A DNA stretch of 64,000 nucleotides from Pannonibacter sp. SL95 (GTDB taxonomy: Bacteria; Pseudomonadota; Alphaproteobacteria; Rhizobiales; Stappiaceae), in assembly GCF_026672425.1 (NCBI RefSeq), contig NZ_JAPPRC010000003.1, positions 507,001 through 571,000 on the forward strand. The letters are read 5' to 3'. Both the position numbers and the translations under genes were made by a program. This document shows, piece after piece, positions 1-64,000 of this stretch (its first letter is position 1; each line of letters opens with the position of its first letter). Below the pieces are notes generated by a model. That model did not search any database. It was given only the letters and a program-made list of their open reading frames with translations, and was not told where the DNA came from.

Positions 1-2
1 AA

Positions 3-698
3 ACGCGCTTCGTGCTGGAAGCGCCGGGCGGGCTGGTGGAGGTCCGGGCGGTCTGCCGCAATGGCAAGGCGGAGCGGATCTACGTGACCAACGTGCCATC
101 CTTTGCCGGCAAACTATCCGTGCCGCTGGAGGTGGAAGGGCTCGGAACGCTCACCGTCGACACGGCCTATGGCGGCGATAGTTTCGTCATCACCGATGCC
201 CGTGCGCTCGGGTTCGAGATCGTGCCGGATGAGGCACGCGAACTGGCGGAAACCGGCGTGCGCATCACCCGGGCGGCCAACGAACAGCTCGGGTTCACGC
301 ATCCGCTCAACCCCGACTGGAGCCACATCTCGTTCTGTCAGCTCACCTTGCCGGTGGAGCGGCAGGGCGACCGGCTGGTCGGGCGCAACACGGTGGCGAT
401 CCAGCCGGCCAAGCTCGACCGCTCGCCGACCGGCACCGGCTGCTCCGCCCGCATGGCGGTTCTGGCGGCAAGGGGCGAGATGCAAGTGGGGGATCATTTC
501 ACCGGCATCTCGGTGCTGGGCTCGACCTTTGACTGCCGCATCGCCGGGACGACGACTGTCGCGGGCCAGCCCGCAATCCTGCCGGAAATCTCCGGCCGTG
601 GCTGGGTGACCGGCACGAGCCAGTTGATGCTCGACCCGGACGACCCCTGGCCGGCCGGCTACCGCCTGTCGGACACCTGGCCGAAGAAGCTGACCTGA
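3..698 (+). CDS. Proline racemase / 4-hydroxyproline 2-epimerase family protein (5' truncated)
   Basis: The reading frame is open to the left edge, so the start codon and N-terminal domain lie outside the window; 231 residues are visible. The family interconverts L- and D-forms of proline or 4-hydroxyproline with two cysteines acting as acid/base pair. The second catalytic Cys is present in [14 protein letters not shown], and the [11 protein letters not shown] strand carries the usual substrate-pocket Asp. Retaining Cys in GTGCS argues against trans-3-hydroxyproline dehydratases, which have Thr there. The first Cys is not visible, so epimerase versus racemase cannot be settled. A hydroxyproline-catabolic role is inferred from the family. 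Confidence 0.8.
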
Positions 699-790
699 GG
701 CGGCTGATCTGAAGGTGTGAACCTCATCCAAGTTTCGTGCTGAAGAAGTGCAGCGTCTCGGTTGGATGACATGCCCCGGACTTCACCGGC

Positions 791-918
791 GTCATCCCGG
801 CCGAGCCGCGCGAGAGCCGGGACCGGAGGGGCGAGGTCTCGATGTTTCAATGTCGGGAATACTGAAAGGCTTTCGGCTCTCCGGTCCCGGGTCTTCGCTT
901 CGCTGCGCCCGGGATGAC
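791..918. repeat. Inverted-repeat intergenic element, copy A
   Basis: The arms are 791-826 (GTCATCCCGGCCGAGC...) and 881-918 (...CGCTGCGCCCGGGATGAC). The left arm read in reverse complement closely matches the right arm, with about 55 bases between. The same pair recurs as copies B (1975-2154) and C (2247-2411). The rest of 699-999 holds no gene that I can support. Confidence 0.75.
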
Positions 919-999
919 GATGGAGGAAGCAAGGACTGTTTGCGGCGCTTGCCGCTACGAGAGTTGCGTGCCGCCGGAGAAACAGGCTAGGGTCTGGCC

Positions 1000-1425
1000 A
1001 TGGTCAATGCCGTCAAACAGGGCTGGATTGCGTTTCTGCTGGCCACCGGTCTGGTGCTTGCGCTGGTCTGTCTGTCGTTTCAGGCTGGGCAGGCTGCGGG
1101 ACCAGGCAGGCTCGCCGGGGATAGCCCTGCCCATGTCGGCATGGATCATCTCGGCATAAGTCATGCAGACCTGGTTTGGGCGCCAACAAGCCTGAGCGGT
1201 GCCGAGGCATTGCAGGCTTCGGCCGGCCATCCGTGCTGTCCGCCGGCGCAGATGGATGACGTGTGTGTCACCCTCTGCATGATGGCTTCCAGCTTTCTTG
1301 CTCCGTCATTTTTGGCTGCTGACGCGCCTGCCTCCTATGAATTGGTCAACTGGCAGGCAGGCAACTCCGACGTGACCGGCCTTGGCGAAGCTTGCGAACC
1401 GCCGCCCCCCAAATCCCTCGCCTGA
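1000..1425 (+). CDS. Small Cys-rich secreted or membrane-anchored protein, possibly copper-related
   Basis: A 141-residue protein with a hydrophobic N-terminal segment (about residues 8-33) that looks like a signal peptide or anchor, then a Cys/Met-rich stretch HPCCPPAQMDDVC...CMM near residues 77-96 with four cysteines. No catalytic domain is recognised. It lies 61 bases upstream of a DUF305 gene on the same strand, a family often found with copper-handling proteins. The clustered Cys, Met and His would suit metal binding, but this is inference. It resembles DUF2946-type small proteins in general layout. The start ATG has TAGGG ten bases upstream. Confidence 0.6.
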   Translation: MVNAVKQGWIAFLLATGLVLALVCLSFQAGQAAGPGRLAGDSPAHVGMDHLGISHADLVWAPTSLSGAEALQASAGHPCCPPAQMDDVCVTLCMMASSFLAPSFLAADAPASYELVNWQAGNSDVTGLGEACEPPPPKSLA

Positions 1426-1486
1426 TCTTTTCTTGAGCCGTGGCCAGAGCCGCGGAGTTTCTGCTCAATCCAAAAGGATCATCGAG

Positions 1487-1891
1487 ATGATGAAGATTTA
1501 TGCCGTGACCGCCCTTGCCCTTGCACTTGGTCTGGGTGCCTTGCCCGCGTTTGCTGACGGACCTGCGCCCGCGCAACCTGCCGTGCAGGACCATAGCGGC
1601 CATTCCATGCCGGCTGCCGGATCAGAAAGCGCCAGTGCGTCCACCAAGGCCTATCAGGCCATCAACGACGCCATGCACAAGGACATGTCCATCGCCTTCA
1701 CGGGCGATGCGGATATCGACTTCGTGAAGGGCATGATCCCGCACCATCAGGGTGCGGTCGACATGGCCAAGGTGGTGCTGGCGCATGGCACGGATCCCAA
1801 GATCCGGGCGCTGGCCGAAGCCGTGGTGAAGGCGCAGGAAGATGAAATCGCCTTCATGAAAGCCTGGCTGAAGGAAAAGGGCGCGGAGTAA
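1487..1891 (+). CDS. DUF305 family periplasmic protein
   Basis: 134 residues. A typical signal peptide (about residues 1-23, ending PAFA) is followed by a His-rich linker (HSGHSM) and a DUF305 core with FVKGMIPHHQGAVDMAK, the hallmark His-His-Gln helix of this four-helix-bundle family. Members include CopM-like copper-binding proteins. The start was set at 1487 because AAGGA lies 11 bases upstream and the signal peptide begins there, although the frame is open further upstream. Probably co-transcribed with the Cys-rich gene before it. A copper role is inferred from family and neighbour. Confidence 0.85.
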   Translation: MMKIYAVTALALALGLGALPAFADGPAPAQPAVQDHSGHSMPAAGSESASASTKAYQAINDAMHKDMSIAFTGDADIDFVKGMIPHHQGAVDMAKVVLAHGTDPKIRALAEAVVKAQEDEIAFMKAWLKEKGAE

Positions 1892-1974
1892 TCCTGGCCT
1901 GACAGCACCCGGGGTCCCGGCATAAAGTCGTGGCCCCGGATCAGGTGCCTGTCTTCATCGCCGCGCCACTTGAT

Positions 1975-2154
1975 GTCACCCCGGCCGAGCGGGGCGAGAG
2001 CCGGGGGCTGGTTGCTTGCAGAGCCGTGACGGGGACCGAGGCGGTGCCTCGGGCGAGGCTTGCTGATGCGCAAGTCTGCGGGAGCGCTTGGATCACGTTT
2101 GTCGCTCTGGCAGCGAGTAGGCCCCGGGTCTCCGCTTCGCTACGCCCGGGGTGA
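1975..2154. repeat. Inverted-repeat intergenic element, copy B
   Basis: Left arm 1975-2007 (GTCACCCCGGCCGAGC...) and right arm 2120-2154 (...CTACGCCCGGGGTGAC) are inverted copies. The element is preceded by CATCGCCGCGCC(A)CTTGAT, which also precedes copy C, so the repeated unit extends beyond the arms. No coding potential is supported in 1892-2246. Confidence 0.75.
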
Positions 2155-2199
2155 CCTCGGTTGGGGGAGGCGCCGCGGGGGGCGCTGTGACAGAATGAT

Positions 2200-2224
2200 C
2201 CGGACCCGCGTTGGCGCGGGTCGA
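2200..2224. repeat. Short GC-rich palindrome
   Basis: GACCCGCGTTGGCGCGGGTC forms a compact hairpin just ahead of repeat copy C. A close relative (GGACCCGCGC...GCGCGGGTCC) lies at 3665-3686 beyond the insertion sequence, suggesting a second small palindromic repeat family. Confidence 0.5.
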
Positions 2225-2246
2225 ACTCATCGCCGCGCCGCTTGAT

Positions 2247-2411
2247 GTCACCCCGGCCGAGCATCGCGAGAGCCGGGGCCTACTCGCTTCCAGAACGGCG
2301 ATGCGGGCATTGCGTTGCCTCTGCTGGAAAACGAGCATTTGCAGTGCCGCGACCATTTCTCCCGCTCTGCGAACGAGTAGGCCCCGGGTCTCCGCTGCGC
2401 TGCGCCCGGGG
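2247..2411. repeat. Inverted-repeat intergenic element, copy C, interrupted by the IS110 element
   Basis: Left arm 2247-2286 and right arm 2374-2411 match copies A and B, and both carry the CGAGTAGG/CCTACTCG extension. The right arm stops at CCCGGGG (2405-2411), exactly where the insertion sequence starts. The expected ATGAC end of the arm reappears on the far side of the element at 3581-3585. Confidence 0.75.
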
Positions 2412-3580
2412 TTGTTTGTTGTCCGAGGTGCTAGGGTAAAGGGGAAGCTGCGACCCTTAACCCGCAGCTTCAGCGTCAGGCGACCGTCCCGGGGTCGGGT
2501 TTTCACCCGCTGTCATCATGGCTCCCTGACGCTTCCCTTTTCCCGCTTGGAGAGTTGATTGGGCCTCTGGTTGACACCCACGCCCGCAAACAATCCGAAG
2601 CACGTCAAGGATAGCACGGCCATGCCCGCCCTGCAGCAGCCTCCCGCCCATGTCTGCGGCTTCGATGTCGCCAAGGACAGCATCACCGCCTTCGACACCG
2701 CCACCGGCCGTGTCACGACCTTCCCCAACCGCTCCGCCAGCATCCGCAAGGCGCTGACAGGCCTGTCGGCCGACTGCCTGTGCGTGTTGGAGCCGACCGG
2801 CGGCCACGAGCGCCTGCTGGTGGGCGAACTGACGGCAGCAGGCCTTGCCTGCCACCGGGCCGATACCGTTAAGGTCAAGGCATTCAGCCGGTCCTTCGGC
2901 CGTCTTGCCAAGACAGACGCCATCGATGCCCAGGCTCTGGCCCGCTATGGCGAGGAGCGCTGGAAGACACTCGCCCTGTTCACGCCGGCCGATGAGACCC
3001 AGAGCACACTCGCCAGCCTCAATGCCCGCCGTCAGGAGCTTCTCGCCCTCAAGGTGGCCGAGCAGAACCGCTCAAAGATCCCCGGAGAGGGACCTGGCAT
3101 CGCGATCATCCGCCGCTCCTGCCAGGTCATCCTGCGGGCGATCCTGCACGAGATCGAGGCCATCGACGCCGCCATCGAGGCGCTCGTCGACGCCTCGCCG
3201 CAGCTCGCCCGCCGGATCGAGGTCTGCTGCTCCCTGCCGGGCGTGGGCAAGCGCACCGCCATCACCCTCGCCGCAACCATGCCGGAACTGGGAACGATGG
3301 ACCGGCGCCAGGCCGCAAGCCTCGCCGGGGTCGCCCCTCATCCGAAGGACAGCGGAACCCTCAAGGGATATCGCCGGATGCACGGCGGACGCTCCACCGT
3401 CAAGCCGGCCCTCTTCATGGCCGCCTTGTCCGCAAGCCGCGCAAACGGGCCATTAAAGGAGGTCTATCAAAGGCTTATCAACAACGGGAAGAAGCCAATC
3501 CTCGCAATCGCCGCCCTCATGCGAAAGATCATCGTCATCCTGAACGCAAGGATCAGGCAAAACGCACAACAACAGAGTTG
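2411..3580 (+). mobile_element. IS110-family insertion sequence inserted in repeat copy C
   Basis: The boundaries come from the broken repeat arm: CCCGGGG ends at 2411 and GATGAC resumes at about 3580. Both junctions share GTTG (2411-2414 and 3577-3580), so the exact cut lies inside this shared core. There are no terminal inverted repeats and no longer target duplication, as usual for IS110. The 5' noncoding end is about 210 bases and the transposase runs to the right end, the layout of the IS110 (not IS1111) subgroup. The element looks intact. Confidence 0.85.
2440..2605 (+). ncRNA. Putative IS110 bridge RNA
   Basis: The expected layout is visible. First a 5' hairpin GAAGCTGCG (2444-2452)/CGCAGCTTC (2463-2471). 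Then a target loop closed by AGCGTCAGG (2472-2480)/CCTGACGCT (2525-2533). Its 5' side carries CCCGGGGT (2488-2495), identical to the left target; its 3' side carries GTCATCA (2512-2518), complementary to the right target TGATGAC; a CGGGT/ACCCG hairpin lies between. Then a donor loop closed by CTTGG (2546-2550)/CCGAAG (2595-2600), with AGAGTTG (2551-2557) identical to the element's right end and CAAACAA (2587-2593) complementary to its left end TTGTTTG (2412-2418). The transcript ends are estimates. Confidence 0.8.
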
Positions 3581-3581
3581 A
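2622..3581 (+). CDS. IS110-family transposase (serine/DEDD recombinase)
   Basis: 319 residues, full length for the family. The N-terminal RuvC-like DEDD domain shows GFDVAKD, LEPTGG and KTDAIDA; the C-terminal Transposase_20 domain has PGVGKRTA and the conserved Ser region SLAGVAPHPKDSG...GGRSTVKPALF. It recombines a circular donor into DNA sites chosen by the element's bridge RNA. The start at 2622 follows AAGG and the family N-terminus. Its stop codon (3579-3581) straddles the right junction, and the final A comes from flanking DNA. Confidence 0.93.
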   Translation: MPALQQPPAHVCGFDVAKDSITAFDTATGRVTTFPNRSASIRKALTGLSADCLCVLEPTGGHERLLVGELTAAGLACHRADTVKVKAFSRSFGRLAKTDAIDAQALARYGEERWKTLALFTPADETQSTLASLNARRQELLALKVAEQNRSKIPGEGPGIAIIRRSCQVILRAILHEIEAIDAAIEALVDASPQLARRIEVCCSLPGVGKRTAITLAATMPELGTMDRRQAASLAGVAPHPKDSGTLKGYRRMHGGRSTVKPALFMAALSASRANGPLKEVYQRLINNGKKPILAIAALMRKIIVILNARIRQNAQQQS

Positions 3582-3664
3582 TGACGGCGGAGGGGATGAT
3601 GCTGGGAAAACTCTGCCGCGGTGGGGAGGAGGCCGGGAAAGGCCTGCCGTTATGGTGAGGACTT

Positions 3665-3686
3665 GGACCCGCGCGGGCGCGGGTCC
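3665..3686. terminator. GC-rich hairpin between IS110 and TonB receptor gene, possible weak terminator
   Basis: GGACCCGCGC (3665-3674) pairs with GCGCGGGTCC (3677-3686), followed by GTTTGTG. It lies 26 bases past the 3' end of the receptor gene on the opposite strand. The T run is poor, so it may be a palindromic repeat rather than a terminator. Confidence 0.4.
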
Positions 3687-3711
3687 GTTTGTGCCGTGCC
3701 TCTATGCCTGA

Positions 3712-5667
3712 TCAGAAGGTCTTCTTGACCGTGAACAGGAAGCTGCGGCCGGGTTCCTTCAGCTGCTGGACGCTGGTGTATTCGCCACCGTAGGTGCCGC
3801 GGTCGGCGTAGTCGGCGTCGAAGATGTTGTTGGCTTCAAGGCGCAGCTGCAGCCCGGCGAGCTGGACCGGCTCGTACTGTAGGAACATGTTGAAGACGTG
3901 ATAGCCCTTGAGGGTCTTCTTGGCATCTTCGGCCCCGATCGGGCCGTCGTAGTCGAGGGCCATGTCAAGCCGGCTGCCGACAGTGACGCCATAATCGACG
4001 AACTTGTGCTGTGCCTCGACTGCGATGACCTGGCCGAGCGGTGCGCCGTAGTCGAGCGACTCATAGCCACCGGTCTTCTTGCCGTTCACCTCGATCTCGG
4101 TGTTGGAATAGGTCGCCTTGATCGAGCCGTCGCCCCAGCTCCAGCCACCGCCGAGGTTGAAGCCCTGGGTGATGAAGTCGTCCGTCTTGATGCCGTTGCG
4201 GGCATTGTCGAAGTCGGTGCGGAAGATTTCTGCATTGGCGAAGAAGCCGTCATGACGCCATTCAATGCCGCCGACCACGTTCTGGGCGCGGGCCGGGCGC
4301 AGGGCCGAATAGGTCCACTTGGGCGAGTAGGTGTAGTTGTCCTCGATCACCAGACCGCCGAAGACATTGGAATAGCCAGCCTTGAGGAACAGGTTGTCGA
4401 TGACCTCGTAGCGAACCGAAGCATTGCCGCTGACGCCGGACTGATCCCGCGTCTGGCGGTTGACGCCTTCGAAGGACTGGAAGTCCGCGCGGCCGCCGAA
4501 GGACAGCTCGATCCGGTCCGTGACGGACAGGCGCTCCTGAACATAGAGGCCGACGTTCTGCGCCTTTTCGGTCAAGCGGCTGGTCGGATCCGAGTAGCGG
4601 CCGGTCTTGGCGTAGAAGTCGAGGCCGGCGGTGAGAGCGTTGGTCTCGGTGAAATGGAAGGTATTCTCCACCTTGCCGTTGAGCGTGTTCGACTTGCCCT
4701 TGCTGCCGAAGGGCTGTGGCACGTCGATGTGGTTCTCCGAGAAGCCGATGAGGACCGTCGGGTCCCACAGGCCGGTGTTGTCCGTGCCCTCGTAGCGGAT
4801 GGAGTAGTTCTGCCGGTCGGTGTCATAGCGGCGCAGCAGCGGCGTCGGGCGGCCACCGATGAGCGCGCCGAAGTTGGCGCGCCAGGGGCGCATGGCGTCG
4901 TCGATCATGCGCATGCCGGAGAGTTCGAGACGATGTCCGTCCTTCTCGTAAGCGCCCTTGACGAGGAAGCTCTGCAGATCGGCGCCCGTTCCGCGCACGC
5001 GGCGGCCATTGCCCGCCTCGTAGTCCTGACCCTTGGCATTCTTGATGTAGCCAAGCAGTTCGAACCCGGAGTGGCGGCCGTAAGCGGCGCCCGACTGGGT
5101 GAAGGTGTTGCCGTTGGTGTCATAGGACAGGCGGCCATAGGCGCCGATGTTGCGTTCCGGCGACAGCAGGTCGCCGACATCCACCGTGTCGAACTGGACG
5201 GCACCGGCCATGGCATGCGGGCCTGCATCTGCCGGGGCGACGGTCGGATCGACGCGGACGGACTTCAGCAGTTCCGGGTCGATGGTGGTCGCGGTGGTGT
5301 GGTGGAAGGCGCGGTTGTTCTGGGCGACACCGTCGACGGAAACGGCAAGGTTCAGCAGGTCGACACCGTTGACGAAGATCTTCTGGGCAATCGGGATGCC
5401 GCCGCCGACTGTGACCGAAGCCTGGCCGGCGAAGAGATCCTTCATGTTGCCTGTCGCGCTTGCCTCGATGTCCTGTTCGCTGATGTAGATCGAGTTGCCC
5501 CGGTCTGCTGCGCCCGCGTGCTTGTCGTTCTTCGTGTTGCCTTGCAGCACGACGGTCGGCAGGTCCTGGACCGGAGTGTTGTCGTTGGCCAGTGCCGGAC
5601 CGACGAGCCCGGCGGCAAGCGCGGTGCCGACAAGGAGATGGCGCAGGAGAGTGGCGGATCTGGTCAT
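3712..5667 (-). CDS. TonB-dependent outer-membrane receptor 1 (iron siderophore or haem)
   Basis: 651 residues from the chosen start. A signal peptide (residues 1-27, ending PALA) precedes a plug domain (about 35-165) with SVDGVAQNN and DPELLKSVRVDPTVAPADAG, then a beta-barrel ending in the aromatic C-terminus KKTF. It imports an iron chelate across the outer membrane using TonB-ExbB-ExbD energy, which is encoded at 13.5-15.9 kb. The plug resembles the haem/haemoglobin receptor group, but neighbouring genes are for siderophore import, so the ligand is open. An in-frame GTG at 5691 was not preferred because the signal peptide starts at 5667. A RirA-like box lies upstream. It is a paralogue of the receptor at 10.8 kb. 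Confidence 0.87.
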   Translation of the reverse strand: MTRSATLLRHLLVGTALAAGLVGPALANDNTPVQDLPTVVLQGNTKNDKHAGAADRGNSIYISEQDIEASATGNMKDLFAGQASVTVGGGIPIAQKIFVNGVDLLNLAVSVDGVAQNNRAFHHTTATTIDPELLKSVRVDPTVAPADAGPHAMAGAVQFDTVDVGDLLSPERNIGAYGRLSYDTNGNTFTQSGAAYGRHSGFELLGYIKNAKGQDYEAGNGRRVRGTGADLQSFLVKGAYEKDGHRLELSGMRMIDDAMRPWRANFGALIGGRPTPLLRRYDTDRQNYSIRYEGTDNTGLWDPTVLIGFSENHIDVPQPFGSKGKSNTLNGKVENTFHFTETNALTAGLDFYAKTGRYSDPTSRLTEKAQNVGLYVQERLSVTDRIELSFGGRADFQSFEGVNRQTRDQSGVSGNASVRYEVIDNLFLKAGYSNVFGGLVIEDNYTYSPKWTYSALRPARAQNVVGGIEWRHDGFFANAEIFRTDFDNARNGIKTDDFITQGFNLGGGWSWGDGSIKATYSNTEIEVNGKKTGGYESLDYGAPLGQVIAVEAQHKFVDYGVTVGSRLDMALDYDGPIGAEDAKKTLKGYHVFNMFLQYEPVQLAGLQLRLEANNIFDADYADRGTYGGEYTSVQQLKEPGRSFLFTVKKTF

Positions 5668-5782
5668 GTGCAAGGAGCCCCTATCTTTCACAAACGTGCC
5701 GCTACGGGAATTTTCTTCCGAGAAAGCGACGTGATGTTTGAGGCATCCCTATGATATTCAATAATCTCTCAGCAAGAAAAAA

Positions 5783-5801
5783 TATGAATCTTTAATTCAT
5801 A
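5783..5801. promoter_or_regulatory. RirA-type iron box upstream of receptor 1
   Basis: A perfect 7-5-7 inverted repeat TATGAAT-CTTTA-ATTCATA contains TGA-N9-TCA (5785-5799), the iron-responsive operator motif of rhizobial RirA. It lies 116 bases upstream of the receptor start in an AT-rich stretch between the ABC operon and the receptor gene. Confidence 0.55.
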
Positions 5802-5836
5802 AACTTGTGGGTGTTGCGATCCTGCATCGCGCCCTG

Positions 5837-6592
5837 TCAGCGGTGGTGGAGGACAAAGGGGCGGCCATCCAGCTCGATGACATTCAGGTTCATGCCGTAG
5901 AGATCACCGAGCAACGGTGCGGTCAGGACGTCGCGCGGGGTGCCTGCGGCGAAGAGACGGCCATCCCGGAGCGCAACCACATGATCGGCCCACTGTGCGG
6001 CATAGTTCACATCATGCACGACGATGACGATGCTCTTGCCGGACTGGCGCAGACCATCCAGCCGCTGCATCAGGGCGCGCGCATGCGGCATGTCGAGGTT
6101 GTTGAGCGGCTCGTCCAGCAACAGCCATCCGGTGTCCTGGGCGAGGGTCATGGCAAGGAAGGCCCGCTGCTGCTGGCCGCCGGAGAGCTGATCGAGGAAG
6201 CGGGTGGCCAGATCGGTCAGGTCGAAGGTGGCAAGGGCGTCAGCGACGATGCGCCGGTCAGCCTCCGTCTCGCGGCCCTGGTTGTGCGGCCAGCGGCCGA
6301 AAGCGACGAGATCGCGCACCGTGAGGCGGCTGGCGACCGTGTTCGACTGGCCGAGGATGGCCACATGCTGCGCGAGCGTGGCGGAGGGGGTGGCGCGGAT
6401 GTCCATGCCGTCGATCTGAACGCTGCCCTGCTGCAGGGGCAAAAGCCGGCCGACCAGGTTGATGAGGGTCGACTTGCCGGCGCCGTTGGGGCCGATCAGC
6501 GCGGTGATGGCGCCTGCGGGCAGGGTCGTTCTGATGTCCGACAGTATGGTGGCCGCGCCGATGCGGTGGCTGAGGCTGTCGATGCGGATCAT
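5837..6592 (-). CDS. Iron-siderophore ABC transporter ATP-binding protein
   Basis: 251 residues. Walker A GPNGAGKSTL, signature LSGGQQQRA, Walker B WLLLDEPL and the H-loop region IVIVVHDVN place it in the FecE/FepC/YclP group that powers siderophore importers. The start at 6592 gives a 4-base ATGA overlap with the upstream permease gene, so an upstream in-frame start is rejected. It is the last gene of a four-gene operon (binding protein, two permeases, ATPase). It would work on the cytoplasmic face with the two permeases. Confidence 0.9.
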   Translation of the reverse strand: MIRIDSLSHRIGAATILSDIRTTLPAGAITALIGPNGAGKSTLINLVGRLLPLQQGSVQIDGMDIRATPSATLAQHVAILGQSNTVASRLTVRDLVAFGRWPHNQGRETEADRRIVADALATFDLTDLATRFLDQLSGGQQQRAFLAMTLAQDTGWLLLDEPLNNLDMPHARALMQRLDGLRQSGKSIVIVVHDVNYAAQWADHVVALRDGRLFAAGTPRDVLTAPLLGDLYGMNLNVIELDGRPFVLHHR

Positions 6593-7545
6593 CGCACGCG
6601 TCCTTTCAGGAGCAGCCAGAGGAAGAACAGTCCGCCGATGCATTCGACGACCACACTCAGGGTGGATTGCTGGCCGATCAGGCGCTCAAAGACGAGCTGG
6701 CCGCCGACCAGGACGATGCCGGCGATGAGCGCGGCGGCAGGCAGGAGCCTGGCATGGCGATCCGCGCCGACCAGCGCATGGGCGAGGCCGACGACGATGA
6801 GGCCGAAGAAGGCGACCGGGCCGACGAGGGCGGTGGAGACCGAGACGAGCAGGGCCACCAGCGCCAGGACCAGCAGCATCAGCCGCTCGTAGCCGAGCCC
6901 GAGCGAGACGGCGACGGGACGGCCAAGCGCCATGACATCGAGGCGGCGCGACAAGGCACAGGCAACAGCAATGGCGGCTAGGGCGGCGCTACCGCCGATG
7001 AGGAGCAGCGTGGCGTCGATGCGGGTGAAGCTGGCGAAGGTGACCGACTGGACGACCGAATAGGCGTTGGGATCCATCACCCGGGCGACGAAGCCGGAGA
7101 GCGAGCGGAACAGGACGCCGAGAATGACGCCGGTCAGGATCATGCGGGCGATGTCGCGCGGGCCGCGGCCGAGCAGCGTGCCGAAGAGCAGCACGGCGGC
7201 GGTGATCATGACGCCGACCTCCAGCCCGAACTTCAGCGCCTTGGGCAGGCTGGTGAAGCCGACCGCGCCGATGACGGCGACCAGCGCGGTCTGCATCAGC
7301 ACATAGAGCGCATCGAAGCCCATGATCGACGGGGTGAGGATGCGGTTCTGCGCCACGGTCTGGAACAGCACGGTGGCGACCGCGATGGACGCGCCGACGA
7401 CCAGCATGCCGCCAAGCCTCGTCGCGCGCAGCGGCAGGATGAAGCCGGCGTTGGGACCAAGGCCCGCGAAGAGATAGGCCGCGCCGAGGCCGAGAAGGCA
7501 CAGGGCGAGCAGGGCAAGCGGATGGGCGCGCACGAAAGCCATCAT
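6589..7545 (-). CDS. Iron-siderophore ABC transporter permease (FecCD family, second)
   Basis: 318 residues, strongly hydrophobic with about nine or ten membrane segments, matching the FecCD/BtuC permease family. It carries the GxxxxRL and ARxM...GVILGVLF motifs typical of these subunits, and the G-rich ATPase-contact loop near PVAVSLGLG. It overlaps the preceding permease gene by 4 bases and the following ATPase gene by 4 bases, so the three are translationally coupled. Together the two permeases form the inner-membrane channel. Equivalent to FatC/YclO by position. Confidence 0.88.
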   Translation of the reverse strand: MMAFVRAHPLALLALCLLGLGAAYLFAGLGPNAGFILPLRATRLGGMLVVGASIAVATVLFQTVAQNRILTPSIMGFDALYVLMQTALVAVIGAVGFTSLPKALKFGLEVGVMITAAVLLFGTLLGRGPRDIARMILTGVILGVLFRSLSGFVARVMDPNAYSVVQSVTFASFTRIDATLLLIGGSAALAAIAVACALSRRLDVMALGRPVAVSLGLGYERLMLLVLALVALLVSVSTALVGPVAFFGLIVVGLAHALVGADRHARLLPAAALIAGIVLVGGQLVFERLIGQQSTLSVVVECIGGLFFLWLLLKGRVR

Positions 7546-8492
7546 CGCGCCGGCTGCCGGTAGAGAAGCCAGAGGAACAGCGCCGAGCCCAGCACGCCCA
7601 GCACCGTGCCGACCGGGACCTCGTAGGGGTAGCGCACCGCGCGGCCAAGGATGTCGCAGGCCAGAACCAGCGCCGCGCCGCCGGCGGCGACCACGGGCAG
7701 GCTCTGGCGCAGGTTGTCGCCCATCAGCCGCGAGACGAGGTTGGGCACGACAAGGCCGACGAAGGGGATCATGCCCACCGTGACGACGACGAGCGCGGTG
7801 ACGATGGAGACGACGGCAAGGCCCAGATGCAGGACGCGTTCGGTGTTGAGCCCGAGGTTGGTCGCCGCGTCCCGGCCAAGGCCCAGGAGGACAAAGCGGT
7901 CGGCGTAGACATAGGCGAGGGCGGCAGCGGCCCCGGCGATCCAGAGCAGTTCGTAGCGACCGGCGATGACGCCGGAGAACTCGCCCGACATCAGCCAGGT
8001 GCCGATGTACTGCAAGAGGTCTGTCTGCCAGCCGATGAAGGTGACGGCGGCCTGCAGCACGCCGGCGAGGATCATGCCGACCAGCGGCACGAGCAGCACC
8101 TCGCGCGGGGGCAGGCGGCGGATGAGGCGCAGGAACAGGAAGGTGGTGGCAAGCGCGGCGGCACTGGCGACCAGCATCTTGACGAGGATTGGCGCGCCGG
8201 GGGCGAGCAGCGTGATGGCCAGAAGGCCGAGGGCCGCGCCCTCGCCGGTGCCGGTGGTGCCGGGCTCGACGAAGCGGTTGCGCACGATCTGCTGCAGGAT
8301 GACACCGGCGACGGCAAGCGCTGCGCCGGTGAGAAGCACGGCCAGGGTACGTGGCAGGCGCGAGACCCAGAAGATCAGCGCCGCCTGCGGATCATGCCCG
8401 ATCGCGGCCACATCGACGCTGGCCGCGCCGAGCGTGAGGCTCAGCGCGGACAAGGGGATGAGGGCGAGGGTCAGGAGAGCGGCGAGGCGCAT
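7542..8492 (-). CDS. Iron-siderophore ABC transporter permease (FecCD family, first)
   Basis: 316 residues with many transmembrane helices. RLPRTLAVLLTGAALAVAGVILQ near residues 43-65 is the conserved N-terminal FecCD region, and EPGTTGTGEGAALG follows as in BtuC-like permeases. It pairs with the next gene to form a heterodimeric channel. It sits 68 bases downstream of the binding-protein gene; that gap holds a short tandem repeat (GGCTGGGCGTT, about 8521-8543). Equivalent to FatD/YclN by position. Confidence 0.88.
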   Translation of the reverse strand: MRLAALLTLALIPLSALSLTLGAASVDVAAIGHDPQAALIFWVSRLPRTLAVLLTGAALAVAGVILQQIVRNRFVEPGTTGTGEGAALGLLAITLLAPGAPILVKMLVASAAALATTFLFLRLIRRLPPREVLLVPLVGMILAGVLQAAVTFIGWQTDLLQYIGTWLMSGEFSGVIAGRYELLWIAGAAAALAYVYADRFVLLGLGRDAATNLGLNTERVLHLGLAVVSIVTALVVVTVGMIPFVGLVVPNLVSRLMGDNLRQSLPVVAAGGAALVLACDILGRAVRYPYEVPVGTVLGVLGSALFLWLLYRQPAR

Positions 8493-8560
8493 GAGCGTCT
8501 GGAACCTGGAACCTGGCGTTTGCTGGGCGTTGGCTGGGCGTTGGCAGGGTCGCGGCGGGC

Positions 8561-9457
8561 TTACTTCGCCAGTGCAGCCTTCAGCTCGGCGAGCGTGCCC
8601 ATCAGCGAGGTGTAGCCACCGCCAGCGATGTAGATCGGCGCGGGCGACAGGTAGACGATCTGTTCGGCCTTGGCGGCCTTGGTGCCCTTGACCAGCGGGT
8701 TGTCAAGGGTGGCGGCCGCCGAGCCGGCTTCGCCGATGGCGGCGCCGCGGTCGATGACGAAGATCCAGTCCGGGTTGGTCTCGGCGATGAACTCGAAGGA
8801 GATCGCGTCGCCGTGGGTGTCGGTCTTCAGGCCTTCGCGGGCCTGCGGCAGGCCGAGGGCGGAGTGGATCCAGCCGAAGCGCGAGCCGGCGCCATAGGCG
8901 GAGAGCTTGGTGCCGTTGGTGAGCAGCACCAGCGCGGTGCCCTTGCCCTCGGCGGCCTTGGCGACGGCGGCCAGTTCCGCGTCGAGCGCCGCGGTCAGCT
9001 CGGCGGCCCTGGCTTCTTTGCCGAAGGCCTTGCCATAGGCGGTGAGGCGGGCCTTGGCTTCCGCGACCACGTCGCTGCCGATGGTCATGTCGATGACCGG
9101 GGCGATAGGCGCCAGCGCTTCGCCCTGGGTGGAGGAGCGACCGCCGATGACGATGAGGTCCGGAGAGAGGCCAGCGACGGCTTCCAGGTTGGGCTCGAAC
9201 AGGGTGCCGACCTTGGGGGCCTTGGCGGCGTCCTCGCCGAGATAGGGGACGTAGAGCTTGTCCGGCACGCCGGCGGGAACGATGCCAAGCGCGAGCAGGG
9301 TATCAATCGCGGCGATGTCGAAGACGGCGACCTTCTCCGGGGTGCTGGCCAGCGTGACCGGGCCCTTCGCGGTCTCGATCTCGACGGCGGAGGCGAGGGC
9401 AGGAGCGGCAAGGGCGATGGCGGACGCCACCGCAGCAAGGCGGGCAAGGCGAAGCAT
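8561..9457 (-). CDS. Siderophore-binding periplasmic protein (FatB/YclQ type)
   Basis: 298 residues. A signal peptide (1-22, ending PALAS) is followed by the two-lobed TroA-like fold of siderophore binding proteins. Visible features include VAVFDIAAIDTLLALGI (FatB-like start of lobe 1), DLIVIGGRSSTQ and PDWIFVIDRGAAIG. The D-I-A-A-I-D-T-L-L-A-L-G run and lack of a lipobox suggest the FatB/YclQ group (anguibactin, petrobactin and related ligands); the true ligand is unknown. First gene of the operon 9457-5837, with an upstream RirA-like box at 9565-9579. Confidence 0.85.
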   Translation of the reverse strand: MLRLARLAAVASAIALAAPALASAVEIETAKGPVTLASTPEKVAVFDIAAIDTLLALGIVPAGVPDKLYVPYLGEDAAKAPKVGTLFEPNLEAVAGLSPDLIVIGGRSSTQGEALAPIAPVIDMTIGSDVVAEAKARLTAYGKAFGKEARAAELTAALDAELAAVAKAAEGKGTALVLLTNGTKLSAYGAGSRFGWIHSALGLPQAREGLKTDTHGDAISFEFIAETNPDWIFVIDRGAAIGEAGSAAATLDNPLVKGTKAAKAEQIVYLSPAPIYIAGGGYTSLMGTLAELKAALAK

Positions 9458-9564
9458 GGGCAGACCTCGTGAGAATGAAACGGGAAATGGCGCGTGGCTG
9501 GCAGGGCTGGCTGGCGCGATGCCCGAGGTCTAGCGCCGGAGGGGGGCGAGGTCCAGAGAAAAGT

Positions 9565-9579
9565 TGAACGTTTTTGTCA
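9565..9579. promoter_or_regulatory. RirA-type iron box upstream of the siderophore ABC operon
   Basis: TGA-ACGTTTTTG-TCA lies 108 bases upstream of the binding-protein start, in the 175-base gap before the AraC-type gene. It matches TGA-N9-TCA, as at 5785 and 10745. All three iron-uptake transcription units in this island have one. Confidence 0.5.
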
Positions 9580-9632
9580 TGTATCTTTACGTTGCGTCGC
9601 CTTTGCCGCGTCGTGTCCGCAAAGTTTGGGCG

Positions 9633-10631
9633 TCAGCGATCCTGTACGGCACTGGGGGGTAGGCCGAAAGCGCGGCGGAAGGCGGTGGCGAAGTTGGCCG
9701 GGCTGTTGTAGCCGACCATGTAGGCGGCCTCCGCAACGCTGATGCCGTCCCGTTCCAGTGCCATCCGGGCGCGGTCAAGCTTGTGGGCGCGGATATGGTG
9801 GGCGAGCGAACAGCCATGCGCCTGCCGGATCAAGCGCTGCAGGCTCGTGGCACTCAGCCCGAGCGCGCGGGCCATGTCAGACGTGTTGATCGGTTCGGCG
9901 AGGTGGGTCTGCAGGTAGCTGTCGATGGCCTGAAGGCGCTGGCGCTCCCCGGCCTTGAGCGGCGGACGGGTTGCGGCTGTGGCCGGCTGGTCCGTCATCA
10001 CCTGCAGCAAGGCCTCCTCGATCAGGCCCAGCACGCGGCCTTTCAGATAGAGCTGGAACAGGAACGGCGGAAGGGTGGGCGGGGCAATGATCTGCTCGGC
10101 AAGCGAGAGGGCATGGGCTCCCGGTGTCCAGACCCGGCGTGCGAGGTGCTCGCGCATGAAGTGCCGGACCGGGTCAGCGTCGCTTGCAGCAAATCCGGAA
10201 TGCTGTTCCAGCCATCCTGCGGAAATTCCGATGGAAACCTTGCGAAGCCGGCAGCCGCGACGGGCCTGACGCAGGAATTTTTCCGGCTGCGTCATGGCAT
10301 AGATGGTGGCGACCGGTGCGCCGGGGCAACCGTCCGAATCCCGGCCTGGCACGGGAATGCGCATCGGACCGATCCAGGCCTCGACCTCGCCTTCGAGAAA
10401 CACAGAAATGGTGAGTCCGGGCGGGGCTTCGGCTTCCGTGTGCAGGTCGTGCAAGTCGACGGCATTGGAGTAATGCACCGACAAGCCCTCCTCGATGTCG
10501 AGAAAGCCGATCCGGCCACGCAGGATCTGGTCGCTCCGTTGCAGGGCGGGGGCAACCCAGGTCGTGTTGCGGCCCCCACCAGCCCGGTTGAGATCTGCCT
10601 TGGTCAGATAAGTCCCGGCGGATGAATGCAT
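9633..10631 (-). CDS. AraC-family transcriptional regulator (PchR-like)
   Basis: 332 residues. The C-terminal third has the two helix-turn-helix motifs of AraC proteins (INTSDMARALGLSATSLQRLI and ISVAEAAYMVGYNSPANFATAFRRAFG). The N-terminal part resembles PchR-type siderophore-sensing regulators, which activate receptor genes when the cognate ferric siderophore is inside the cell. It is divergent from receptor 2 (199-base spacer) and adjacent to the ABC operon, so both are likely targets. The start at 10631 was chosen over an upstream frame opening that looks non-coding. Confidence 0.85.
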   Translation of the reverse strand: MHSSAGTYLTKADLNRAGGGRNTTWVAPALQRSDQILRGRIGFLDIEEGLSVHYSNAVDLHDLHTEAEAPPGLTISVFLEGEVEAWIGPMRIPVPGRDSDGCPGAPVATIYAMTQPEKFLRQARRGCRLRKVSIGISAGWLEQHSGFAASDADPVRHFMREHLARRVWTPGAHALSLAEQIIAPPTLPPFLFQLYLKGRVLGLIEEALLQVMTDQPATAATRPPLKAGERQRLQAIDSYLQTHLAEPINTSDMARALGLSATSLQRLIRQAHGCSLAHHIRAHKLDRARMALERDGISVAEAAYMVGYNSPANFATAFRRAFGLPPSAVQDR

Positions 10632-10744
10632 ATTGGTTGCCTGCGGTGAGGATCGGAACCGTCGATCCGAATGCAAAGGATTTTGGATGGATCGCAAAGG
10701 CCGCGGCAATTGCCGCCATCGCCTGCGCTCCTGTATTCAATACC

Positions 10745-10759
10745 TGAATTCATTGGTCA
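10745..10759. promoter_or_regulatory. RirA-type iron box upstream of receptor 2
   Basis: TGA-ATTCATTGG-TCA lies 72 bases upstream of the receptor 2 start, in the divergent spacer with the AraC-type gene. It overlaps ATTCAATACCTGAAT (5-5-5 inverted repeat) and the TGAATTCA palindrome. Confidence 0.5.
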
Positions 10760-10830
10760 AGTTTTGCGAATGCCGTGTCTGGACCCGGGACTTCCGGTGC
10801 GATGCGGCCGCAACATGGAGAAACCCAACG

Positions 10831-12816
10831 ATGCACTGCGACAGCCGTCTGCTGACCCGACTGGCGGGATCGGCCAGCCTTCTTGTTTTTCTGGCGCAAG
10901 GTGCGCTGGCCCAGACGCCGGTGACACTGGACAAGGTCGTTGTGACCACGGCCGGCGCGAAGACGAAAGGTGAAGCGGACCAGAAAGCTGCGGCCGACGT
11001 GGAGATCAGCCGCGAGGAGATCCAGGCCACTCAGCCGCAGGACCTGAAGCAGCTGTTCTCGCAGACGCCGTCAGTCAATGTGGCGGGCGGCTCGGCCGCC
11101 TCGCAGAAGTTCTACGTGCATGGCATCGATGAATCCAAGCTGAACATCAAGGTCGACGGTGCACGGCAGAAGAACAACGTCTGGCACCACAATGGCAACA
11201 CGGGCATTGATCCGATCTTCCTGAAGTCGGTCTATCTGAACGAGGGCGTTGCACCTGCTGACTTCGGTCCGGGGTCGCTCGGCGGTTCGGTCCTGTTCCA
11301 GACCGTGAGCGCGCGGGATCTGCTGGAAGACGGCAAGACCCATGGCGGGTTTGTCAGCCTTGGCTATGACACCAATTCGAAAACCTTCAAGACGACGTCG
11401 TCCGGCTATGCCGCCATCAATGGCTTCGAGATGCTGGGTGGTCTGACCCGGCAGGAAGGTCAGGACTACACGACGGGAGCGGGCAAGCGCGAGACCGGCA
11501 CGGCGGCCGACATGTGGAACGGCCTTGGCAAGCTGGCCTATCAGAGTGCGGAGGGCCACCGGATCGAGGGGTCGGCAGAGTATTTCCGCGATGACGGCTT
11601 CCGCCGGTTGCGGACCAACATGGGGGCGGTCACGCCGCAGATGAACCAGAACCTCTATGAGCGGTTCACGGCGACGGCCAAGTACACCAAGGAGAATGCC
11701 GAGGGGCTGTTCGATCCGGAAGTGCTGTTCTACTACAATCAGAACAGCCTCAAGCGTCCGAACAAGTCCGGTTACACGCGCCCGTCCGGAGCCTTCAACT
11801 CCGACGTCCAGTCCATCGGCGGTCACGCCCAGAACCGCTTCAACTTCGATTTCGGCAGCATCACCGCCGGTGTCGATTTCTACCGCGATCATATCCACAT
11901 GGAGCGGTTCCACTTCCGCAACAACGTGTCGGAGACGATCTGGAACGTCGGTGCCTATACACAGGCGCGCGTCAGCCCGATTGAGAAGCTCGACATTTCT
12001 GCGGGTCTGCGGGCCGATTTCCAGTCCTACCGGGCGGTTGACGGACAAACCTTCGACAATGCCGGGGTGTCGCCAAATCTTGACGTCACCTACGAGCTGC
12101 TGCAGGGCCTGAAGCTTCATGGCGGTTACGGTTACGTCTTCTCGGGTCTGGAACAGGCGGAAACCGCCTTCTTCCATGCAGCCAATTACACCTATGCAAA
12201 GAATCTCAACCCGACCTACGCGCACAATGCCAAGGTTGGTCTTGATTACACCATCGGCGGGCTGAACCTCGGCGCGAAGCTGTTCTACATCAAGGTCGTC
12301 GATCCGGTGGACTACAACTTCACCACGCTGACCCGGATCAACGGTCAGGACCTGGTCTCGAAAGGCTTCGACCTGACGGCCCGCTATTCGGTGGCGAATG
12401 CATCGGTGTTTGCAGCCTTTACCCATGCGGAGATCGAGTATGGCAACCGCATCGCCCTGTCGGGGGACTACAACAACGGCGTTCCGGTTGGTGACACGCT
12501 GAGTGTCGGAGGCAGCTATCTCTTCACCGACTACAACATCGAAGTTGGCGCAAACGCGGATATCGCCTTCCAGTATAGCAACGATGATCTTGCCAAGAAC
12601 GGATACAACAATCCCATCAAGGGGTATCAGGTCGTTGACGTGTTTGCCCAGTGGAAGACGCAGCTGGCCAAGACCGATCTGACGCTGCGGGCTGAAGTGA
12701 ACAACCTGTTCGACGAGGAGTACTACAGCCGTGGCAGCTACAACGCCACGAGCCGTATTCCGCCGGTCTATTCACCGGGTCGCAGCTTCTATCTGAGTGC
12801 TTCGGCGAAGTTTTGA
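10831..12816 (+). CDS. TonB-dependent outer-membrane receptor 2 (iron siderophore or haem)
   Basis: 661 residues. A signal peptide (1-26, ending GALAQ) leads into a plug domain with KVDGARQKNN and DPIFLKSVYLNEGVAPADFG, then a beta-barrel with LNPTYAHNAKVGLDY (an NPNL-like segment seen in haem receptors) and a C-terminal Phe (SASAKF). The start at 10831 has GGAG ten bases upstream and begins the signal peptide; the open frame upstream is not coding. It is a paralogue of receptor 1 with the same plug landmarks. The genes for its energising complex follow on the same strand. Confidence 0.88.
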   Translation: MHCDSRLLTRLAGSASLLVFLAQGALAQTPVTLDKVVVTTAGAKTKGEADQKAAADVEISREEIQATQPQDLKQLFSQTPSVNVAGGSAASQKFYVHGIDESKLNIKVDGARQKNNVWHHNGNTGIDPIFLKSVYLNEGVAPADFGPGSLGGSVLFQTVSARDLLEDGKTHGGFVSLGYDTNSKTFKTTSSGYAAINGFEMLGGLTRQEGQDYTTGAGKRETGTAADMWNGLGKLAYQSAEGHRIEGSAEYFRDDGFRRLRTNMGAVTPQMNQNLYERFTATAKYTKENAEGLFDPEVLFYYNQNSLKRPNKSGYTRPSGAFNSDVQSIGGHAQNRFNFDFGSITAGVDFYRDHIHMERFHFRNNVSETIWNVGAYTQARVSPIEKLDISAGLRADFQSYRAVDGQTFDNAGVSPNLDVTYELLQGLKLHGGYGYVFSGLEQAETAFFHAANYTYAKNLNPTYAHNAKVGLDYTIGGLNLGAKLFYIKVVDPVDYNFTTLTRINGQDLVSKGFDLTARYSVANASVFAAFTHAEIEYGNRIALSGDYNNGVPVGDTLSVGGSYLFTDYNIEVGANADIAFQYSNDDLAKNGYNNPIKGYQVVDVFAQWKTQLAKTDLTLRAEVNNLFDEEYYSRGSYNATSRIPPVYSPGRSFYLSASAKF

Positions 12817-12843
12817 TCGCTGTGCGCACGTTGCCCGAAACGA

Positions 12844-12948
12844 GTCATCCCCGCCCCCGTGCGGGGATCCACCCCCTGCGCCTGTCCTTTCGGGGACGAG
12901 TGGCGCCCTGACAGGCCGGATAGATCCCCGCACAAGGCGGGGATGACC
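12844..12948. repeat. Inverted-repeat intergenic element (second repeat family)
   Basis: GTCATCCCCGCC...GCGGGGATCCACC (12844-12873) and TAGATCCCCGC...GCGGGGATGACC (12921-12948) are inverted copies separated by about 47 bases. Each arm can also fold on itself. The rest of 12817-13096 shows nothing else that I recognise. Confidence 0.65.
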
Positions 12949-13096
12949 GTTGGAGAGGGCTGATCGGAATGTGCCTTGGGTCGCCGGTGCTGCCAGGACG
13001 CTCGTCAGCTGGAGCCCGGATGACGACCGAGGATTTGTCAACGGTCTGAGGGACCGCATGTGGCCCGTTCGGGGCGCGCATATGAAGGAGAGGGAC

Positions 13097-13396
13097 ATGT
13101 TCAGATCCAGCGCCGAGGCGGTGACGCCGGCGGCTTCGAAATATCTGCAGCAGCTGTGCAAGCATTTCGCCCACAAGGTGACCTGTGAATGGACGCCGGA
13201 GACCGGCCGGGTCGATTTTCCCTTCGGTGATTGCCGGATGACCGCCGAGGGCGACCGTCTGACGATTGCTTGCGAAAGCGCCGAGGACGAGGGGTTGAAG
13301 CGGATGCAGGCCGTCATCGATGTGCATCTGGAAAAATTCGCCTGGCGGGAGGAGCTCAAGCTGACCTGGCAGACAGCCGCGCAGCAACTCGCCTGA
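13097..13396 (+). CDS. DUF2218 domain protein
   Basis: 99 residues. YLQQLCKHFAHKV and VDFPFGDCRMTAEGDRLTI followed by HLEKFAWREELKLTW are the typical DUF2218 landmarks. Small cytosolic proteins of this family sit in iron-siderophore loci; their biochemical role is not established. The start at 13097 has AAGGAG seven bases upstream and is preferred to the in-frame ATG at 13082. It lies between receptor 2 and exbB on the same strand, so it is probably part of an iron-regulated operon. Confidence 0.85.
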   Translation: MFRSSAEAVTPAASKYLQQLCKHFAHKVTCEWTPETGRVDFPFGDCRMTAEGDRLTIACESAEDEGLKRMQAVIDVHLEKFAWREELKLTWQTAAQQLA

Positions 13397-13511
13397 GGAA
13401 ACAGGGCACTTGCATGTTGCAGTGCGACGAATAAGCTGGCATTTGCACTCAAGTTTATCTGGTGGGTTTGCCACAACCAGCGCAAGCCGCGTCTTTTCCG
13501 GGATCTGATCC

Positions 13512-14234
13512 ATGTTCGCCGAGTTGCCCGTCCCGTTGCCCGAGTTCCTTTATCCCGTCGTTGACCTGATCAATCAGGGCGGCAGCGTGGTGGGGATCCA
13601 GGTGGTCATGTCCATCGTTGCGCTGGCACTGATCTTTGCAAAGATGCTGCAGTTTGCGATGGCTGGAGCCAGCCAGTTCGCGCCGGCGCGCAGGGCACTG
13701 GCCTCCTATCTGAACGGCGATCCGGCGGCGGCACTGGCGGCTGTTGCCGGCCGCAAGGGCATTCTCAGCCAGGTCATGGCCCTGCTGCTGAAGGCCCAGA
13801 CGCGGCCGGGCGGGGCGCGGCCGGACCTGCTGCGCGAGGACATCGAGCGCATCTGTCTGGGCAAGATCGCGACGCTGCGGTCCTGGCTGAGGCCGCTGGA
13901 CTTGATCGCCCAGACGGCTCCCTTGCTGGGGCTGTTCGGGACGGTGCTGGGCATGATCGAGGCGTTTCAGGCCATGCAGGGGGCAGGGGCTGCCGTGGAT
14001 CCGTCGGTGCTTGCCGGCGGCATCTGGGTGGCGCTGCTGACGACGGCCGTGGGTCTGGCCATTTCCATTCCCGTTTCTGCGGTGGTGAGCTGGTTCGATG
14101 GCCGGATCGAGCGGACGCAGCAGGAGATGGAAGCGGTTGTGACCGCGTTCTTCACCGGCGCGGCGGCTGAACGACCCGCCGTGTTGCCGGCCCATCTGGA
14201 TGTCATCCAGGGTGGATCCCGCCATGCGGTTTGA
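13512..14234 (+). CDS. exbB: ExbB-type energy-transducing proton channel
   Basis: 240 residues with three transmembrane regions. The MotA/TolQ/ExbB core covers the C-terminal half, including TAPLLGLFGTVLGMIEAF and GGIWVALLTTAVGLAISIP, which hold the conserved proton-path helices. With ExbD and TonB it uses the proton gradient to energise the TonB-dependent receptors encoded nearby. It overlaps the next gene by 11 bases, consistent with an exbB-exbD-exbD-tonB operon. Confidence 0.92.
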   Translation: MFAELPVPLPEFLYPVVDLINQGGSVVGIQVVMSIVALALIFAKMLQFAMAGASQFAPARRALASYLNGDPAAALAAVAGRKGILSQVMALLLKAQTRPGGARPDLLREDIERICLGKIATLRSWLRPLDLIAQTAPLLGLFGTVLGMIEAFQAMQGAGAAVDPSVLAGGIWVALLTTAVGLAISIPVSAVVSWFDGRIERTQQEMEAVVTAFFTGAAAERPAVLPAHLDVIQGGSRHAV

Positions 14235-14607
14235 GCCGAGGGTCAAGCGCAATCCGATCAGCCTGACGTCGCTGATCGACGTGATCTTTCTGCTGCTTCT
14301 GTACTTCATGCTGGCCTCGTCCTTCTCCCGCTATCACCAGCTGCCGGTGTCGAGTGCGGCGGCGGGCGCGGGGGCGGGGGCGCGGCCGGCGCTGCTGCGC
14401 CTGCATGGCGAGGGCAAGATGGACCTGAATGGCCAGCCGCTGGACAGCGCTGCGCTGGAGGCGGCGCTTGCGCCGTTCGCCAATGATCCGCTGAAGATCG
14501 TTGCCGTGTGGACCGGGCCGGGGGCTGCGGTGCAGGATTCGGTCGCGGTTCTGGCCGCCGCGCGCAAGGCGGGCGTCAAGGCCGTGCTGGTCAGTGGCCT
14601 GAACTGA
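14224..14607 (+). CDS. exbD: ExbD/TolR-family protein, copy 1
   Basis: 127 residues. A short cytoplasmic N-terminus, one transmembrane helix beginning TSLIDVIFLLLLYFML with the conserved proton-carrying Asp, and a periplasmic domain. The start at 14224 lies within the end of exbB; an in-frame ATG at 14200 was not used because it would deepen the overlap and has no better ribosome site. Partner of ExbB and TonB in the inner membrane. Confidence 0.9.
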   Translation: MRFEPRVKRNPISLTSLIDVIFLLLLYFMLASSFSRYHQLPVSSAAAGAGAGARPALLRLHGEGKMDLNGQPLDSAALEAALAPFANDPLKIVAVWTGPGAAVQDSVAVLAAARKAGVKAVLVSGLN

Positions 14608-14617
14608 GGAGCGGGCG

Positions 14618-15013
14618 ATGAAGTTCCGGACACCGCCGCGCCGTCAGATGACGGACAACACCATTCCGCTGATCAACATCGTGTTCCTGATGCTGATCTT
14701 CTTCCTGTTTGCAGGATCGGTCGCGCGTGACGACGCCCGGCGGATCACGCCGCCGGAGATGATCCAGGACGACGAGAACATCCGCTCGACGGGCGCGCTG
14801 ATCATCGCCAGCGAGCAGGAGCTGTATCTGGAAGACAAGCCGGTGACGCTGGAGGCGGCGATTGCGGCGCATCTGGCCAAGGGTGGCGGGCTGATGCGCG
14901 TTGCCGCCGAGGCAAAACTGCCCTCCGATCAGCTGGAGGCGGTGCTGTCCGCGCTGACGGCGGCCGGGATCAAGGACATCGTGCTGATCACGCGCAAGGG
15001 GCAGGCGCAATGA
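14618..15013 (+). CDS. exbD: ExbD/TolR-family protein, copy 2
   Basis: 131 residues with the same plan as copy 1, but its membrane helix reads TIPLINIVFLMLIFFLF: the conserved Asp of ExbD is Asn. That change would remove the proton-carrying carboxylate, so this copy may be a structural or regulatory partner in a mixed ExbD dimer. It starts 10 bases after copy 1, with AGGAGCGGGCG upstream, and overlaps tonB by 4 bases. Confidence 0.88.
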   Translation: MKFRTPPRRQMTDNTIPLINIVFLMLIFFLFAGSVARDDARRITPPEMIQDDENIRSTGALIIASEQELYLEDKPVTLEAAIAAHLAKGGGLMRVAAEAKLPSDQLEAVLSALTAAGIKDIVLITRKGQAQ

Positions 15014-15948
15014 AGGCCTGGCATTACATGGGAGCTGGGCTGATCTTGTCGCTGGCGGTCCATGCGACGGCGTCGGCCTATATGGTGCCGGACGAGGAGG
15101 CGCCCGAGATTGCAGCCTCCGCCGGTGGTGCCGTGGCCGTGGTCGGATCGCTGCAGGATCTGATCGAAGGTGCGGACGAGACCGTGATCGAGCCGGTCGA
15201 GACGCAGATGGAGACGGTGCAGCCGGTTGCTGCCCTGCAGCCGGTCGAGACTGTGACGGCGGCCGTGGTGTCGCCGGTGGCCGAGCTCGCGTCTGTCGCT
15301 CCGGTTGATCCGTTGCAGCCGATCGTGCCTTTGCTGGCGCCGCAGCAGACGCCGGTGGAGCCGCCGCCGGTGGAGGCGGTTGTGCAACCGGTGCTAGAAG
15401 CCCAGCCCCAGGAACCGGAAAAGCCGGTCGAGCCGGAACCGGCTCCGGTGATCACGGCGATGCCGGAGGTCAAGCCGGTAAAGCCCGAACCCCAGAAACC
15501 TGAGCCCCAGAAACCTGAGCCGAAAAAGCAGCCGGCCAAGAAGGTCGCCAAGGTCGAGAAGAAGGCCGGGGCCGAGATCAACAGCCAGCGCGGCGGCGAG
15601 GTCGTGACCAGCACGACGGTGCAGTCGAACGCCAACGGCACGGCGGACGGGTCCGGCGACGAGCAGGGCGAGGGCGCGCGTACCAACTACAAGGGCAAGG
15701 TCATTGCCAAGCTGCGCCGGGCCAAGCAGGCGCCACGCGATGGAGGGGCTGGAACGGCCACGGTGGAATTCACCGTCCAGCGCGATGGCACAGTGTCGGG
15801 GATCCGGCTTGTGCGCTCTGCCGGCAACGCTGCGCTGGACGAGGCTGCGGTGGCGATGGTGCGCCGGGCGTCGCCGATGCCGGCGTTTCCAGACGACATC
15901 CGCCAGGCGAGCCTGTCGTTCCGGGTGCCGGTGGAGTTCAAGAACTGA
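15010..15948 (+). CDS. tonB: TonB energy-transducing protein
   Basis: 312 residues: an N-terminal signal anchor (residues 7-24), a long Val/Glu/Pro-rich spacer with a KPEPQKPEPQKPEPKK segment spanning the periplasm, then a C-terminal TonB box-binding domain (about 225-312) with GTATVEFTVQRDGTVSGIRL and ALDEAAVAMVRRASPMPAFP. It would connect the ExbB-ExbD motor to the TonB boxes of the receptors encoded on both sides of the importer operon. It overlaps the second exbD by 4 bases. Confidence 0.92.
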   Translation: MKAWHYMGAGLILSLAVHATASAYMVPDEEAPEIAASAGGAVAVVGSLQDLIEGADETVIEPVETQMETVQPVAALQPVETVTAAVVSPVAELASVAPVDPLQPIVPLLAPQQTPVEPPPVEAVVQPVLEAQPQEPEKPVEPEPAPVITAMPEVKPVKPEPQKPEPQKPEPKKQPAKKVAKVEKKAGAEINSQRGGEVVTSTTVQSNANGTADGSGDEQGEGARTNYKGKVIAKLRRAKQAPRDGGAGTATVEFTVQRDGTVSGIRLVRSAGNAALDEAAVAMVRRASPMPAFPDDIRQASLSFRVPVEFKN

Positions 15949-16283
15949 CGATCCGGAGCAGGGCAGGAACGTCATTTCCGCGTGAGCGCGGACCGTGGTG
16001 GAAATTTCTTTCCGATCCTGCGTCAACAACGGAACTGGATGCCTCGTTCCATGCGGGTTGGCATGCGAAACATCCGGCAACAGAATGAACCGCTCCCGGG
16101 AAGAGTGGTTCGGTAAACAGGATGGAGCTCGGCGCCAAGTGCCGGTTCCTGCCAGACAATTCTTGGCGTTGGGAGGCGCCGGGCAGAGGTGAAACGCCAT
16201 GCGCATGCTCATGTGTTGCTGCTGATCCAGTCCGAACGGACGCGCGTTTCCTGAATTCCTGACCCGCAGAGCAAGTTCCTCCC
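15949..16283 (+). promoter_or_regulatory. Structured leader upstream of metNIQ
   Basis: This 335-base gap holds several strong foldable elements: GGATG (16037-16041)/CATCC (16071-16075) enclosing CATGC/GCATG; GAACCGCTC (16087-16095)/GAGTGGTTC (16103-16111), one G-U pair; and CGCCAAG (16133-16139)/CTTGGCG (16162-16168). CCGGCAAC at 16074-16081 is reminiscent of SAM-I riboswitches, but the remaining SAM-I or SAM-II landmarks were not found. It is a candidate 5' regulatory RNA for methionine uptake, class unassigned. Confidence 0.35.
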
Positions 16284-17372
16284 ATGTATCTTTCGCAGAC
16301 CGGCGGTCCGTCCGCCGCCCTTGCCGTTCCTCCTCTCGTTCTCTTTGAGGGGGTGACCAAACGCTTTCCTGCGGCCGGCGGCGCGGGGGAGGTTGCCGCA
16401 CTGGACGGGATCACATTGCGCGTGCCCAAAGGCCAGGTGACCGCGATCATCGGCCGGTCGGGGGCGGGCAAGTCGACGCTGATCCGTCTGGCCAATGGCC
16501 TTGAAAAACCCACCAGCGGCCGCGTTGTTGTCGATGGCATCGATGTGGCCGGATTGAGTGAAAGCGAGCTGCGCGGCATCCGCCGCGAGGTCGGCATGGT
16601 GTTCCAACATTTCAATCTGCTGGCCTCGCGCACGGTGTTTGACAACATTGCCCTGCCGCTGGAAATCGCGGGCGCGGACAAGACCTGGATCGGGCTCAAG
16701 GTCAGCGAATTGCTGGATCTCGTCGGGCTGGCTGACAAGCGCAACCGCTATCCGGCGGAACTCTCCGGCGGGCAGAAGCAGCGCGTCGGCATTGCAAGGG
16801 CGCTGGCGACCGGTCCGAAGCTGCTGCTTTCGGACGAGGCGACCTCGGCGCTTGACCCGGAGACGACGCGCTCGGTGCTGACGCTCCTGAAGCAGATCAA
16901 CCGGGACCTTGGCCTGACCATCCTCCTCATCACCCACGAGATGGACGTGGTGAAGCAGATTGCCGACGATGTGGCGGTGATCGACGGCGGGCGCATCGTC
17001 GAACACGGCAGTGCCTTCGATATTCTGGCGACGCCAAGGCACGCCACGACGCGCGCCTTGCTGGCCGGGCAGCCGGGGCACCGGCTGCCGGATGCCTTTG
17101 CGCAGCGGCTGTGGGCCGGGCCGGTCGAGGGTGGGCGTGCCGTGCTGCGCGTCGTCTGTGCAGCAGGCAGCGGAAGCGGATTGCTGACGGATCTCATTGC
17201 TCCGCTCGGCGGCGCGGCGGAGATCATCGCGGGAACCATCGAAACTGTCGGGTCGCGCAGCTTTGCTGCCTTCGTGGTGACGTTGCCGCCCTATCAGGCA
17301 GAGCAGATTGCCGCATCCACGCCGCTGCCGGCGGGTCTTCTGAGCGCGGAGGTGCTGGGTTATGTCGCCTGA
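16284..17372 (+). CDS. metN: Methionine ABC transporter ATP-binding protein
   Basis: 362 residues. Walker [13 protein letters not shown], signature [15 protein letters not shown], Walker [13 protein letters not shown], and a C-terminal NIL domain (about 275-362) that binds methionine and inhibits transport when methionine is plentiful. The [21 protein letters not shown] segment is typical of MetN. It energises MetI and overlaps metI by 11 bases. Alternative downstream starts exist before [10 protein letters not shown], so the first 20 residues are uncertain. Confidence 0.93.
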
Positions 17373-18027
17373 AGTTTTCTGGTTGATCCTCAAGGCCACG
17401 GGCCAGACCCTGCACATGGTGGGTGTCGCGGCCCTGGTCGGCTCGCTTATCGGCGTGCCGCTGGGCGTGTTTCTCGCGACATCCGGCCGGGGTGAGCTGT
17501 TTGCTGCGCCTGTCAGCAACCGTCTCCTCGGGCTGGTGGTCAATGCAACGCGGTCCACGCCTTTCATCATCCTGGTGGTTGCGATCATTCCGTTCACGCG
17601 GCTGATTGCCGGGACGTCGATCGGCACCTCGGCGGCGATCGTGCCGTTGACGGTGGCGACGGTGCCCTTCGTGGCGCGGCTCGTCGAGGCCGCCGTGCGC
17701 GAGGTGGACCCCGGTCTCGTCGAGGCCGCGCGGGCGATGGGCGCGACGCCGCTGCAGATCGTGCGCAAGGTGCTGATTGCCGAAGCCCTGCCGGGCCTGA
17801 CCCTCGCGTTGACGCTGACCCTCGTCAGCCTGATCGGCTACTCGGCCATGGTGGGCGCGGTGGGCGGTGGTGGCCTCGGCGACCTCGGAATTCGCTACGG
17901 ATACCAGAGATTCATGCCCGATGTGATGCTGGCGGTCGTCGCCGTGCTCATCGTGCTTGTCCAGCTTGTCCAGTCGGCCGGCGACCGTCTCGCCCGCCAC
18001 TTCGACAAACGCGGCCGGCGCAGCTGA
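17362..18027 (+). CDS. metI: Methionine ABC transporter permease
   Basis: 221 residues with five or six transmembrane helices. The conserved permease-ATPase contact loop [21 protein letters not shown] is present near residues 129-150, and [17 protein letters not shown] and [20 protein letters not shown] are typical of MetI. It forms a homodimeric channel with two MetN subunits. It lies between metN (overlap) and metQ (32-base gap). Confidence 0.93.
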
Positions 18028-18059
18028 CCGCATTTTCCAGACGAACAGGAGTTGTTCAC

Positions 18060-18842
18060 ATGCTGAAGTCCCTTCGCACCCTGCTGACGGCCGGCCTCGT
18101 GCTGGCTGCCGTTCCGGCCCTGGCCGAAACCGTCAAGATCGGCGTCACGCCCGGCCCGCACGCCCAGATCATGGAAGTCGTGCGCGAGGTCGCCAAGGCC
18201 GATGGCCTCGACATCGAGATTCTCGAGTTCTCCGACTACGTGGTGCCGAACCAGGCGCTGCATGACGGTGAGCTGCAGGCGAACTCGTTCCAGCACAAGC
18301 CCTATCTCGACAACCAGGTGAAGGACCGCAAGTTCGACATCGTCGACGTGGCCTACACCGTGAACTTCCCGATGGGCATCTATTCCAAGAAGGTGAAGAG
18401 CTTTGCCGAGCTGAAGGACGGCGCCGTCATAGGCATCCCGAACGACCCGACCAACGGCGGCCGCGCGCTGCTGATCCTGCAGGATGCCGGCTTCATCAAG
18501 CTCAACCCGGAAAAGGGCCTCAAGGTCGGTCCGGCCGACGTGATCGAGAACAAAAAGAACTTCTCGTTCATCGAACTGGACGCGGCCCAGCTGCCGCGTG
18601 CGCTGGACGACACCGACGCTTCAGCCATCAACACCAACTACGCGCTGGAGACCGGTCTCAACCCGACCAACGACTCCATCCTTCGCGAAGGTGAGAAAGC
18701 GCCCTACATCAACCTGATCGCAGTGCGCAGCGCCGACAAGGATGCCGCATGGGTGGCCAAGCTGAAGAAGGCCTACCACTCTGACAAGGTGAAGGCCTTT
18801 GTCCTGGAGACCTTCAAGGGCGCGGTTGTCCCAGCCTGGTAA
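18060..18842 (+). CDS. metQ: Methionine-binding periplasmic protein
   Basis: 260 residues, NlpA/MetQ family. Landmarks are VKIGVTPGPHAQIMEVV, HDGELQANSFQHKPYLDNQ, GIPNDPTNGGRALLILQDAG and the Asn-containing AINTNYALETGL. Many MetQ proteins are lipoproteins, but here the leader ends PALAETVK with no lipobox Cys, so it should be a soluble, signal-peptidase-I-cleaved protein. Last gene of metNIQ, followed by a strong terminator. Confidence 0.93.
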   Translation: MLKSLRTLLTAGLVLAAVPALAETVKIGVTPGPHAQIMEVVREVAKADGLDIEILEFSDYVVPNQALHDGELQANSFQHKPYLDNQVKDRKFDIVDVAYTVNFPMGIYSKKVKSFAELKDGAVIGIPNDPTNGGRALLILQDAGFIKLNPEKGLKVGPADVIENKKNFSFIELDAAQLPRALDDTDASAINTNYALETGLNPTNDSILREGEKAPYINLIAVRSADKDAAWVAKLKKAYHSDKVKAFVLETFKGAVVPAW

Positions 18843-18866
18843 TCCGACTGGCAATCTGACATGTGA

Positions 18867-18900
18867 AACGCCCGGCCTTCGTGCCGGGCGTTTTGATTTG
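18867..18900 (+). terminator. Rho-independent terminator after metQ
   Basis: Perfect 10-base-pair stem AACGCCCGGC/GCCGGGCGTT with loop CTTCGT, then TTGATTTG. The stem and loop are identical to the core of the terminator at 21801-21838. Confidence 0.85.
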
Positions 18901-18908
18901 TTGCCGGA

Positions 18909-19706
18909 TCAGTTGGTCAGGGCGAAGACACGGCTAGGGCCGCCGGTTGCGCCAGCGACTTTTGGTGCGCCAACAACGAGCGTTGCGCCAGCTTCAGGAA
19001 GTCCGGCGAGTTTTGTTAGGTTTTCGAGTCCCCATCGGCCGGCTCCCAACCAAAGAAGGTGGACAGGAAAGTCGCGGGAGGGGCCGTATTCGAGCGACAA
19101 TGTATCCGAACCGATGCCCGTCACCTGGCGCTGTTCCAGTAGAAAGCGTGCTGCCTCTAGTCCGAAACCCGGAAAGTGCATTGTTCCCTCCGCATCCACG
19201 TTTCTGTAACGCAGCGGATCGGCGATACGGGTTTCCCACCCGGATCGCATGACGACGCAGCAGCCGACCGGCAACGGACCGTTGCGAACTTCCCATTCAA
19301 GGATGTCCTTTGGCAGGACCTCGGCGTCGTTGTTATGGTCAGCGCGTTGGCTGATGTCGATCACCACCAGCGGCGTGACCAGATCCATCGCCGGTATAGC
19401 CTCAAGCGACAGGCCGTCGGCATAGTAATGCAGCGGAGCATCCAGATGAGTGCCCGTATGCTCCCACAGGTGCCAGATATTGAGTGCAAATCCGTCCTTG
19501 TCGACGGACCAGACAGGCTCAATATCGAGGCCCGAGCCACCCCAGTAAGTCGGGAAGTCAGGATCAATTGCGTGGGTGAGATCAATCACATGGGAAAATC
19601 CGTCGCCGAGCGATTGAGAGGCCCTTGCCGCCGTTGCCAATAATGGCGCCGTTGCCGCCATGGCCGTGACCCCGCGCATCAAGCCGCGCCGTGAGAGTTG
19701 GCGCAT
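18909..19706 (-). CDS. Cyclase-family (kynurenine formamidase-like) hydrolase, Tat-exported
   Basis: 265 residues. The metal-binding motif HTGTHLDAPLHY of the cyclase/KynB family is intact, followed by a matching C-terminal half (TGIGSDTLSLEYG, FPVHLLWLGAGRWGLENL). Family members hydrolyse formyl-kynurenine, cyclic amides or related substrates using bound metal; the substrate here is unknown. The N-terminus MRQLSRRGLMRGV followed by an Ala-rich hydrophobic run resembles a twin-arginine signal, so it probably acts in the periplasm. An alternative start at 19736 has AAAGGA upstream and cannot be excluded. Monocistronic; no functional link to metNIQ is evident. Confidence 0.8.
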   Translation of the reverse strand: MRQLSRRGLMRGVTAMAATAPLLATAARASQSLGDGFSHVIDLTHAIDPDFPTYWGGSGLDIEPVWSVDKDGFALNIWHLWEHTGTHLDAPLHYYADGLSLEAIPAMDLVTPLVVIDISQRADHNNDAEVLPKDILEWEVRNGPLPVGCCVVMRSGWETRIADPLRYRNVDAEGTMHFPGFGLEAARFLLEQRQVTGIGSDTLSLEYGPSRDFPVHLLWLGAGRWGLENLTKLAGLPEAGATLVVGAPKVAGATGGPSRVFALTN

Positions 19707-19977
19707 GACGCGTTCCTGACATCCTGCAACACACATGGAACAATCCTTTCGGCGCTCGCGGAAATGGCTCTCGCTCCCTGACTGCGTCCGAGAATGAAGC
19801 CAAGCTGCAAGCTGTTCGATCTGAAGGGCCTGCCTGACAACCGAGGGGCACATATATCCTGAATATTTTTTTCATGTTTTGCAATCTCAGATTGTTCCAA
19901 TGCTTCTGGTCGCTTTGGTTTTGTTTTGCTTGCTTTTCTCCTGATTGCCCGGTTGCAGCATGCTCGCCAGGGGCATC

Positions 19978-20451
19978 TTACTTGCTGCGGTTCCGTGGCT
20001 TGCGCATGCCAGCCCTGGACGATGAGGCCGTTACGGAGATCGGGCCAGTGTCCTGTCGGCGCGATGCGATGGCGGCCGAAATCAACTGCTGGAACTGTTC
20101 ACATTCAAGGTGGCGGGGGGCCGGGCAGTCCGCCACGTGATGGATGACGTCCCGCAGTTTCACAAGCTGGCGGATGTGCGCGTCCAACTCCTCGGCTTTT
20201 GCCTGCCATTGCGCCCGAGACAGGGCGGGCTGGCCATCGGGGCCGAACATGCCCTTGATCTCCTCAAGGCTGAAGCCTGCCGATCTGCCGAGGGCGATGA
20301 GTCCAAGCTGCAGCAAAACATCAGGGGCATAGATCCGGCGCAGGCCTCGCCGTCCGATCGAGGCAATCAAACCCAGTTCTTCGTAGAAACGCAGGGTTGA
20401 GGCCGGGATACCCGACCGGCGGGCCACATCTGCAATATCGAGGATTTCCAT
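19978..20451 (-). CDS. MerR-family transcriptional regulator
   Basis: 157 residues. The N-terminal winged helix (LDIADVARRSGIPASTLRFYEELGLI) and the following RRIYAPDVLLQLGLIALGRSAGFSLEEI are typical MerR. The C-terminus has a Cys pair (CPAPRHLEC), not the four-Cys iron-sulphur cluster of SoxR, although the operator is SoxR-like. It starts at 20451, three bases from the -35 element of the divergent MFS promoter, so it overlaps its own probable operator. Likely activator of the transporter gene and autoregulator; the inducer is unknown. Confidence 0.88.
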   Translation of the reverse strand: MEILDIADVARRSGIPASTLRFYEELGLIASIGRRGLRRIYAPDVLLQLGLIALGRSAGFSLEEIKGMFGPDGQPALSRAQWQAKAEELDAHIRQLVKLRDVIHHVADCPAPRHLECEQFQQLISAAIASRRQDTGPISVTASSSRAGMRKPRNRSK

Positions 20452-20453
20452 GG

Positions 20454-20484
20454 TTGACCTCAAGTTGACTTGAAGTTGTAGGCT
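20454..20484 (+). promoter_or_regulatory. MerR-type promoter with overlong spacer and dyad operator
   Basis: The -35 TTGACC (20454-20459) and -10 TAGGCT (20479-20484) are separated by 19 bases rather than 17, the hallmark of MerR-activated promoters. The spacer carries TCAAGT-TG-ACTTGA, close to SoxR operators. It points at the MFS gene at 20524. Confidence 0.75.
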
Positions 20485-20523
20485 AACGGTCTCGCCCAAC
20501 CCAAGCAATGGAAGCTCCGCCCG

Positions 20524-21759
20524 ATGTCCAGTTTCAGCCCGCCTGAAAGCCCTTCGATCCCGCGTGATCCGCGCGCAATTGCCCTGCTGATGACGGCTTC
20601 GCTGGCAGTGATGGCAGCTGCGGCGATCAGTCCGGCCTTGCCCGGACTTGCTATCCGCTTTGCCGATCACCCTGATGCAGCCATTCTGACGCGGATGCTG
20701 GTTCCTGCGCCTGCATTGTCCATCGTTCTGTTTGCATCCCTGGCAGGATGGATTTCCGACCGGTTTGGCCGCAGAGGCCCCATGTTGATCGGTCTTGCCT
20801 TGTTTTCCCTTGCCGGCAGTGCAGGGCTGTATCTCGCTGACCTCAATATGATCCTAGCCAGCCGGTTTGTCCTGGGTGTTGCCATGGCCTTGATCATGAC
20901 CGCCGAAACAGCGCTTGTCGGGGACTATTTTGCCGGACCGCGGCGCAGCACGTTTACCGGATGGCAGATCGCGGCAACAAACTTTGGCGGCTTTCTGTTT
21001 ATCGCGCTGGCAAGTTGGCTGGCCGGATTCGCGCCGAATCTAGCATTTGCCGTTTATTTGCTGCCCGCGCTTTACATCCCCTTTGTATGGTTTGCCATCG
21101 AGCCGGGCGGCAAAGTGCACCGGGCCGCTGTCACGTTCGCTGGCGAGGTTCCGCGTGAACGTTGGCTCTGGCAGGGACTTCTGGTGCTGATCGCCCTGAT
21201 GACACTGCTGTCCGTAATGGGCTTCTTTGTCATGCCAACGCAACTTCCCTTCTTTGCCGCTGAACTTGGCTTTGATGTTCCCAGTACGACGGGACTTGCG
21301 CTTGGGGCGCTGACACTTGTGGGGGGGGCAGCGGCACTTACAAACGGCTGGCTGTCCCGCAGGATCGGGACCAGCGGCGTACTAGCGCTGGGCTTTGGAC
21401 TGATGGCCGGAGGGTTCTGGCTGCTAACCCTGTCTGCGGCACTTGTGATCGTACTTGCCGGCGCTGCTGCGATTGGTGCAGGCTTCTCGACGTTGCGCCC
21501 TGCCTTCATTCTGCTGACACTGAATGTTGCGCCGGCGCAGCGGCGCGGGTTTGCCTCCGGTGTGCTGACAACCGGCATGTTCCTCGGACAGTTTCTCTCG
21601 CCGCTTGTGTTCAGTCCGCTGATTGCCGGCCTTGGCTACGCAGCAATATTTGCGGCGACCGCCGTCGTTCTCCTCGCTGCCATGGTGATGGCAGGTCTGG
21701 TTCAGGCGGTAACCCTTCTTCTCGGCACACCCTTGCGGACGCGTCCGCGGGCAGAATAA
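20524..21759 (+). CDS. MFS transporter (probable drug or toxicant efflux)
   Basis: 411 residues with about 12 transmembrane helices in two halves. The loop after helix 2 reads GWISDRFGRRGPMLIG, the standard MFS motif A, and SRFVLGVAMALIMTAETALVGDYF fits drug/proton antiporters. The promoter is of the MerR-activated kind and the regulator gene is divergent, so induction by a compound sensed by MerR and its export is the simplest model. Substrate unknown. Followed by a strong terminator at 21801. Confidence 0.85.
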   Translation: MSSFSPPESPSIPRDPRAIALLMTASLAVMAAAAISPALPGLAIRFADHPDAAILTRMLVPAPALSIVLFASLAGWISDRFGRRGPMLIGLALFSLAGSAGLYLADLNMILASRFVLGVAMALIMTAETALVGDYFAGPRRSTFTGWQIAATNFGGFLFIALASWLAGFAPNLAFAVYLLPALYIPFVWFAIEPGGKVHRAAVTFAGEVPRERWLWQGLLVLIALMTLLSVMGFFVMPTQLPFFAAELGFDVPSTTGLALGALTLVGGAAALTNGWLSRRIGTSGVLALGFGLMAGGFWLLTLSAALVIVLAGAAAIGAGFSTLRPAFILLTLNVAPAQRRGFASGVLTTGMFLGQFLSPLVFSPLIAGLGYAAIFAATAVVLLAAMVMAGLVQAVTLLLGTPLRTRPRAE

Positions 21760-21800
21760 ACCATCTGGAGACAGCGGGTATTTTTCGCTAGTGACAAACA

Positions 21801-21838
21801 GGAACGCCCGGCCTTCGTGCCGGGCGTTCCTGTTTTTG
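21801..21838 (+). terminator. Rho-independent terminator after MFS gene
   Basis: 12-base-pair stem GGAACGCCCGGC/GCCGGGCGTTCC with loop CTTCGT, then TGTTTTTG. The inner 26 bases are identical to the metQ terminator. Confidence 0.85.
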
Positions 21839-21897
21839 CCGTGATCTGGCAGCATGTAGGGGCCGAGTCCGGGCTTGCGCTGGCTCTATAGTGCAAA

Positions 21898-21920
21898 TAG
21901 ATATGTTATACAGTTACACA
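21898..21920 (+). promoter_or_regulatory. Possible Zur-like site upstream of the CobW gene
   Basis: TAGATATGTTATACAGTTACAC is AT-rich in a GC-rich setting and resembles the TGTTATA...TAACA type of alphaproteobacterial Zur boxes, though the right half is imperfect. It lies 14 bases before the GTG start. Confidence 0.25.
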
Positions 21921-21933
21921 AATCGAGGTTTGC

Positions 21934-23076
21934 GTGCCCTCCCTTCCGACCGATCCGCTTGAGCCGATCCCTGTCCTGCTGCTGACCGGCTTCCTCGGCT
22001 CTGGCAAGACGACGCTGCTGTCCGATGCGCTGCGGTCGGTTCTGGGACCCGATACGGGTGTCGTGATCAATGAGTTCGGCACTGTCGCGGTCGATCATGA
22101 TCTGGTGCAGGTCGGGCGCGGTGAGGTGATGCAGACGACGACGGGCTGCCTGTGTTGTCATGCGGGCTCGGATGTCGAGGAGAGCCTTACCAAAATCGTC
22201 GAGGCGATGGGACCGGACGGTGAGCGGCGCTTGAAACTGATGGTTGTCGAGACGACAGGGCTTGCTGATCCCGCACCGGTCGTCAACCAGATGCGGGCGT
22301 TTCCGCCTCCTGCGGAAGGGCGCGGGTTCCAGCTGGCCGGTGTGATCACGACAGTGGACGCAGTCACAGCCCTTGCGAGCCTCGACGGCTATCTGGAAGC
22401 CTCGAAACAGATTGCCTTTGCAGACGCGGTGGTGCTGACGAAAACGGATCTTCTGAGCGAAGCTGACCGTGAAAGCTTCGATGCGCTGATCGATGAAATC
22501 CGTGCTCTCAATCCGACGGTTGCCGTGCATGACCGTCACGCGGATGATTTCGATCTCCATGGGGTGTTCTCGCCGCGTGGCTATGACGTGGCCGCGCGGG
22601 GGCAAGACGTTCTCGGCTGGCTGGCTCTCGAAGACGCACTGGCACCGGACAAGTCCAAGCCTGGCCACGCGGCACACAACACAGGCGACAGCCGCCACGC
22701 AAACGGCGTGCAGAGTTTCGTGCTGACCAGCGACACGCCGCTGACCCGCGACGGCTTCTACCGCTTTCTCAGGACGTTGCAGCTTTCCGCCGGCCCCAAA
22801 CTGCTCCGGATGAAAGGGCTGGTGTCCTTCACCGAGGAGCCGGGGCAGCCTTACTCGGTGCATCAGGTGCAGCATCTCCTGTCGATGCCGAAGGCACTGG
22901 GCGAATGGCCGTCCACGGACCGGCGCTCGCGCCTCGTCTTCATTGTCGAGGGCCTCGACCCCAAGCCGCTGCGCGAGCTGTTCGAGGCGACCGTGCATGA
23001 CACGGGGTCGTTCTTTGACAGCATCATGCCGGAGCGTTTCGGCAAATGGCTGAAATCCGGAAAGGACCGGACATGA
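21934..23076 (+). CDS. CobW/COG0523-family metal-chaperone GTPase
   Basis: 380 residues. The Walker A P-loop GFLGSGKTTLLS (about residues 19-30), the CxCC metal motif in TTTGCLCCHAG and the switch region ETTGLADPAP mark the G3E GTPase family, with a CobW C-terminal domain (SFVLTSDTPLTRDGFYRFL). COG0523 proteins deliver Zn, Co or other metals; a zinc role would fit the upstream Zur-like site, but is unproven. GTG start. It overlaps the next gene by 4 bases. Confidence 0.85.
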   Translation: MPSLPTDPLEPIPVLLLTGFLGSGKTTLLSDALRSVLGPDTGVVINEFGTVAVDHDLVQVGRGEVMQTTTGCLCCHAGSDVEESLTKIVEAMGPDGERRLKLMVVETTGLADPAPVVNQMRAFPPPAEGRGFQLAGVITTVDAVTALASLDGYLEASKQIAFADAVVLTKTDLLSEADRESFDALIDEIRALNPTVAVHDRHADDFDLHGVFSPRGYDVAARGQDVLGWLALEDALAPDKSKPGHAAHNTGDSRHANGVQSFVLTSDTPLTRDGFYRFLRTLQLSAGPKLLRMKGLVSFTEEPGQPYSVHQVQHLLSMPKALGEWPSTDRRSRLVFIVEGLDPKPLRELFEATVHDTGSFFDSIMPERFGKWLKSGKDRT

Positions 23077-23372
23077 CATTCAACAATCCGCTGGCGCCCA
23101 AGGCGCGGGCCATTCCGCAGAAACTGCGCGAGATCAAGGCCTGGGTGCGGGACCTGTTCGAACTGGATGACGACACCGCCGTCACGGTGAGCGAGCTGGC
23201 TTGCCGCGATGAAGGGTGCCCGGATATCGAGACCGTCATTGGCCTGCTCACAGCCGGTCACCCAAGCGAGGTGCATCGCCTGCACAAGCCGCTGGCTGAT
23301 GTCGAGCGGGACGATGTTGCAGCGCTCGCTATGGTGTCCCGGCTCGCGAAGGCCGCTGATCCGCATGACTGA
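23073..23372 (+). CDS. Small conserved-looking protein coupled to the CobW GTPase
   Basis: 99 residues, no domain recognised. The start at 23073 gives an ATGA overlap with the GTPase stop, so the two are translationally coupled. It has a central CRDEGCPDIETVI segment with two cysteines and a His-containing tail (HPSEVHRLHKP). The coupling suggests it is a client or partner of the metal-chaperone GTPase; this is inference. The following 109 bases (23373-23481) hold only imperfect GGCCAGC repeats. Confidence 0.65.
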   Translation: MTFNNPLAPKARAIPQKLREIKAWVRDLFELDDDTAVTVSELACRDEGCPDIETVIGLLTAGHPSEVHRLHKPLADVERDDVAALAMVSRLAKAADPHD

Positions 23373-23481
23373 GGCCGCCAGCTGACGGCCAGCCAGATGG
23401 CGGCCAGCCTGATGGTGGACTGGCAAGCTCTGGCAAACGGGCGTATCAGAGTTCGGCAGTCAACTTTTCGAACAGGTCCCA

Positions 23482-25989
23482 ATGCCAGACACGCGTGCTG
23501 CCCCGCCCCTGTCGCCGCACCTGAACCGCTGGACCGGCGAATTCACGGATCTGGCGCGTGAAGCGGGCTATGGCGCGGCCAATTTTCGCGCGACGCGGGC
23601 GACGGCGCGGATCGGGATGATCGCCTCGACGCTGGCCAGCGTGTCGTTCCTGCCGCTCGATCTGCAACTGATCGCACCGCCGGACCTCTACCTGTTCATT
23701 GGCATCCGGCTGTCACTGCTCGTGATCTGTGTCGGTGCCCTGGTTGTCATGCAGCACGCCACCACGGAACGGGGCGTGATCCTGGTTACCTATGCGCAGC
23801 AGGCCCTGTTCTATTTTCTCAATGCGGTCATCTTCGATCATCCGGCCTTGACCCGGCATGGGGGCATGCTGCTGCCGCTGATGGCACTGGCGCTGCCGGT
23901 GCTGTTGCCAGGCCGGCTGTGGCAGGCTGCCCTGATGAGCGCCTATGCGGCGTTGGTCAGTCTGCTGTTCTGGGGTGTGCTGCGGGAGGTTCCGGAGAGC
24001 CCGGCCGATCTGGGCGTCATCCTGCTGGTGACCGGCGTCGGCTTCTGTGTCGGCGTTGCGGCGCGCGCGCAGCTGAACCGGATGCGGCGTGAGGAATTCC
24101 TGCATATCGAGCGGGAACGGCAGACCAATCTGGAACTTCTGGCGGCGAAGGACGCAGCGGAGGCCGGCGCACGGGCCAAGTCCGACTTCCTTGCCGTCAT
24201 GAGCCACGAAATCCGCACGCCAATGAACGGCATCCTCGGCATGGTGCGGCTGATCCTGGATGAGCCAGTTTCGGACCGCCAGCGGGAACGCCTGTCGGTG
24301 GTGCTGCGCTCGGCCGAAGCCTTGCGCGTGACGCTGGATGATGTGCTGGACCTGTCCAAGCTCGAACAGGGGACGGCGAACTATGACCGGACCGCGCTCG
24401 ACATTGCGCATGTGATGGACGACGTCATCGACCTGATGCGGCCGCGCGCGGATGAGAAGGGTCTCGTGCTCGGCCTGCAGATCCTCGCCGGGGTGCCGTC
24501 CCATGTGCTGGGCGATCCGGCAAGGCTCCGGCAGATCCTGCTCAATCTGGTCGGCAACGCGGTGAAGTTTACCGAGACGGGGCATGTGCTGCTGCGGGTG
24601 AAGCCTGTGGAGAGCGGGTTGCGCTTCGAGGTGGAGGACAGCGGCATCGGCATCAGTTCGCGCGAACTGACGCGCCTGTTCCAGCCTTTCGTGCAAGCGG
24701 ACCCCAGCATCCAGCGCCGGTTTGGTGGTTCGGGACTGGGGCTCGTTATCTGCAAGCGCCTGATCGAGGATATGGGCGGGCGCATTGGTGTTGACAGCAA
24801 GCCCGGGCAGGGAAGCCTGTTCCATTTTGAGCTGCCGCTGCCTGCTGTCGCAGCGCCAGCGGCAGTAATGCCTGTCCCGGCGGCAAAGCCAGTGCGGCGC
24901 TTGCGGATGCTTCTGGTCGAGGACAACGAGATCAACCAGCAGGTTGCCTCGGCGATTCTCGAGCGGGCCGGTCACGACTGCGTCGTTGCGGAGACTGGGC
25001 GGGCGGCACTGGCGCTGGTGCAGGAGGAGGCATTCGACGCCATTCTGATGGACCTGCAGATGCCGGAAATGGACGGCTTCGAGGCAACGCGCCGGATCCG
25101 GGCGTTGGGAGCCAAGGGGCGCATGCCGATCATCGCGCTCACCGCCAATGCGATGCCCGAGGACGTTGCAAGGGCGCGGGCGGCCGGCATGAACGGCCAT
25201 CTGGCGAAGCCGATCCGCCCGCAGGAGCTTTCCGAAACGCTGGCGGCGATCGCTGCCGCCGGGACACCGTCAGCGAAGGGGGCATTTGCCGAAGGGCAGG
25301 ATCAGTCGAGGACGGTGGCCGAGGGGGCCGATGTCCTGCTGGTCGGCCCGGCAGACGTTGCGTTGCAGCACCGGCTGTCGCGCATCGGATTGCGGGTGTT
25401 TCCGATGCCAGACGTGAAAGCAGCTGCAACTCTTTATGCCAGCCGGGCGTTTCCTGTCGTGCTGGTGCGTGGTGCAGACGGGCTTGCCATGGCTCGTCTG
25501 CTGACGACCCCTGAGGGCAACCGGCCCTTGATTGCGATCTGGCAGGACGGCGGGGATGCGCTGGACCTGCAGCCCGGTGAACTGGCGCTGCCAGCGGCTG
25601 CAGATGATGACGAGCTGCGCTGGCGCCTGTTCGGAGGAACGGGGCCAACCGGTACGGCCACTGATATCGGCAGCCTGTTTGATGATGTGAAGGTGAAGGC
25701 GCTGCAGGGGCTGTTTTTGCGCAACCTCTTGGAACAGCGGCAGGCGCTGAAACCGGAAACTCTTGATCTGCAGCACATTTTGCAGATTGCGCATCGTGTT
25801 AAGGGAAGCGCGGCTAACATGGGATATGCCGACCTGGCCGCGCGCGCTGAAGCGGTGCTTGCGGAGCAGACCGGCCGTCAGGGACCAGCTGTCCGGGCGC
25901 TGATCGAGATCCTGGACGAGACAATCGATATGCTTGGTGCGACGCTGATGCGCGGATCGTCACCGGATGGGGCAAGGCGGGCGGAATGA
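23482..25989 (+). CDS. Membrane hybrid histidine kinase (HisKA-HATPase-REC-Hpt)
   Basis: 835 residues. Six or so transmembrane helices (about 45-195) form a membrane sensor without an obvious periplasmic domain. Then a coiled segment, HisKA with phospho-acceptor His242 (AVMSHEIRTPMNG), HATPase (NLVGNAVKFTETG, EDSGIGIS, GGSGLGLVI), a receiver with ILMDLQMPEMDG, a poorly conserved pseudo-receiver-like stretch (about 615-715), and a C-terminal Hpt domain (IAHRVKGSAANMG). It is a full phosphorelay in one protein, similar in layout to TorS/ArcB. Coupled by a 4-base overlap to its response regulator. Confidence 0.92.
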   Translation: MPDTRAAPPLSPHLNRWTGEFTDLAREAGYGAANFRATRATARIGMIASTLASVSFLPLDLQLIAPPDLYLFIGIRLSLLVICVGALVVMQHATTERGVILVTYAQQALFYFLNAVIFDHPALTRHGGMLLPLMALALPVLLPGRLWQAALMSAYAALVSLLFWGVLREVPESPADLGVILLVTGVGFCVGVAARAQLNRMRREEFLHIERERQTNLELLAAKDAAEAGARAKSDFLAVMSHEIRTPMNGILGMVRLILDEPVSDRQRERLSVVLRSAEALRVTLDDVLDLSKLEQGTANYDRTALDIAHVMDDVIDLMRPRADEKGLVLGLQILAGVPSHVLGDPARLRQILLNLVGNAVKFTETGHVLLRVKPVESGLRFEVEDSGIGISSRELTRLFQPFVQADPSIQRRFGGSGLGLVICKRLIEDMGGRIGVDSKPGQGSLFHFELPLPAVAAPAAVMPVPAAKPVRRLRMLLVEDNEINQQVASAILERAGHDCVVAETGRAALALVQEEAFDAILMDLQMPEMDGFEATRRIRALGAKGRMPIIALTANAMPEDVARARAAGMNGHLAKPIRPQELSETLAAIAAAGTPSAKGAFAEGQDQSRTVAEGADVLLVGPADVALQHRLSRIGLRVFPMPDVKAAATLYASRAFPVVLVRGADGLAMARLLTTPEGNRPLIAIWQDGGDALDLQPGELALPAAADDDELRWRLFGGTGPTGTATDIGSLFDDVKVKALQGLFLRNLLEQRQALKPETLDLQHILQIAHRVKGSAANMGYADLAARAEAVLAEQTGRQGPAVRALIEILDETIDMLGATLMRGSSPDGARRAE

Positions 25990-26684
25990 GTGCGACGGTT
26001 CTGATCGTGGAAGATGCGCCCGAAAGCCTGGCGATGATCGCCGGCTATCTGGCGGAGAACGGCTTTCGCACCCTGTGCGCTGCCTCCGGCGCGGAGCTGC
26101 GCAGCCGTCTGCAATCGGCCCAGCCCGACATCATCCTGCTCGACGTCAACCTGCCCGACGATGACGGCATCGCGCTGGCCCGGCAATTGCGGCTTGGCGA
26201 GAGGTTCGGCCTGATCTTTGTCACCGGACGGGATTCGGACGAGGATGTTCTGGCCGGACTTGAGGCCGGCGGGGACGACTATGTCACCAAGCCGATCAAC
26301 CTGCGCACGCTTCTGGCCCGCATCCGCAGCGTGTTGCGCCGCTCGCGCGAGCCGGTCATCACCTTCGATGGCTGGATCCTGGATGTGGTGCGGCGCGAGT
26401 TGTTCCGCCCGACGGGGCAGCTGGTTGAGCTGACTTCGGGCGAGTTCAACATTCTCGTGGCGCTGGCCTCACGCCAGATGCAGCCGGTGTCGCGCGATTT
26501 CCTGCTGGACGTGATCTCGAACCGGGACCCGAGGGAAATCTCCGGCCATACGGTCGACAACCTGATCGCACGGCTGCGCAAGAAGATGCTGCATGAAGGC
26601 AAAGACGCGCCGATCGTCACGATCCGTGGCGTCGGTTATGCCTTGATGCCGGAGCAGTCCCGGGGCGAGCCTGCCGCCAGCTAG
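25986..26684 (+). CDS. OmpR/TorR-family response regulator
   Basis: 232 residues. The receiver domain has VLIVEDAPE, the phospho-acceptor in ILLDVNLPDDDG, and FVTGRDSD...YVTKPINL. The winged-helix domain ends with HTVDNLIARLRKKM...IVTIRGVGYAL. It should be the target of the hybrid kinase with which it overlaps. It ends tail-to-tail with the GNAT gene on the other strand (stop codons overlap by 4 bases). Whether it controls the peptide cluster beside it is unknown. Confidence 0.92.
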   Translation: MSATVLIVEDAPESLAMIAGYLAENGFRTLCAASGAELRSRLQSAQPDIILLDVNLPDDDGIALARQLRLGERFGLIFVTGRDSDEDVLAGLEAGGDDYVTKPINLRTLLARIRSVLRRSREPVITFDGWILDVVRRELFRPTGQLVELTSGEFNILVALASRQMQPVSRDFLLDVISNRDPREISGHTVDNLIARLRKKMLHEGKDAPIVTIRGVGYALMPEQSRGEPAAS

Positions 26685-27646
26685 ATCGGCTTGCGGCTGA
26701 CGACGAGCCGGTCCGCCCACAGGGCATAGGGGCGGAAATGGCGGTCGAGCAGCGTGCAGACCTTGTGACCATTGCGTTCGGACGGCTGCAGGATGACGGT
26801 CGCGCCGCTGCCGGCATGCTGCTCGAGAGCGGCCAGAGCCGCTTCCATGGCCAAGAGCATGTGTCCCGGTCCTGTCGCGCACCAGCCGATCGGGATTGCC
26901 CAGCGGTGGAAGGCTGGCTGATGCTCGCACAGGAGCCAGCCGCAGAGGCGCCCCTCGCCATCCAGCAGCAGCTGGCTCATCACCGGATCGCAACGCTCCA
27001 GCCAGGGGGCAGGGGTCGCCCAGGCCGGCAGGCTGCCGGCGCGGGTAAAGAAGGTGGCCGCTGACGCGATCCGTCCAGGGGCGTCAGCTCCCGCCTCAGC
27101 AAGGGCGAAGCTGCGCAAGCCGCGCCGGCGGGCGGCAGCAATCAGCGGCTGGAAGGCACGCAGCGCGTCTTCCCGTTCGCCGATGTTGAAACTCATGCGC
27201 AGGCGAGATTGTTCGGGTTGCTGCCAGCCTTCGCTCGACAGCAGCGCGCGCAGGCTGTCCAGCTGCGGCAGCCGGTCGGACCAGCTTGTCGAGATATCCC
27301 GGCGGCCGAGCGGTTGCATCCGCTTGGAAAGGGCCTGCAGCAGGGCCCGGGCCAGACCCTGACGCCGGAACAGCGGCGTCACCATCAGGGACAGGACCTC
27401 CTGGGTCCAGGGCCGCTCCGGGTCCTGACGGGAGAGCAGCAACCCGGCCGGCACGTCGTCGATCCAGGCAACAAGATTGCAGGACGTGTCGGAAGAGGCG
27501 GCTGAAGTGGCGCTGCCTGCGAGATAGGGGCGCAGGTTGTGTGTCGTCAGCCAGGAAAGTGCGTCAAGGTCATCGGCTGTCGCAAGCCGGATGTCGAGAC
27601 TGGAGAACAGCGTCGAAGCGCCTGAGGAGGCCGGAGTTGGACGCAT
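26681..27646 (-). CDS. GNAT-family acyltransferase 2, probable RiPP maturase
   Basis: 321 residues. The N-terminal half has a GNAT fold with the acyl-CoA pyrophosphate loop RRQGLARALL; the C-terminal half looks like a second, degenerate GNAT repeat. It shares layout and several segments with the gene upstream (DISTSWSDRLPQ versus GVFARWSSQLPR), so the pair arose by duplication. GNAT enzymes beside NHLP-type precursors are the fatty-acyl-transferring maturases of selidamides, acylating Lys or Orn side chains; the role here is inferred from that context. The ATG at 27646 follows a TTG at 27649 that abuts the upstream stop codon, so translation is coupled. Confidence 0.75.
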   Translation of the reverse strand: MRPTPASSGASTLFSSLDIRLATADDLDALSWLTTHNLRPYLAGSATSAASSDTSCNLVAWIDDVPAGLLLSRQDPERPWTQEVLSLMVTPLFRRQGLARALLQALSKRMQPLGRRDISTSWSDRLPQLDSLRALLSSEGWQQPEQSRLRMSFNIGEREDALRAFQPLIAAARRRGLRSFALAEAGADAPGRIASAATFFTRAGSLPAWATPAPWLERCDPVMSQLLLDGEGRLCGWLLCEHQPAFHRWAIPIGWCATGPGHMLLAMEAALAALEQHAGSGATVILQPSERNGHKVCTLLDRHFRPYALWADRLVVSRKPI

Positions 27647-27649
27647 CAA

Positions 27650-28621
27650 TCAGATCTCGCATTGCTCGGGACTGGCAAACACGAACTCGCTTTCAAACAG
27701 GAAATCGGTGGCCACGGTGTGGTCCCCGAACTGCTTGTAAAGCATACGCTCCATTCCGCCGGGAATGCCAGCTGGCGGTTGGGCGATCAAAATGGCATCC
27801 GGTCCGGCCTTTGCCTCCAGCCGACGGCACAGCGAGGCAATGCCGCCGACGAGCCAGCCGAGCGGGACCTTTTCGGCAACAACCCAGCCTTGGGGGATGT
27901 ACCAGCGGCCGAACTGTGGCTGCAGCACGCAGACCATCCAGCCAGCGACCGCACCGTTCCGATCACTGAGGACCACAGTCGCGTCCTGATCCGCCACCTG
28001 AAGCCAGCCACTGGTGTCGGACCATTCCGGCGCACGGCCTGCGGCAATCAGGGCCGTGTTCTGGGCCGTGAAGTCGGCAATGCCGTCTGCGCCGAGTTCG
28101 GCCAGCGACCGAACGACCAGGCCCCTGGCTTCGAGGCGGGCCAGGATCCGGTCGCGGTCGGGGAAAGCCTGCGGCCAGTCGCCAATGCGCCAGGACATGC
28201 GCCGGCGCGTTACCTGCGGCTGGCTCCAGCCGGCCGATGCAAGCAGGCGGGCAAATTCGCTGGCGCGCGGCAACTGGCTGGACCAGCGCGCGAAAACGCC
28301 CTTCCTCCCGATCTGGCGCAGCTGCTTCATCAGCTCGGACAGGAGCATCGTGGCAATGCCGCGACCGCGCCAGGCCTTGGCCACCATCACGGAGGTCAGT
28401 TCCTGCAGATCATCGCCGCCCTTGCAGGACAGCAGCAGGCCGACGGGTTCGTCGCCAGCGAACGCAGCCAGGCGGCAGATCCCGACCTCGGGCCTGTCAT
28501 CCTCCAGCATCCAGTGCAAGGAGCCAGCCGTGAGGGCCGACAGACGCGACGCATCTGCGCTTGTAACCGTGCGGATCTGCGGCAGGGGCGTGTCGATGGT
28601 CTGTGCGATCAGGTCATTCAT
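27650..28621 (-). CDS. GNAT-family acyltransferase 1, probable RiPP maturase
   Basis: 323 residues from ATG 28621. The N-terminal GNAT domain has TSVMVAKAWRGRGIATMLL with the RGRGIA acyl-CoA loop; the C-terminal half (WLQVADQDATVVLSDRNG, WMVCVLQPQFGRWYIPQGWV) aligns in position with the second half of its paralogue. It is divergent from the seven-precursor array across a 327-base spacer. By analogy with selidamide clusters it would attach a fatty acyl chain to a core residue, probably Lys. The frame is open to 28735, but the extra residues do not look coding. No strong ribosome site is visible for either start. Confidence 0.75.
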   Translation of the reverse strand: MNDLIAQTIDTPLPQIRTVTSADASRLSALTAGSLHWMLEDDRPEVGICRLAAFAGDEPVGLLLSCKGGDDLQELTSVMVAKAWRGRGIATMLLSELMKQLRQIGRKGVFARWSSQLPRASEFARLLASAGWSQPQVTRRRMSWRIGDWPQAFPDRDRILARLEARGLVVRSLAELGADGIADFTAQNTALIAAGRAPEWSDTSGWLQVADQDATVVLSDRNGAVAGWMVCVLQPQFGRWYIPQGWVVAEKVPLGWLVGGIASLCRRLEAKAGPDAILIAQPPAGIPGGMERMLYKQFGDHTVATDFLFESEFVFASPEQCEI

Positions 28622-28948
28622 GGGGCTGGCGCCAGTGTCACTCTGTGCGTGTGCGAGGCCGACAGTGCCAAACCTCTTGTCCTGATTATTCCTATCGCAG
28701 GCGCGCAGGTTTGTTTTGGAACTTTTCAGGTCCATTCAGCGGTGCTGAGAAACTTCGATCTATACAGATCTCATCGAAGATCGATTGGTGTGATTGTTTC
28801 AAGTCATGCTGATGATTTGAATAAACGACTTTCGATGCTTCATAGATGGCAGATTTTCTGAAGTTAATTTCAGTCAATCTGTGTCTGTCCTGATGTGGCA
28901 GGTGATGCCTGATCCGCCTCGGGGTTTGACGCAAACCGGAGAGATCCC
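28622..28948. promoter_or_regulatory. Divergent promoter region between GNAT genes and RiPP precursor array
   Basis: This 327-base spacer is markedly AT-richer than its surroundings. It contains the inverted repeats TCGATCT (28755-28761)/AGATCGA (28778-28784) and CTGAA-GTTAAT-TTCAG (28858-28873). These are candidate operators; no regulator can be assigned. GGAGAG lies upstream of the first precursor start. Confidence 0.45.
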
Positions 28949-29296
28949 ATGGCTGGTTCCACTGATCCGATGACCCTCGCCCGTCAGCATGTCGAGCGTG
29001 CTCTTGTGGCTCGCGCTTCGGAAGACGCCGAGTTCCGTGCCCTGCTCGTTCGCGAGCCGCGCGCAGCGCTCAAGCAGCTGCTTGGCGTTGACCCGATCCC
29101 GGGGTTCCGCATTCGCGTGATCGAGGAAGTTCCAGGCGAAGTGACGCTGGTGCTTCCGCGTGACATTGCCGCCGACGAGCTGCCGGACGAACTGCTCGAC
29201 CTGGCCTCTGGCGGCACGACGTTCCAGGACCTTGGCTGCAAGGATCCGCGTGCCGGTTGGGCTAAGCCGATCACGAAGATCGTGCGCACGGATTGA
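28949..29296 (+). CDS. NHLP-type RiPP precursor peptide 1
   Basis: 115 residues: an 89-residue nitrile-hydratase-like leader ending LASGG and a 26-residue core. Leader landmarks shared by all seven copies are PRAALKQLLG, DPIP, EVTLVLPR and DELPDELLD. The core has one Cys (core position 8, LGCKDP) and three Lys, and is the least like the others. Cleavage after Gly-Gly by the C39 peptidase of the exporter at 47.6 kb is expected. First gene of the array. Confidence 0.9.
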   Translation: MAGSTDPMTLARQHVERALVARASEDAEFRALLVREPRAALKQLLGVDPIPGFRIRVIEEVPGEVTLVLPRDIAADELPDELLDLASGGTTFQDLGCKDPRAGWAKPITKIVRTD

Positions 29297-29348
29297 GGCG
29301 TCTGGACCTATCCCGGTCGAGTGTTTTTTAGAAGGAAGGAGATTGCAA

Positions 29349-29693
29349 ATGACTGAGTTTGTTGAAGGCATCAACAAGGCGCGCGCGCATATCGAGGCTT
29401 CGTTGATTGCGAAGGCTATGGAAGACAGCGCGTTTCGCTCGCTTCTGAAGTCCGATCCGCATGCTGCGCTGAAGCAGCTCTTGGGCAACGACCCCATCCC
29501 GTCGCTCAAGATCCGCGTGGTCGAGGAGACGGCTGGTGAAGTGACCCTGGTGCTGCCGCGGTCGATCGCCGAGGACGAGCTGCCGGACGAACTGCTGGAT
29601 CTGGCCTCAGGTGGCATCAGCTTCAGCTCGTTCCTGCCAGTTGGCGGCTTCCATGGTGAGACCAGCTGGAAGAACCTCTGCCCGAAGAAGTAA
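29349..29693 (+). CDS. NHLP-type RiPP precursor peptide 2
   Basis: 114 residues: an 89-residue leader ending LASGG and a 25-residue core rich in Ser, Phe and Gly with a single Cys near the end (NLCPKK) and three Lys. A second Gly-Gly lies inside the core (PVGGFHG), so an alternative cleavage site is conceivable. The start at 29349 follows GAAGGAAGGAG; the longer open frame upstream is not coding. Confidence 0.9.
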   Translation: MTEFVEGINKARAHIEASLIAKAMEDSAFRSLLKSDPHAALKQLLGNDPIPSLKIRVVEETAGEVTLVLPRSIAEDELPDELLDLASGGISFSSFLPVGGFHGETSWKNLCPKK

Positions 29694-29708
29694 GGCGTCA
29701 TCCAGACC

Positions 29709-29734
29709 GGAGCCCGGGCTGAATGCCTGGGTTC
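29709..29734 (+). other. Hairpin between precursor genes 2 and 3
   Basis: GGAGCCCGGGC and GCCTGGGTTCC pair over 11 positions (with G-U pairs) around TGAAT, 15 bases after the precursor 2 stop. There is no proper T tract. It may be an RNA-stabilising or attenuating hairpin. Confidence 0.4.
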
Positions 29735-29814
29735 CGGTTGGTTCTCAGCGGCTTTGATCCGCGCGTGACAGCGACTTACCGCAATATTTCCAAGCCGGAT
29801 ATTAGAGAAGAACG

Positions 29815-30147
29815 ATGAACGATTTCAGCAAGAACATGGCGATTGCCCGCAACAACATTCAGCGGACCCTGATCGACAAGGCATCGGAAGATGCAGCCTT
29901 CCGCAAGCTGCTCAAGGAAAACCCGCATGCAGCGCTGCGCGAGTTGCTTGGCAACGATCCGATCCCGTCGCTGACGATCCGCGTCATCGAGGAACAGCCG
30001 GGTGAAGTGACGCTGGTGCTGCCGCGCAATGTTGCCGAAGACGAGCTGCCGGACGAGCTGCTGGATCTGGCTTCGGGCGGAACGCTGTTCATGGCGTTTC
30101 TCGAGTGGCCGATGAGCAACAAGGCAAAGGGTTGCCCGAAAACCTGA
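29815..30147 (+). CDS. NHLP-type RiPP precursor peptide 3
   Basis: 110 residues: an 89-residue leader ending LASGG and a 21-residue core beginning TLFMAFLEW and ending KGCPKT. The single Cys is at core position 18 and the C-P-K tail resembles precursor 2. Leader landmarks PHAALRELLG, DPIP, EVTLVLPR and DELPDELLD are intact. The 121-base gap before it is the longest in the array. Confidence 0.9.
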   Translation: MNDFSKNMAIARNNIQRTLIDKASEDAAFRKLLKENPHAALRELLGNDPIPSLTIRVIEEQPGEVTLVLPRNVAEDELPDELLDLASGGTLFMAFLEWPMSNKAKGCPKT

Positions 30148-30156
30148 TGCGAAAGG

Positions 30157-30191
30157 GCGGGGCTGATGGCTCCGCTCCGTTTTCCCTTTTG
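30157..30191 (+). terminator. Weak terminator/attenuator between precursor genes 3 and 4
   Basis: GCGGGGC (30157-30163) pairs with GCTCCGC (30169-30175) around TGATG, and is followed by TCCGTTTTCCCTTTTG. The broken T run suggests partial termination, which would lower expression of precursors 4-7 relative to 1-3. Confidence 0.4.
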
Positions 30192-30206
30192 CTCAGGAGT
30201 TGCCAG

Positions 30207-30542
30207 ATGACCGAGAACAATCAGGGTTGGGCGCTTGCCCGGGCCCACATGGAAGCAGCGCTTGTCGCGAAGACAAGCGAAGACCCCGCCCTCCGCGCAT
30301 TGTTGAAGAGCGACCCGCACGCTGCCTTGCAACAGCTTCTGGGCGTGGACCCCATTCCCGCGATGAAGATTTCGGTCATCGAGGAAGGTGCCGGGGAGGT
30401 CGTTCTCGTTCTGCCGCGCCAGATCGCCCAGGATGAACTGCCGGACGAACTGCTCGACTACGCAGCTGGCGGCAACAACCGCGAGTGCTGGGAAAAATTC
30501 AGCAATGACTGGTTCTTCGGCCGCCTGACGAAGAAATACTGA
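30207..30542 (+). CDS. NHLP-type RiPP precursor peptide 4
   Basis: 111 residues: an 89-residue leader ending YAAGG and a 22-residue aromatic core NNRECWEKF...RLTKKY. It belongs with precursors 5 and 6, which share N-x-R/K-E/D-C-W-x-K/R-F/L at the core start with Cys at position 5. The start at 30207 has AGGAG ten bases upstream. Confidence 0.9.
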   Translation: MTENNQGWALARAHMEAALVAKTSEDPALRALLKSDPHAALQQLLGVDPIPAMKISVIEEGAGEVVLVLPRQIAQDELPDELLDYAAGGNNRECWEKFSNDWFFGRLTKKY

Positions 30543-30585
30543 GTGCACCACGGTCGCCCCGAGCGCCAACTGATGGAAAGATGCG

Positions 30586-30915
30586 ATGTCTGATTTCGTG
30601 AACGGCCTGAGCCAGGCAAGAGCCCATATCGAAGCAGCCGTGGTCAAGCGGGCCACTGAGGATCCGCAGTTCCGTGCCCTTCTGCTCGCCAACCCGCATG
30701 CCGCGCTCAAGGATCTGCTCGGGAATGATCCGATCCCGTCCTTGACGATCCGAGTTGTCGAGGAGGCCGCGGGTGAAGCTGTGCTCGTGCTGCCGCGCCA
30801 GATTGCGGAAGATGAGCTCCCGGATGAACTGCTTGATTTTGCAGCCGGCGGCAATGCCAAGGACTGCTGGTGGAAGTTCAACCAGTGGGCCTACAAGCAG
30901 GACTGGATGCCGTAA
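30586..30915 (+). CDS. NHLP-type RiPP precursor peptide 5
   Basis: 109 residues: an 89-residue leader ending FAAGG and a 20-residue core starting NAKDCWWKFNQW, with four Trp and three Lys. It is closest to precursors 4 and 6. Its leader differs from precursor 6 mainly by conservative changes, consistent with recent tandem duplication. GGAAAG precedes the ATG. Confidence 0.9.
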   Translation: MSDFVNGLSQARAHIEAAVVKRATEDPQFRALLLANPHAALKDLLGNDPIPSLTIRVVEEAAGEAVLVLPRQIAEDELPDELLDFAAGGNAKDCWWKFNQWAYKQDWMP

Positions 30916-30999
30916 GGCGACGGCCACTGAGTGCTGTCACCAGGTCTCAATTCGCGTCAGCCGTTTGAAGCTGGCGCGTCTTTTGGGAGGGATGTTGCA

Positions 31000-31329
31000 A
31001 TGACCGACTTGATCCAGACGATCGGAAAGGCCCGTGACCACATTCAGACTGCGGTCCTGCAGCGGGCTGCGGCAGATGCGGGCTTCCGCGCCTTGCTTCT
31101 CACCAACCCGCATGCTGCGCTCAGGGATCTGTTCGGGAATGACCCTGTCCCGTCCTTGACGATCCGCGTTGTCGAAGAGGCGGCTGGCGAGGCTGTGCTC
31201 GTACTGCCGCGCCAGATCTCTCAGGATGAGCTGCCCGACGAGCTGCTGGATCTTGCAGCCGGCGGAAATGCGCGCGAGTGCTGGGACCGTCTGAACTACT
31301 GGCTCTACAAGAACAAGCCGTTTGGATAG
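31000..31329 (+). CDS. NHLP-type RiPP precursor peptide 6
   Basis: 109 residues: an 89-residue leader ending LAAGG and a 20-residue core starting NARECWDRLNYW, ending KNKPFG. It has the Cys5-Trp6 start of precursors 4 and 5, with Arg instead of Lys at core position 8 and Lys at 15 and 17. The start at 31000 follows GGGAGG. The leader carries LFGNDPVP instead of LLGNDPIP, a change shared only with precursor 7. Confidence 0.9.
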   Translation: MTDLIQTIGKARDHIQTAVLQRAAADAGFRALLLTNPHAALRDLFGNDPVPSLTIRVVEEAAGEAVLVLPRQISQDELPDELLDLAAGGNARECWDRLNYWLYKNKPFG

Positions 31330-31425
31330 GGCCCGCAGGACAGGGGGCATTGCCGGGTCACCGCGATTGAGCCCTGGCGGTTTCCCTGATTTCATTTTGA
31401 CGTTTTCCTGTTCAAGGACATTGCC

Positions 31426-31758
31426 ATGACTGACTTTATTCAGACGATGAACACGGCCCGCGCCCACATCCAGACCGCGCTGCTGGAACGGGCTGCGGCA
31501 GATGCGGCCTTTCGTGATCTGCTGAAAAACAATCCGCATGCCGCCCTGCGCGAGCTGTTCGGATCAGACCCGGTTCCGTCGGTGAGAATCACCGTCGTCG
31601 AGGAAGCTGCCGGCGAGGTGACCCTGGTGCTGCCGCGCCAGATCGCCGAAGACGAGCTGCCGGATGATCTGCTGGACTATGCTGCTGGCGGGGCATTCAA
31701 GGGCTGCAAGGGCGACGGCTGGACCATCCAGAAGGTAGAGCTGCCGGGCGTTCGCTGA
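31426..31758 (+). CDS. NHLP-type RiPP precursor peptide 7
   Basis: 110 residues: an 89-residue leader ending YAAGG (here DELPDDLLD) and a 21-residue core AFKGCKGDGW...LPGVR. The single Cys is again at core position 5 but the rest of the core is unlike 4-6, so leader and core evolve separately. AAGGAC precedes the start. Last precursor of the array; a terminator follows at 32112. Confidence 0.9.
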   Translation: MTDFIQTMNTARAHIQTALLERAAADAAFRDLLKNNPHAALRELFGSDPVPSVRITVVEEAAGEVTLVLPRQIAEDELPDDLLDYAAGGAFKGCKGDGWTIQKVELPGVR

Positions 31759-31862
31759 TCCTCGACCGGTGATTGGCGGGCAAGCTCGGAGTGGTCCGGG
31801 ACAACGGATGCCCGCAGCTCCTTTGAGCCTGTGATCTGGTCGGATCTTTCCGCACGCACCGC

Positions 31863-32003
31863 TCCCCCCTCGAGGGGGAGATGCCCCCGTAAGGGGGCAG
31901 AGGGGGCGGCGGTTGAGACAGCACTGGCGCTGGATCTGTCGATGCGCCGATACTCCCCTCTGTCTGCTGGCGCAGACATCTCCCCCTCAAGGGGGGAGAG
32001 GGG
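31863..32003. repeat. Inverted pair of C/G-run repeats
   Basis: Left arm 31863-31910 (CCCCCTCGAGGGGGAGATG...) and right arm 31953-32003 (...CATCTCCCCCTCAAGGGGGG) are inverted copies, and each contains its own short palindromes. This fills most of the 383-base gap between the precursor array and the chemosensory operon; I see no gene there. Confidence 0.65.
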
Positions 32004-32111
32004 TGCTGCGGCAAGATCGCGGCTCGTCACACGTCAGCACAGGGCGCCAGCGTCCAAGCCTGAAGCCAAGGCGCTGAGATGCTGGTGCATCACGCCTAGA
32101 AAATGCTCGAG

Positions 32112-32135
32112 CCCCGGAGTGATCCGGGGTTTTTT
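32112..32135 (+). terminator. Rho-independent terminator after the RiPP precursor array
   Basis: CCCCGGA-GTGA-TCCGGGG is followed by TTTTTT. The T run is on the + strand side, so it ends transcription coming from the precursor array just before the 3' end of the convergent chemosensory operon. Confidence 0.8.
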
Positions 32136-32141
32136 GTTGGG

Positions 32142-33602
32142 TCAGTGGATGCGGCGGGGCAGGAGGCGGTCGAGGGTGAGGACGGCCATCAGCCGGTCAC
32201 GGACGCGGGCGACCGCATGGACCGGCAATCCGCTCTGCTCGGCAACCTCGTCGAGGTCCTCTGCGGGAACGTCTTCGATGCGCAGGACCTGGTCCACGGC
32301 AAGACCGGCGGTGGAGCCTTCCAGCTGCAACAGGACGCAGGGCGGTGTGTCGTCTGGTGAGGGCTGGCCGGTGAGCCGCCGCCGCAAATCCAGAACCGGA
32401 ACCACCTTGTCGCCCGCGTCAGCCAGGCCATCGAAGCCGTTGCCGCCATCCGGCAGGGGCGAGAGGCGCACGGTGGACAGGATGCTGTCGACGCGGTCGA
32501 GGTCGATGGCGAAGAACTCGTCCCGGATGCGCAAGGTGAGGAACCGGTAGCCGGGCCGGGCGGCAGCAGCGGCTCGGGCTGCGGCAACATCCGGCATGGG
32601 CATCTGTGCCACGCCGTCGTGCTTGCCTTGGGGCGTCAGACGCTCGACATCGGCCAGACGTTCTCCGACGAGCGCCAGCGGTTCGATGATTGCCAGGATC
32701 CGGTCGTCGACGACGGCATAGCGGCTGATCCCGGCAATGGCGTCATCGGTGGAGAAGATCTCGTCGGGACTCAGGGACAGGAGCCCCGGGGCGCGGTCTG
32801 CCAGAAGCGCGAAGGCGCGGCCCGTGGCAGGGTCCAGGATACGCAGGGCGATGCTGTCGGCGGTCGTTGCGACGGCGACGTGATTTGCCGGGGTGTCCGG
32901 CGACAGGAGGACGTCGGCGCGCACCACCAGCAGCGGCGTTTCCTGATGCTGCATCAGGCCTGCAACCCAGGCCGGGGCGGCGGGCATGGGGCGCAGGTCA
33001 ACCGGTTCAAGAACTTCTGAAATGATCGCCGTGGGCAGGGCAAAGCGGTCTGCGCCGATGTCGATCAGGAGATGGGCGATACGGTCCACCGCCGTGTCCT
33101 CTGTCCTCTCCTCCAGATCGGCAAGACCGACCGGATCGGCCGGAACAAGGGCGCCATCTTCGATGAGGCCTTCGGCATCCATCCGCGTGTCCGTGGCAAG
33201 GCGCACGTAGTCGAGCACGAGCCAGTCTTCGCCGCGCGCGCTGAGGCGCTGGGCCAGGAAAGCCGTCGCCTTCTCCGGTTCAGCTGGCGTTTGCACGGCC
33301 GCTGCATCCACCGCGACCATCGCGACGACATGGTCGACTTCCAGCGCCCGGACGTCGTCGCCATTGGCGAGGATGACGAGCGAGGTGGCACTGGCCGTCG
33401 AGCGGGCGGGCAGGCCGAGCAGGCCGGCGAGGTCCATCAGCGGCATCACCCGGTCCTGCACGAAGACCAGCCCCTGCACATGGCGCGGGCAGAAGGGCAG
33501 CGGCGTGACCGGCGCCGGCTCGTTGACCGACAGGACGAGATCCAGTGGCAGGGCCAGCCGGGTGCCAGACAGGGTGGCGAGGAGATACTCGATGTGCTCC
33601 AC
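32142..33602 (-). CDS. Triple CheW-domain scaffold protein
   Basis: 486 residues containing three CheW-like SH3-fold domains (about 1-140, 165-310 and 345-486). Each has the pattern of a regulatory-site strand followed by VxPxxDLxxLLG- or VVPVLDLRRRL-like motifs. CheW domains join receptors to CheA; a protein with three could cross-link arrays or bind several partners. Last gene of the operon, 3 bases after the cyclase gene stop. Proteins with multiple CheW domains are uncommon relative to single-domain CheW. Confidence 0.8.
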   Translation of the reverse strand: MEHIEYLLATLSGTRLALPLDLVLSVNEPAPVTPLPFCPRHVQGLVFVQDRVMPLMDLAGLLGLPARSTASATSLVILANGDDVRALEVDHVVAMVAVDAAAVQTPAEPEKATAFLAQRLSARGEDWLVLDYVRLATDTRMDAEGLIEDGALVPADPVGLADLEERTEDTAVDRIAHLLIDIGADRFALPTAIISEVLEPVDLRPMPAAPAWVAGLMQHQETPLLVVRADVLLSPDTPANHVAVATTADSIALRILDPATGRAFALLADRAPGLLSLSPDEIFSTDDAIAGISRYAVVDDRILAIIEPLALVGERLADVERLTPQGKHDGVAQMPMPDVAAARAAAAARPGYRFLTLRIRDEFFAIDLDRVDSILSTVRLSPLPDGGNGFDGLADAGDKVVPVLDLRRRLTGQPSPDDTPPCVLLQLEGSTAGLAVDQVLRIEDVPAEDLDEVAEQSGLPVHAVARVRDRLMAVLTLDRLLPRRIH

Positions 33603-33605
33603 CGG

Positions 33606-35327
33606 TCATTTCTCCTTCAGGGACCAGACGCCATCCCAGGGCATGGCGAAGGTTTCCGGATCCCGCGCCAGCGCACGGCACCGGGTCAGCAGCGTTGCAC
33701 TGGCAAGGTCCTGGGGTGCCAGTTCCAGCGCACGGCCAAAGGCGGCTTCGGCCATGGCGAAGGAGCCGATGCGGTAGGCGCTGAAGCCGGTTGCGTGGGC
33801 GTCGAGCCAGTTGGCCTCGCTGGCTGCCGGGGCTTCGACGAAGATCTCGTGCACCTCCGTCGGCCGGTCCTGCCCCTTGACGCGCACGACATCGACGAGG
33901 CGCATCGGGACGGGGCGGCTGAGCCGGGAAACGGTCTCGCCGCAGGCGAGGATGGAGGCACCGTAGGTCTTGGTGATGCCTTCGAGACGGGACGAGAGGT
34001 TCGCCGCATCCCCGATGACGGTGTAGTTCATGCGGTCCGGCGAACCGATGTTACCGGCCAGAACCGTGCCCGTGGCAAGGCCAATGCCGATGCGCAGGGG
34101 CTCCGGCAGACCATCGCGGCGGCGTTCGTTGACAAGATCCAGCGCCCGCAGCATGACGCGGGCTGCCTCGACGGCCCGGTCAGCGTCGCCGCCGGTCGGT
34201 TGCGGCACGCCGAAGAGGGCCATGATCGCGTCGCCGATGTACTTGTCGATGACGCCGCCCTGATCGCGCAGCACATCGGCCATGAACGAGAAATAGTCGT
34301 TCAGCAGCCGGACGGTTCCCTGTGGTCCGAGCGCTTCGGCGAGCGAAGTGAAATTGCGGATGTCGGAGAACAGGATGGTCGCTGGCAGCATCGCCCCGGC
34401 GAGGGCATCCGGACCCTGGTCCATCATGATGCGGGCGACGGGATTGGACTGGGTGCGGGCAAGCACCGTTTCGAGGTCCTTCTGGCGCGAGATGTCCTCA
34501 AAGGAGACGACAAGCGACTCAGAGGGGGGCGCGAACAGCCGGGCGTTGAGGCGCAGCGGGATCCAGTCGCCGCCCGGCGTTGCAAATTCGCAGTCCAGTG
34601 CATCAAGAGGCTGGCGGGTGGTCTGGACGGTGGCGAGGTCTTCGGCGAGATCCTCGTTGTAGTCGGCAAAGACCGAGCGCAGCGGCAGGCCTTTCGGCAG
34701 GGCCTCCATGCGCAGGATGGTGTGGGCGGCGCGGTTTGCGGCGACAAGACGCGATGCGCTGTCAAACACGAGCACGCCGCTGCCAAGGGCCTCGATGAGA
34801 TCGAGGGCGGAGGGTGCGACGTCAGCCGTGCCGCTGGCCGCAGGCGGGACTGCTGGTGCATCGGTCCCGGCGGCATCGACGAGGACGGCGGGCAGGCCGA
34901 GGACGCGGCGGGCGGTGGTGACGATCTCCGAGGCGCGCTGCTGCTTCAGGTCGAGACTGACAGCGCCGGACGGCTTGGCGATGATGGCAGCGGCGCCCAG
35001 GCGCAGGGCCTCGAGCCGCTCGGCGGAATCGGCAGCGCCCACCAGCGACGACAGGATGATCACCGGGCAGGGCGAGCGCAGGCTAAGACGGCGCAGGGTT
35101 TCCAGCCCGGACATTTCCGGCATCTCGATGTCGAGGAGGATGAGGTCCGGGTTGAGCTTGCGCACCTGTTGCAGGGCGATCTTGCCGTTCTCTGCTTCGC
35201 CGGCAATTTCGAGCATGGGATCGCTGGCGATGATCTCGCTGACGAGGCGGCGGATGATGAAACTGTCGTCGACAACGAGGATGCGGCGGCGCATGACGCC
35301 GGCGGCCGGGGCGGGCAGATCGATCAT
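33606..35327 (-). CDS. CheB-type receiver - PAS - class III nucleotide cyclase fusion
   Basis: 573 residues. A receiver (about 14-140) with VVDDSFIIRR, phospho-acceptor Asp66 in LLDIEMPEMSGLETL, VIILSSLV and IIAKPSG is of the CheB kind. A PAS domain (about 170-295) follows, then a class III cyclase (about 320-505) with the metal-binding LFSDIRNFTSL, DKYIGDAIMALFG and YTVIGDAANLSSRLE. The K and T/D features suggest adenylate rather than guanylate cyclase. There is no methylesterase domain. The start at 35327 overlaps the CheW gene stop by 4 bases, with GGAGG upstream. Probable phosphorylation target of CheA, making a second messenger. Confidence 0.85.
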   Translation of the reverse strand: MIDLPAPAAGVMRRRILVVDDSFIIRRLVSEIIASDPMLEIAGEAENGKIALQQVRKLNPDLILLDIEMPEMSGLETLRRLSLRSPCPVIILSSLVGAADSAERLEALRLGAAAIIAKPSGAVSLDLKQQRASEIVTTARRVLGLPAVLVDAAGTDAPAVPPAASGTADVAPSALDLIEALGSGVLVFDSASRLVAANRAAHTILRMEALPKGLPLRSVFADYNEDLAEDLATVQTTRQPLDALDCEFATPGGDWIPLRLNARLFAPPSESLVVSFEDISRQKDLETVLARTQSNPVARIMMDQGPDALAGAMLPATILFSDIRNFTSLAEALGPQGTVRLLNDYFSFMADVLRDQGGVIDKYIGDAIMALFGVPQPTGGDADRAVEAARVMLRALDLVNERRRDGLPEPLRIGIGLATGTVLAGNIGSPDRMNYTVIGDAANLSSRLEGITKTYGASILACGETVSRLSRPVPMRLVDVVRVKGQDRPTEVHEIFVEAPAASEANWLDAHATGFSAYRIGSFAMAEAAFGRALELAPQDLASATLLTRCRALARDPETFAMPWDGVWSLKEK

Positions 35328-35818
35328 TCCAGTTCCTCCCGCAGCGGCGAAGGATCGACAGCGGCCGCGCGCAGGTGACGCAACAGGGTGAAAGGCGGGA
35401 TCACAGGTTCGGCACGCAGGACACAGACGGGGGTATCGCTTGCCGGGTCGACAATCACGCCGGACAGCCAGCGACGCAGAGCGCCAAGTGCAGGCGGCAA
35501 GGACAGAACCTCGGTTGCGCCGTGATCCTCGATCCGTTCTACCCGGTCGACAAGGCAAAGCCAGCCAGACTTTTCGTCTGGAGACGCCATGCGCAGGCCG
35601 GTCGGATCCGGGCCGGCAACGTTGCCGAGGCCGAGCAGGCGGGCGGCATCGACGACCAGGCGGCTGTGCCCGGTCTTGCCCTGTAGCCGCGGCGTCTTGC
35701 CTGCCAGCGGCAGGACGGAACCGGACAGGCCACGGACGGATTGCACGGCCTCACGCGGGACCAGAACCGGCGTTCCGGCCAGATGAACGCGCAGATAGGC
35801 GGTCAGCGTCTGCGTCAT
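35324..35818 (-). CDS. CheW-like adaptor protein
   Basis: 164 residues with one CheW-like domain: LVPREAVQSVRGL, SRLVVDAARLLGL and WLCLVDRVERIEDH match the CheW fold, while the C-terminus is divergent. It would join the MCP to CheA in the membrane array. It overlaps cheA (4 bases) and the cyclase-fusion gene (4 bases), so the three are translationally coupled. Confidence 0.75.
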   Translation of the reverse strand: MTQTLTAYLRVHLAGTPVLVPREAVQSVRGLSGSVLPLAGKTPRLQGKTGHSRLVVDAARLLGLGNVAGPDPTGLRMASPDEKSGWLCLVDRVERIEDHGATEVLSLPPALGALRRWLSGVIVDPASDTPVCVLRAEPVIPPFTLLRHLRAAAVDPSPLREELE

Positions 35819-38298
35819 GGCCGCGGGTTCCCGGCGCTGCGCAGGCCGCGGTTGACCGCCCGGGCGGCAAGGTCAAACAGCTTGTCCGGATCGAGCACCA
35901 GGACGATGCGGTCGGCACCCAGAATGGAGATGCCGCCGACGCCCGGCAGTTCGGCGACGCGCAGATGCGTTTCACGGATGAGCAGCTCGGCACGGCGCAG
36001 GATGCGGCGGGTGCGGAAGCCGACGCGGCGGCCCTTCCAGGAGCAGATGACCACGGACAGATCGGCACCGGCATCGTCCTCGGGCGCAGGCAGCCGCATC
36101 AGCTCGCAGATGTCGAACAGCGGCAAGAAGCGGCCGCGCAGCAGCAGCGACGGCTGGCCGTTGACGGACTGGACGCTGGCGGCCGGGAACACGGCGGTTT
36201 CGGCGACCATCGTTTCGGGGAAGCCGATGGTCTGCCGGCCGGTGTCGGCCAGAAGCATAGGGCGGATCGCGGCCGAGAGCGGCATGTCGAGGCGGAAGGT
36301 GGTGCCCTTGCCGGCCTCTGTCTCGATGTCGATGCGCCCGCCGAGACGGGTGACGTTGACCAGCACCACATCCATGCCGACGCCGCGCCCGGAGACGGTG
36401 CTGGCCTCGCTGCGGGTGGAGAAGCCGGGTGTGAAGATGAAGCGGGCGATTTCCGCGTCGCTCATCCGGGCCAGATCCTCGACACTCGCCAGGCGCTGCG
36501 CGACAGCCTTCTCGCCGACACGGGCGATGTCGATGCCGCGTCCATCGTCGCTGACGGTGAGTACAAGGCGGTTGCCGTGCTGCTCTGCCGTCAGGCTGAG
36601 GCGCGCGGTGGCCGGCTTTCCGGCAGCAGCGCGTGACTCGGGGGCTTCGATGCCATGATCGATCGAATTGCGGATCATGTGCATCAAGGGATCGAGGAGC
36701 ATGTCGGCCATGCCCTTGTCGATCTTGATCGTACCGGCGCTCTGCTCGAAACGGACGGACTTGCCGAGTTCCCGCGCGGCCTCGCGGACCATGCGCGGGA
36801 AGCGGGCGATGATGTTCTCGAACGGGATGACCCGCAGACCCAGCGTGCTTTCGTGGATGAGACTGATGAAGTGGCTGACTTCGGCTTCCAGCGTCAGGAA
36901 GTCGCGCCGGTCGGCCATCAGGGCCTCGACCTCGGGCAGCATCTCGGGTGCGCGGGAGGACGTGTAGTCGTAGAGACGGCGCAGGGCCTCGCCGGAGCGG
37001 CTTTCGCTGGCCAGAACGTTCAGACGGCTGCCGAGCGTGAAGAAAGACCCGATGCGGCCGAAGAGGCGGTCGAGCACTTCGACCGGAACACGAACCTGCG
37101 TTTCCTCGACCGCTGCCATCCGTGACGGGGCTGGCGCATCGCCGAAATGGGCCGGGGCGGTGGTGCCGTCGAGCCAGGTCACGGACCAGGCCGACATGTC
37201 CGGCCCGTTGACCGGATCGATCCCGGGCAATGCAGTGCCTTGACCGGCTGCCTCAAGGCCTTCCGGCATGTCTGCGCTGGTCACTGCAACGAGCAGGGCG
37301 AGGTAAGGGCGGCTGTCGACGGTGAGGCTGCGCGAGGCAACGAGGCCAGGCAGGGCCGTGACAAGGGACCTGAGCGCTTCCGGCTCCGGCATCGGCAGGA
37401 CGACTTCCGCCAGACGCGCGGCAGGATCGGACGAAAAGCGCTCCAGCGCTGTGCCGGCAACGGCCGGGAGATGCAGCGGCGAGACTTTCCAGTAGGCGAG
37501 CCGGCTGATGAGGGCGGCGGGCAGGGCGGTGTCGCTGGTGAGGTCCAGTGGGGTCCCGGCGTCGCTCTCAAGGCCAAGCGACATGCTGACTTCTGCCCAG
37601 CCGGTTTCGGTTCCCGTCAGTGCTTCCAGCGTGCGGGCCTGGGCCACGATGCCGGACAGGATCGGTGCGGCCTGGTCAAGCGCAGCCTGGGCGAGAAAGC
37701 GGGCACACCGTTCCAGCCCGGCAAGGCCGGTCTTGCGAGCCGCGTGGGCGAGAACATCTGCCGCCTCGTGCAGGCCTGCCTCGTCCTGGCCGGACAGGGC
37801 CTCCGACAGTTCCGACAGGAGTTCTGCCAGCAGCTCGGCAAAGGCCCGTCCCATATCGCGTTCCAGCCCAAGGGCATCGCGTGAGGCCGGAATGCTCGCC
37901 TCAAGGCCTGTGGCCTGGGTGGGGCCACTGACCGAGAGCGCCTCGAGCTGTGCGGACAGGCCATCGGGTACGGCGAAGCTGGCGAGGTCGCCCGTTGCCT
38001 GCGCCGAGCGGATCGCATCGACCAGACGCAACATCGCGTCGATGATGTCGGGCGTCAGATCGCGTGTGCCATTGCGGACCGGATAGAGGCAGGCCTCCGC
38101 CAGATGCGTGACCTGTTCCAGGCTGGCAATGCCGGCGACCCGGGCAAGACCCTTGATCGAGTGGAAGGCCCGGAACAACACGTCCACATCGGCGCGCGAG
38201 ACGGCCGCCGTTTCGCTGGCCACAAGAATGGGCTCGATCACGCCGAGATGCTCGCCCGCCTCGGTGAGAAGATCGGCGGAAAAATCAGCTCCGGCCAT
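35815..38298 (-). CDS. cheA: CheA-type chemosensory histidine kinase
   Basis: 827 residues. N-terminal Hpt domain with phospho-acceptor His46 (FRAFHSIKGLARVAG), a long middle region, a dimerisation segment, the CheA-specific kinase core (LMHMIRNSIDHGIEAPESR, SDDGRGIDI, TVSGRGVGMDVV), and a C-terminal CheW-like domain (about 690-827). There is no C-terminal receiver. It would phosphorylate the receivers encoded in the operon. The start at 38298 overlaps the receiver-protein gene by 14 bases; an earlier in-frame opening was rejected as an overlap frame of that gene. Confidence 0.9.
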   Translation of the reverse strand: MAGADFSADLLTEAGEHLGVIEPILVASETAAVSRADVDVLFRAFHSIKGLARVAGIASLEQVTHLAEACLYPVRNGTRDLTPDIIDAMLRLVDAIRSAQATGDLASFAVPDGLSAQLEALSVSGPTQATGLEASIPASRDALGLERDMGRAFAELLAELLSELSEALSGQDEAGLHEAADVLAHAARKTGLAGLERCARFLAQAALDQAAPILSGIVAQARTLEALTGTETGWAEVSMSLGLESDAGTPLDLTSDTALPAALISRLAYWKVSPLHLPAVAGTALERFSSDPAARLAEVVLPMPEPEALRSLVTALPGLVASRSLTVDSRPYLALLVAVTSADMPEGLEAAGQGTALPGIDPVNGPDMSAWSVTWLDGTTAPAHFGDAPAPSRMAAVEETQVRVPVEVLDRLFGRIGSFFTLGSRLNVLASESRSGEALRRLYDYTSSRAPEMLPEVEALMADRRDFLTLEAEVSHFISLIHESTLGLRVIPFENIIARFPRMVREAARELGKSVRFEQSAGTIKIDKGMADMLLDPLMHMIRNSIDHGIEAPESRAAAGKPATARLSLTAEQHGNRLVLTVSDDGRGIDIARVGEKAVAQRLASVEDLARMSDAEIARFIFTPGFSTRSEASTVSGRGVGMDVVLVNVTRLGGRIDIETEAGKGTTFRLDMPLSAAIRPMLLADTGRQTIGFPETMVAETAVFPAASVQSVNGQPSLLLRGRFLPLFDICELMRLPAPEDDAGADLSVVICSWKGRRVGFRTRRILRRAELLIRETHLRVAELPGVGGISILGADRIVLVLDPDKLFDLAARAVNRGLRSAGNPRP

Positions 38299-38770
38299 GC
38301 GCGTTCTCCACGGGCGGGCGCGCAAGGGGCATCCTGCGGGCAGGGTCGCGCGCGAGGCGCTGGAGAGCGGAAAGAAGTGCTTCGCCTTCGGGGCCGGCCA
38401 GCGCGATGTCCGCCGTGCCGCACGCCTTGGGACGAACAAGGCTGGCACCCCGGCTACGGCACAGATCAGAGGTGCGCAGGTCGGCACTGACATGAAGACC
38501 AATGACGGCGACGGGGGCCGGCTGGATCAGAACCGCCGACCCGACGAGCCGCGCAATATCCGTGACGCTGTCAGCGTCGATCAGCACAACATCCGCCGTC
38601 AGGCTTCTCAGGCCAGTCAGCACATCGGCGCTGCCCGTCACGGTGACACGGGCCTGCGGATCAGCGAGCAGAAGGGCGCGGATGGACAGCGCCAGTCCTG
38701 CGTCATCGCTGACGAGGGTCAGGTGCCAGTCATCCGCATCGTGCTGCGTGCTGTCCTCATGCGTGGCCAT
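38285..38770 (-). CDS. Degenerate receiver-like protein
   Basis: 161 residues with a response-regulator-like fold: LTLVSDDAGLA at the N-terminus, VVLIDADSVTD at the phospho-acceptor strand and LVRPK at the C-terminal Lys. The conserved Thr/Ser strand is altered (VIGLHVS), so phosphorylation is uncertain. It could be a phosphate sink or a docking protein in place of CheY. The start at 38770 has GGAAAG upstream; the frame also opens with TTG at 38794 overlapping the MCP stop. Between the MCP and cheA genes. Confidence 0.6.
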   Translation of the reverse strand: MATHEDSTQHDADDWHLTLVSDDAGLALSIRALLLADPQARVTVTGSADVLTGLRSLTADVVLIDADSVTDIARLVGSAVLIQPAPVAVIGLHVSADLRTSDLCRSRGASLVRPKACGTADIALAGPEGEALLSALQRLARDPARRMPLARPPVENAHGRS

Positions 38771-38790
38771 CGGTTCGTCTTTCCGCTGCC

Positions 38791-40755
38791 TCAAGCCATC
38801 TTGAAGGCGTCGATCCGCTGACGGGTCTCGTCGGCCAGACGCGCCAGCTGGACCATGGTCGCGGTGATTTCCTCCGCGGCGGCCGAGTTTGACGTGGCGA
38901 TGGACTTCAGTTCGCTGACCGTGCCGTCGATCTGGGTGATCGAGGCGCGCTGCTGCTCGATCGCCGCAACCGAGGCGTGGATCATCTGGGTGGTCTGGCG
39001 TGCCTCGCCCGAGATGCCCACGATGGCTGCGCGAACGGTATCGGCCGCCTGCTTGCCTGCGAGGCTGTCCTCGCTGGCCTGCTCGACGATCTCGGCGATC
39101 TGGTTGGCATTCTGGCCGGCGCTTTCGGCCAGCTTGCCGACCTCCTGTGCTACCACGACGAAGCCCTTGCCGTGTTCCCCGGCGCGGGCTGCCTCGATGG
39201 CCGCGTTGAGCGAGAGGATGTGCGTGCGGTTGGCGATCTGGGCAATCACCTGGGTGATCTGGTTCACCTTTCGGCTGTTCTGCGCGATGCGGTCGACCAG
39301 CGCTCCCATTGCCTCAACCGAGGCGAGACCTTTTTCGACCAGACCTGTCGCGTTATCCGCCTTTTCACTGGCAAGTCTTGTGTTGTCGGAGACCTCGCGA
39401 ATGGCGAGCATTGCTTCCTTCACCGCTGTCGCGACCTGGGCCAGCGATGAATTCTGTACGCGGGCACCGTCCGCCACTTGCGACACGGCCATGCTGGCCT
39501 CGCCAACGGACAGAGCGGTGCTGCGGGCCTTCTCGCCGAAGTCGCGGAACGAGGAATGCGAGACGTCCAGCAGTCGGTTGACCTGCTCGCCGATGTCGCG
39601 CAGGAAGCCGGTCTTGCCCTCAAGGCTCACGCGCAGGGTAAGGTCACCTGCCGCAGCCTTCGAGATGACCTCGCCGATCTCGCGGGTGGTTTCCTCCGCC
39701 TTCAGCATGGCCGCAATCTGGTCGGCGTTCTGCTTGAACACGTCCACTGCAGTGGCCATCTGGCCGATCTCGTTGGTGGAGCCGAGGCCAGGAATGGTGA
39801 CATTGCCATCACCCTGGGCGAGGCGCGTCATGGCATGCGTCATCTGCTTCAACGGCGAGATAATGCCGCGGGCGATGACGACGGCGATGAAGAGGCCGAA
39901 CAGGATGCCGCCGCCGGCAAGCATGGCGAGCAGCTGCTGCACTTCTGCCGTCTGGGAGGCGACAGTCGTGCTCAGGCGGGTGATTTCAGTCTGCAGGCGT
40001 TCGCGGAATGTTGCAATCTTGTCGAGGATGCCACGCTCGTCCGCGCTGACGACATCTGCGCCGCCAAGGCCTGCGTCCTTCAGGAACAGTGTGAGGGCTG
40101 CTTCAAGATCAACCGCAGACTGGCGAGCCGCGCGTTCTGCAGGGGACGTGCCTCCTGATGCTGCGGCCAGCGCGGAACGAGCTGCCTCGACGGTCGCGAC
40201 CGACAGGGTGCTGGAGGCCAGTGTCGTTGCATCAAGCGCCCGCAGCAGGTCTGAGCTGGTTGCCGGGTCTGCCTTCAGGGCCTTGACCGCGTTCGCAAGC
40301 GCTGCGCCGTCTTGCTGCAGCTTCAAACGCTGCTGCATCAGCCCGCGGGCGCGCTGGCGGTAGGTCGTCAGCCCGTCGCGGATTTCGGCGACCAGCGCGG
40401 CTTCAGAGTGCCCCTCCAGCAGAACTGCCGTCGAGGTGAGTGCCTCGTCGATCTGCCGCGACTGCACTTCGGTGCGGTCGAAGTCTGAGGACCGGCCATA
40501 GGTCAGCACGGCATTGGTGCGCAGGCGGAAGCCGGTAAAATCGCGATCCGCAAGGAACATCTGTCCGACGGCACGGTAGAAGCGGTCCATCTCGGAGGAG
40601 AGCTGCGCAAGGTCGCGCACCGAGGTGTATCCGACGCTGGACAGCAGGGCGAGGAGAACAAGCAAGACGGCGGCGAGGCCGTAGATGCGGGTCGACAGGG
40701 TAATGTTCTTCAAGTTGACCCCCGGAGGAAGGCTGTGACGCCCCGTGGCGTGCAC
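38791..40755 (-). CDS. Methyl-accepting chemotaxis protein
   Basis: 654 residues. One transmembrane helix near residues 22-42, a helical periplasmic sensor domain (about 45-275), a second helix (about 277-297), a HAMP domain and a long cytoplasmic signalling domain. The conserved hairpin tip reads [21 protein letters not shown], slightly unlike the common [17 protein letters not shown]. It should sense an external or membrane signal and control the CheA encoded just downstream. The start may be this GTG or a TTG at 40713 preceding [11 protein letters not shown]. Confidence 0.9.
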
Positions 40756-40928
40756 GAAAATTTGCAGACGTGACAGGTCTTTAGCTTCCGCGCGCGCGCG
40801 GGCGGCTGTTCCACCCGAAATGTTTCAGCTTTGGGGCTGGATGACGGTGTCGGGTTTGTGCGAAGCTAACCGCGAATTGTTTACAAAAACGTTCTTGTTT
40901 CAATGCTTTGCGGTGGGTTGGGGAAATC

Positions 40929-41333
40929 GTGACAGTGCCGGACTTTATTCCCGCCGGGCTCCTGAGTGTCCTGTTTCTTGCATTTCTCGCCAAGCACTTC
41001 GTCGCCGATTTCCTGTTCCAGACCCACTGGATGGCCATCGGCAAGGAGGGGCGCGATCACTGGATTGCTCCCCTCGCCGTTCATGCGGGGATCCATGGGC
41101 TTCTGACAAGCTTGATCGCGGCCTGATTTGCGCCGGACCTGTTTTGGCTGGGGGCTGTCGATTTCGTCATTCATTTTGCGATCGACCGGGCCAAGGCGGA
41201 GGTGGTGCGACGCAGCGGAGCGACGCCGGCGAAGGCATCATTCTGGTGGCTGCTGGGCCTCGACCAGACCCTACATCACCTGACGCACTTCGGTTTCATT
41301 CTCGTCCTGGCCGGAGCGAGCACAGGCGCATGA
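40929..41333 (+). pseudogene. DUF3307 membrane protein gene with an in-frame stop
   Basis: The + strand frame from GTG 40929 encodes KHFVADFLFQTHWMAIGKEG, then meets TGA at 41124-41126 and continues in the same frame for 68 codons (HFAIDRAKAEVV, FWWLLGLDQTLHHLTH) to a stop at 41331. Both parts are needed for a DUF3307 protein, so one nonsense mutation, stop readthrough or a sequencing error is implied. It is inserted, on the opposite strand, between the MCP gene and cheB, and its 3' end overlaps the 3' end of cheB by 38 bases. Confidence 0.75.
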
Positions 41334-42318
41334 ACGAGGGGGGCGGCTGCGAAGGATCAAGCCGCACCGCGGCCGGCACACGCTCAAGCGCCGCGCCGGG
41401 CATTCCCGGCACCACGCAGGTTGCGGGCTCCTGAACGTAGACCGGGCTTCCAGCTGCGGCGAGCGCAAGTGCGCCACGCGCGCCGTCCTCGCCCATGCCG
41501 CTGAGTACGAGCGCCATCGCCGGAATGTTTGCCTCTGCTGCGGATTGCATCAGGCGATCTGCGTTGGGATGAAACGGGCTGGGCGTCAACGCCGAGGGGC
41601 GAACGGCAACGGCCCCGGCAGGCGTGCGGACGAGTTCATAATCCTGACCACCGCGCAGAACGTGAATGCCGCCGGCTTCAATCCGGGTCTGGCTGGAGAC
41701 TTCGGACACCTTGCGGCCGCTGACATCCGACAGATGTGCGGCAAAGGCAGCTGTGCCGTCTGCCGGCATATGCTGGGCGATCACCCAGGGCAGGGCGTCG
41801 GGCGGGGCGGTTTTCAGCAACTGCGCCAGCGCGCCGGGGCCACCGGTGCTGCTGGCGACCAGCAGGCATTGCGGATCCGCCAGAGGGCCGTGATTGCGTC
41901 CCGTCTGCGCTGCCAATGGCATTGATGGGCCAGTGTCCTCAGCGACAGATGCAGGCGGCCGCGCGCCGAGATGATCCGGCCGGGCGTGGGCGGCAAGGGC
42001 CTGGCTGACAAGTCCGGGCAAGTCCCTTGCCCAGGTGCCGACTGGCGGACCGGCCATCGCTGTGTCTCGAGGAAGGCGGATCAGCCGAGGGCCGAGGCGC
42101 TGCAGGGCATTTCCGAGCGGCCCTGACTGTGGTTCCGCGCCCGCCAGCGCGTCATCAAGAACGACCAGCCCGGCAAAGCGATCCGCCAGTTCCTGCATGA
42201 GGTCCGCCTGCGACCGGCAGTCGCGCAGGGCGGCCGAGGGGAAGGCATCGGAGAGGATGCGGCGGAGCGCGGAACGTTCGAATGCGCCAGCCGCCGCTAT
42301 CAGGATGGGACGTTTCAC
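41296..42318 (-). CDS. cheB: CheB-type protein-glutamate methylesterase with degenerate receiver
   Basis: 340 residues. The C-terminal methylesterase domain (about 150-335) is intact: catalytic Ser in LLVASSTGGPGAL, His in IAQHMPADGTAAF and Asp in VLSGMGEDGARG. The N-terminal domain keeps a receiver-like layout but the acidic pocket is lost (ILIAAAGAFERS where DDS is expected), so it should not be phosphorylated normally. A CheB-type receiver is instead fused to the cyclase at 33.6-35.3 kb. It overlaps cheR by 4 bases. It would demethylate or deamidate the MCP. Confidence 0.88.
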   Translation of the reverse strand: MKRPILIAAAGAFERSALRRILSDAFPSAALRDCRSQADLMQELADRFAGLVVLDDALAGAEPQSGPLGNALQRLGPRLIRLPRDTAMAGPPVGTWARDLPGLVSQALAAHARPDHLGARPPASVAEDTGPSMPLAAQTGRNHGPLADPQCLLVASSTGGPGALAQLLKTAPPDALPWVIAQHMPADGTAAFAAHLSDVSGRKVSEVSSQTRIEAGGIHVLRGGQDYELVRTPAGAVAVRPSALTPSPFHPNADRLMQSAAEANIPAMALVLSGMGEDGARGALALAAAGSPVYVQEPATCVVPGMPGAALERVPAAVRLDPSQPPPSFMRLCSLRPGRE

Positions 42319-43097
42319 GGCTTCGCTGCGGCCGTGTCCGCCGGTGCAACGGGCGCGGCTGTCCGGCGCCAGAACACGGCGCTGGCCGTTTCCACCGGCT
42401 CGAACAGGCCCGTCTCGCGCATGGTCTCAGAGGCTCCCAGAACCAGAATGCTGCCTGGCCGCATTGCCCGGGCGATGTTGGCGAGGGCTTTGCGGACGGC
42501 GTCTTCGGTGAAGTAGATCAGCATGTTGCGGCAAAACACAAGGTCGGCTGAGCCCCCCAGCTCCGACGACAGCATCGGGTCCAGCACATTGTGCACGCAA
42601 AATCTTGTCATGTTGCGCAGCATTTGCGGCGCATCCCAGGCTTCGCCACTGCTGTGCGGAAAGGCGGGGCGGGCGAAATCGGGGATCTCGCGGAAGCTGC
42701 CCATGGCCTCGAGCCGGGTGTAATGGCCTCGCGCGGCTGCGCAAATCGCGCTTGGGCTGATGTCCGTGCCGATCACGCGGGACGACGTGCGGCCTTCGCT
42801 GGCGAGCAGGAAGGCAAGCGACCACGCCTCTTCTCCCGTCGCGCAGCCACAGCTCCAGACCCGCAAGGCCGCCGCGGACAATCCCGGATCTTCGCGCAAC
42901 ATGCTGCGCAGCATCGACCATTGACCGGCATGACGGAAGAACGAGGTTTCCTGGACCAGCAGTCGCTCGATCAGATCCGTGGGTACATGGTCAAAAGGCA
43001 GAGTGTGGTGTGTGTCGATACGCGGACGGATGTAGGACGGGGCGATGCCGGTGTGACGCGACAGGAATTCGATCAGGGAAGGGGTACCCACACTCAT
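42315..43097 (-). CDS. cheR: CheR-type chemoreceptor methyltransferase
   Basis: 260 residues. The N-terminal CheR helical domain is followed by an S-adenosylmethionine-binding domain with VWSCGCATGEEAWSLA, VIGTDISPSAICAA and LVFCRNMLIYFTEDAV, all characteristic of CheR. It would methylate glutamates of the MCP for adaptation. The start at 43097 lies 11 bases after the stop of the upstream winged-helix gene; a TTG at 43115 is possible. Coupled to cheB. Confidence 0.92.
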   Translation of the reverse strand: MSVGTPSLIEFLSRHTGIAPSYIRPRIDTHHTLPFDHVPTDLIERLLVQETSFFRHAGQWSMLRSMLREDPGLSAAALRVWSCGCATGEEAWSLAFLLASEGRTSSRVIGTDISPSAICAAARGHYTRLEAMGSFREIPDFARPAFPHSSGEAWDAPQMLRNMTRFCVHNVLDPMLSSELGGSADLVFCRNMLIYFTEDAVRKALANIARAMRPGSILVLGASETMRETGLFEPVETASAVFWRRTAAPVAPADTAAAKP

Positions 43098-43107
43098 GGG
43101 CGGCAGC

Positions 43108-44124
43108 CTAACCAAGACCCAGCACGAAGGCCATGTGATCTGCGAACCAGATGTCGGCGGATTGTTGCAAGGCGGGCAGAGGTTCGATCTCGCGACCGCC
43201 TTTCGCCTTCAATCGCACAAAGCCGCAGGCTTCTGCCTGTTCCATCAGGAGACGCGCGTGGGTGCGTGAAACGCCCGTGTGATTGGACAGGGTTTCGAAG
43301 GGCAGGCTGATCCGGTTGTCCTGCGCCTGGTTCGCCTCCGCCAGAAGCAGAAGGAACGTCAGGTAGCCGCCATCCCGTGCCGCCAGGCTCTGGATCTCGG
43401 GATGCGCGGCGCGCAGGGCGAAGAAGGCATCGAGATGCGGCGCGAGTGCGCGGTGCCAGGTGCGATGGCCCGCGCCTGCCGAGGCGAGATCACGGCTGGA
43501 CCACGCCGGAGCCTGCGGGTCAAAGCCAGCTGAGCCGGCTTCGGCGGTTCCAATCCGGCTGCGACAGAGGACGTGACGCAGGCCGTTTCCCGGCTCCTGC
43601 AGATCGCGGAAGGCTGTCAGCGGCTGCGCCAGCGCTTCGACGAGGATGGCATCAGAGCCCCAGAGGCGCGCGGTCGGGATAAGCAGCGTGACGCGCATGT
43701 CTTCCTCGGCCTTGCGCCGTTCTAGGAAGCCGTAGCGCTCCAGAATGGCGACAAGCGCCTCGATCCGGTTGCGGCTGGCCAGCTCAGATCCGCTGAGCCG
43801 CGTCTGCAGCCGGCCGAGCGTCAGCCAGGTCGCCCGCTCCTCGGCCTGCTGGCAGGCGGCAAGGTGAAGGAGCGTCTGGATCGTGATGTAACGGCCTTCC
43901 TCGAGCAGTAGGCGGCCAAGGAGATAGTCGCCGCGAAACAGCTGGATCAGGTTGTTGATCACGGCGTTGCGGACGTCGGCAAACGCTGGATGGGCAAGGA
44001 TCTGCCCGCGTGACACGAAGGCACCATTGGCAACGCCTGTGTCTTGCGCAAGGAGGCTGTAGCCGGCAATGGCCGGGTCAGCATCCGTGTTCAAGCTGTG
44101 TGGTCGTTGGACCTGGGCGTTCAT
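43108..44124 (-). CDS. Winged-helix DNA-binding-like protein of unknown function
   Basis: 338 residues. It appears to hold two winged-helix-like regions: one near residues 75-155 (LTLGRLQTRLSGSELASRNRIEALVAILERYGFLERRK) and one near 275-310 (LPFETLSNHTGVSRTHARLLMEQAEACGFVRLK), as in MarR/replication-initiator-like folds. No sensor domain is seen. It is the first gene of the cheR-cheB operon, so it may be its regulator or control the adjoining secretion genes. The start at 44124 has GAAGGA seven bases upstream. Confidence 0.6.
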   Translation of the reverse strand: MNAQVQRPHSLNTDADPAIAGYSLLAQDTGVANGAFVSRGQILAHPAFADVRNAVINNLIQLFRGDYLLGRLLLEEGRYITIQTLLHLAACQQAEERATWLTLGRLQTRLSGSELASRNRIEALVAILERYGFLERRKAEEDMRVTLLIPTARLWGSDAILVEALAQPLTAFRDLQEPGNGLRHVLCRSRIGTAEAGSAGFDPQAPAWSSRDLASAGAGHRTWHRALAPHLDAFFALRAAHPEIQSLAARDGGYLTFLLLLAEANQAQDNRISLPFETLSNHTGVSRTHARLLMEQAEACGFVRLKAKGGREIEPLPALQQSADIWFADHMAFVLGLG

Positions 44125-44642
44125 GCGTGTCCTTCGTTCCGGCAGCGCTGGCCGCTGGAGCGGCAAAGCACGCGTCCCGTAACGGTAATGAAGCCGCGGG
44201 GAAGGCCGGTGATCTGTCGTGTGAACCTGTTTCAGGCTTCGATCAAGCCATGACCATTCTTATCACGGCCTTGCGCCCCATAAAGATGTGAACCTTCAAT
44301 GGCTGTTGATGTGGGCTGTGCAGACTGTGTCTTCATGCCTGAGAATTTCGTAAAATTCTAATAAATGAAACATCGAGGTTCAGGACTGCTTGCCGCTGGA
44401 GTTGTTGGTTGTGCTCAAGGTTGCAGCATTTGTCTTTTGCAACACGGATTTTTATCTTTATCACTGCTTTCTGCTCAGATTTTTGGTGCGTGTTGCGGGA
44501 CGGGTGCCGGCTTGCTGGGCTATAGGCAGGTATTCACCGCTCTGGCGAAAATGGGGTGTATCCGGGTGTGGCTGATCTTCGGATGGTAGTGAGTAACGAG
44601 GGGCGGCAGGTGTGCCGAGTAGCGCGGGCGACAGTTCTGTTC
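44125..44642. promoter_or_regulatory. Divergent intergenic region between the che operon and the export operon
   Basis: A 518-base spacer. The part from 44280 to 44480 is AT-richer and contains the perfect palindrome AGAATTT-CGTA-AAATTCT (44342-44359), a candidate operator. A small open frame at 44365-44589 has no ribosome site or recognisable features and is not called. Confidence 0.45.
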
Positions 44643-46214
44643 ATGGATCGAGTGTCAAATGCCCTGCCAGGCAGAGGCAGGCGCTGCCTCACTGTTGTGC
44701 TGTTGGCCGGCGTCCTGTCGGGTTGCGCTGCCATGGGCGAGGCGCTGACGCCGCAGGATGGGGCGGACGTCGCCATGCCCGGTCAGTTTGCCTATGCTGC
44801 TGAAGCTGCCGGGTCATCGGGTTTGCGCAAGGCGCAGGGCGCACATGACACAGCCGAGCAGTTCTGGGCCGGTTTCCGGTCAGACGACCTCAGCAGTCTG
44901 ATCCGCCGCGCGGAGCTGGGTAGCCGGGACATCACCGTGGCGATTGCGCGCCTGCGACAGGCTGAGGCGGGGGCGGACGAAGCCTTCGGCGGGTTGCTGC
45001 CGAGCGGCGGTCTTGGCGGCACCCAGACCACATTCAAGGCATCGGCAAACACGGCGGGCTTGCCAGCCGGCGTCAACATGCCGGTGCGCCAGCAGCGCAA
45101 GGTCGGTCTCAACGCCAGCTGGGAGCTGGACTTCTGGGGCAAGGCCAGCTCGAACTTCGAGGCCGCCAGCAACCGCGCCGACGCGGCGGCCTTTGCCGTT
45201 GCCGCGACCCGGCTGGCGGTGACCTCTGAAACGGCCTTGTCCTATGTCCAGATCCTGTCTCTGCGCGACCGGCTGGCGCTGGGGCGCGAGAACCTGACCC
45301 TGGCGCGCAAGGTGCAGGACAACGTCAAGGCACGGGTCGAGGCGGGATCCGCCACGCAGATCATGCTGGCGCAGCAGGAAACGGTTGTCTTGCAGCAGGA
45401 GGCCACGGTGTTGCGCCTGCAGCGGACCCTGGCGCAGGAAGAGGTGACGCTTGGCCTGTTGATCGGGGCAACGCCCGGCGAGGTCAGGATCACGCGCGGC
45501 AGCCTCGGCAAGCTCGCGATCCCGAAGCTCGGGGTGGGAGCGCCGGCTGATCTTCTGCGGCGCCGGCCTGACGTGCGGCAGGCAGAAGAGCTGGTCGCGG
45601 CTTCGGCGAACAATGTCGCCAGCGCCCGGGCGGCGATGCTGCCGAGCCTGACGCTGTCGTTGCAGAAGGGCTTCGAAAGCCTGACCACGGGGGCCCTGTT
45701 CTCCGGCGCGGCCGGTGTCTTTTCGGTGGCCGGACAACTGACGCAGCCGATCTTCGACGCGCCGCGCCTTCTGGCACAGCTTGAGGGGACGCAGGCGCGG
45801 CGGCAGGAGCTGATCGCCACCTATCAGCAGGCGGTGATGACCTCGCTGTCCGATGTTGAGAAGGCGCTGATTGCCTATGGCGGACTGGCCCGGGAGGAGA
45901 AGGTCGCCGGACGGGCCACCGCAGCTGCGCGCCGCGCGTATGAACTGACGCTTGAACAGCTGGATGCAGGGCAAGTGGACATGACCACCGTGCTCAACAC
46001 CCAGCGCGACTATTTCACCGCTGTCGACAGCCTGCAGCAGGTGCGTCTGGCGCGGTTCCAGTCCGCGATCGCACTCTATCGTGCGCTCGGTGGCGGCTGG
46101 ACCGACGAGGACGTCGCCAGACTGATTGCCGAACGTGAGGCCATCGACGCGGCGGCCGCGCCCGCCAGCAAGACGGTGGCCATTGCCCCTGGATCTGCCG
46201 GGGCGGTGAATTGA
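44643..46214 (+). CDS. TolC/OprM-type outer-membrane efflux lipoprotein
   Basis: 523 residues. The N-terminal signal has a lipobox (LLAGVLSGC, about residues 19-27), as in OprM/NodT-type factors. Two outer-membrane efflux repeats follow, with DLLRRRPDVRQAEELVAASANN and the long alpha-hairpin repeats. It would form the outer-membrane tunnel for the HlyD adaptor and ABC exporter encoded next. The start codon is uncertain; upstream in-frame starts at 44583 or 44610 remain possible, but the lipoprotein signal begins properly from 44643. First gene of the export operon. Confidence 0.88.
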   Translation: MDRVSNALPGRGRRCLTVVLLAGVLSGCAAMGEALTPQDGADVAMPGQFAYAAEAAGSSGLRKAQGAHDTAEQFWAGFRSDDLSSLIRRAELGSRDITVAIARLRQAEAGADEAFGGLLPSGGLGGTQTTFKASANTAGLPAGVNMPVRQQRKVGLNASWELDFWGKASSNFEAASNRADAAAFAVAATRLAVTSETALSYVQILSLRDRLALGRENLTLARKVQDNVKARVEAGSATQIMLAQQETVVLQQEATVLRLQRTLAQEEVTLGLLIGATPGEVRITRGSLGKLAIPKLGVGAPADLLRRRPDVRQAEELVAASANNVASARAAMLPSLTLSLQKGFESLTTGALFSGAAGVFSVAGQLTQPIFDAPRLLAQLEGTQARRQELIATYQQAVMTSLSDVEKALIAYGGLAREEKVAGRATAAARRAYELTLEQLDAGQVDMTTVLNTQRDYFTAVDSLQQVRLARFQSAIALYRALGGGWTDEDVARLIAEREAIDAAAAPASKTVAIAPGSAGAVN

Positions 46215-46232
46215 CCTTTCGAAAGACCGTAG

Positions 46233-47555
46233 ATGTCGACTGACGCCAACGCCTCCAGCTCCTCCGCACCCGCATCGCAGCCGCCGGTCGAAAACCAGGC
46301 GGCCCGCCTGTTCCGCAAGTCCGCGCTCGACCGGTTGTCCTCGCCCGAGCAGCTGGACCAGTTGATCCGGCTCACCCGGCCGCGCGACTGGGTGGCAACG
46401 CTCGTCGTTCTGCTCTTGATCGGGCTCGCGGTGGCGTGGTCCTTCCTCGGCCGGGTGCCGGAGCGGGTGAAGGGGTCAGGCATCCTGATCACGTCTGGCG
46501 GCCGTGTTGTCGATGCCGTGGCAACGGGTGAGGGAACGCTGGCGGAAATCCTGGTGCCGGTCGGCGGGCGTGTGACGCAGGGCGAGGTAGTTGCCCGTGT
46601 GATCCAGCCCGGCTTGCGCCAGCAGCTGGAGAACATCCGGGCGGTGGTTGCCGAGCGCAGCGGCCAGCTGGAAACCCTTCGGGGCCAGATCGACGAAGGC
46701 AGCCGGGCGACGAAAGACACGCTGGAAGCCCGCGCGAAGATGCTCGACCTGCGGGTCAAGGACGCGCAGGAGCGGGTGTCGGTCCTGGAAAAGCAGGCAG
46801 CGCAGGATGCCTCGCTGTTTGATCGCCGTCTCATCACCTGGCAGCAGCTCAACGAGACGCGTCAGGCCCTGGCGCAGGCGCGCCAGACCGAGCTCGAGGC
46901 ACGCAGCCAGATCTCGCAGCTGGAAAGCGAGGACATCACCCAGCGCAATGCCAATCTGCGCGATATCCGCAGCGCCGAGGAGCGGCTGGCTGACGCGCGC
47001 CGCCAGATGGCTGAAGTCGAGATCCAGCTGCGCCAGCAGGAGACCATCGTGAGCCCTGCCTCCGGCCGGGTGACGGAATGGAAGGCCATTCCAGGCACGC
47101 GCATCGCGCCGGGACAGCCGCTGATCAGCATCGAGAGCGGGGCGACCGGGCTGGAGCTTCTGCTGTATCTGCCACCCAACGACGGCAAGCGGGTCAAGCC
47201 CGGCATGAGTGTGCAGATTGCCCCCTCCACCGTGCGCCGCGAGGAATACGGGATGATGGAAGGTCAGGTCAGCGACGTGTCGGACTTCCCGTCAACGGCG
47301 CAGGCGATGCAGGCGGTGCTGCGCAATGATCAGCTGGTCCAGAGCTTCTCGGAAAAGGGGGCGCCTTATGCCGCGCGCATTGCCCTGACGCGGGATCCGG
47401 CAACGCCGAGCGGCTTTGCCTGGTCGGGCGGGTCCGGGCCGTCGCAGCAGTTCACCAGCGGGTCGCTGGCCGCTGCCGAGGTGACCGTGGCCTGGCGCCG
47501 GCCGATCAGCTACGTCATTCCCTGGCTGCGCAAGCTGACGGGTCTGGCCGGGTGA
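46233..47555 (+). CDS. NHLP-system HlyD-type secretion adaptor
   Basis: 440 residues. A cytoplasmic N-terminus, one transmembrane helix (about 53-72), a lipoyl/barrel-sandwich half (VVDAVATGEGTLAEILVPVGGRVTQGEVVARV), a long coiled-coil hairpin (about 125-275), and the second lipoyl half (VSPASGRVTEWKAIPGTRIAPGQPL). It matches NHLP leader-peptide secretion proteins that bridge the ABC exporter and outer-membrane factor. It lies 18 bases after the outer-membrane gene and 7 bases before the peptidase ABC gene. Confidence 0.88.
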   Translation: MSTDANASSSSAPASQPPVENQAARLFRKSALDRLSSPEQLDQLIRLTRPRDWVATLVVLLLIGLAVAWSFLGRVPERVKGSGILITSGGRVVDAVATGEGTLAEILVPVGGRVTQGEVVARVIQPGLRQQLENIRAVVAERSGQLETLRGQIDEGSRATKDTLEARAKMLDLRVKDAQERVSVLEKQAAQDASLFDRRLITWQQLNETRQALAQARQTELEARSQISQLESEDITQRNANLRDIRSAEERLADARRQMAEVEIQLRQQETIVSPASGRVTEWKAIPGTRIAPGQPLISIESGATGLELLLYLPPNDGKRVKPGMSVQIAPSTVRREEYGMMEGQVSDVSDFPSTAQAMQAVLRNDQLVQSFSEKGAPYAARIALTRDPATPSGFAWSGGSGPSQQFTSGSLAAAEVTVAWRRPISYVIPWLRKLTGLAG

Positions 47556-47562
47556 GCGCGTC

Positions 47563-49749
47563 ATGAGCGAGCAGAAAACCCCGATCAAGCCGCAGCATCG
47601 CCGGCGCAAGCAGACCCCGTCCATCCTGCAGATGGAAGCGGTGGAATGCGGCGCGGCGAGCCTTGCGATGATCCTGGCGCATTATGGCGCGTGGATCCCG
47701 CTGGAGGAACTGCGCATTGCCTGCGGCGTCTCGCGCGACGGCTCCAAGGCCAGCAACGTGCTGAAGGCCGCCCGCCGTTACGGGATGACCGCCAAGGGCT
47801 ATCGCAAGGAACCGGAAGGGCTGGTTGACCTGCCCTGGCCGGCGATCCTGCACTGGAACTTCAACCACTATGTGGTGTTCGAGGGCATGAACGCGACACA
47901 TGCCTTCATCAATGACCCGGCGACCGGCCCGCGCATGATCACGCGCGAGGAGCTGTCGGAAGCCTTCACCGGTGTGGTGCTGACCTTCGAGCGGACGCCG
48001 GAATTCCGCCGCACGGCCAAGCCTGCCGGTCTTCTTGCTGCCTTCCGCAGCCGGGTGGCCAATTCCAAGAAGGGGCTGGGGCTGATTGCCCTGCTCAGCC
48101 TTGCCATGGTGATCCCGGGCGTTGTCCTGCCGGTCTATGCCAAGCTGTTCGTCGACGGCGTCTTGATGATGCAGCAGGAGCACTGGGTAAAACCGCTGTT
48201 CATCGCGCTGGCTGCAACGGCGGTGATCCGGGCTGCGCTGACTCATCTGCGGGCCTCGCTGATCCTGAGGCTGCAGACCAAGCTGACCATCACCGGGGCG
48301 AGCGCCTTCATCTGGCGGGTGCTGCACCTGCCGATGGCATTTTTCTCGCAGCGAAGTCCCGGCGAAATTGCCGAGCGCATCGAGGCGAGCGGCCGGGTGG
48401 CCGAGGTGATCTCGTCGGACATGGCCAATGCCATCCTGAACTGGGGCACGCTGGTGTTCTTTGCCCTGGTGCTGATCGGCTACGATCCGGCGCTCGGCCT
48501 CATGACCGTTGCCCTCGGACTGCCGAACCTGTTCGTGCTGCGCCTTGTGCAGAAGCGGCTGCGGCAGGATTCGATCCGGCTGTCGGTGGAGCAGGGCAAG
48601 CTCGGCGGGGCGACTGTCGGGATCATCTACAACATCGAGACCATCAAGGCGTCGGGGCTGGAAACCAGCTCGTTCGGGCGCTGGGCCGGCATCCATGCGC
48701 GCATGCTCAACACATCGCAGGCGCTGGGGGCCAAGTCGATGATCACCTCGCTTGCGCCCACGCTGCTGAGTGGCCTGATCGACGCGGCCATCCTTGGCGT
48801 CGGCGCGATGCGGGTGATGCAGGGCGGCCTGACGATCGGCGATCTGGTGGCGTTCCAGCTGCTGGCGGCGAGCTTTACCGCGCCGCTGGTCAGCCTGGTC
48901 GAGCTGTCGCCGAAACTCGCCAGCATCCGCGCCGATCTCAACCGGGTGGATGATGCCATGCGCAACCCGCCGGATCCGCTGACCGAACCGCCGGCGGACG
49001 GAGGGGCCGGCGGGCCGGTTCTGCTCGGCGGGCAGCTGGAGGTCAACGCGATCCGCTATGGCTACAATCCGCTGGACGAACCGCTGTTTGACGGGATTTC
49101 CCTGTTTGCTGCACCGGGCGAGAGGATCGCGCTGGTGGGGCGTTCGGGCTGCGGCAAGTCTTCGCTCGGCCGCATCATCTGCGGCCTTGTCGCGCCGTGG
49201 TCCGGCGATGTGCGCATCGACGGCATTCCCCTCAACGATCTGGACCAGTACCGGCGTGCGGCGAACATTGCCTATGTTGACCAGGAGATTTTCCTGTTCG
49301 AGGGAACGGTGCGGGAGAACCTCACGCTCTGGAATCCGGATGTGCCGGACAATGTCATCACGCGGGCGCTGGAAGATGCGGCGATCCTTGATGACATCGT
49401 GGCACGGCCCGGGGAGCTGGATGCGCATGTCGAGGAAGGCGGGCGCAATTTCTCTGGCGGTCAGCGGCAGCGGCTGGAAATTGCGAGAGCACTGGTTGGC
49501 GACCCGGCGGTGCTGATCCTCGACGAGGCGACGGCGGCGCTGGATCCGCAGACGGAAAAGCTGATCGACGACAATCTGCGCCGGCGTGGCTGCACCACCA
49601 TCATCATCGCGCACAGGCTCAGCACCGTGCGCGACTGCAGCGAGATCATCGTCATGGACACGGGGCGCATCGTCGAGCGCGGGACCCATGACAGCCTGAT
49701 GGCGGCAGACGGCGACTATGCCGAGCTGATCCGCTCGGGCGGACATTGA
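47563..49749 (+). CDS. NHLP-system peptidase-containing ABC exporter
   Basis: 728 residues. An N-terminal C39 peptidase domain has Gln23 and catalytic Cys29 (LQMEAVECGAASLAM), His102 (WNFNHYVVF) and Asp118 (INDPATG). Six transmembrane helices follow (about 165-430), then an ATPase with GRSGCGKSSLG, signature NFSGGQRQRLEIARAL and VLILDEATAALD. It should cut the precursor peptides after their Gly-Gly and export the cores. It fits NHLM exporters encoded with NHLP precursors. Lies 12 bases before the second NHLP ABC gene. Confidence 0.92.
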   Translation: MSEQKTPIKPQHRRRKQTPSILQMEAVECGAASLAMILAHYGAWIPLEELRIACGVSRDGSKASNVLKAARRYGMTAKGYRKEPEGLVDLPWPAILHWNFNHYVVFEGMNATHAFINDPATGPRMITREELSEAFTGVVLTFERTPEFRRTAKPAGLLAAFRSRVANSKKGLGLIALLSLAMVIPGVVLPVYAKLFVDGVLMMQQEHWVKPLFIALAATAVIRAALTHLRASLILRLQTKLTITGASAFIWRVLHLPMAFFSQRSPGEIAERIEASGRVAEVISSDMANAILNWGTLVFFALVLIGYDPALGLMTVALGLPNLFVLRLVQKRLRQDSIRLSVEQGKLGGATVGIIYNIETIKASGLETSSFGRWAGIHARMLNTSQALGAKSMITSLAPTLLSGLIDAAILGVGAMRVMQGGLTIGDLVAFQLLAASFTAPLVSLVELSPKLASIRADLNRVDDAMRNPPDPLTEPPADGGAGGPVLLGGQLEVNAIRYGYNPLDEPLFDGISLFAAPGERIALVGRSGCGKSSLGRIICGLVAPWSGDVRIDGIPLNDLDQYRRAANIAYVDQEIFLFEGTVRENLTLWNPDVPDNVITRALEDAAILDDIVARPGELDAHVEEGGRNFSGGQRQRLEIARALVGDPAVLILDEATAALDPQTEKLIDDNLRRRGCTTIIIAHRLSTVRDCSEIIVMDTGRIVERGTHDSLMAADGDYAELIRSGGH

Positions 49750-49761
49750 GGAGGCGGGACG

Positions 49762-52056
49762 ATGCATGAGACCCGGCCATCCCCGGATGAGAACGGCGCT
49801 GACGCCGGCGTTGCGCCTCTTGCACCCTCGGGCGGCGAGGACTGGCGCGAGCGCCGCCGCCGGCGTGGTGAGGCGATCACGACCGACGCGCTGGCTGAAC
49901 TGGCCGAGCGCGGAGGAGCGGCCGCAAGGGGCAGCGCGCTCGCCCTGACCGGCGGCACCGATCCGCTGAAATCCGCGCTTGTCAGCGTGCTCTCGGCCAT
50001 GGCCGTGACGCCGCGGCTTGAGGCCTTCGAGATGGCTGCGGAGACCCGTGACGCGGGCGCACGGCTGCAGGCTGTGCTGGCGCGGCACCAGATGATCTCG
50101 CGCAGTGTCCTGCTGCGGCCGGGCTGGACGCGCCAGCCGGGACCGCCGATGCTCGGCTATCTCGGGCCGGAACGGCGGCCTGTGGCGCTGATCTGCATCA
50201 AGGGGCAGTGGGTGATGCGTGACCGGGGCGTTGCCCGCCCCGTTGCGCGCGACGCCATGGAAGGCAGCGGCGAGGGCGGACTTGCGGCCGATGCGCTGCA
50301 GCTCTATCCGGCGCTGCCCTCCCATCCGCTGCGGTTCCGGGACCTGTTCTTCTTCGGATTTGCGACGCTCGGGGCCGACCGGGTGCGTCTGGTGGCCTTG
50401 ATGCTGGCAGCGGCCTTGCTGGCCATGCTCGTGCCCTATGGCTCCCGCTTCCTGATCAGCAACGCCATTCCCTATGGCGACATCGGGCTGACCGGTGTCA
50501 TCGTCGGCGGGCTGGTGGCGGCGGCACTGGCGCGAACGGTGTTCGAGGCCGGCAAGGCGCTGACCATGTTGCGGTCGGAACTTGGCTTCGAGGGCCGGCT
50601 GCAGCCGGCGCTGCTGCTGCGGCTCCTGCGCATGCCGCCGGCGTTTTTCCGCGCTTTCTCCGTGGGTGACATTACGGACCGTGTGCTGGGTATCCAGAGC
50701 GCGCGCCAGGTGATCACCCAGAGCTTTTCGAGCGCCGCGGCGAGCAGCGTCTTCAGCCTGATCAGTCTCATCCCGATCATGACGGTCGACTGGCGGCTGG
50801 CGCTGCTGGCGCTGGGACTGGCGCTGGTGCTTGGGGCTGCGAATGGTTTCGTCAGCTACCGGGGCCTGTTGCACGAGCGCCGGCGCCTGACCGAGAAAGG
50901 GCGGCTCGACAGCTTCGTCGTGCAGATGCTGATGGGGCTCGGCAAGCTGCGCGCCTCGGCCAGCGAACGCATGGGCTTTGCCCGCTGGGCCAGCCTGTTT
51001 TCGCGCAACATCGGCCATACGGTCGCCGCCGGACGCTGGGCGAACTGGCAGGCGACGCTGGATGCCTTGCTGCCGCAACTGGCGACGCTGACCCTTTATG
51101 CCACCATCGTCTATCTGATGAAGGCGGATGCGCTGAAAGGGGGCACCGCGCCGGCGTTCTCGCTTGCAGACTTCGTCACCGTGACAACGGCCTTCGCGCA
51201 GGTTCTGGGTGCCATCTCGGCGCTGGCGGGAGCGCTGACGCAATCGCTGACGGCCATTCCGCTGATCGAGCGTGCCGAGCCGATCATCTCCGCCGTGCCG
51301 GACACCCCGCCGGTCGACAGCCGTCCGGTGACGCTCGCCGGAGCCATCGATATCCGCAACGTGTCGTTCCGCTACAGCGAGATGGCACCACGCGCGCTCA
51401 GCGAACTGACGGTGAAGATCAACCGGGGCGAATTCGTTGCCATCGTCGGGGCTTCTGGCTCTGGCAAGTCGACGCTGCTGCGCCTGCTCCTGGGCTTTGA
51501 CCGGCCGGAGCTGGGCGACATCTTCTATGACGGGCATTCGCTTAACCGGCTCGACCTGTCGGACCTGCGCCGCCAGATCGGCGTGGTGCTGCAGCATGGC
51601 CGGATCATGGCCGGCAGCATTCACGCCAACATCGCCGGCGAAAGCGGCCTCGGCCTTGATGAGGCGCTGGAGGCGGCGCGGCTGGTGGGGCTGGACCGGG
51701 ATATCGAGCAGATGCCGATGGGCATGCATACGGTGTTGCTCGACGGCGGTGGCACCCTGTCCGGCGGACAGCGGCAACGCATCCTGATCGCGCGGGCGCT
51801 GGTCAGCAAGCCGGCGATCCTGCTGCTCGACGAGGCCACCAGCGCGCTCGACAACCGTACGCAGGCCATCGTCACCGAGACGCTGGCGAACCTGCCCGTC
51901 ACGCGCGTCGTCATCGCGCACCGGCTCAGCACCATCGAGAAGGTGGACCGGATTGTCATGCTGGACCGTGGCCGGGTGGTCGAGACCGGATCATTCACGG
52001 AGCTGATGCAGGCGAACGGGGCGTTTGCCGCCCATGCCCGCCGGCAGCTCGTCTGA
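49762..52056 (+). CDS. NHLP-system ABC exporter subunit without peptidase
   Basis: 764 residues. The first 190 residues hold no C39 catalytic motif; they form a family-specific N-terminal domain typical of the second NHLM ABC protein (LARHQMISRSVLLRPGWTRQPGP and ICIKGQWVMRDR are seen). Then six transmembrane helices and an ATPase with GASGSGKSTLL, LSGGQRQRILIARAL and [12 protein letters not shown]. It probably pairs with the peptidase ABC protein as a heterodimer. Strong full-length gene, 22 bases before the next. Confidence 0.9.
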   Translation: MHETRPSPDENGADAGVAPLAPSGGEDWRERRRRRGEAITTDALAELAERGGAAARGSALALTGGTDPLKSALVSVLSAMAVTPRLEAFEMAAETRDAGARLQAVLARHQMISRSVLLRPGWTRQPGPPMLGYLGPERRPVALICIKGQWVMRDRGVARPVARDAMEGSGEGGLAADALQLYPALPSHPLRFRDLFFFGFATLGADRVRLVALMLAAALLAMLVPYGSRFLISNAIPYGDIGLTGVIVGGLVAAALARTVFEAGKALTMLRSELGFEGRLQPALLLRLLRMPPAFFRAFSVGDITDRVLGIQSARQVITQSFSSAAASSVFSLISLIPIMTVDWRLALLALGLALVLGAANGFVSYRGLLHERRRLTEKGRLDSFVVQMLMGLGKLRASASERMGFARWASLFSRNIGHTVAAGRWANWQATLDALLPQLATLTLYATIVYLMKADALKGGTAPAFSLADFVTVTTAFAQVLGAISALAGALTQSLTAIPLIERAEPIISAVPDTPPVDSRPVTLAGAIDIRNVSFRYSEMAPRALSELTVKINRGEFVAIVGASGSGKSTLLRLLLGFDRPELGDIFYDGHSLNRLDLSDLRRQIGVVLQHGRIMAGSIHANIAGESGLGLDEALEAARLVGLDRDIEQMPMGMHTVLLDGGGTLSGGQRQRILIARALVSKPAILLLDEATSALDNRTQAIVTETLANLPVTRVVIAHRLSTIEKVDRIVMLDRGRVVETGSFTELMQANGAFAAHARRQLV

Positions 52057-52078
52057 GATTTTTTGAGGGAGTTATTTC

Positions 52079-52603
52079 ATGCGCAAGGTGCTTTACATCC
52101 TTGGTCAGCTCGACGATGCGGACATCGCCTGGATGGGGCAGGCCGGCCGGCGGGTGAGCCTCAAGCCGGGCCAGGTGCTGATCGAGGAAGGGCGCGCGAC
52201 GGCGCATCTGTTCATCGTGCTGGACGGGCAGGTGGATGTGCGCGTCAGCGGCGTCGGCGTGGTGGCGAGCCTGTCGAGCGGCGAGATCCTGGGTGAAATG
52301 TCCTTCGTCGACAAAGCGCCGCCCTCGGCAACGGTCGAGGCGGCGCGCGAAACCCGCGTGCTGGCGCTGGAGAAGGCGCTGATCGAGAAGCGCCTCGCCG
52401 AGACACCGGCCTTTGCGGCGCGGTTCTACAAGGCTCTGGCTATATTCCTCGCCGACCGCTTGCGCACGACGACGCTGCGCGGCAAGGGCGGCAGCGCGCC
52501 GGCCGAGGACGAACTGGACGACATGGTGCTGGACGGAGTGTCCATGGCGGGCCTGCGATTCCAGCAGCTCCTGGAAATGCTGGACCGGCCGGAGGCTGTG
52601 TAG
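52079..52603 (+). CDS. Cyclic-nucleotide-binding-like domain protein
   Basis: 174 residues with a single Crp-like beta-barrel (about 10-120) and no DNA-binding domain. The phosphate-binding cassette reads GEMSFVDKAPPSATVEA; the Arg that usually contacts the cyclic phosphate is Pro here, so cyclic-nucleotide binding is uncertain. It lies 22 bases after the NHLP ABC genes. Such domains are known beside or fused to NHLP exporters. With a nucleotide cyclase in the neighbouring operon, it is a possible receiver for that signal. Confidence 0.8.
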   Translation: MRKVLYILGQLDDADIAWMGQAGRRVSLKPGQVLIEEGRATAHLFIVLDGQVDVRVSGVGVVASLSSGEILGEMSFVDKAPPSATVEAARETRVLALEKALIEKRLAETPAFAARFYKALAIFLADRLRTTTLRGKGGSAPAEDELDDMVLDGVSMAGLRFQQLLEMLDRPEAV

Positions 52604-52722
52604 GCCGGGCTGCGGCGCAAAGGCCACAGCCTTGCCGAAACATCGCAAAAACGACATCCGGCGCGGGACAGGGGCAGGTGGCAAGCCTAGAATGATCACC
52701 TTGCCGCAAGCGCGTGGGTCCC

Positions 52723-54453
52723 ATGCTTTCCAGATTTTTTGCCTATTACGCTCCCTATCGGGGGCTGTTTCTTCTCGACTTTGGCTGTGCCGTTGTTGCG
52801 GGGCTGCTGGAGCTGGCCTTCCCGATTGCGGTGACGATGTTTGTCGACCAGCTGCTGCCGCAGCAGAGCGTCTCGCTGATCCTGCTGGCCGGGGCGGGGC
52901 TGTTTGTCATGTATCTCGTGACCGGCGGTCTCAATGCGGTGGTGGTCTATTGGGGGCACATGCTCGGGATCAACATCGAGACCGACATGCGGCGGGTGGC
53001 CTTCGAGCACCTGCAGAAACTGTCGTTCCGCTTCTATGACAACCACAAGACCGGCCATTTGATCGCGCGGATCACCAAGGATCTGGAAGAGATCGGCGAG
53101 GTGGCGCATCACGGGCCGGAAGACCTGTTCATCGCGGTGATGACCTTCCTCGGTGCCTTCGTGCTGATGCTCTGGGTGAATGTGCATCTGGCGCTGATGA
53201 CCGGGCTCATCGTGCCGCTGGTGATGTGGGTGACGAGCCGCTACGGCGGGCAGATGACGCAGAACTGGCGCCGCATCTATGGCCGCATCGGCGACTTCAA
53301 CGTGCGCATCGAGGAGAATGTCGGCGGCATGCGCGCGGTGCAGGCCTTTGCCAACGAGGCGCATGAAAAGCGCCTGTTCGAGGCGGACAACCAGAAGTAC
53401 CGCAGCACCAAGCTCGATGCCTACAAGATCATGGCCGCCTCGACGACGCTCAGCTACATGAGCATGCGCATCGTGCAGCTTCTTGTCATGCTGGCGGGCA
53501 GCTATCTGGTGCTGCGCGGCGAGCTGACCTATGGCGGCTTCGTCGGCTTCCTGCTGCTGGTCAATGTGTTCTTCCGGCCGATCGAGAAGATCAATTCGGT
53601 GATTGAGACCTATCCGAAGGGCATCGCCGGGTTCCGCCGCTATCTCGACCTGATCGGCACCGCTCCGGACATCACCGATGCCCCGACGGCCCGTGTCGCC
53701 CCGCCGCTGAAGGGCGACATCCGTTTCGAGGATGTCTCGTTCGGCTATTCCGGCGCCAATTCCGGCGAAAGGGCGGTGCTCAGCCATGTGAACCTGGAGA
53801 TCCGTGCCGGACAGACCATCGCCTTTGTCGGGCCGTCGGGGGCCGGCAAGACAACGCTGTTGTCCTTGCTGCCGCGCTTCTATGAGCCGACACAGGGGGC
53901 CATCCTTGTCGATGGCACGGACATCCGCGACTACACCATGACGTCCCTGCGCAGCCAGATTGGCATCGTGCAGCAGGACGTGTTCCTGTTCGGCGGCTCG
54001 ATCCGCGAGAACATCGCCTATGGGCGGCTCGGGGCGAGCGAGCACGAGATCTGGGATGCGGCCCGGCGGGCGCATCTGGCGGACCTCATCACCTCGATGC
54101 CGGACGGGCTCGACACGATCATCGGCGAGCGCGGGGTGAAGCTCTCCGGCGGCCAGAAGCAGCGCCTGTCGATCGCACGGATCTTCCTCAAGAACCCGCC
54201 GATCCTGATCCTGGACGAGGCGACCTCGGCGCTGGACAGCCAGACGGAACGGGAGATCCAGCGTTCCCTCGCCAGCCTGTCGCATGGGCGCACGACGCTG
54301 GTGATCGCCCACCGGCTCGCCACCATCCGCAACGCCGACCGCATCGTCGTGGTGGCCGAGGGCGGCATCGCCGAGAGCGGCACCCATGCCGAGCTGGTGG
54401 CACGCGGCGGCCTCTATGCCGACCTGCACGCGGCCCAGACGCTGGACGCGTGA
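52723..54453 (+). CDS. MsbA-like ABC exporter (half-transporter)
   Basis: 576 residues. Six transmembrane helices (about 10-300) and an ATPase domain with GPSGAGKTTLLSLL, signature [14 protein letters not shown] and [12 protein letters not shown]. It resembles lipid/multidrug half-transporters (MsbA, YwjA) rather than NHLM proteins, and has no peptidase. It follows the cyclic-nucleotide-binding gene by about 120 bases. Self-immunity to a secreted peptide or lipid/lipopeptide export would fit the context. A GTG at 52714 is an alternative start. Confidence 0.85.
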   Translation: MLSRFFAYYAPYRGLFLLDFGCAVVAGLLELAFPIAVTMFVDQLLPQQSVSLILLAGAGLFVMYLVTGGLNAVVVYWGHMLGINIETDMRRVAFEHLQKLSFRFYDNHKTGHLIARITKDLEEIGEVAHHGPEDLFIAVMTFLGAFVLMLWVNVHLALMTGLIVPLVMWVTSRYGGQMTQNWRRIYGRIGDFNVRIEENVGGMRAVQAFANEAHEKRLFEADNQKYRSTKLDAYKIMAASTTLSYMSMRIVQLLVMLAGSYLVLRGELTYGGFVGFLLLVNVFFRPIEKINSVIETYPKGIAGFRRYLDLIGTAPDITDAPTARVAPPLKGDIRFEDVSFGYSGANSGERAVLSHVNLEIRAGQTIAFVGPSGAGKTTLLSLLPRFYEPTQGAILVDGTDIRDYTMTSLRSQIGIVQQDVFLFGGSIRENIAYGRLGASEHEIWDAARRAHLADLITSMPDGLDTIIGERGVKLSGGQKQRLSIARIFLKNPPILILDEATSALDSQTEREIQRSLASLSHGRTTLVIAHRLATIRNADRIVVVAEGGIAESGTHAELVARGGLYADLHAAQTLDA

Positions 54454-54458
54454 AGCTG

Positions 54459-55190
54459 TCATTCGGCGGGATGAAACTGCTCGATGATGATTTCCTCCGC
54501 CAGCGCATCCAGCGGTGCGCCGAAGCTGGTCAGGGTCGTGAACCATGCCCGTTCGCCATCACCGCTGTTCAGGATGACCTTGAGCAGCACCGACGGGGTA
54601 ACACCGGGCGCAGCAGGGACAAGCCCTCCAGCCCCCGGCGCTGCAAGAGCCTGGCGCAGTTTCTGCGCAACCGGAGCATTGGAGCCATGCAAGCGCGCCC
54701 CTTCACGCAGCCGATGCAGAAAATAGTTGGCGACGGCATCCCAGTTCACGATCATCTGGCGGATCGGGCCGGGCTGGAACACGGGGTCGACCAAATTGGC
54801 ACCCGGTACAGCCCCCGCAGCGTCCATCAATGCCGTGGCTGATGTGTTGGCGTCGAGGATCGTGAACAGTCCGTCCAGTACGAATGCGGGATAGGGGTCG
54901 TGCGTTGTCAGAATCAACCTAGCGGCGCGGCGCAGCTCGCAAAGCTCGGTCGAGTCCCATCTGCTTTCGCCAAAACGGGGCATGTAGCCCGCAGCAATCA
55001 GCACAGCGTTTCGTTCTCGAAGCGGCAATCCTAGCGCCTCGACCAGTCGCAATACCATGTCTGGGCTGGGACGCGAGCGTCCGGTTTCAAGAAATGACAC
55101 ATGCCGGGCCGACACATCAGCCGCCAGCGCCAGATCCAGCTGGCTCATTCCGCGTTCAGCGCGCCAGCGCTTCAGGATGGGTCCGATCAT
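54459..55190 (-). CDS. XRE-family transcriptional regulator with MmyB-like ligand domain
   Basis: 243 residues. The Cro/C1 helix-turn-helix lies at the N-terminus (RGMSQLDLALAADVSARHVSFLETGRSRPS), followed by the longer MmyB-type domain (DPYPAFVLDGLFTILDANTSA) that is thought to bind a lipid or other small ligand. The start at 55190 has GGAGG just upstream. It ends 5 bases from the ABC exporter gene on the other strand and is divergent from a small membrane-protein gene, which it probably controls through the palindrome at 55238. Confidence 0.85.
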   Translation of the reverse strand: MIGPILKRWRAERGMSQLDLALAADVSARHVSFLETGRSRPSPDMVLRLVEALGLPLRERNAVLIAAGYMPRFGESRWDSTELCELRRAARLILTTHDPYPAFVLDGLFTILDANTSATALMDAAGAVPGANLVDPVFQPGPIRQMIVNWDAVANYFLHRLREGARLHGSNAPVAQKLRQALAAPGAGGLVPAAPGVTPSVLLKVILNSGDGERAWFTTLTSFGAPLDALAEEIIIEQFHPAE

Positions 55191-55237
55191 CTTGCCTCCG
55201 TCACCTAACTTCATAGGTCGCGTGCCGGGATAGATCC

Positions 55238-55254
55238 ATTACCTCACAGGTAAT
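55238..55254. promoter_or_regulatory. Perfect 17-base palindrome, candidate XRE operator
   Basis: ATTACCT-CAC-AGGTAAT lies between the divergent XRE gene (start 55190) and membrane protein gene (start 55314). A related half-site, TCACCTAAC, occurs at 55201-55209. Confidence 0.6.
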
Positions 55255-55313
55255 TGCTGTTGCTACCTCGGGGTCGCATCCTGAACGCGTTTAATTGTGA
55301 CAAGGAGAAAACC

Positions 55314-55709
55314 ATGAGCGAGCAAGCATTGGTCCGGGCGTCCCGCCCGGGCGCCATCTACGTCGTCGACACGGTGCTGGCAGCTGCGTCGAGTGTGTTG
55401 CTTATTTTCGCCTCCGGGTCTTTGACACAGCTTTTGGGCTGGTCATTTGCCCCCTCGGTCCTGGTCTGGATCGGCGTGATGCTGCTCCCTTGGGCTGCGT
55501 TCAATCTCTGGAGCAGCCGTCATATCGAATTGCCCCGCTGGGCGAACATGCTGCATATCATCGGCGACGCGGGCTGGGTTCTGGCCTCGGCAGGCATAAT
55601 TGCCCTGCAGTTCGACTGGCTCAGCGGAACCGGCCTGGTGTTGATCAGTGCGCAAATGCTGCTGGTCGTCGCTGTCTTTGTCCTGAAGCGGCAGGCCCGG
55701 CAAATGTAA
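55314..55709 (+). CDS. Small four-helix membrane protein of unknown function
   Basis: 131 residues with four predicted membrane helices (about 15-37, 48-68, 78-97 and 102-125) and a basic C-terminus KRQARQM. AAGGAG lies eight bases before the ATG. No family recognised. It is divergent from the XRE/MmyB regulator, with a shared palindromic operator region, so it is the likely regulated partner. Monocistronic; the next gene faces it tail-to-tail. Confidence 0.75.
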   Translation: MSEQALVRASRPGAIYVVDTVLAAASSVLLIFASGSLTQLLGWSFAPSVLVWIGVMLLPWAAFNLWSSRHIELPRWANMLHIIGDAGWVLASAGIIALQFDWLSGTGLVLISAQMLLVVAVFVLKRQARQM

Positions 55710-55775
55710 CCCGTAACCGGCAATGACAGAATGGTCACGCCCCCGGGCCGGATTGTCTGGACCGGGAGCGTTGCT

Positions 55776-57272
55776 TTACGGCCGGATGATCGCCTCGGCC
55801 TCGATTTCCACCTTGTAGTCGCCGATCAGGCGGGCGACGGCGAGGAGGGTGTTGGCGGGCTTGATCTCGCCGAAGACGCGGCCATGGGCCCGCGACACCG
55901 GCAAGGCATCCTCCGGGTCAGTGAGATAGACGCGGGTGCGGACCACGTCCTCGGCGCTGGCGCCGAGCGCGGTCAGGGCCGACTGGATCTTGTCGAGGAT
56001 ATAGGTGGTCTGGGCGGCGGCATCCTGCGGGGCGACGGGGCGGCTGGCGCCGGCCGTGGCCGTGGTGCCGGAGACGAGGATGCGGTCGCCGATGCGCTGG
56101 GCGCGGCAATAGCCGGCGATGTCCTCCCACTCCGAGCCGGTCAGCACGCGCAAGCCGCCGGGGCGGTGCGGCGTCAGTTCCGTGGTGCTGGCGCGCGGCA
56201 TCTCGCTGAGGTGATGGCTGAGATCCCCCGAGGCGGTGAGGAAGGGGGGCTTGCGGTACTCATCACCGCAGTCGCCCGGCACGGGCTGTGTCGCGGCAAA
56301 GGCCGCCTCCAGGCGGGCGTGATCCTCCGCGTCCAGCCTGAAGCCGAAGAGCTTGAGGTTGTCGGCGGTGTGCATGGCCTCGCCGAGGCGTGCGCCGATG
56401 ATGACGCCGGCGACTGCCGTCTGCTCGAGGACCCAGCGGGTGGCGACGTTGGAAATCGAGACGCCGTGCTTCGTGGCGATGGCGCCGGCGGCCGCAAGGA
56501 TGCCTTGGAAGGCAGTCCAGCCACCGATGGTGTCGATGAAGCGCTTGTACTTCATCTTGCTCCAGTCCTCGATGTCGTGCGGCTCCGGCTGGCCAAGCCA
56601 GCGGCTGGACAGGAAGCCGCCGCAGAGCGTGCCATAGGCCAGCAGATGCACGCCGTGGGCGCTGCAAACCTCGGCGAGCTGGCCTGCCGCGCGCCGGTCC
56701 ACCAGCGAGAAGGAGACCTGGTTGGTGGCAAGCGGAATGCCGTCGGCCAATGCCAGGTGCAGGTGGGCGGCATCGAAGTTGGTGACGCCGATCTCGCGGA
56801 TCAGTCCCTCGGACCGCAGGCGCGTCAGCTCGTGCAGGGCGTCGAGCCAGCCCGGATGCTCGAAGCTCCACCAGTGGAACTGCAGCAGGTCGATGCAGTC
56901 GGTGCCGAGGCGCGCCAGCCGCTCCTCGACGCCCGCGCGCACCACGTCGGCGGTCATCGGGCCGGGTTCGGGGCACCATTTGGTGAAGGCAAGCGGCCGG
57001 TCGGCGCGGCCGTCTGCACAGCGCGACAGCAGGCGGCCGGTGATCAGCTCGGAGGTGCCGTAATGGTCGGCCATGTCGAAGGTGGTGAAGCCGTCGCGGA
57101 CATAGGCCTCCAGCCAGTCCGCGCCCAGATCGGGGTCGATCGGGCCGGACTTGCGTTCGATGTCGGCCACCTGCCACAGGCCCGTGAGGGCGCGGCTGAT
57201 CTCCAGCCCCGGAGCCAGCGGGAAACGGTCGGGACGAGCGGGCGTGAGCGGTGAAGCCGGGTGACGTGTCAT
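55776..57272 (-). CDS. Aldo/keto reductase - RidA fusion protein
   Basis: 498 residues. The N-terminal 350 residues are an aldo/keto reductase: catalytic Asp and Tyr in DMADHYGTSE, Lys in LAFTKWCP, His in LLQFHWWS and the NADP-binding IIGARLGEA. The C-terminal 130 residues (from about 375) are a RidA/YjgF domain (ILVSGTTATAG, TYILDKIQSALTALGASAEDVVRTRVYLTDPED) with the conserved Arg. RidA hydrolyses reactive imines or enamines, so the fusion could reduce a carbonyl and clear an imine in one route. It belongs with the GntR and second aldo/keto reductase next door. Confidence 0.9.
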   Translation of the reverse strand: MTRHPASPLTPARPDRFPLAPGLEISRALTGLWQVADIERKSGPIDPDLGADWLEAYVRDGFTTFDMADHYGTSELITGRLLSRCADGRADRPLAFTKWCPEPGPMTADVVRAGVEERLARLGTDCIDLLQFHWWSFEHPGWLDALHELTRLRSEGLIREIGVTNFDAAHLHLALADGIPLATNQVSFSLVDRRAAGQLAEVCSAHGVHLLAYGTLCGGFLSSRWLGQPEPHDIEDWSKMKYKRFIDTIGGWTAFQGILAAAGAIATKHGVSISNVATRWVLEQTAVAGVIIGARLGEAMHTADNLKLFGFRLDAEDHARLEAAFAATQPVPGDCGDEYRKPPFLTASGDLSHHLSEMPRASTTELTPHRPGGLRVLTGSEWEDIAGYCRAQRIGDRILVSGTTATAGASRPVAPQDAAAQTTYILDKIQSALTALGASAEDVVRTRVYLTDPEDALPVSRAHGRVFGEIKPANTLLAVARLIGDYKVEIEAEAIIRP

Positions 57273-57332
57273 GAAATGTCTCTTGTGGCGATGTCGAAAA
57301 CGGCGAAGGGAAAGGGTCAGCCTCTCAAACGG

Positions 57333-57986
57333 TCAGGCTGTCGGCACCAGCACGCGGAAGCTGCGCTCGATGTCATTGGCGAGTGCGGCATGTGCGGCGG
57401 CCCGGTCGCCGGACTTCAGGGCGGCGATGATCTCCTGGTGATGCTTGTGCTCCGGCATGCGCAGGGCTTCCTCATGCTTGATGATGAGGTTGAGATAGGC
57501 GCCGTACTGGAGCCAGAGCGCTTCGACGAGCGGCAGCAGCACCTCGGACTCGCTGGCGCGGTAGAGCGTGAAGTGGAAATCGTAGTTCTGCTGCAAGTCG
57601 GGGCCGGTGATCCCGGGGTCCGAGTGCGTGGTCAGGACCGTCTCCATCGCGGCGATGGTCTCGGGGCTCATGCGGTCCATGGCGAGATCGAGCACGAGGG
57701 CTTCGAGCGCCAGCCGCGCCTGCTTAAGATCCTGCATGCGGCGTGCATCAAAGGCGGGCACCTGCAGGGTGCGGCTCGGCGTGTCGATGAGCGCGCCCTC
57801 GGCCACGAGACGGCGGACGGCCTCGCGCACCGGGGTCATCGAGGTGCCGAGCTGTTCGGCCAGATCGCGCAGGCTGACCGTGTCGCCGGGGGCGAACTCG
57901 CCTCGTGTAAAGGCGTCGCGCAGCGCGAAATAGACGTTCTCCCTGAGTTTTGACTGGTCGATCCTCGCGATGCGCGGTGCGCTCAT
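57333..57986 (-). CDS. GntR/FadR-family (FCD domain) transcriptional regulator
   Basis: 217 residues. An N-terminal winged helix (VSLRDLAEQLGTSMTPVREAVRRLVAEGAL) and a C-terminal FCD ligand domain with the metal-binding pattern (D..H near YDFHFTLYRASES and later HKHHQEIIAALKSGD). Such regulators repress catabolic operons until a carboxylated metabolite binds. It is divergent from the TIGR04076-like gene and the operon behind it, and transcribed toward the AKR-RidA gene. A candidate operator is at 58121-58133. Confidence 0.9.
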   Translation of the reverse strand: MSAPRIARIDQSKLRENVYFALRDAFTRGEFAPGDTVSLRDLAEQLGTSMTPVREAVRRLVAEGALIDTPSRTLQVPAFDARRMQDLKQARLALEALVLDLAMDRMSPETIAAMETVLTTHSDPGITGPDLQQNYDFHFTLYRASESEVLLPLVEALWLQYGAYLNLIIKHEEALRMPEHKHHQEIIAALKSGDRAAAHAALANDIERSFRVLVPTA

Positions 57987-58087
57987 GTGCTGCTCCCCGA
58001 ATGTCTCGCCCGGCTGCCGGTTTGCCTCGGTTCAGGGCCGGTACAGCCACCGGCTGACCTGCCTGAAGTTTAACCATGCGCGGTCGA

Positions 58088-58133
58088 TTGACAATCTCAA
58101 GATCCCGTACCTAAGATCAAATATCACAGATAT
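58088..58133 (+). promoter_or_regulatory. Promoter with candidate GntR operator
   Basis: A sigma-70-like promoter: -35 TTGACA (58088-58093), an 18-base spacer, -10 TAAGAT (58112-58117). The perfect palindrome ATATC-ACA-GATAT (58121-58133) sits where transcription would begin, a natural place for repression by the divergent GntR protein. It drives the operon from 58163 onward. Confidence 0.6.
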
Positions 58134-58162
58134 CCGGACGCCGATAGGGGAGGGCTCACGGA

Positions 58163-58618
58163 GTGGCCGACAGCAAGGCAGGGGCAGCTGGGGATGCGGA
58201 GCGCGGGGCCATGCAGGCAGGAGCCGAACCGGCTCGGGCGGCAGCCGACGACGGCTTCTGGCTCTATGACCTGAAGGTCGAGACGGTCCTGGACGGCCGC
58301 ACGCCGGTTTGCCGCCACATCGAGGGCGAGAGTTTCCGCGTCGAGGGCGAGGCGCTGGTGTTCGAGCCCGGGCAGCGCGTGTCGATGTATGCGCTTGCGG
58401 CCGTGCTGCCGCTGTTGCCGGCCAAGCAGCGCGAGACCTCGCCGCATGACTGGATGTCGACGGACGCGGAAGTGGCCTGTCCCGATCCCCATTGCGGCGG
58501 CCGTTTCCGGATCACCCGGACGGGCAAGCGCCGGTTCAGCCACAGCGAGACCACCGGCCTGCCGGAGGCGCGCGACACACCCTACTGGAAGAAGGCCGAG
58601 GGAGGCCCTGACGAATGA
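58163..58618 (+). CDS. TIGR04076-like protein
   Basis: 151 residues. FWLYDLKVETVLDGRTPVCRH, the middle MYALAAVLPLLPAKQR, and DWMSTDAEVACPDPHCGGRF with its Cys pair fit what I recall of the TIGR04076 family, whose function is not defined. The N-terminal 28 residues look disordered, and the GTG start is not certain. It is the first gene of an operon with an aldo/keto reductase and a branched-chain-amino-acid-type importer, so a catabolic role is likely. Overlaps the next gene by 4 bases. Confidence 0.65.
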   Translation: MADSKAGAAGDAERGAMQAGAEPARAAADDGFWLYDLKVETVLDGRTPVCRHIEGESFRVEGEALVFEPGQRVSMYALAAVLPLLPAKQRETSPHDWMSTDAEVACPDPHCGGRFRITRTGKRRFSHSETTGLPEARDTPYWKKAEGGPDE

Positions 58619-59703
58619 CCCAAGTCGAAACCGCGGACCTGCGTCCCGGCCACAGGATTTCCCGCGTCATCAAGGGCGGCTGGCAGCTGGCCGGCGACCA
58701 TGGCTCGGTCGAGCGCGAGGCTGCGATCGCCGACATGGAAGCCTTCCTCGATGCAGGCATCACCACCTTTGACTGCGCCGACATCTACACCGGGGTGGAG
58801 GAGATGATCGGCGCCTTCATCGAGGATGTGCGCAAGCGCCGGGGCGCCGAGGTGGCCGAGCGCGCGGTCGTGCACACCAAGCTGGTGCCGGACCTGTCGC
58901 GCCTGGCCGACATCCGCCCCGACGAGGTGGAAGCCATTGTCGACCGGTCGCTGAAGCGGCTGAAGATCGACCGGCTGCATCTGGTGCAGTTCTTCTGGTG
59001 GGATCTCGGCATCGGCGATGCGGTCTCTGCCTTCGAGGTGCTGAAGCGCTGCCAGGAGAAGGGCAAGATCGGCAGTCTCGGCACGACCAACTGGAACGAG
59101 ATGCAGATGGCCCGCTTTACCGATGCGGGCTTCGACGTGGTCTCGGCGCAGGTGCAGTATTCGATCCTCGACCGGCGTCCGGCCACGGGCCTCGCCCCCT
59201 GGGCAAGGGCGCAGGACATGCAGCTGCTGTGCTACGGCACCCTGGCCGGCGGCTTCCTGACGGAGGCCTGGCTGGGCCAGCCCGATCCGGGCTTTGCCTT
59301 CGACAACCGGTCGCTGGTGAAGTACCGGCTGATCATCGACGAGTTCGGCTCCTGGGACCTGTTCCAGACGCTGCTGGAGACGCTGAAGGCCGTTGGCGAC
59401 CGGCACGGCGTGTCGCTGTCGAGCGTTGCAACGCGCTGGGTGCTGGACCAGCCGCAGGTGGCCGCCGCCATCGTTGGCGCACGCTACGCCCGGCATCTGC
59501 CGAAGACACGGGAGGTGTTCCGCCTCACGCTGGACGATGACGACCGGGCGCGGATTGCCGCCGTGATTGCGCAGGCGAAGGGCCCGAACGGTCCCGTCTA
59601 CGGCCTTGAAGGCGACCGTACCAGCCGGCACGGCCGCATCATGAAATACAACCTCAACACCCGGCCGGATGATCAGGTTCTCGAGGCGGCGAGCCATGGC
59701 TGA
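58615..59703 (+). CDS. Aldo/keto reductase
   Basis: 362 residues with a TIM-barrel aldo/keto reductase pattern: catalytic Asp and Tyr in FDCADIYTGVEE, Lys in VVHTKLVPD, and QFFWWDL at the place of the usual His strand, where Phe replaces the catalytic His. WVLDQPQVAAAIVGARYARHL is the cofactor-binding end. It is a relative of the AKR half of the fusion at 55.8 kb. It sits inside the GntR-controlled operon and overlaps the next gene by 8 bases. Confidence 0.87.
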   Translation: MTQVETADLRPGHRISRVIKGGWQLAGDHGSVEREAAIADMEAFLDAGITTFDCADIYTGVEEMIGAFIEDVRKRRGAEVAERAVVHTKLVPDLSRLADIRPDEVEAIVDRSLKRLKIDRLHLVQFFWWDLGIGDAVSAFEVLKRCQEKGKIGSLGTTNWNEMQMARFTDAGFDVVSAQVQYSILDRRPATGLAPWARAQDMQLLCYGTLAGGFLTEAWLGQPDPGFAFDNRSLVKYRLIIDEFGSWDLFQTLLETLKAVGDRHGVSLSSVATRWVLDQPQVAAAIVGARYARHLPKTREVFRLTLDDDDRARIAAVIAQAKGPNGPVYGLEGDRTSRHGRIMKYNLNTRPDDQVLEAASHG

Positions 59704-60469
59704 GATCCTGCTGTCGACCCGAGGCCTGTCGCGCGACTTCAATGGCTTCCGGGCCGTCGACGACGTGTCGCTGGACATCCGCGCCGGCACCATCACCGGC
59801 CTGATCGGCCCGAACGGCGCCGGCAAGTCGACGCTGTTCAACCTGCTCACCGGCATGCTGCGGCCGAGTTCCGGCCGTGTCACCCTGAAGGGGGCCGACG
59901 TGACCGGACTTGCGCCGGATGCGCTGTTCCGCAAGGGGCTGGGGCGGACATTCCAGATCCCGCGGCCCTTTGCCCGGATGAGCGTGCTGGAAAACGTGAT
60001 GATGGCGCCGGTGGCGCAGTCCGGGGAAAGCCTCCTCGGGCCGCTGCTGTTCCCCGCGCGGGTCGCCGCCGAGGAGAAGCGCAACCGTGAGCGGGCCATG
60101 GCGGTTCTGGAGTTCGTGACCCTCGCCAAGCTTGCCGACCATCCGGCCGGCAAGATCTCCGGCGGGCAGATGAAACTGCTGGAGCTGGCGCGCGTCTTGA
60201 TGGGCGATCCGGCGATCATCCTGCTCGACGAGCCGGCGGCCGGTGTCAACCCGACGCTGACCGGCGTCCTGATCGAGAAGATCGAGGAGCTGAACCGGCA
60301 GGGCAAGACCTTCGTCATCATCGAGCACGACATGGATTTCGTCATGCGCCACTGCGACCCGGTGATCGCGCTCGCCGAAGGCCGCGTCGTTTTCGAGGGC
60401 AGCGCCGCCGAGGCGCAGGCCAATCCGGTGCTGCTGGATGCCTATCTGGGGAACATGGCCGATGCCTGA
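59696..60469 (+). CDS. Branched-chain amino acid-type ABC transporter ATPase (LivG family)
   Basis: 257 residues. Walker A GPNGAGKSTLFNLLTG, FQIPRPFARMSVLENVMM, signature ISGGQMKLLELARVLM and Walker B IILLDEPAAGVNP, with the LivG C-terminal tail (ANPVLLDAYLG). The ATG at 59696 overlaps the reductase stop by 8 bases. It forms a heterodimer with LivF below. The substrate is not known; LivGFHM systems import amino acids, amides or aromatic acids. Confidence 0.92.
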   Translation: MAEILLSTRGLSRDFNGFRAVDDVSLDIRAGTITGLIGPNGAGKSTLFNLLTGMLRPSSGRVTLKGADVTGLAPDALFRKGLGRTFQIPRPFARMSVLENVMMAPVAQSGESLLGPLLFPARVAAEEKRNRERAMAVLEFVTLAKLADHPAGKISGGQMKLLELARVLMGDPAIILLDEPAAGVNPTLTGVLIEKIEELNRQGKTFVIIEHDMDFVMRHCDPVIALAEGRVVFEGSAAEAQANPVLLDAYLGNMADA

Positions 60470-61208
60470 GACGGGACCCGCCGGGGCGGGACTTGAGGTG
60501 CGCGGGCTGGTGGCCGGCTACATCCCGGACCTGCCGATCCTGAAGGACGTGTCGGTGACGGTCGCGCCGCAGAGCGTGACCGTCATCATCGGGCCGAACG
60601 GCGCCGGCAAGTCGACGCTGATCAAGGCGATTGCCGGGCTGGTGCCGGTGAGCGGGGGATCGGTGACGCTGGCGGGCCGGGCCATCACCGGCATCGCGCC
60701 GGACCGGATGGCGGCCGAGGGCATCGCCTATGTGCCGCAGACCGACAACATCTTCCGCACGCTGACCATCCGCCAGAACCTGGACCTGGCCCTGCGCAAG
60801 GCGGGCGGTGAGGCCAGGGCGCGGCTCGACGAGCTGTTCACCCGGTTTCCGCCGCTGGCGGCCAAGCAGAAGGAAAAGGCCGGGGCGCTGTCGGGGGGGC
60901 AGCGGCAGTTCCTGGCGGTTGCCATGGCGCTGGCCGTGAAGCCGTCGCTGATCCTGATGGACGAGCCCTCCGCCGGCCTGTCGCCGAAGGCGGCGGAAGA
61001 GGTGCTCACGCTCGCGCGCGGGCTAACGGCGCAGGGCACCACCATCCTGCTCGTCGAGCAGAACGTGAAGCAGGCGCTGCGCATCGCCGACCACTGCTAC
61101 ATCCTCGCCGACGGGCGCAACCAGATCGACGGATCGGCCGCCGCGCTGATCGCCGATCCGGTGGTGGGCGAGATCTATCTGGGCGGCAAGAGGCTGAGGG
61201 CATCATGA
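60462..61208 (+). CDS. Branched-chain amino acid-type ABC transporter ATPase (LivF family)
   Basis: 248 residues. Walker [35 protein letters not shown], signature LSGGQRQFLAVAMAL and Walker B LILMDEPSAGLSP, ending VGEIYLGGKRL as in LivF proteins. The start at 60462 overlaps LivG by 8 bases and its end overlaps livH by 4 bases. Confidence 0.92.
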   Translation: MPETGPAGAGLEVRGLVAGYIPDLPILKDVSVTVAPQSVTVIIGPNGAGKSTLIKAIAGLVPVSGGSVTLAGRAITGIAPDRMAAEGIAYVPQTDNIFRTLTIRQNLDLALRKAGGEARARLDELFTRFPPLAAKQKEKAGALSGGQRQFLAVAMALAVKPSLILMDEPSAGLSPKAAEEVLTLARGLTAQGTTILLVEQNVKQALRIADHCYILADGRNQIDGSAAALIADPVVGEIYLGGKRLRAS

Positions 61209-62119
61209 TCCAATCGCTTGCCGACGGCATTCTCGTGGGGGCGGTCCTGTCGCTGGGCGCCATCGGGCTGACGATGGTCATGCACATGCTGCGCTTTGCC
61301 AATTTCGCCCATGCGGAGCTTCTGACCATCGGCGCCTATGCGGCGCTGGTGTTCGACCGGGTCTTCCAGGGCGTGAATGCCACGCTGGGGGTGAAACTGG
61401 CGCCGCTGACGCTGACCGGATCGCTTGTCGTGGCGATGGTCATTGCCATGGCGATCACCGGCGCCTCCGCCGTGCTGATCGACCGGCTCGTCTTTCGCCG
61501 GGTGCGGGAGAAGGGCGGCGAACTGTCGATGGTCTTTGCCTCCTTCGGCGTCGCGCTGATCGTGCGCAATGTCATCGGGCTCATTTTCGGGCTGCACACG
61601 GAGCTCTATTCCAAGGGCATCGCCTTTGCCGTGGTGGTCAGCCGGGATCCGCTGCTGCTGATCAAGCCGGATCAGGTGTTCGTGCTGGCGGCAACGCTGG
61701 TCATCATGCTGGTGCTGCATCTGGTGCTGTCGCGCACGACGCTCGGCTATGCGCTGCGCGCCGTGGCGGAGAACCCGTCGCTGGCGCAGGTCAACGGCAT
61801 TCCGCTGAAGCGGATGATCGTCCTGATCTGGGTGATCGGCGGCGGACTGGCGGCGGTGGCCGGCATCTTCTACGGCCTCACCAACCACCTGTCGCCGGTG
61901 ATGGGACGCGACCTGGTGCTGCCGATCTTTGCCGCGGCCATCGTCGGCGGCATCGGCAGCATCTACGGCGCGGCGCTGGGCGGCATGATCGTCGGCATCG
62001 CCTCGAGCCTCGCGCTCCTGATCCTGCCCTCCGGCTATTCGCCCTCGGTTCCCTTCCTCATCATTCTCGCGGTGCTCCTGGTGCGCCCGAACGGTCTCTT
62101 CGGCGAGGTGCGCGCATGA
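61205..62119 (+). CDS. Branched-chain amino acid-type ABC transporter permease (LivH family)
   Basis: 304 residues with about eight transmembrane helices. GAIGLTMVMHMLRFANFAHAELLTIGAY is the LivH N-terminal landmark, and RTTLGYALRAVAENPSLAQVNGI carries the ATPase-contact EAA-like loop. It pairs with the LivM protein to form the channel, and overlaps both neighbours by 4 bases. Confidence 0.92.
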   Translation: MIQSLADGILVGAVLSLGAIGLTMVMHMLRFANFAHAELLTIGAYAALVFDRVFQGVNATLGVKLAPLTLTGSLVVAMVIAMAITGASAVLIDRLVFRRVREKGGELSMVFASFGVALIVRNVIGLIFGLHTELYSKGIAFAVVVSRDPLLLIKPDQVFVLAATLVIMLVLHLVLSRTTLGYALRAVAENPSLAQVNGIPLKRMIVLIWVIGGGLAAVAGIFYGLTNHLSPVMGRDLVLPIFAAAIVGGIGSIYGAALGGMIVGIASSLALLILPSGYSPSVPFLIILAVLLVRPNGLFGEVRA

Positions 62120-63069
62120 TCGGGGTGCTGTCCTATCTGGTCTTTTTCGCCACGCTGGCCTCGATCCTGGCCATCGCCGTGTTGGGGCTGAACCTGCAGT
62201 GGGGCAACACGGGCCTCTTCAACGGCGGGGTCGCGGCCTTCTTTGGGGCCGGGGCCTATGTCACGCTGATCCTCGGCGGCCAGCCGCAGGACGAGCATCT
62301 GGGCGACTTTGCCTTGCCCTATCTGCTGGCGCTGGCCGGCGGCATCGCGGCGGCGGCGCTGCTCGCCTGGATCGTCGGCCGGCTGACGCTGAAACTCAGG
62401 CATGACTATCTGGCGATCGCCACCTTCGGCGTTGCGGTTGCCTTCGAGAACGTCATGCGCAATGCGGAGTGGCTGACCGGCGGGGCCAAGGGCCTGCGCG
62501 GCTTCGAGCGGCCCTTGCGGGACCTGCTCGGCGACGGCCTGACCTACAACATCGCGTTCCTGACAGTGGTGCTGGTGGCTCTCGTGCTGGTCTACGGGGT
62601 GCTGCAGCGGCTGGCGGCCTCGCCCTTCGGCCGGCTGCTCCGGGCGATCCGTGAGGACGAGGACGCCGCCCGCTCGCTCGGCAAGATGCCGGCGCGGATC
62701 CGTCTCACCGCCTTTGTCACCGGTTCGGGGATCATGGGGCTGGCCGGTGGCCTCTATGGCAGCTTCTACGCCTTCGTCAGCCCGCAGGACGTGCTGCCGA
62801 CGCTGACCTTCCAGATCTGGGCCATGCTGATCGTCGGCGGCGCGGGCAACAACCGGGGCGCCATTGCGGGGGCCTTCCTGATCTGGGGCGCCTGGACCGC
62901 CAGCGGCTGGGCCCTCTCCCGTTTCGCGCCGGTCGAGGCGCAACTCTATACCGGTTCGATCCAGTTCATCCTGATCGGTCTGGTCATCGTCGGCATGCTG
63001 CTCTGGCGTCCGCAGGGACTGTTTCCGGAACGGCTGGTCGTATCGCAATCGGGAAAACCCGGACATTGA
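62116..63069 (+). CDS. Branched-chain amino acid-type ABC transporter permease (LivM family)
   Basis: 317 residues, about nine or ten transmembrane helices. LNLQWGNTGLFNGGVAAFFGAGAYV is the LivM N-terminal landmark; RAIREDEDAARSLGKMPARIRLTAF is the ATPase-contact loop. Ends in a short cytoplasmic tail. It is followed 17 bases later by the binding-protein gene. Confidence 0.92.
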   Translation: MIGVLSYLVFFATLASILAIAVLGLNLQWGNTGLFNGGVAAFFGAGAYVTLILGGQPQDEHLGDFALPYLLALAGGIAAAALLAWIVGRLTLKLRHDYLAIATFGVAVAFENVMRNAEWLTGGAKGLRGFERPLRDLLGDGLTYNIAFLTVVLVALVLVYGVLQRLAASPFGRLLRAIREDEDAARSLGKMPARIRLTAFVTGSGIMGLAGGLYGSFYAFVSPQDVLPTLTFQIWAMLIVGGAGNNRGAIAGAFLIWGAWTASGWALSRFAPVEAQLYTGSIQFILIGLVIVGMLLWRPQGLFPERLVVSQSGKPGH

Positions 63070-63086
63070 GCAGAGGGGACTAGAAG

Positions 63087-64000
63087 ATGACGATGAAGCG
63101 GAGTGTTCAGACAGCCGGGCTTGGGCTGGTTCTTGGGCTGGGGCTGATGCCCGTGGCGGGAGAGGCCATGGCACAATCCTGCACGCAGAAGATCGGCGCG
63201 GTGCTGCCGATCTCGGTCGACTGGGGCCGTCCCATCGCCGAGACGGCGAAATTCGTGGTCGAGCAGGTCAATTCCGCCGGCGGCGTTGCCGGCTGCAACA
63301 TCGAGCTGGTGTTGCGCGATGACCAGACCGATCCGAAGGTGGGCGTGGACGCGGCCAAGGCGCTTGTCGACATCGACCAGGTGCCGGTGCTGCTCGGATC
63401 GGTGTCGAGCGGTGTCTCCATGCCGATCCTGACCTCGGTGACCGTGCCGGGCAAGGTGATGCAGATGTCCTGCTGCTCGTCCTCGACCGCCTTCACCAAG
63501 CTCGCCGAACAGGGCAAGACCGAAGGCCTGTGGTTCCGCACCTTCGCCACCTCGCGCGTGCAGGCGGCCGTCGGGGCGATGGTCGCGCGCGACAAGGGCT
63601 ACAAGTCGGTCGCCATCCTCTACAAGAACGATGACTGGGGCCAGGACATCGGCAAGATCGTTGCCGCCAACCTGGAGAAGCTCGGCATCAAGGTGACCGC
63701 GCAGGTGGCGCTGAACGACGCCCAGCCCTCCTACCGGGCGGAAGTGACCGAAGCGCTGGCCGGCCAGCCGGAAGCGGTCTACCTGGCGCTTTACCCGACC
63801 GAAGGCACGGCGGCCGTGCGCGAGTGGCTGTCGCTTGGCGGCACGCAGAACATGATCATGGCCAACTCGCTGAAATCCGACGACTTCCGCAAGAATGTCG
63901 GCATCGAGTATCTCGGCAATGCGGTGGGCACCGACACGTCCTCGCCGCGCACGCCTTCCGCAGAAGCCTTCGTGACGCGCTATGTCGAGAAGTTCGGCAG
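63087..64000 (+). CDS. Branched-chain amino acid-type substrate-binding protein (3' truncated)
   Basis: The frame runs off the right edge; 304 residues are visible. A signal peptide (1-29, ending AMAQS) precedes a type I periplasmic-binding fold of the Leu/Ile/Val (Peripla_BP_6) family: IGAVLPISVDWGRP, DDQTDPKVGVDAAKALVD, PVLLGSVSSGVSMPI and SVAILYKNDDWGQDI. It delivers the substrate to the LivHM permeases encoded before it. The start may be 63087 or the ATG two codons later (63093); GAGGGG lies upstream. Confidence 0.92.
   Translation, partial: MTMKRSVQTAGLGLVLGLGLMPVAGEAMAQSCTQKIGAVLPISVDWGRPIAETAKFVVEQVNSAGGVAGCNIELVLRDDQTDPKVGVDAAKALVDIDQVPVLLGSVSSGVSMPILTSVTVPGKVMQMSCCSSSTAFTKLAEQGKTEGLWFRTFATSRVQAAVGAMVARDKGYKSVAILYKNDDWGQDIGKIVAANLEKLGIKVTAQVALNDAQPSYRAEVTEALAGQPEAVYLALYPTEGTAAVREWLSLGGTQNMIMANSLKSDDFRKNVGIEYLGNAVGTDTSSPRTPSAEAFVTRYVEKFG

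What the first reader, a model, noticed from the sequence alone, without database searches (positions are those of the whole stretch)
26681..28948. Tandem GNAT paralogues beside NHLP precursors: probable lipidated RiPPs (selidamide-like)
GNAT acyltransferases next to NHLP-type precursors are the defining pair of selidamides, where fatty acids are attached to Lys or Orn side chains. Here two diverged GNATs serve seven precursors, and I see no peptide arginase, radical-SAM enzyme or cyclodehydratase nearby. Two enzymes could split the work by core class or attach different acyl chains. Each GNAT also appears to have two GNAT-like halves.
Basis: partly seen in the sequence, partly recalled or inferred. 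Interest (0 to 1): 0.85.

Follow-up and report, generated by a model that had tools for sequence, protein, structure and literature searches.

The report
Twin acyltransferases beside seven peptide precursors
A Pannonibacter bacterium carries two sister acyl-transferring enzymes next to seven small export-ready peptides that probably receive an acyl or fatty-acid tag; nearly all such peptides in the genus have exactly one unexplained cysteine, and the enzyme pair looks as if it was swapped as a unit between close relatives.

Summary
A Pannonibacter genome encodes two adjacent, diverged tandem-fold GNATs (26681-27646, 27650-28621, minus strand), divergent from seven NHLP-leader precursors (28949-31758). 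An NHLP export cassette (NodT, HlyD, peptidase ABC1, ABC2) lies in the same window at 44.6-52.1 kb. No LanC-like protein and no pfam12640 peptide arginase was found in the genome; the GNATs are the only maturases recognised. The selidamide-like reading (acyl-CoA to a core side chain, most likely Lys; leader cut at GG; export) fits context and fold, but no chemistry is shown and NpuN/PhaN could not be aligned.

New: (1) 40 of 41 short cores examined in five Pannonibacter genomes have exactly one Cys; three of the 40 have no Lys. (2) Against P. carbonis, the GNAT pair plus its divergent intergenic region stands out (dS about 1.3; flanks and leader-matched precursors 0.1-0.43), suggesting exchange as one unit. 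(3) The core motif xxFS[AS]F recurs in Rhizobiaceae, also behind Nif11-type leaders. (4) GNAT-A lost its P-loop Gly in two species but keeps a low dN/dS. GNAT clusters with NHLP or Nif11 leaders and no lanthionine synthetase are already in print, so: a variant of a known kind.

The parts
26681..27646 (-). GNAT-A, tandem-fold GNAT acyltransferase (321 aa), P-loop RRQGLA in the N-domain
   Evidence: PF00583 8.5e-09; AF2 plus Foldseek; P-loop
27650..28621 (-). GNAT-B, tandem-fold GNAT acyltransferase (323 aa from the likely start; ORF opens at 28735), P-loop RGRGIA; three bases lie between its stop and the ATG of GNAT-A
   Evidence: PF00583 2.3e-09; AF2 plus Foldseek; congener starts
28622..28948 (.). 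divergent intergenic region between the GNATs and precursor 1, inside the block that differs from P. carbonis
   Evidence: sliding identity
28949..29296 (+). NHLP precursor 1, core TTFQDLGCKDPRAGWAKPITKIVRTD
   Evidence: TIGR03793 1.9e-14, over cut-off
29349..29693 (+). NHLP precursor 2, core ISFSSFLPVGGFHGETSWKNLCPKK
   Evidence: TIGR03793 2.9e-14, over cut-off
29815..30147 (+). NHLP precursor 3, core TLFMAFLEWPMSNKAKGCPKT
   Evidence: TIGR03793 3.6e-15, over cut-off
30207..30542 (+). NHLP precursor 4, core NNRECWEKFSNDWFFGRLTKKY
   Evidence: TIGR03793 1.5e-11, 44.0 bits, below curated cut-off
30586..30915 (+). NHLP precursor 5, core NAKDCWWKFNQWAYKQDWMP
   Evidence: TIGR03793 1.7e-13, 50.2 bits, below cut-off
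31000..31329 (+). NHLP precursor 6, core NARECWDRLNYWLYKNKPFG
   Evidence: TIGR03793 5.8e-13, 48.5 bits, below cut-off
31426..31758 (+). NHLP precursor 7, core AFKGCKGDGWTIQKVELPGVR
   Evidence: TIGR03793 9.5e-13, 47.8 bits, below cut-off
23482..25989 (+). hybrid histidine kinase of the conserved block (possible regulator)
   Evidence: PF00512, PF02518, PF00072, PF01627; at E<=1e-150 in 5 of 5 Pannonibacter and 0 of 36 other relatives
25986..26684 (+). response regulator with DNA-binding domain, convergent with GNAT-A
   Evidence: PF00072, PF00486
43108..44094 (-). uncharacterised protein beside the exporter; a 52% identical homologue lies between exporter and precursors in P. phragmitetus (L034)
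   Evidence: no Pfam match; BLASTP
44583..46214 (+). NodT-type outer membrane efflux protein
   Evidence: TIGR01845 292 bits, over cut-off
46233..47555 (+). NHLM HlyD secretion protein
   Evidence: TIGR03794 317 bits, over cut-off
47563..49749 (+). NHLM ABC1: peptidase/permease/ATPase, presumed leader cutter and exporter
   Evidence: TIGR03796 955 bits, over cut-off
49762..52056 (+). NHLM ABC2 permease/ATPase
   Evidence: TIGR03797 709.9 bits, cut-off 709.4
52079..52603 (+). cyclic-nucleotide-binding bacteriocin-transport-associated protein
   Evidence: TIGR03896 132 bits, below cut-off 161; PF00027

Best explanation
This is a RiPP locus of the genus Pannonibacter whose only recognised tailoring enzymes are two tandem-GNAT acyltransferases. 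In the cytosol GNAT-B, alone or with its paralogue GNAT-A, binds acyl-CoA through the P-loop of its N-domain and transfers the acyl group to a side chain of the short core while the long NHLP leader holds the precursor; Lys is the most likely acceptor. The NHLM ABC1 transporter, through its peptidase domain, then cuts after Gly-Gly and, with HlyD, ABC2 and NodT, exports a single-Cys acylated peptide whose thiol may form a disulfide outside the cell. Shown here: gene content, families, tandem fold, P-loops, conservation, the single-Cys rule, the block of divergence against P. carbonis. Inferred: acyl transfer, chain length, acceptor, role of the Cys, division of labour, and service by the exporter 13 kb away.
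For: GNAT and NHLP families. GNAT pair plus precursors in 5 of 5 Pannonibacter genomes, and no full-length homologue in the 32 other genomes of the family searched (3 of them show short P-loop matches only). Export cassette in the window, directly beside the GNAT/NHLP block in P. phragmitetus (L034), with the same layout by eye in P. indicus (L036). Tandem fold and N-domain P-loop as published for NpuN, which acylates Lys1 of NpuA. Lys 11.1% of core residues against 2.7% in the window's predicted proteins, present in 37 of 40 cores. No LanC-like or pfam12640 match.
Against: No chemistry is shown. 3 of 40 cores have no Lys. One short precursor at the P. phragmitetus locus (L034:7356-7697) has neither Lys nor Cys in its core and no GG. 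The constant residue is Cys, not Lys. GNAT-A lacks the P-loop Gly in 2 of 5 species. NpuN also accepts acetyl-CoA in vitro, so fold and context do not fix the chain length. The pfam12640 search had no ringing control, and radical SAM and YcaO maturases were not searched genome-wide.
Confidence: 0.55

Rival explanations
1. The near-invariant Cys is the acceptor of one or both GNATs: S-acylation, alone or with Lys N-acylation of the same peptide, giving a thioester or doubly lipidated RiPP.
For: Exactly one Cys in 40 of 41 short cores although its position varies from residue 5 to 25 (the 41st read by eye); leaders nearly lack Cys (3 of 4197 residues); 3 cores have Cys but no Lys; both GNATs kept in 5 of 5 species.
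Against: GNAT lipidation of RiPPs described in the passages seen is on nitrogen. NHLP cores of Shinella, G632 and G667, next to homologous GNATs, have Lys and no Cys.
Confidence: 0.15
2. The pair is a heterodimer in which GNAT-B is catalytic and GNAT-A is mainly a scaffold or specificity subunit.
For: GNAT-A P-loop Gly replaced by His in both P. phragmitetus and P. indicus while dN/dS of A between them is 0.23; A has the higher dN/dS in 4 of 4 pairs compared; A and B are diverged together against P. carbonis; adjacent genes.
Against: The P-loop of A is canonical in 3 of 5 species including this one. The same Gly is also missing (RRRRLG) in a single GNAT beside a Nif11-type precursor in G632 whose close relative in G667 has it, so its loss need not mean loss of activity. 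No complex was modelled.
Confidence: 0.25
3. The two GNATs split the precursors by core class or carry different acyl chains.
For: Single NHLP-linked GNATs in Shinella, G632 and G667 each stand by one xxFS[AS]F core; in Pannonibacter the duplication goes with additional core classes.
Against: P. phragmitetus and P. indicus keep core classes I-IV although GNAT-A there has lost the P-loop Gly.
Confidence: 0.3
4. The modification is a short acyl (acetyl) cap or a self-protection step and not lipidation.
For: NpuN accepts acetyl-CoA in vitro; the nearest folds include acetyltransferases.
Against: No other recognised maturase whose product would need protection; homologues keep standing beside leader peptides in several families.
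Confidence: 0.2

Closest known systems
Selidamides / nostolysamide GNAT NpuN (PMC13060382: passages and sections 9 and 11 read)
   Same: Tandem GNAT fold, clear P-loop only in the N-domain, leader of the NHLP or Nif11 kind, GG cleavage by a peptidase-containing ABC transporter; [quoted passage not shown]
   Different: Here no LanC-like match in the genome, two GNAT paralogues, seven precursors, single-Cys cores (NpuA core has four Cys), acceptor unknown; sequence relation to NpuN not tested
Phaeornamide pathway (PhaN with PhaR, PhaI, PhaM; PMC9505594 passages read)
   Same: NHLP precursor, GNAT, alphaproteobacterial host, dedicated export
   Different: No LanC-like match and no peptide arginase match (the latter without a ringing control); hydroxylase not searched; no ornithine route recognised
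Lipolanthines (microvionin, goadvionins; named in PMC13060382 passages)
   Same: GNAT lipidation of a RiPP
   Different: N-terminal acylation of class III lanthipeptides; no lanthionine machinery recognised here

Membership tests
Selidamide | GNAT maturase in the cluster | tested here: met
   family and fold; that it is a maturase is inferred
Selidamide | Fatty acyl on a Lys or Orn side chain of the product | not testable with these tools
   no chemistry available
Selidamide | Acceptor available in every core (Lys, or Arg plus peptide arginase) | tested here: inconclusive
   37 of 40 cores have Lys; 3 have Arg but no Lys and no pfam12640 match was found in 7 genomes, but no control rang
Selidamide | GNAT groups by sequence with PhaN, KptN, NpuN | not tested
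   those sequences were not obtained; paper lookup failed, the one genome-contig scan returned three Pannonibacter loci
NHLP-leader RiPP (proteusin-type precursor) | TIGR03793 leader ending in GG | tested here: met
   7 of 7 precursors at E<=1.5e-11; 3 of 7 over the curated cut-off
NHLP-leader RiPP | NHLM export system | tested here: met
   ABC1, ABC2 and HlyD over cut-off at 46.2-52.1 kb of the window
Class II lanthipeptide | LanM/LanC-like synthetase | tested here: not met
   PF05147 in 0 of 7 genomes, control rang in 1 of 14; 9 of 40 cores have no Ser/Thr
Tandem GNAT | two GNAT folds in one chain | tested here: met
   AF2 plus Foldseek over the whole chain, TM about 0.5-0.6

The most novel reading that the evidence does not exclude
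A GNAT-only lipopeptide system that works on a near-invariant cysteine: one GNAT S-acylates the single Cys or both GNATs doubly acylate (Lys and Cys), giving a family of single-Cys acylated exported peptides whose acyl chemistry is re-tuned between species by swapping the enzyme pair as a cassette while the peptides stay nearly the same.
Probability: 0.15. Interest if true: 0.8.

Novelty: new variant of a known kind. Interest (0 to 1): 0.55.

Why it matters
It would be a minimal RiPP lipidation system (leader, GNAT pair, exporter) without lanthionine or arginase chemistry, useful as a peptide-lipidation tool. It offers natural experiments: similar precursors served by two diverged enzyme alleles (this species and P. 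carbonis), a P-loop change in one paralogue, and a core motif kept across leader families, which together make acceptor choice, chain-length control and paralogue division of labour directly testable.

Tried and rejected
Lanthionine explanation for the Cys: rejected, no LanC-like match in seven genomes and 9 of 40 cores lack Ser/Thr. Ornithine route: no pfam12640 match in seven genomes, not proof because no control rang; three PF00491 matches lie elsewhere in the genome. PDB by sequence with GNAT-B: one hit, E 0.73, taken as chance. Core motif in the literature: terms SFSAF, GFSAF, FSAFILYG, ISFSSF gave 46 papers; the 10 listed look unrelated by title. A search of Pannonibacter with RiPP terms found 1,413 papers with two terms; none of the 15 listed holds the word Pannonibacter. 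Attempt to obtain NpuN/PhaN: the PNAS selidamide paper (DOI recalled) is not held; plasmid tblastn with three GNATs found only Shinella, Ensifer and Azospirillum records. The VIA-align library was not available.

Rows dropped before counts: of 59 TIGR03793 matches in five Pannonibacter genomes, 47 were parsed: 40 short cores (31 aa or less), each with one Cys, and 7 long cores (40-56 aa) with none. Five more were dropped by my parser and read by eye (L034:7356, L136:6061 and 6485, L139:6332, L143:6836): none has Cys, and one of them (L034:7356) has a short core, hence 40 of 41. Seven weak matches (36.5 bits or less) were not examined as cores, except the G002:C2 one, a different precursor type with one Cys. 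Gene calls come from a home-made caller, which in places took antisense ORFs (for example over the ABC genes at 47.5-51.9 kb), so the residue frequencies of 'the window's predicted proteins' are approximate. The strict P-loop pattern also matched one stretch in the C-half of GNAT-A (QHAGSG at 276), not at the P-loop position of the alignment.
Full report
What is there. The window is C3:507001-571000 of a 5.04 Mb genome of the genus Pannonibacter (Stappiaceae): three of its four congeners in the search set are P. carbonis (G003), P. indicus (G004) and P. phragmitetus (G002), by contigs of the same length and place; the species of the window is not known to me. Two minus-strand genes, GNAT-B (27650-28621) and GNAT-A (26681-27646), lie head to tail, three bases apart, divergent from seven plus-strand NHLP precursors (28949-31758). 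Convergent with GNAT-A lie a response regulator and a hybrid histidine kinase. A chemotaxis block (32-43 kb) separates the precursors from an NHLP export cassette: NodT, NHLM HlyD, NHLM ABC1, NHLM ABC2 and a cyclic-nucleotide-binding protein (44.6-52.6 kb). The only match of the genome over the NHLM ABC1 cut-off is this one.

The enzymes. Both match GNAT models only in the N-terminal half. AlphaFold2 models built from eight sequences have pLDDT 84.3 and 81.5, and Foldseek aligns them over their whole length with solved tandem GNATs such as 2wpw and 7q3a, at TM-scores of about 0.5-0.6. The CoA P-loop is canonical in the N-domain (RRQGLA in A, RGRGIA in B) and degenerate at the corresponding C-domain place, which is what the nostolysamide paper reports for NpuN, an enzyme that acylates Lys1 of its peptide. 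In P. phragmitetus and P. indicus the P-loop Gly of GNAT-A is His, yet its dN/dS between the two is 0.23. GNAT-A has the higher dN/dS in 4 of 4 pairs compared. Loss of this Gly is not unique: one single GNAT of G632 has RRRRLG.

Distribution and ancestry. Full-length A and B occur together in 5 of 5 Pannonibacter genomes and in none of the 32 other genomes of the family searched (three of those show short P-loop matches only). Wider profile searches matched 64 of 385 class genomes, 54 of 297 order genomes and 32 of 398 phylum genomes, but most matches cover the P-loop region only; those over about two thirds of the profile or more outside the genus are G439, G266, G414, G632, G667, G669, G808 and G861. 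Because only five to seven candidates per genome were scored there, these are lower bounds. Plasmid searches added Shinella sp. H4-D48, Ensifer sp. PDNC004 and Azospirillum oryzae. I saw a leader-type small ORF near the GNAT in these except G669. In a tree of 30 GNATs, A and B are each one clade, together one clade (99/98), and join the NHLP-linked GNATs of Shinella, G632 and G667 (98/99); the other GNATs fall outside (midpoint root). So the duplication is older than the Pannonibacter species split and, if the root lies outside these 13, younger than the split from those relatives.

The peptides. Of 59 TIGR03793 matches in five Pannonibacter genomes I parsed 47. All 40 short cores (20-31 aa, 36 distinct) have exactly one Cys, at residue 5, 6, 8, once 15, or near the C terminus; one further short precursor that the parser dropped has none, so 40 of 41. 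Cys is 0.7% of the window's predicted proteins, and the leaders hold 3 Cys in 4197 residues. The 7 long-core precursors have none. Lys is enriched (11.1%; 37 of 40), but three cores have Cys and Arg and no Lys. Nine have no Ser or Thr, so the Cys cannot be a lanthionine partner in them, and no LanC-like match was found. Cores fall into recurring classes; for instance NAKDCWWKFNQWAYKQDWMP is identical in two species whose leaders are 69% identical. A class beginning xxFSxF recurs at one conserved place away from the GNATs in all five genomes (one precursor each, two in P. indicus), beside the homologous GNATs of Shinella, G632 and G667, and in Ensifer behind leaders that are annotated as, or look like, Nif11. 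The Shinella, G632 and G667 versions have Lys but no Cys, so the single-Cys rule holds in Pannonibacter and not in all relatives.

Exchange of the enzyme pair. Against P. carbonis, synonymous divergence is 0.16 for the kinase, 0.13 for the regulator, 0.18 and 0.17 for the CobW-type gene and its neighbour, 0.10-0.12 for two chemotaxis genes, 0.19 for NodT and 0.11-0.43 for six leader-matched precursors, but 1.31 (bootstrap 1.05-1.77) for GNAT-A and 1.26 (1.01-1.72) for GNAT-B. Precursor 6 has no counterpart there, and precursor 2 paired by core rather than leader gives 1.06, so precursors are also reshuffled. Sliding identity falls from about 95% to 60-79% (200-base steps, 83% at the left edge) between about 26.65 and 28.95 kb and returns at the start of precursor 1. 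Third-position GC of the GNAT genes is like that of their neighbours, so the donor is likely a relative. Against G001, the GNATs of this window are no more diverged than the flanks (0.76 and 0.92 against 0.83-0.96), while those of P. carbonis are slightly more (1.16 and 1.12 against 0.91-0.93, with overlapping bootstrap ranges), a weak hint that P. carbonis holds the incoming copy. The simplest account is one recombination that replaced both GNATs and the divergent intergenic region in one lineage while most precursors stayed. That both differ together supports a functional unit; what the exchange does, for instance a different acyl chain, is inference.

How it most likely works. Leader-bound precursors are acylated by the GNATs in the cytosol, cut at GG by ABC1 and exported. 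Steps shown are genes, families and folds; acylation, acceptor and chain length are inferred. Lys is favoured by the NpuN precedent and by Lys enrichment; Cys is the main rival because it is the constant residue. The paper also reports NHLP or Nif11 clusters of NpuN relatives without lanthionine synthetase, so a GNAT/NHLP cluster without LanM is not new in itself. In the listings and passages of the searches named I did not see a description of single-Cys cores, of a paired GNAT, or of its exchange; the library is open-access only, I saw passages and two sections, not whole papers, and supplements were not readable.

Limits. NpuN, PhaN and KptN were not compared by sequence. The pfam12640 search had no ringing control; that pfam12640 is the peptide-arginase family comes from passages of PMC10028609. 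Radical SAM and YcaO enzymes were not searched genome-wide, so a remote maturase remains possible. Whether the exporter 13 kb away serves these precursors is inferred from its family and from the P. phragmitetus and P. indicus loci, where it adjoins the GNAT/NHLP block.

Noticed in passing
26681-28948 against L035 (P. carbonis): The GNAT pair and its divergent intergenic region are strongly diverged (dS about 1.3) between loci otherwise about 95% identical, suggesting allelic exchange of the enzymes.
   Followed up: yes
L031:8601-10726 (own genome C5), also L143, L145, L136, L139: A second NHLP precursor family with long Cys-less cores; in three genomes (L031, L143, L145) it lies beside large genes that look like B12-type ribonucleotide reductases and a 339-454 aa protein, whose 376-aa copy here has no Pfam or NCBIfam match.
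   Followed up: partly
L037, L039, L146, L082, L084, L128, L130: Other tandem GNATs beside small GG-leader ORFs, several of whose cores share a Lys motif such as MKDFGKGSKISFG / RMKDSVKGARFS / QKEVKKGSGFGR; cleaner candidates for Lys acylation.
   Followed up: partly
L083:4324-5526: Ensifer precursors (one annotated Nif11, two similar) include two with xxFS[AS]F cores otherwise seen behind NHLP leaders, which suggests leader exchange around a conserved core.
   Followed up: partly
21934-26684: CobW-type GTPase, a 108-aa protein, hybrid histidine kinase and response regulator form a block with the GNATs in all five Pannonibacter loci (by eye for four); regulation of or by the peptides is untested.
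   Followed up: partly
L078, L079: GNAT-like genes near Nif11-type precursors with poly-His GGKGHHHH cores and a large gene that looks like a RiPP radical SAM enzyme by eye.
   Followed up: no
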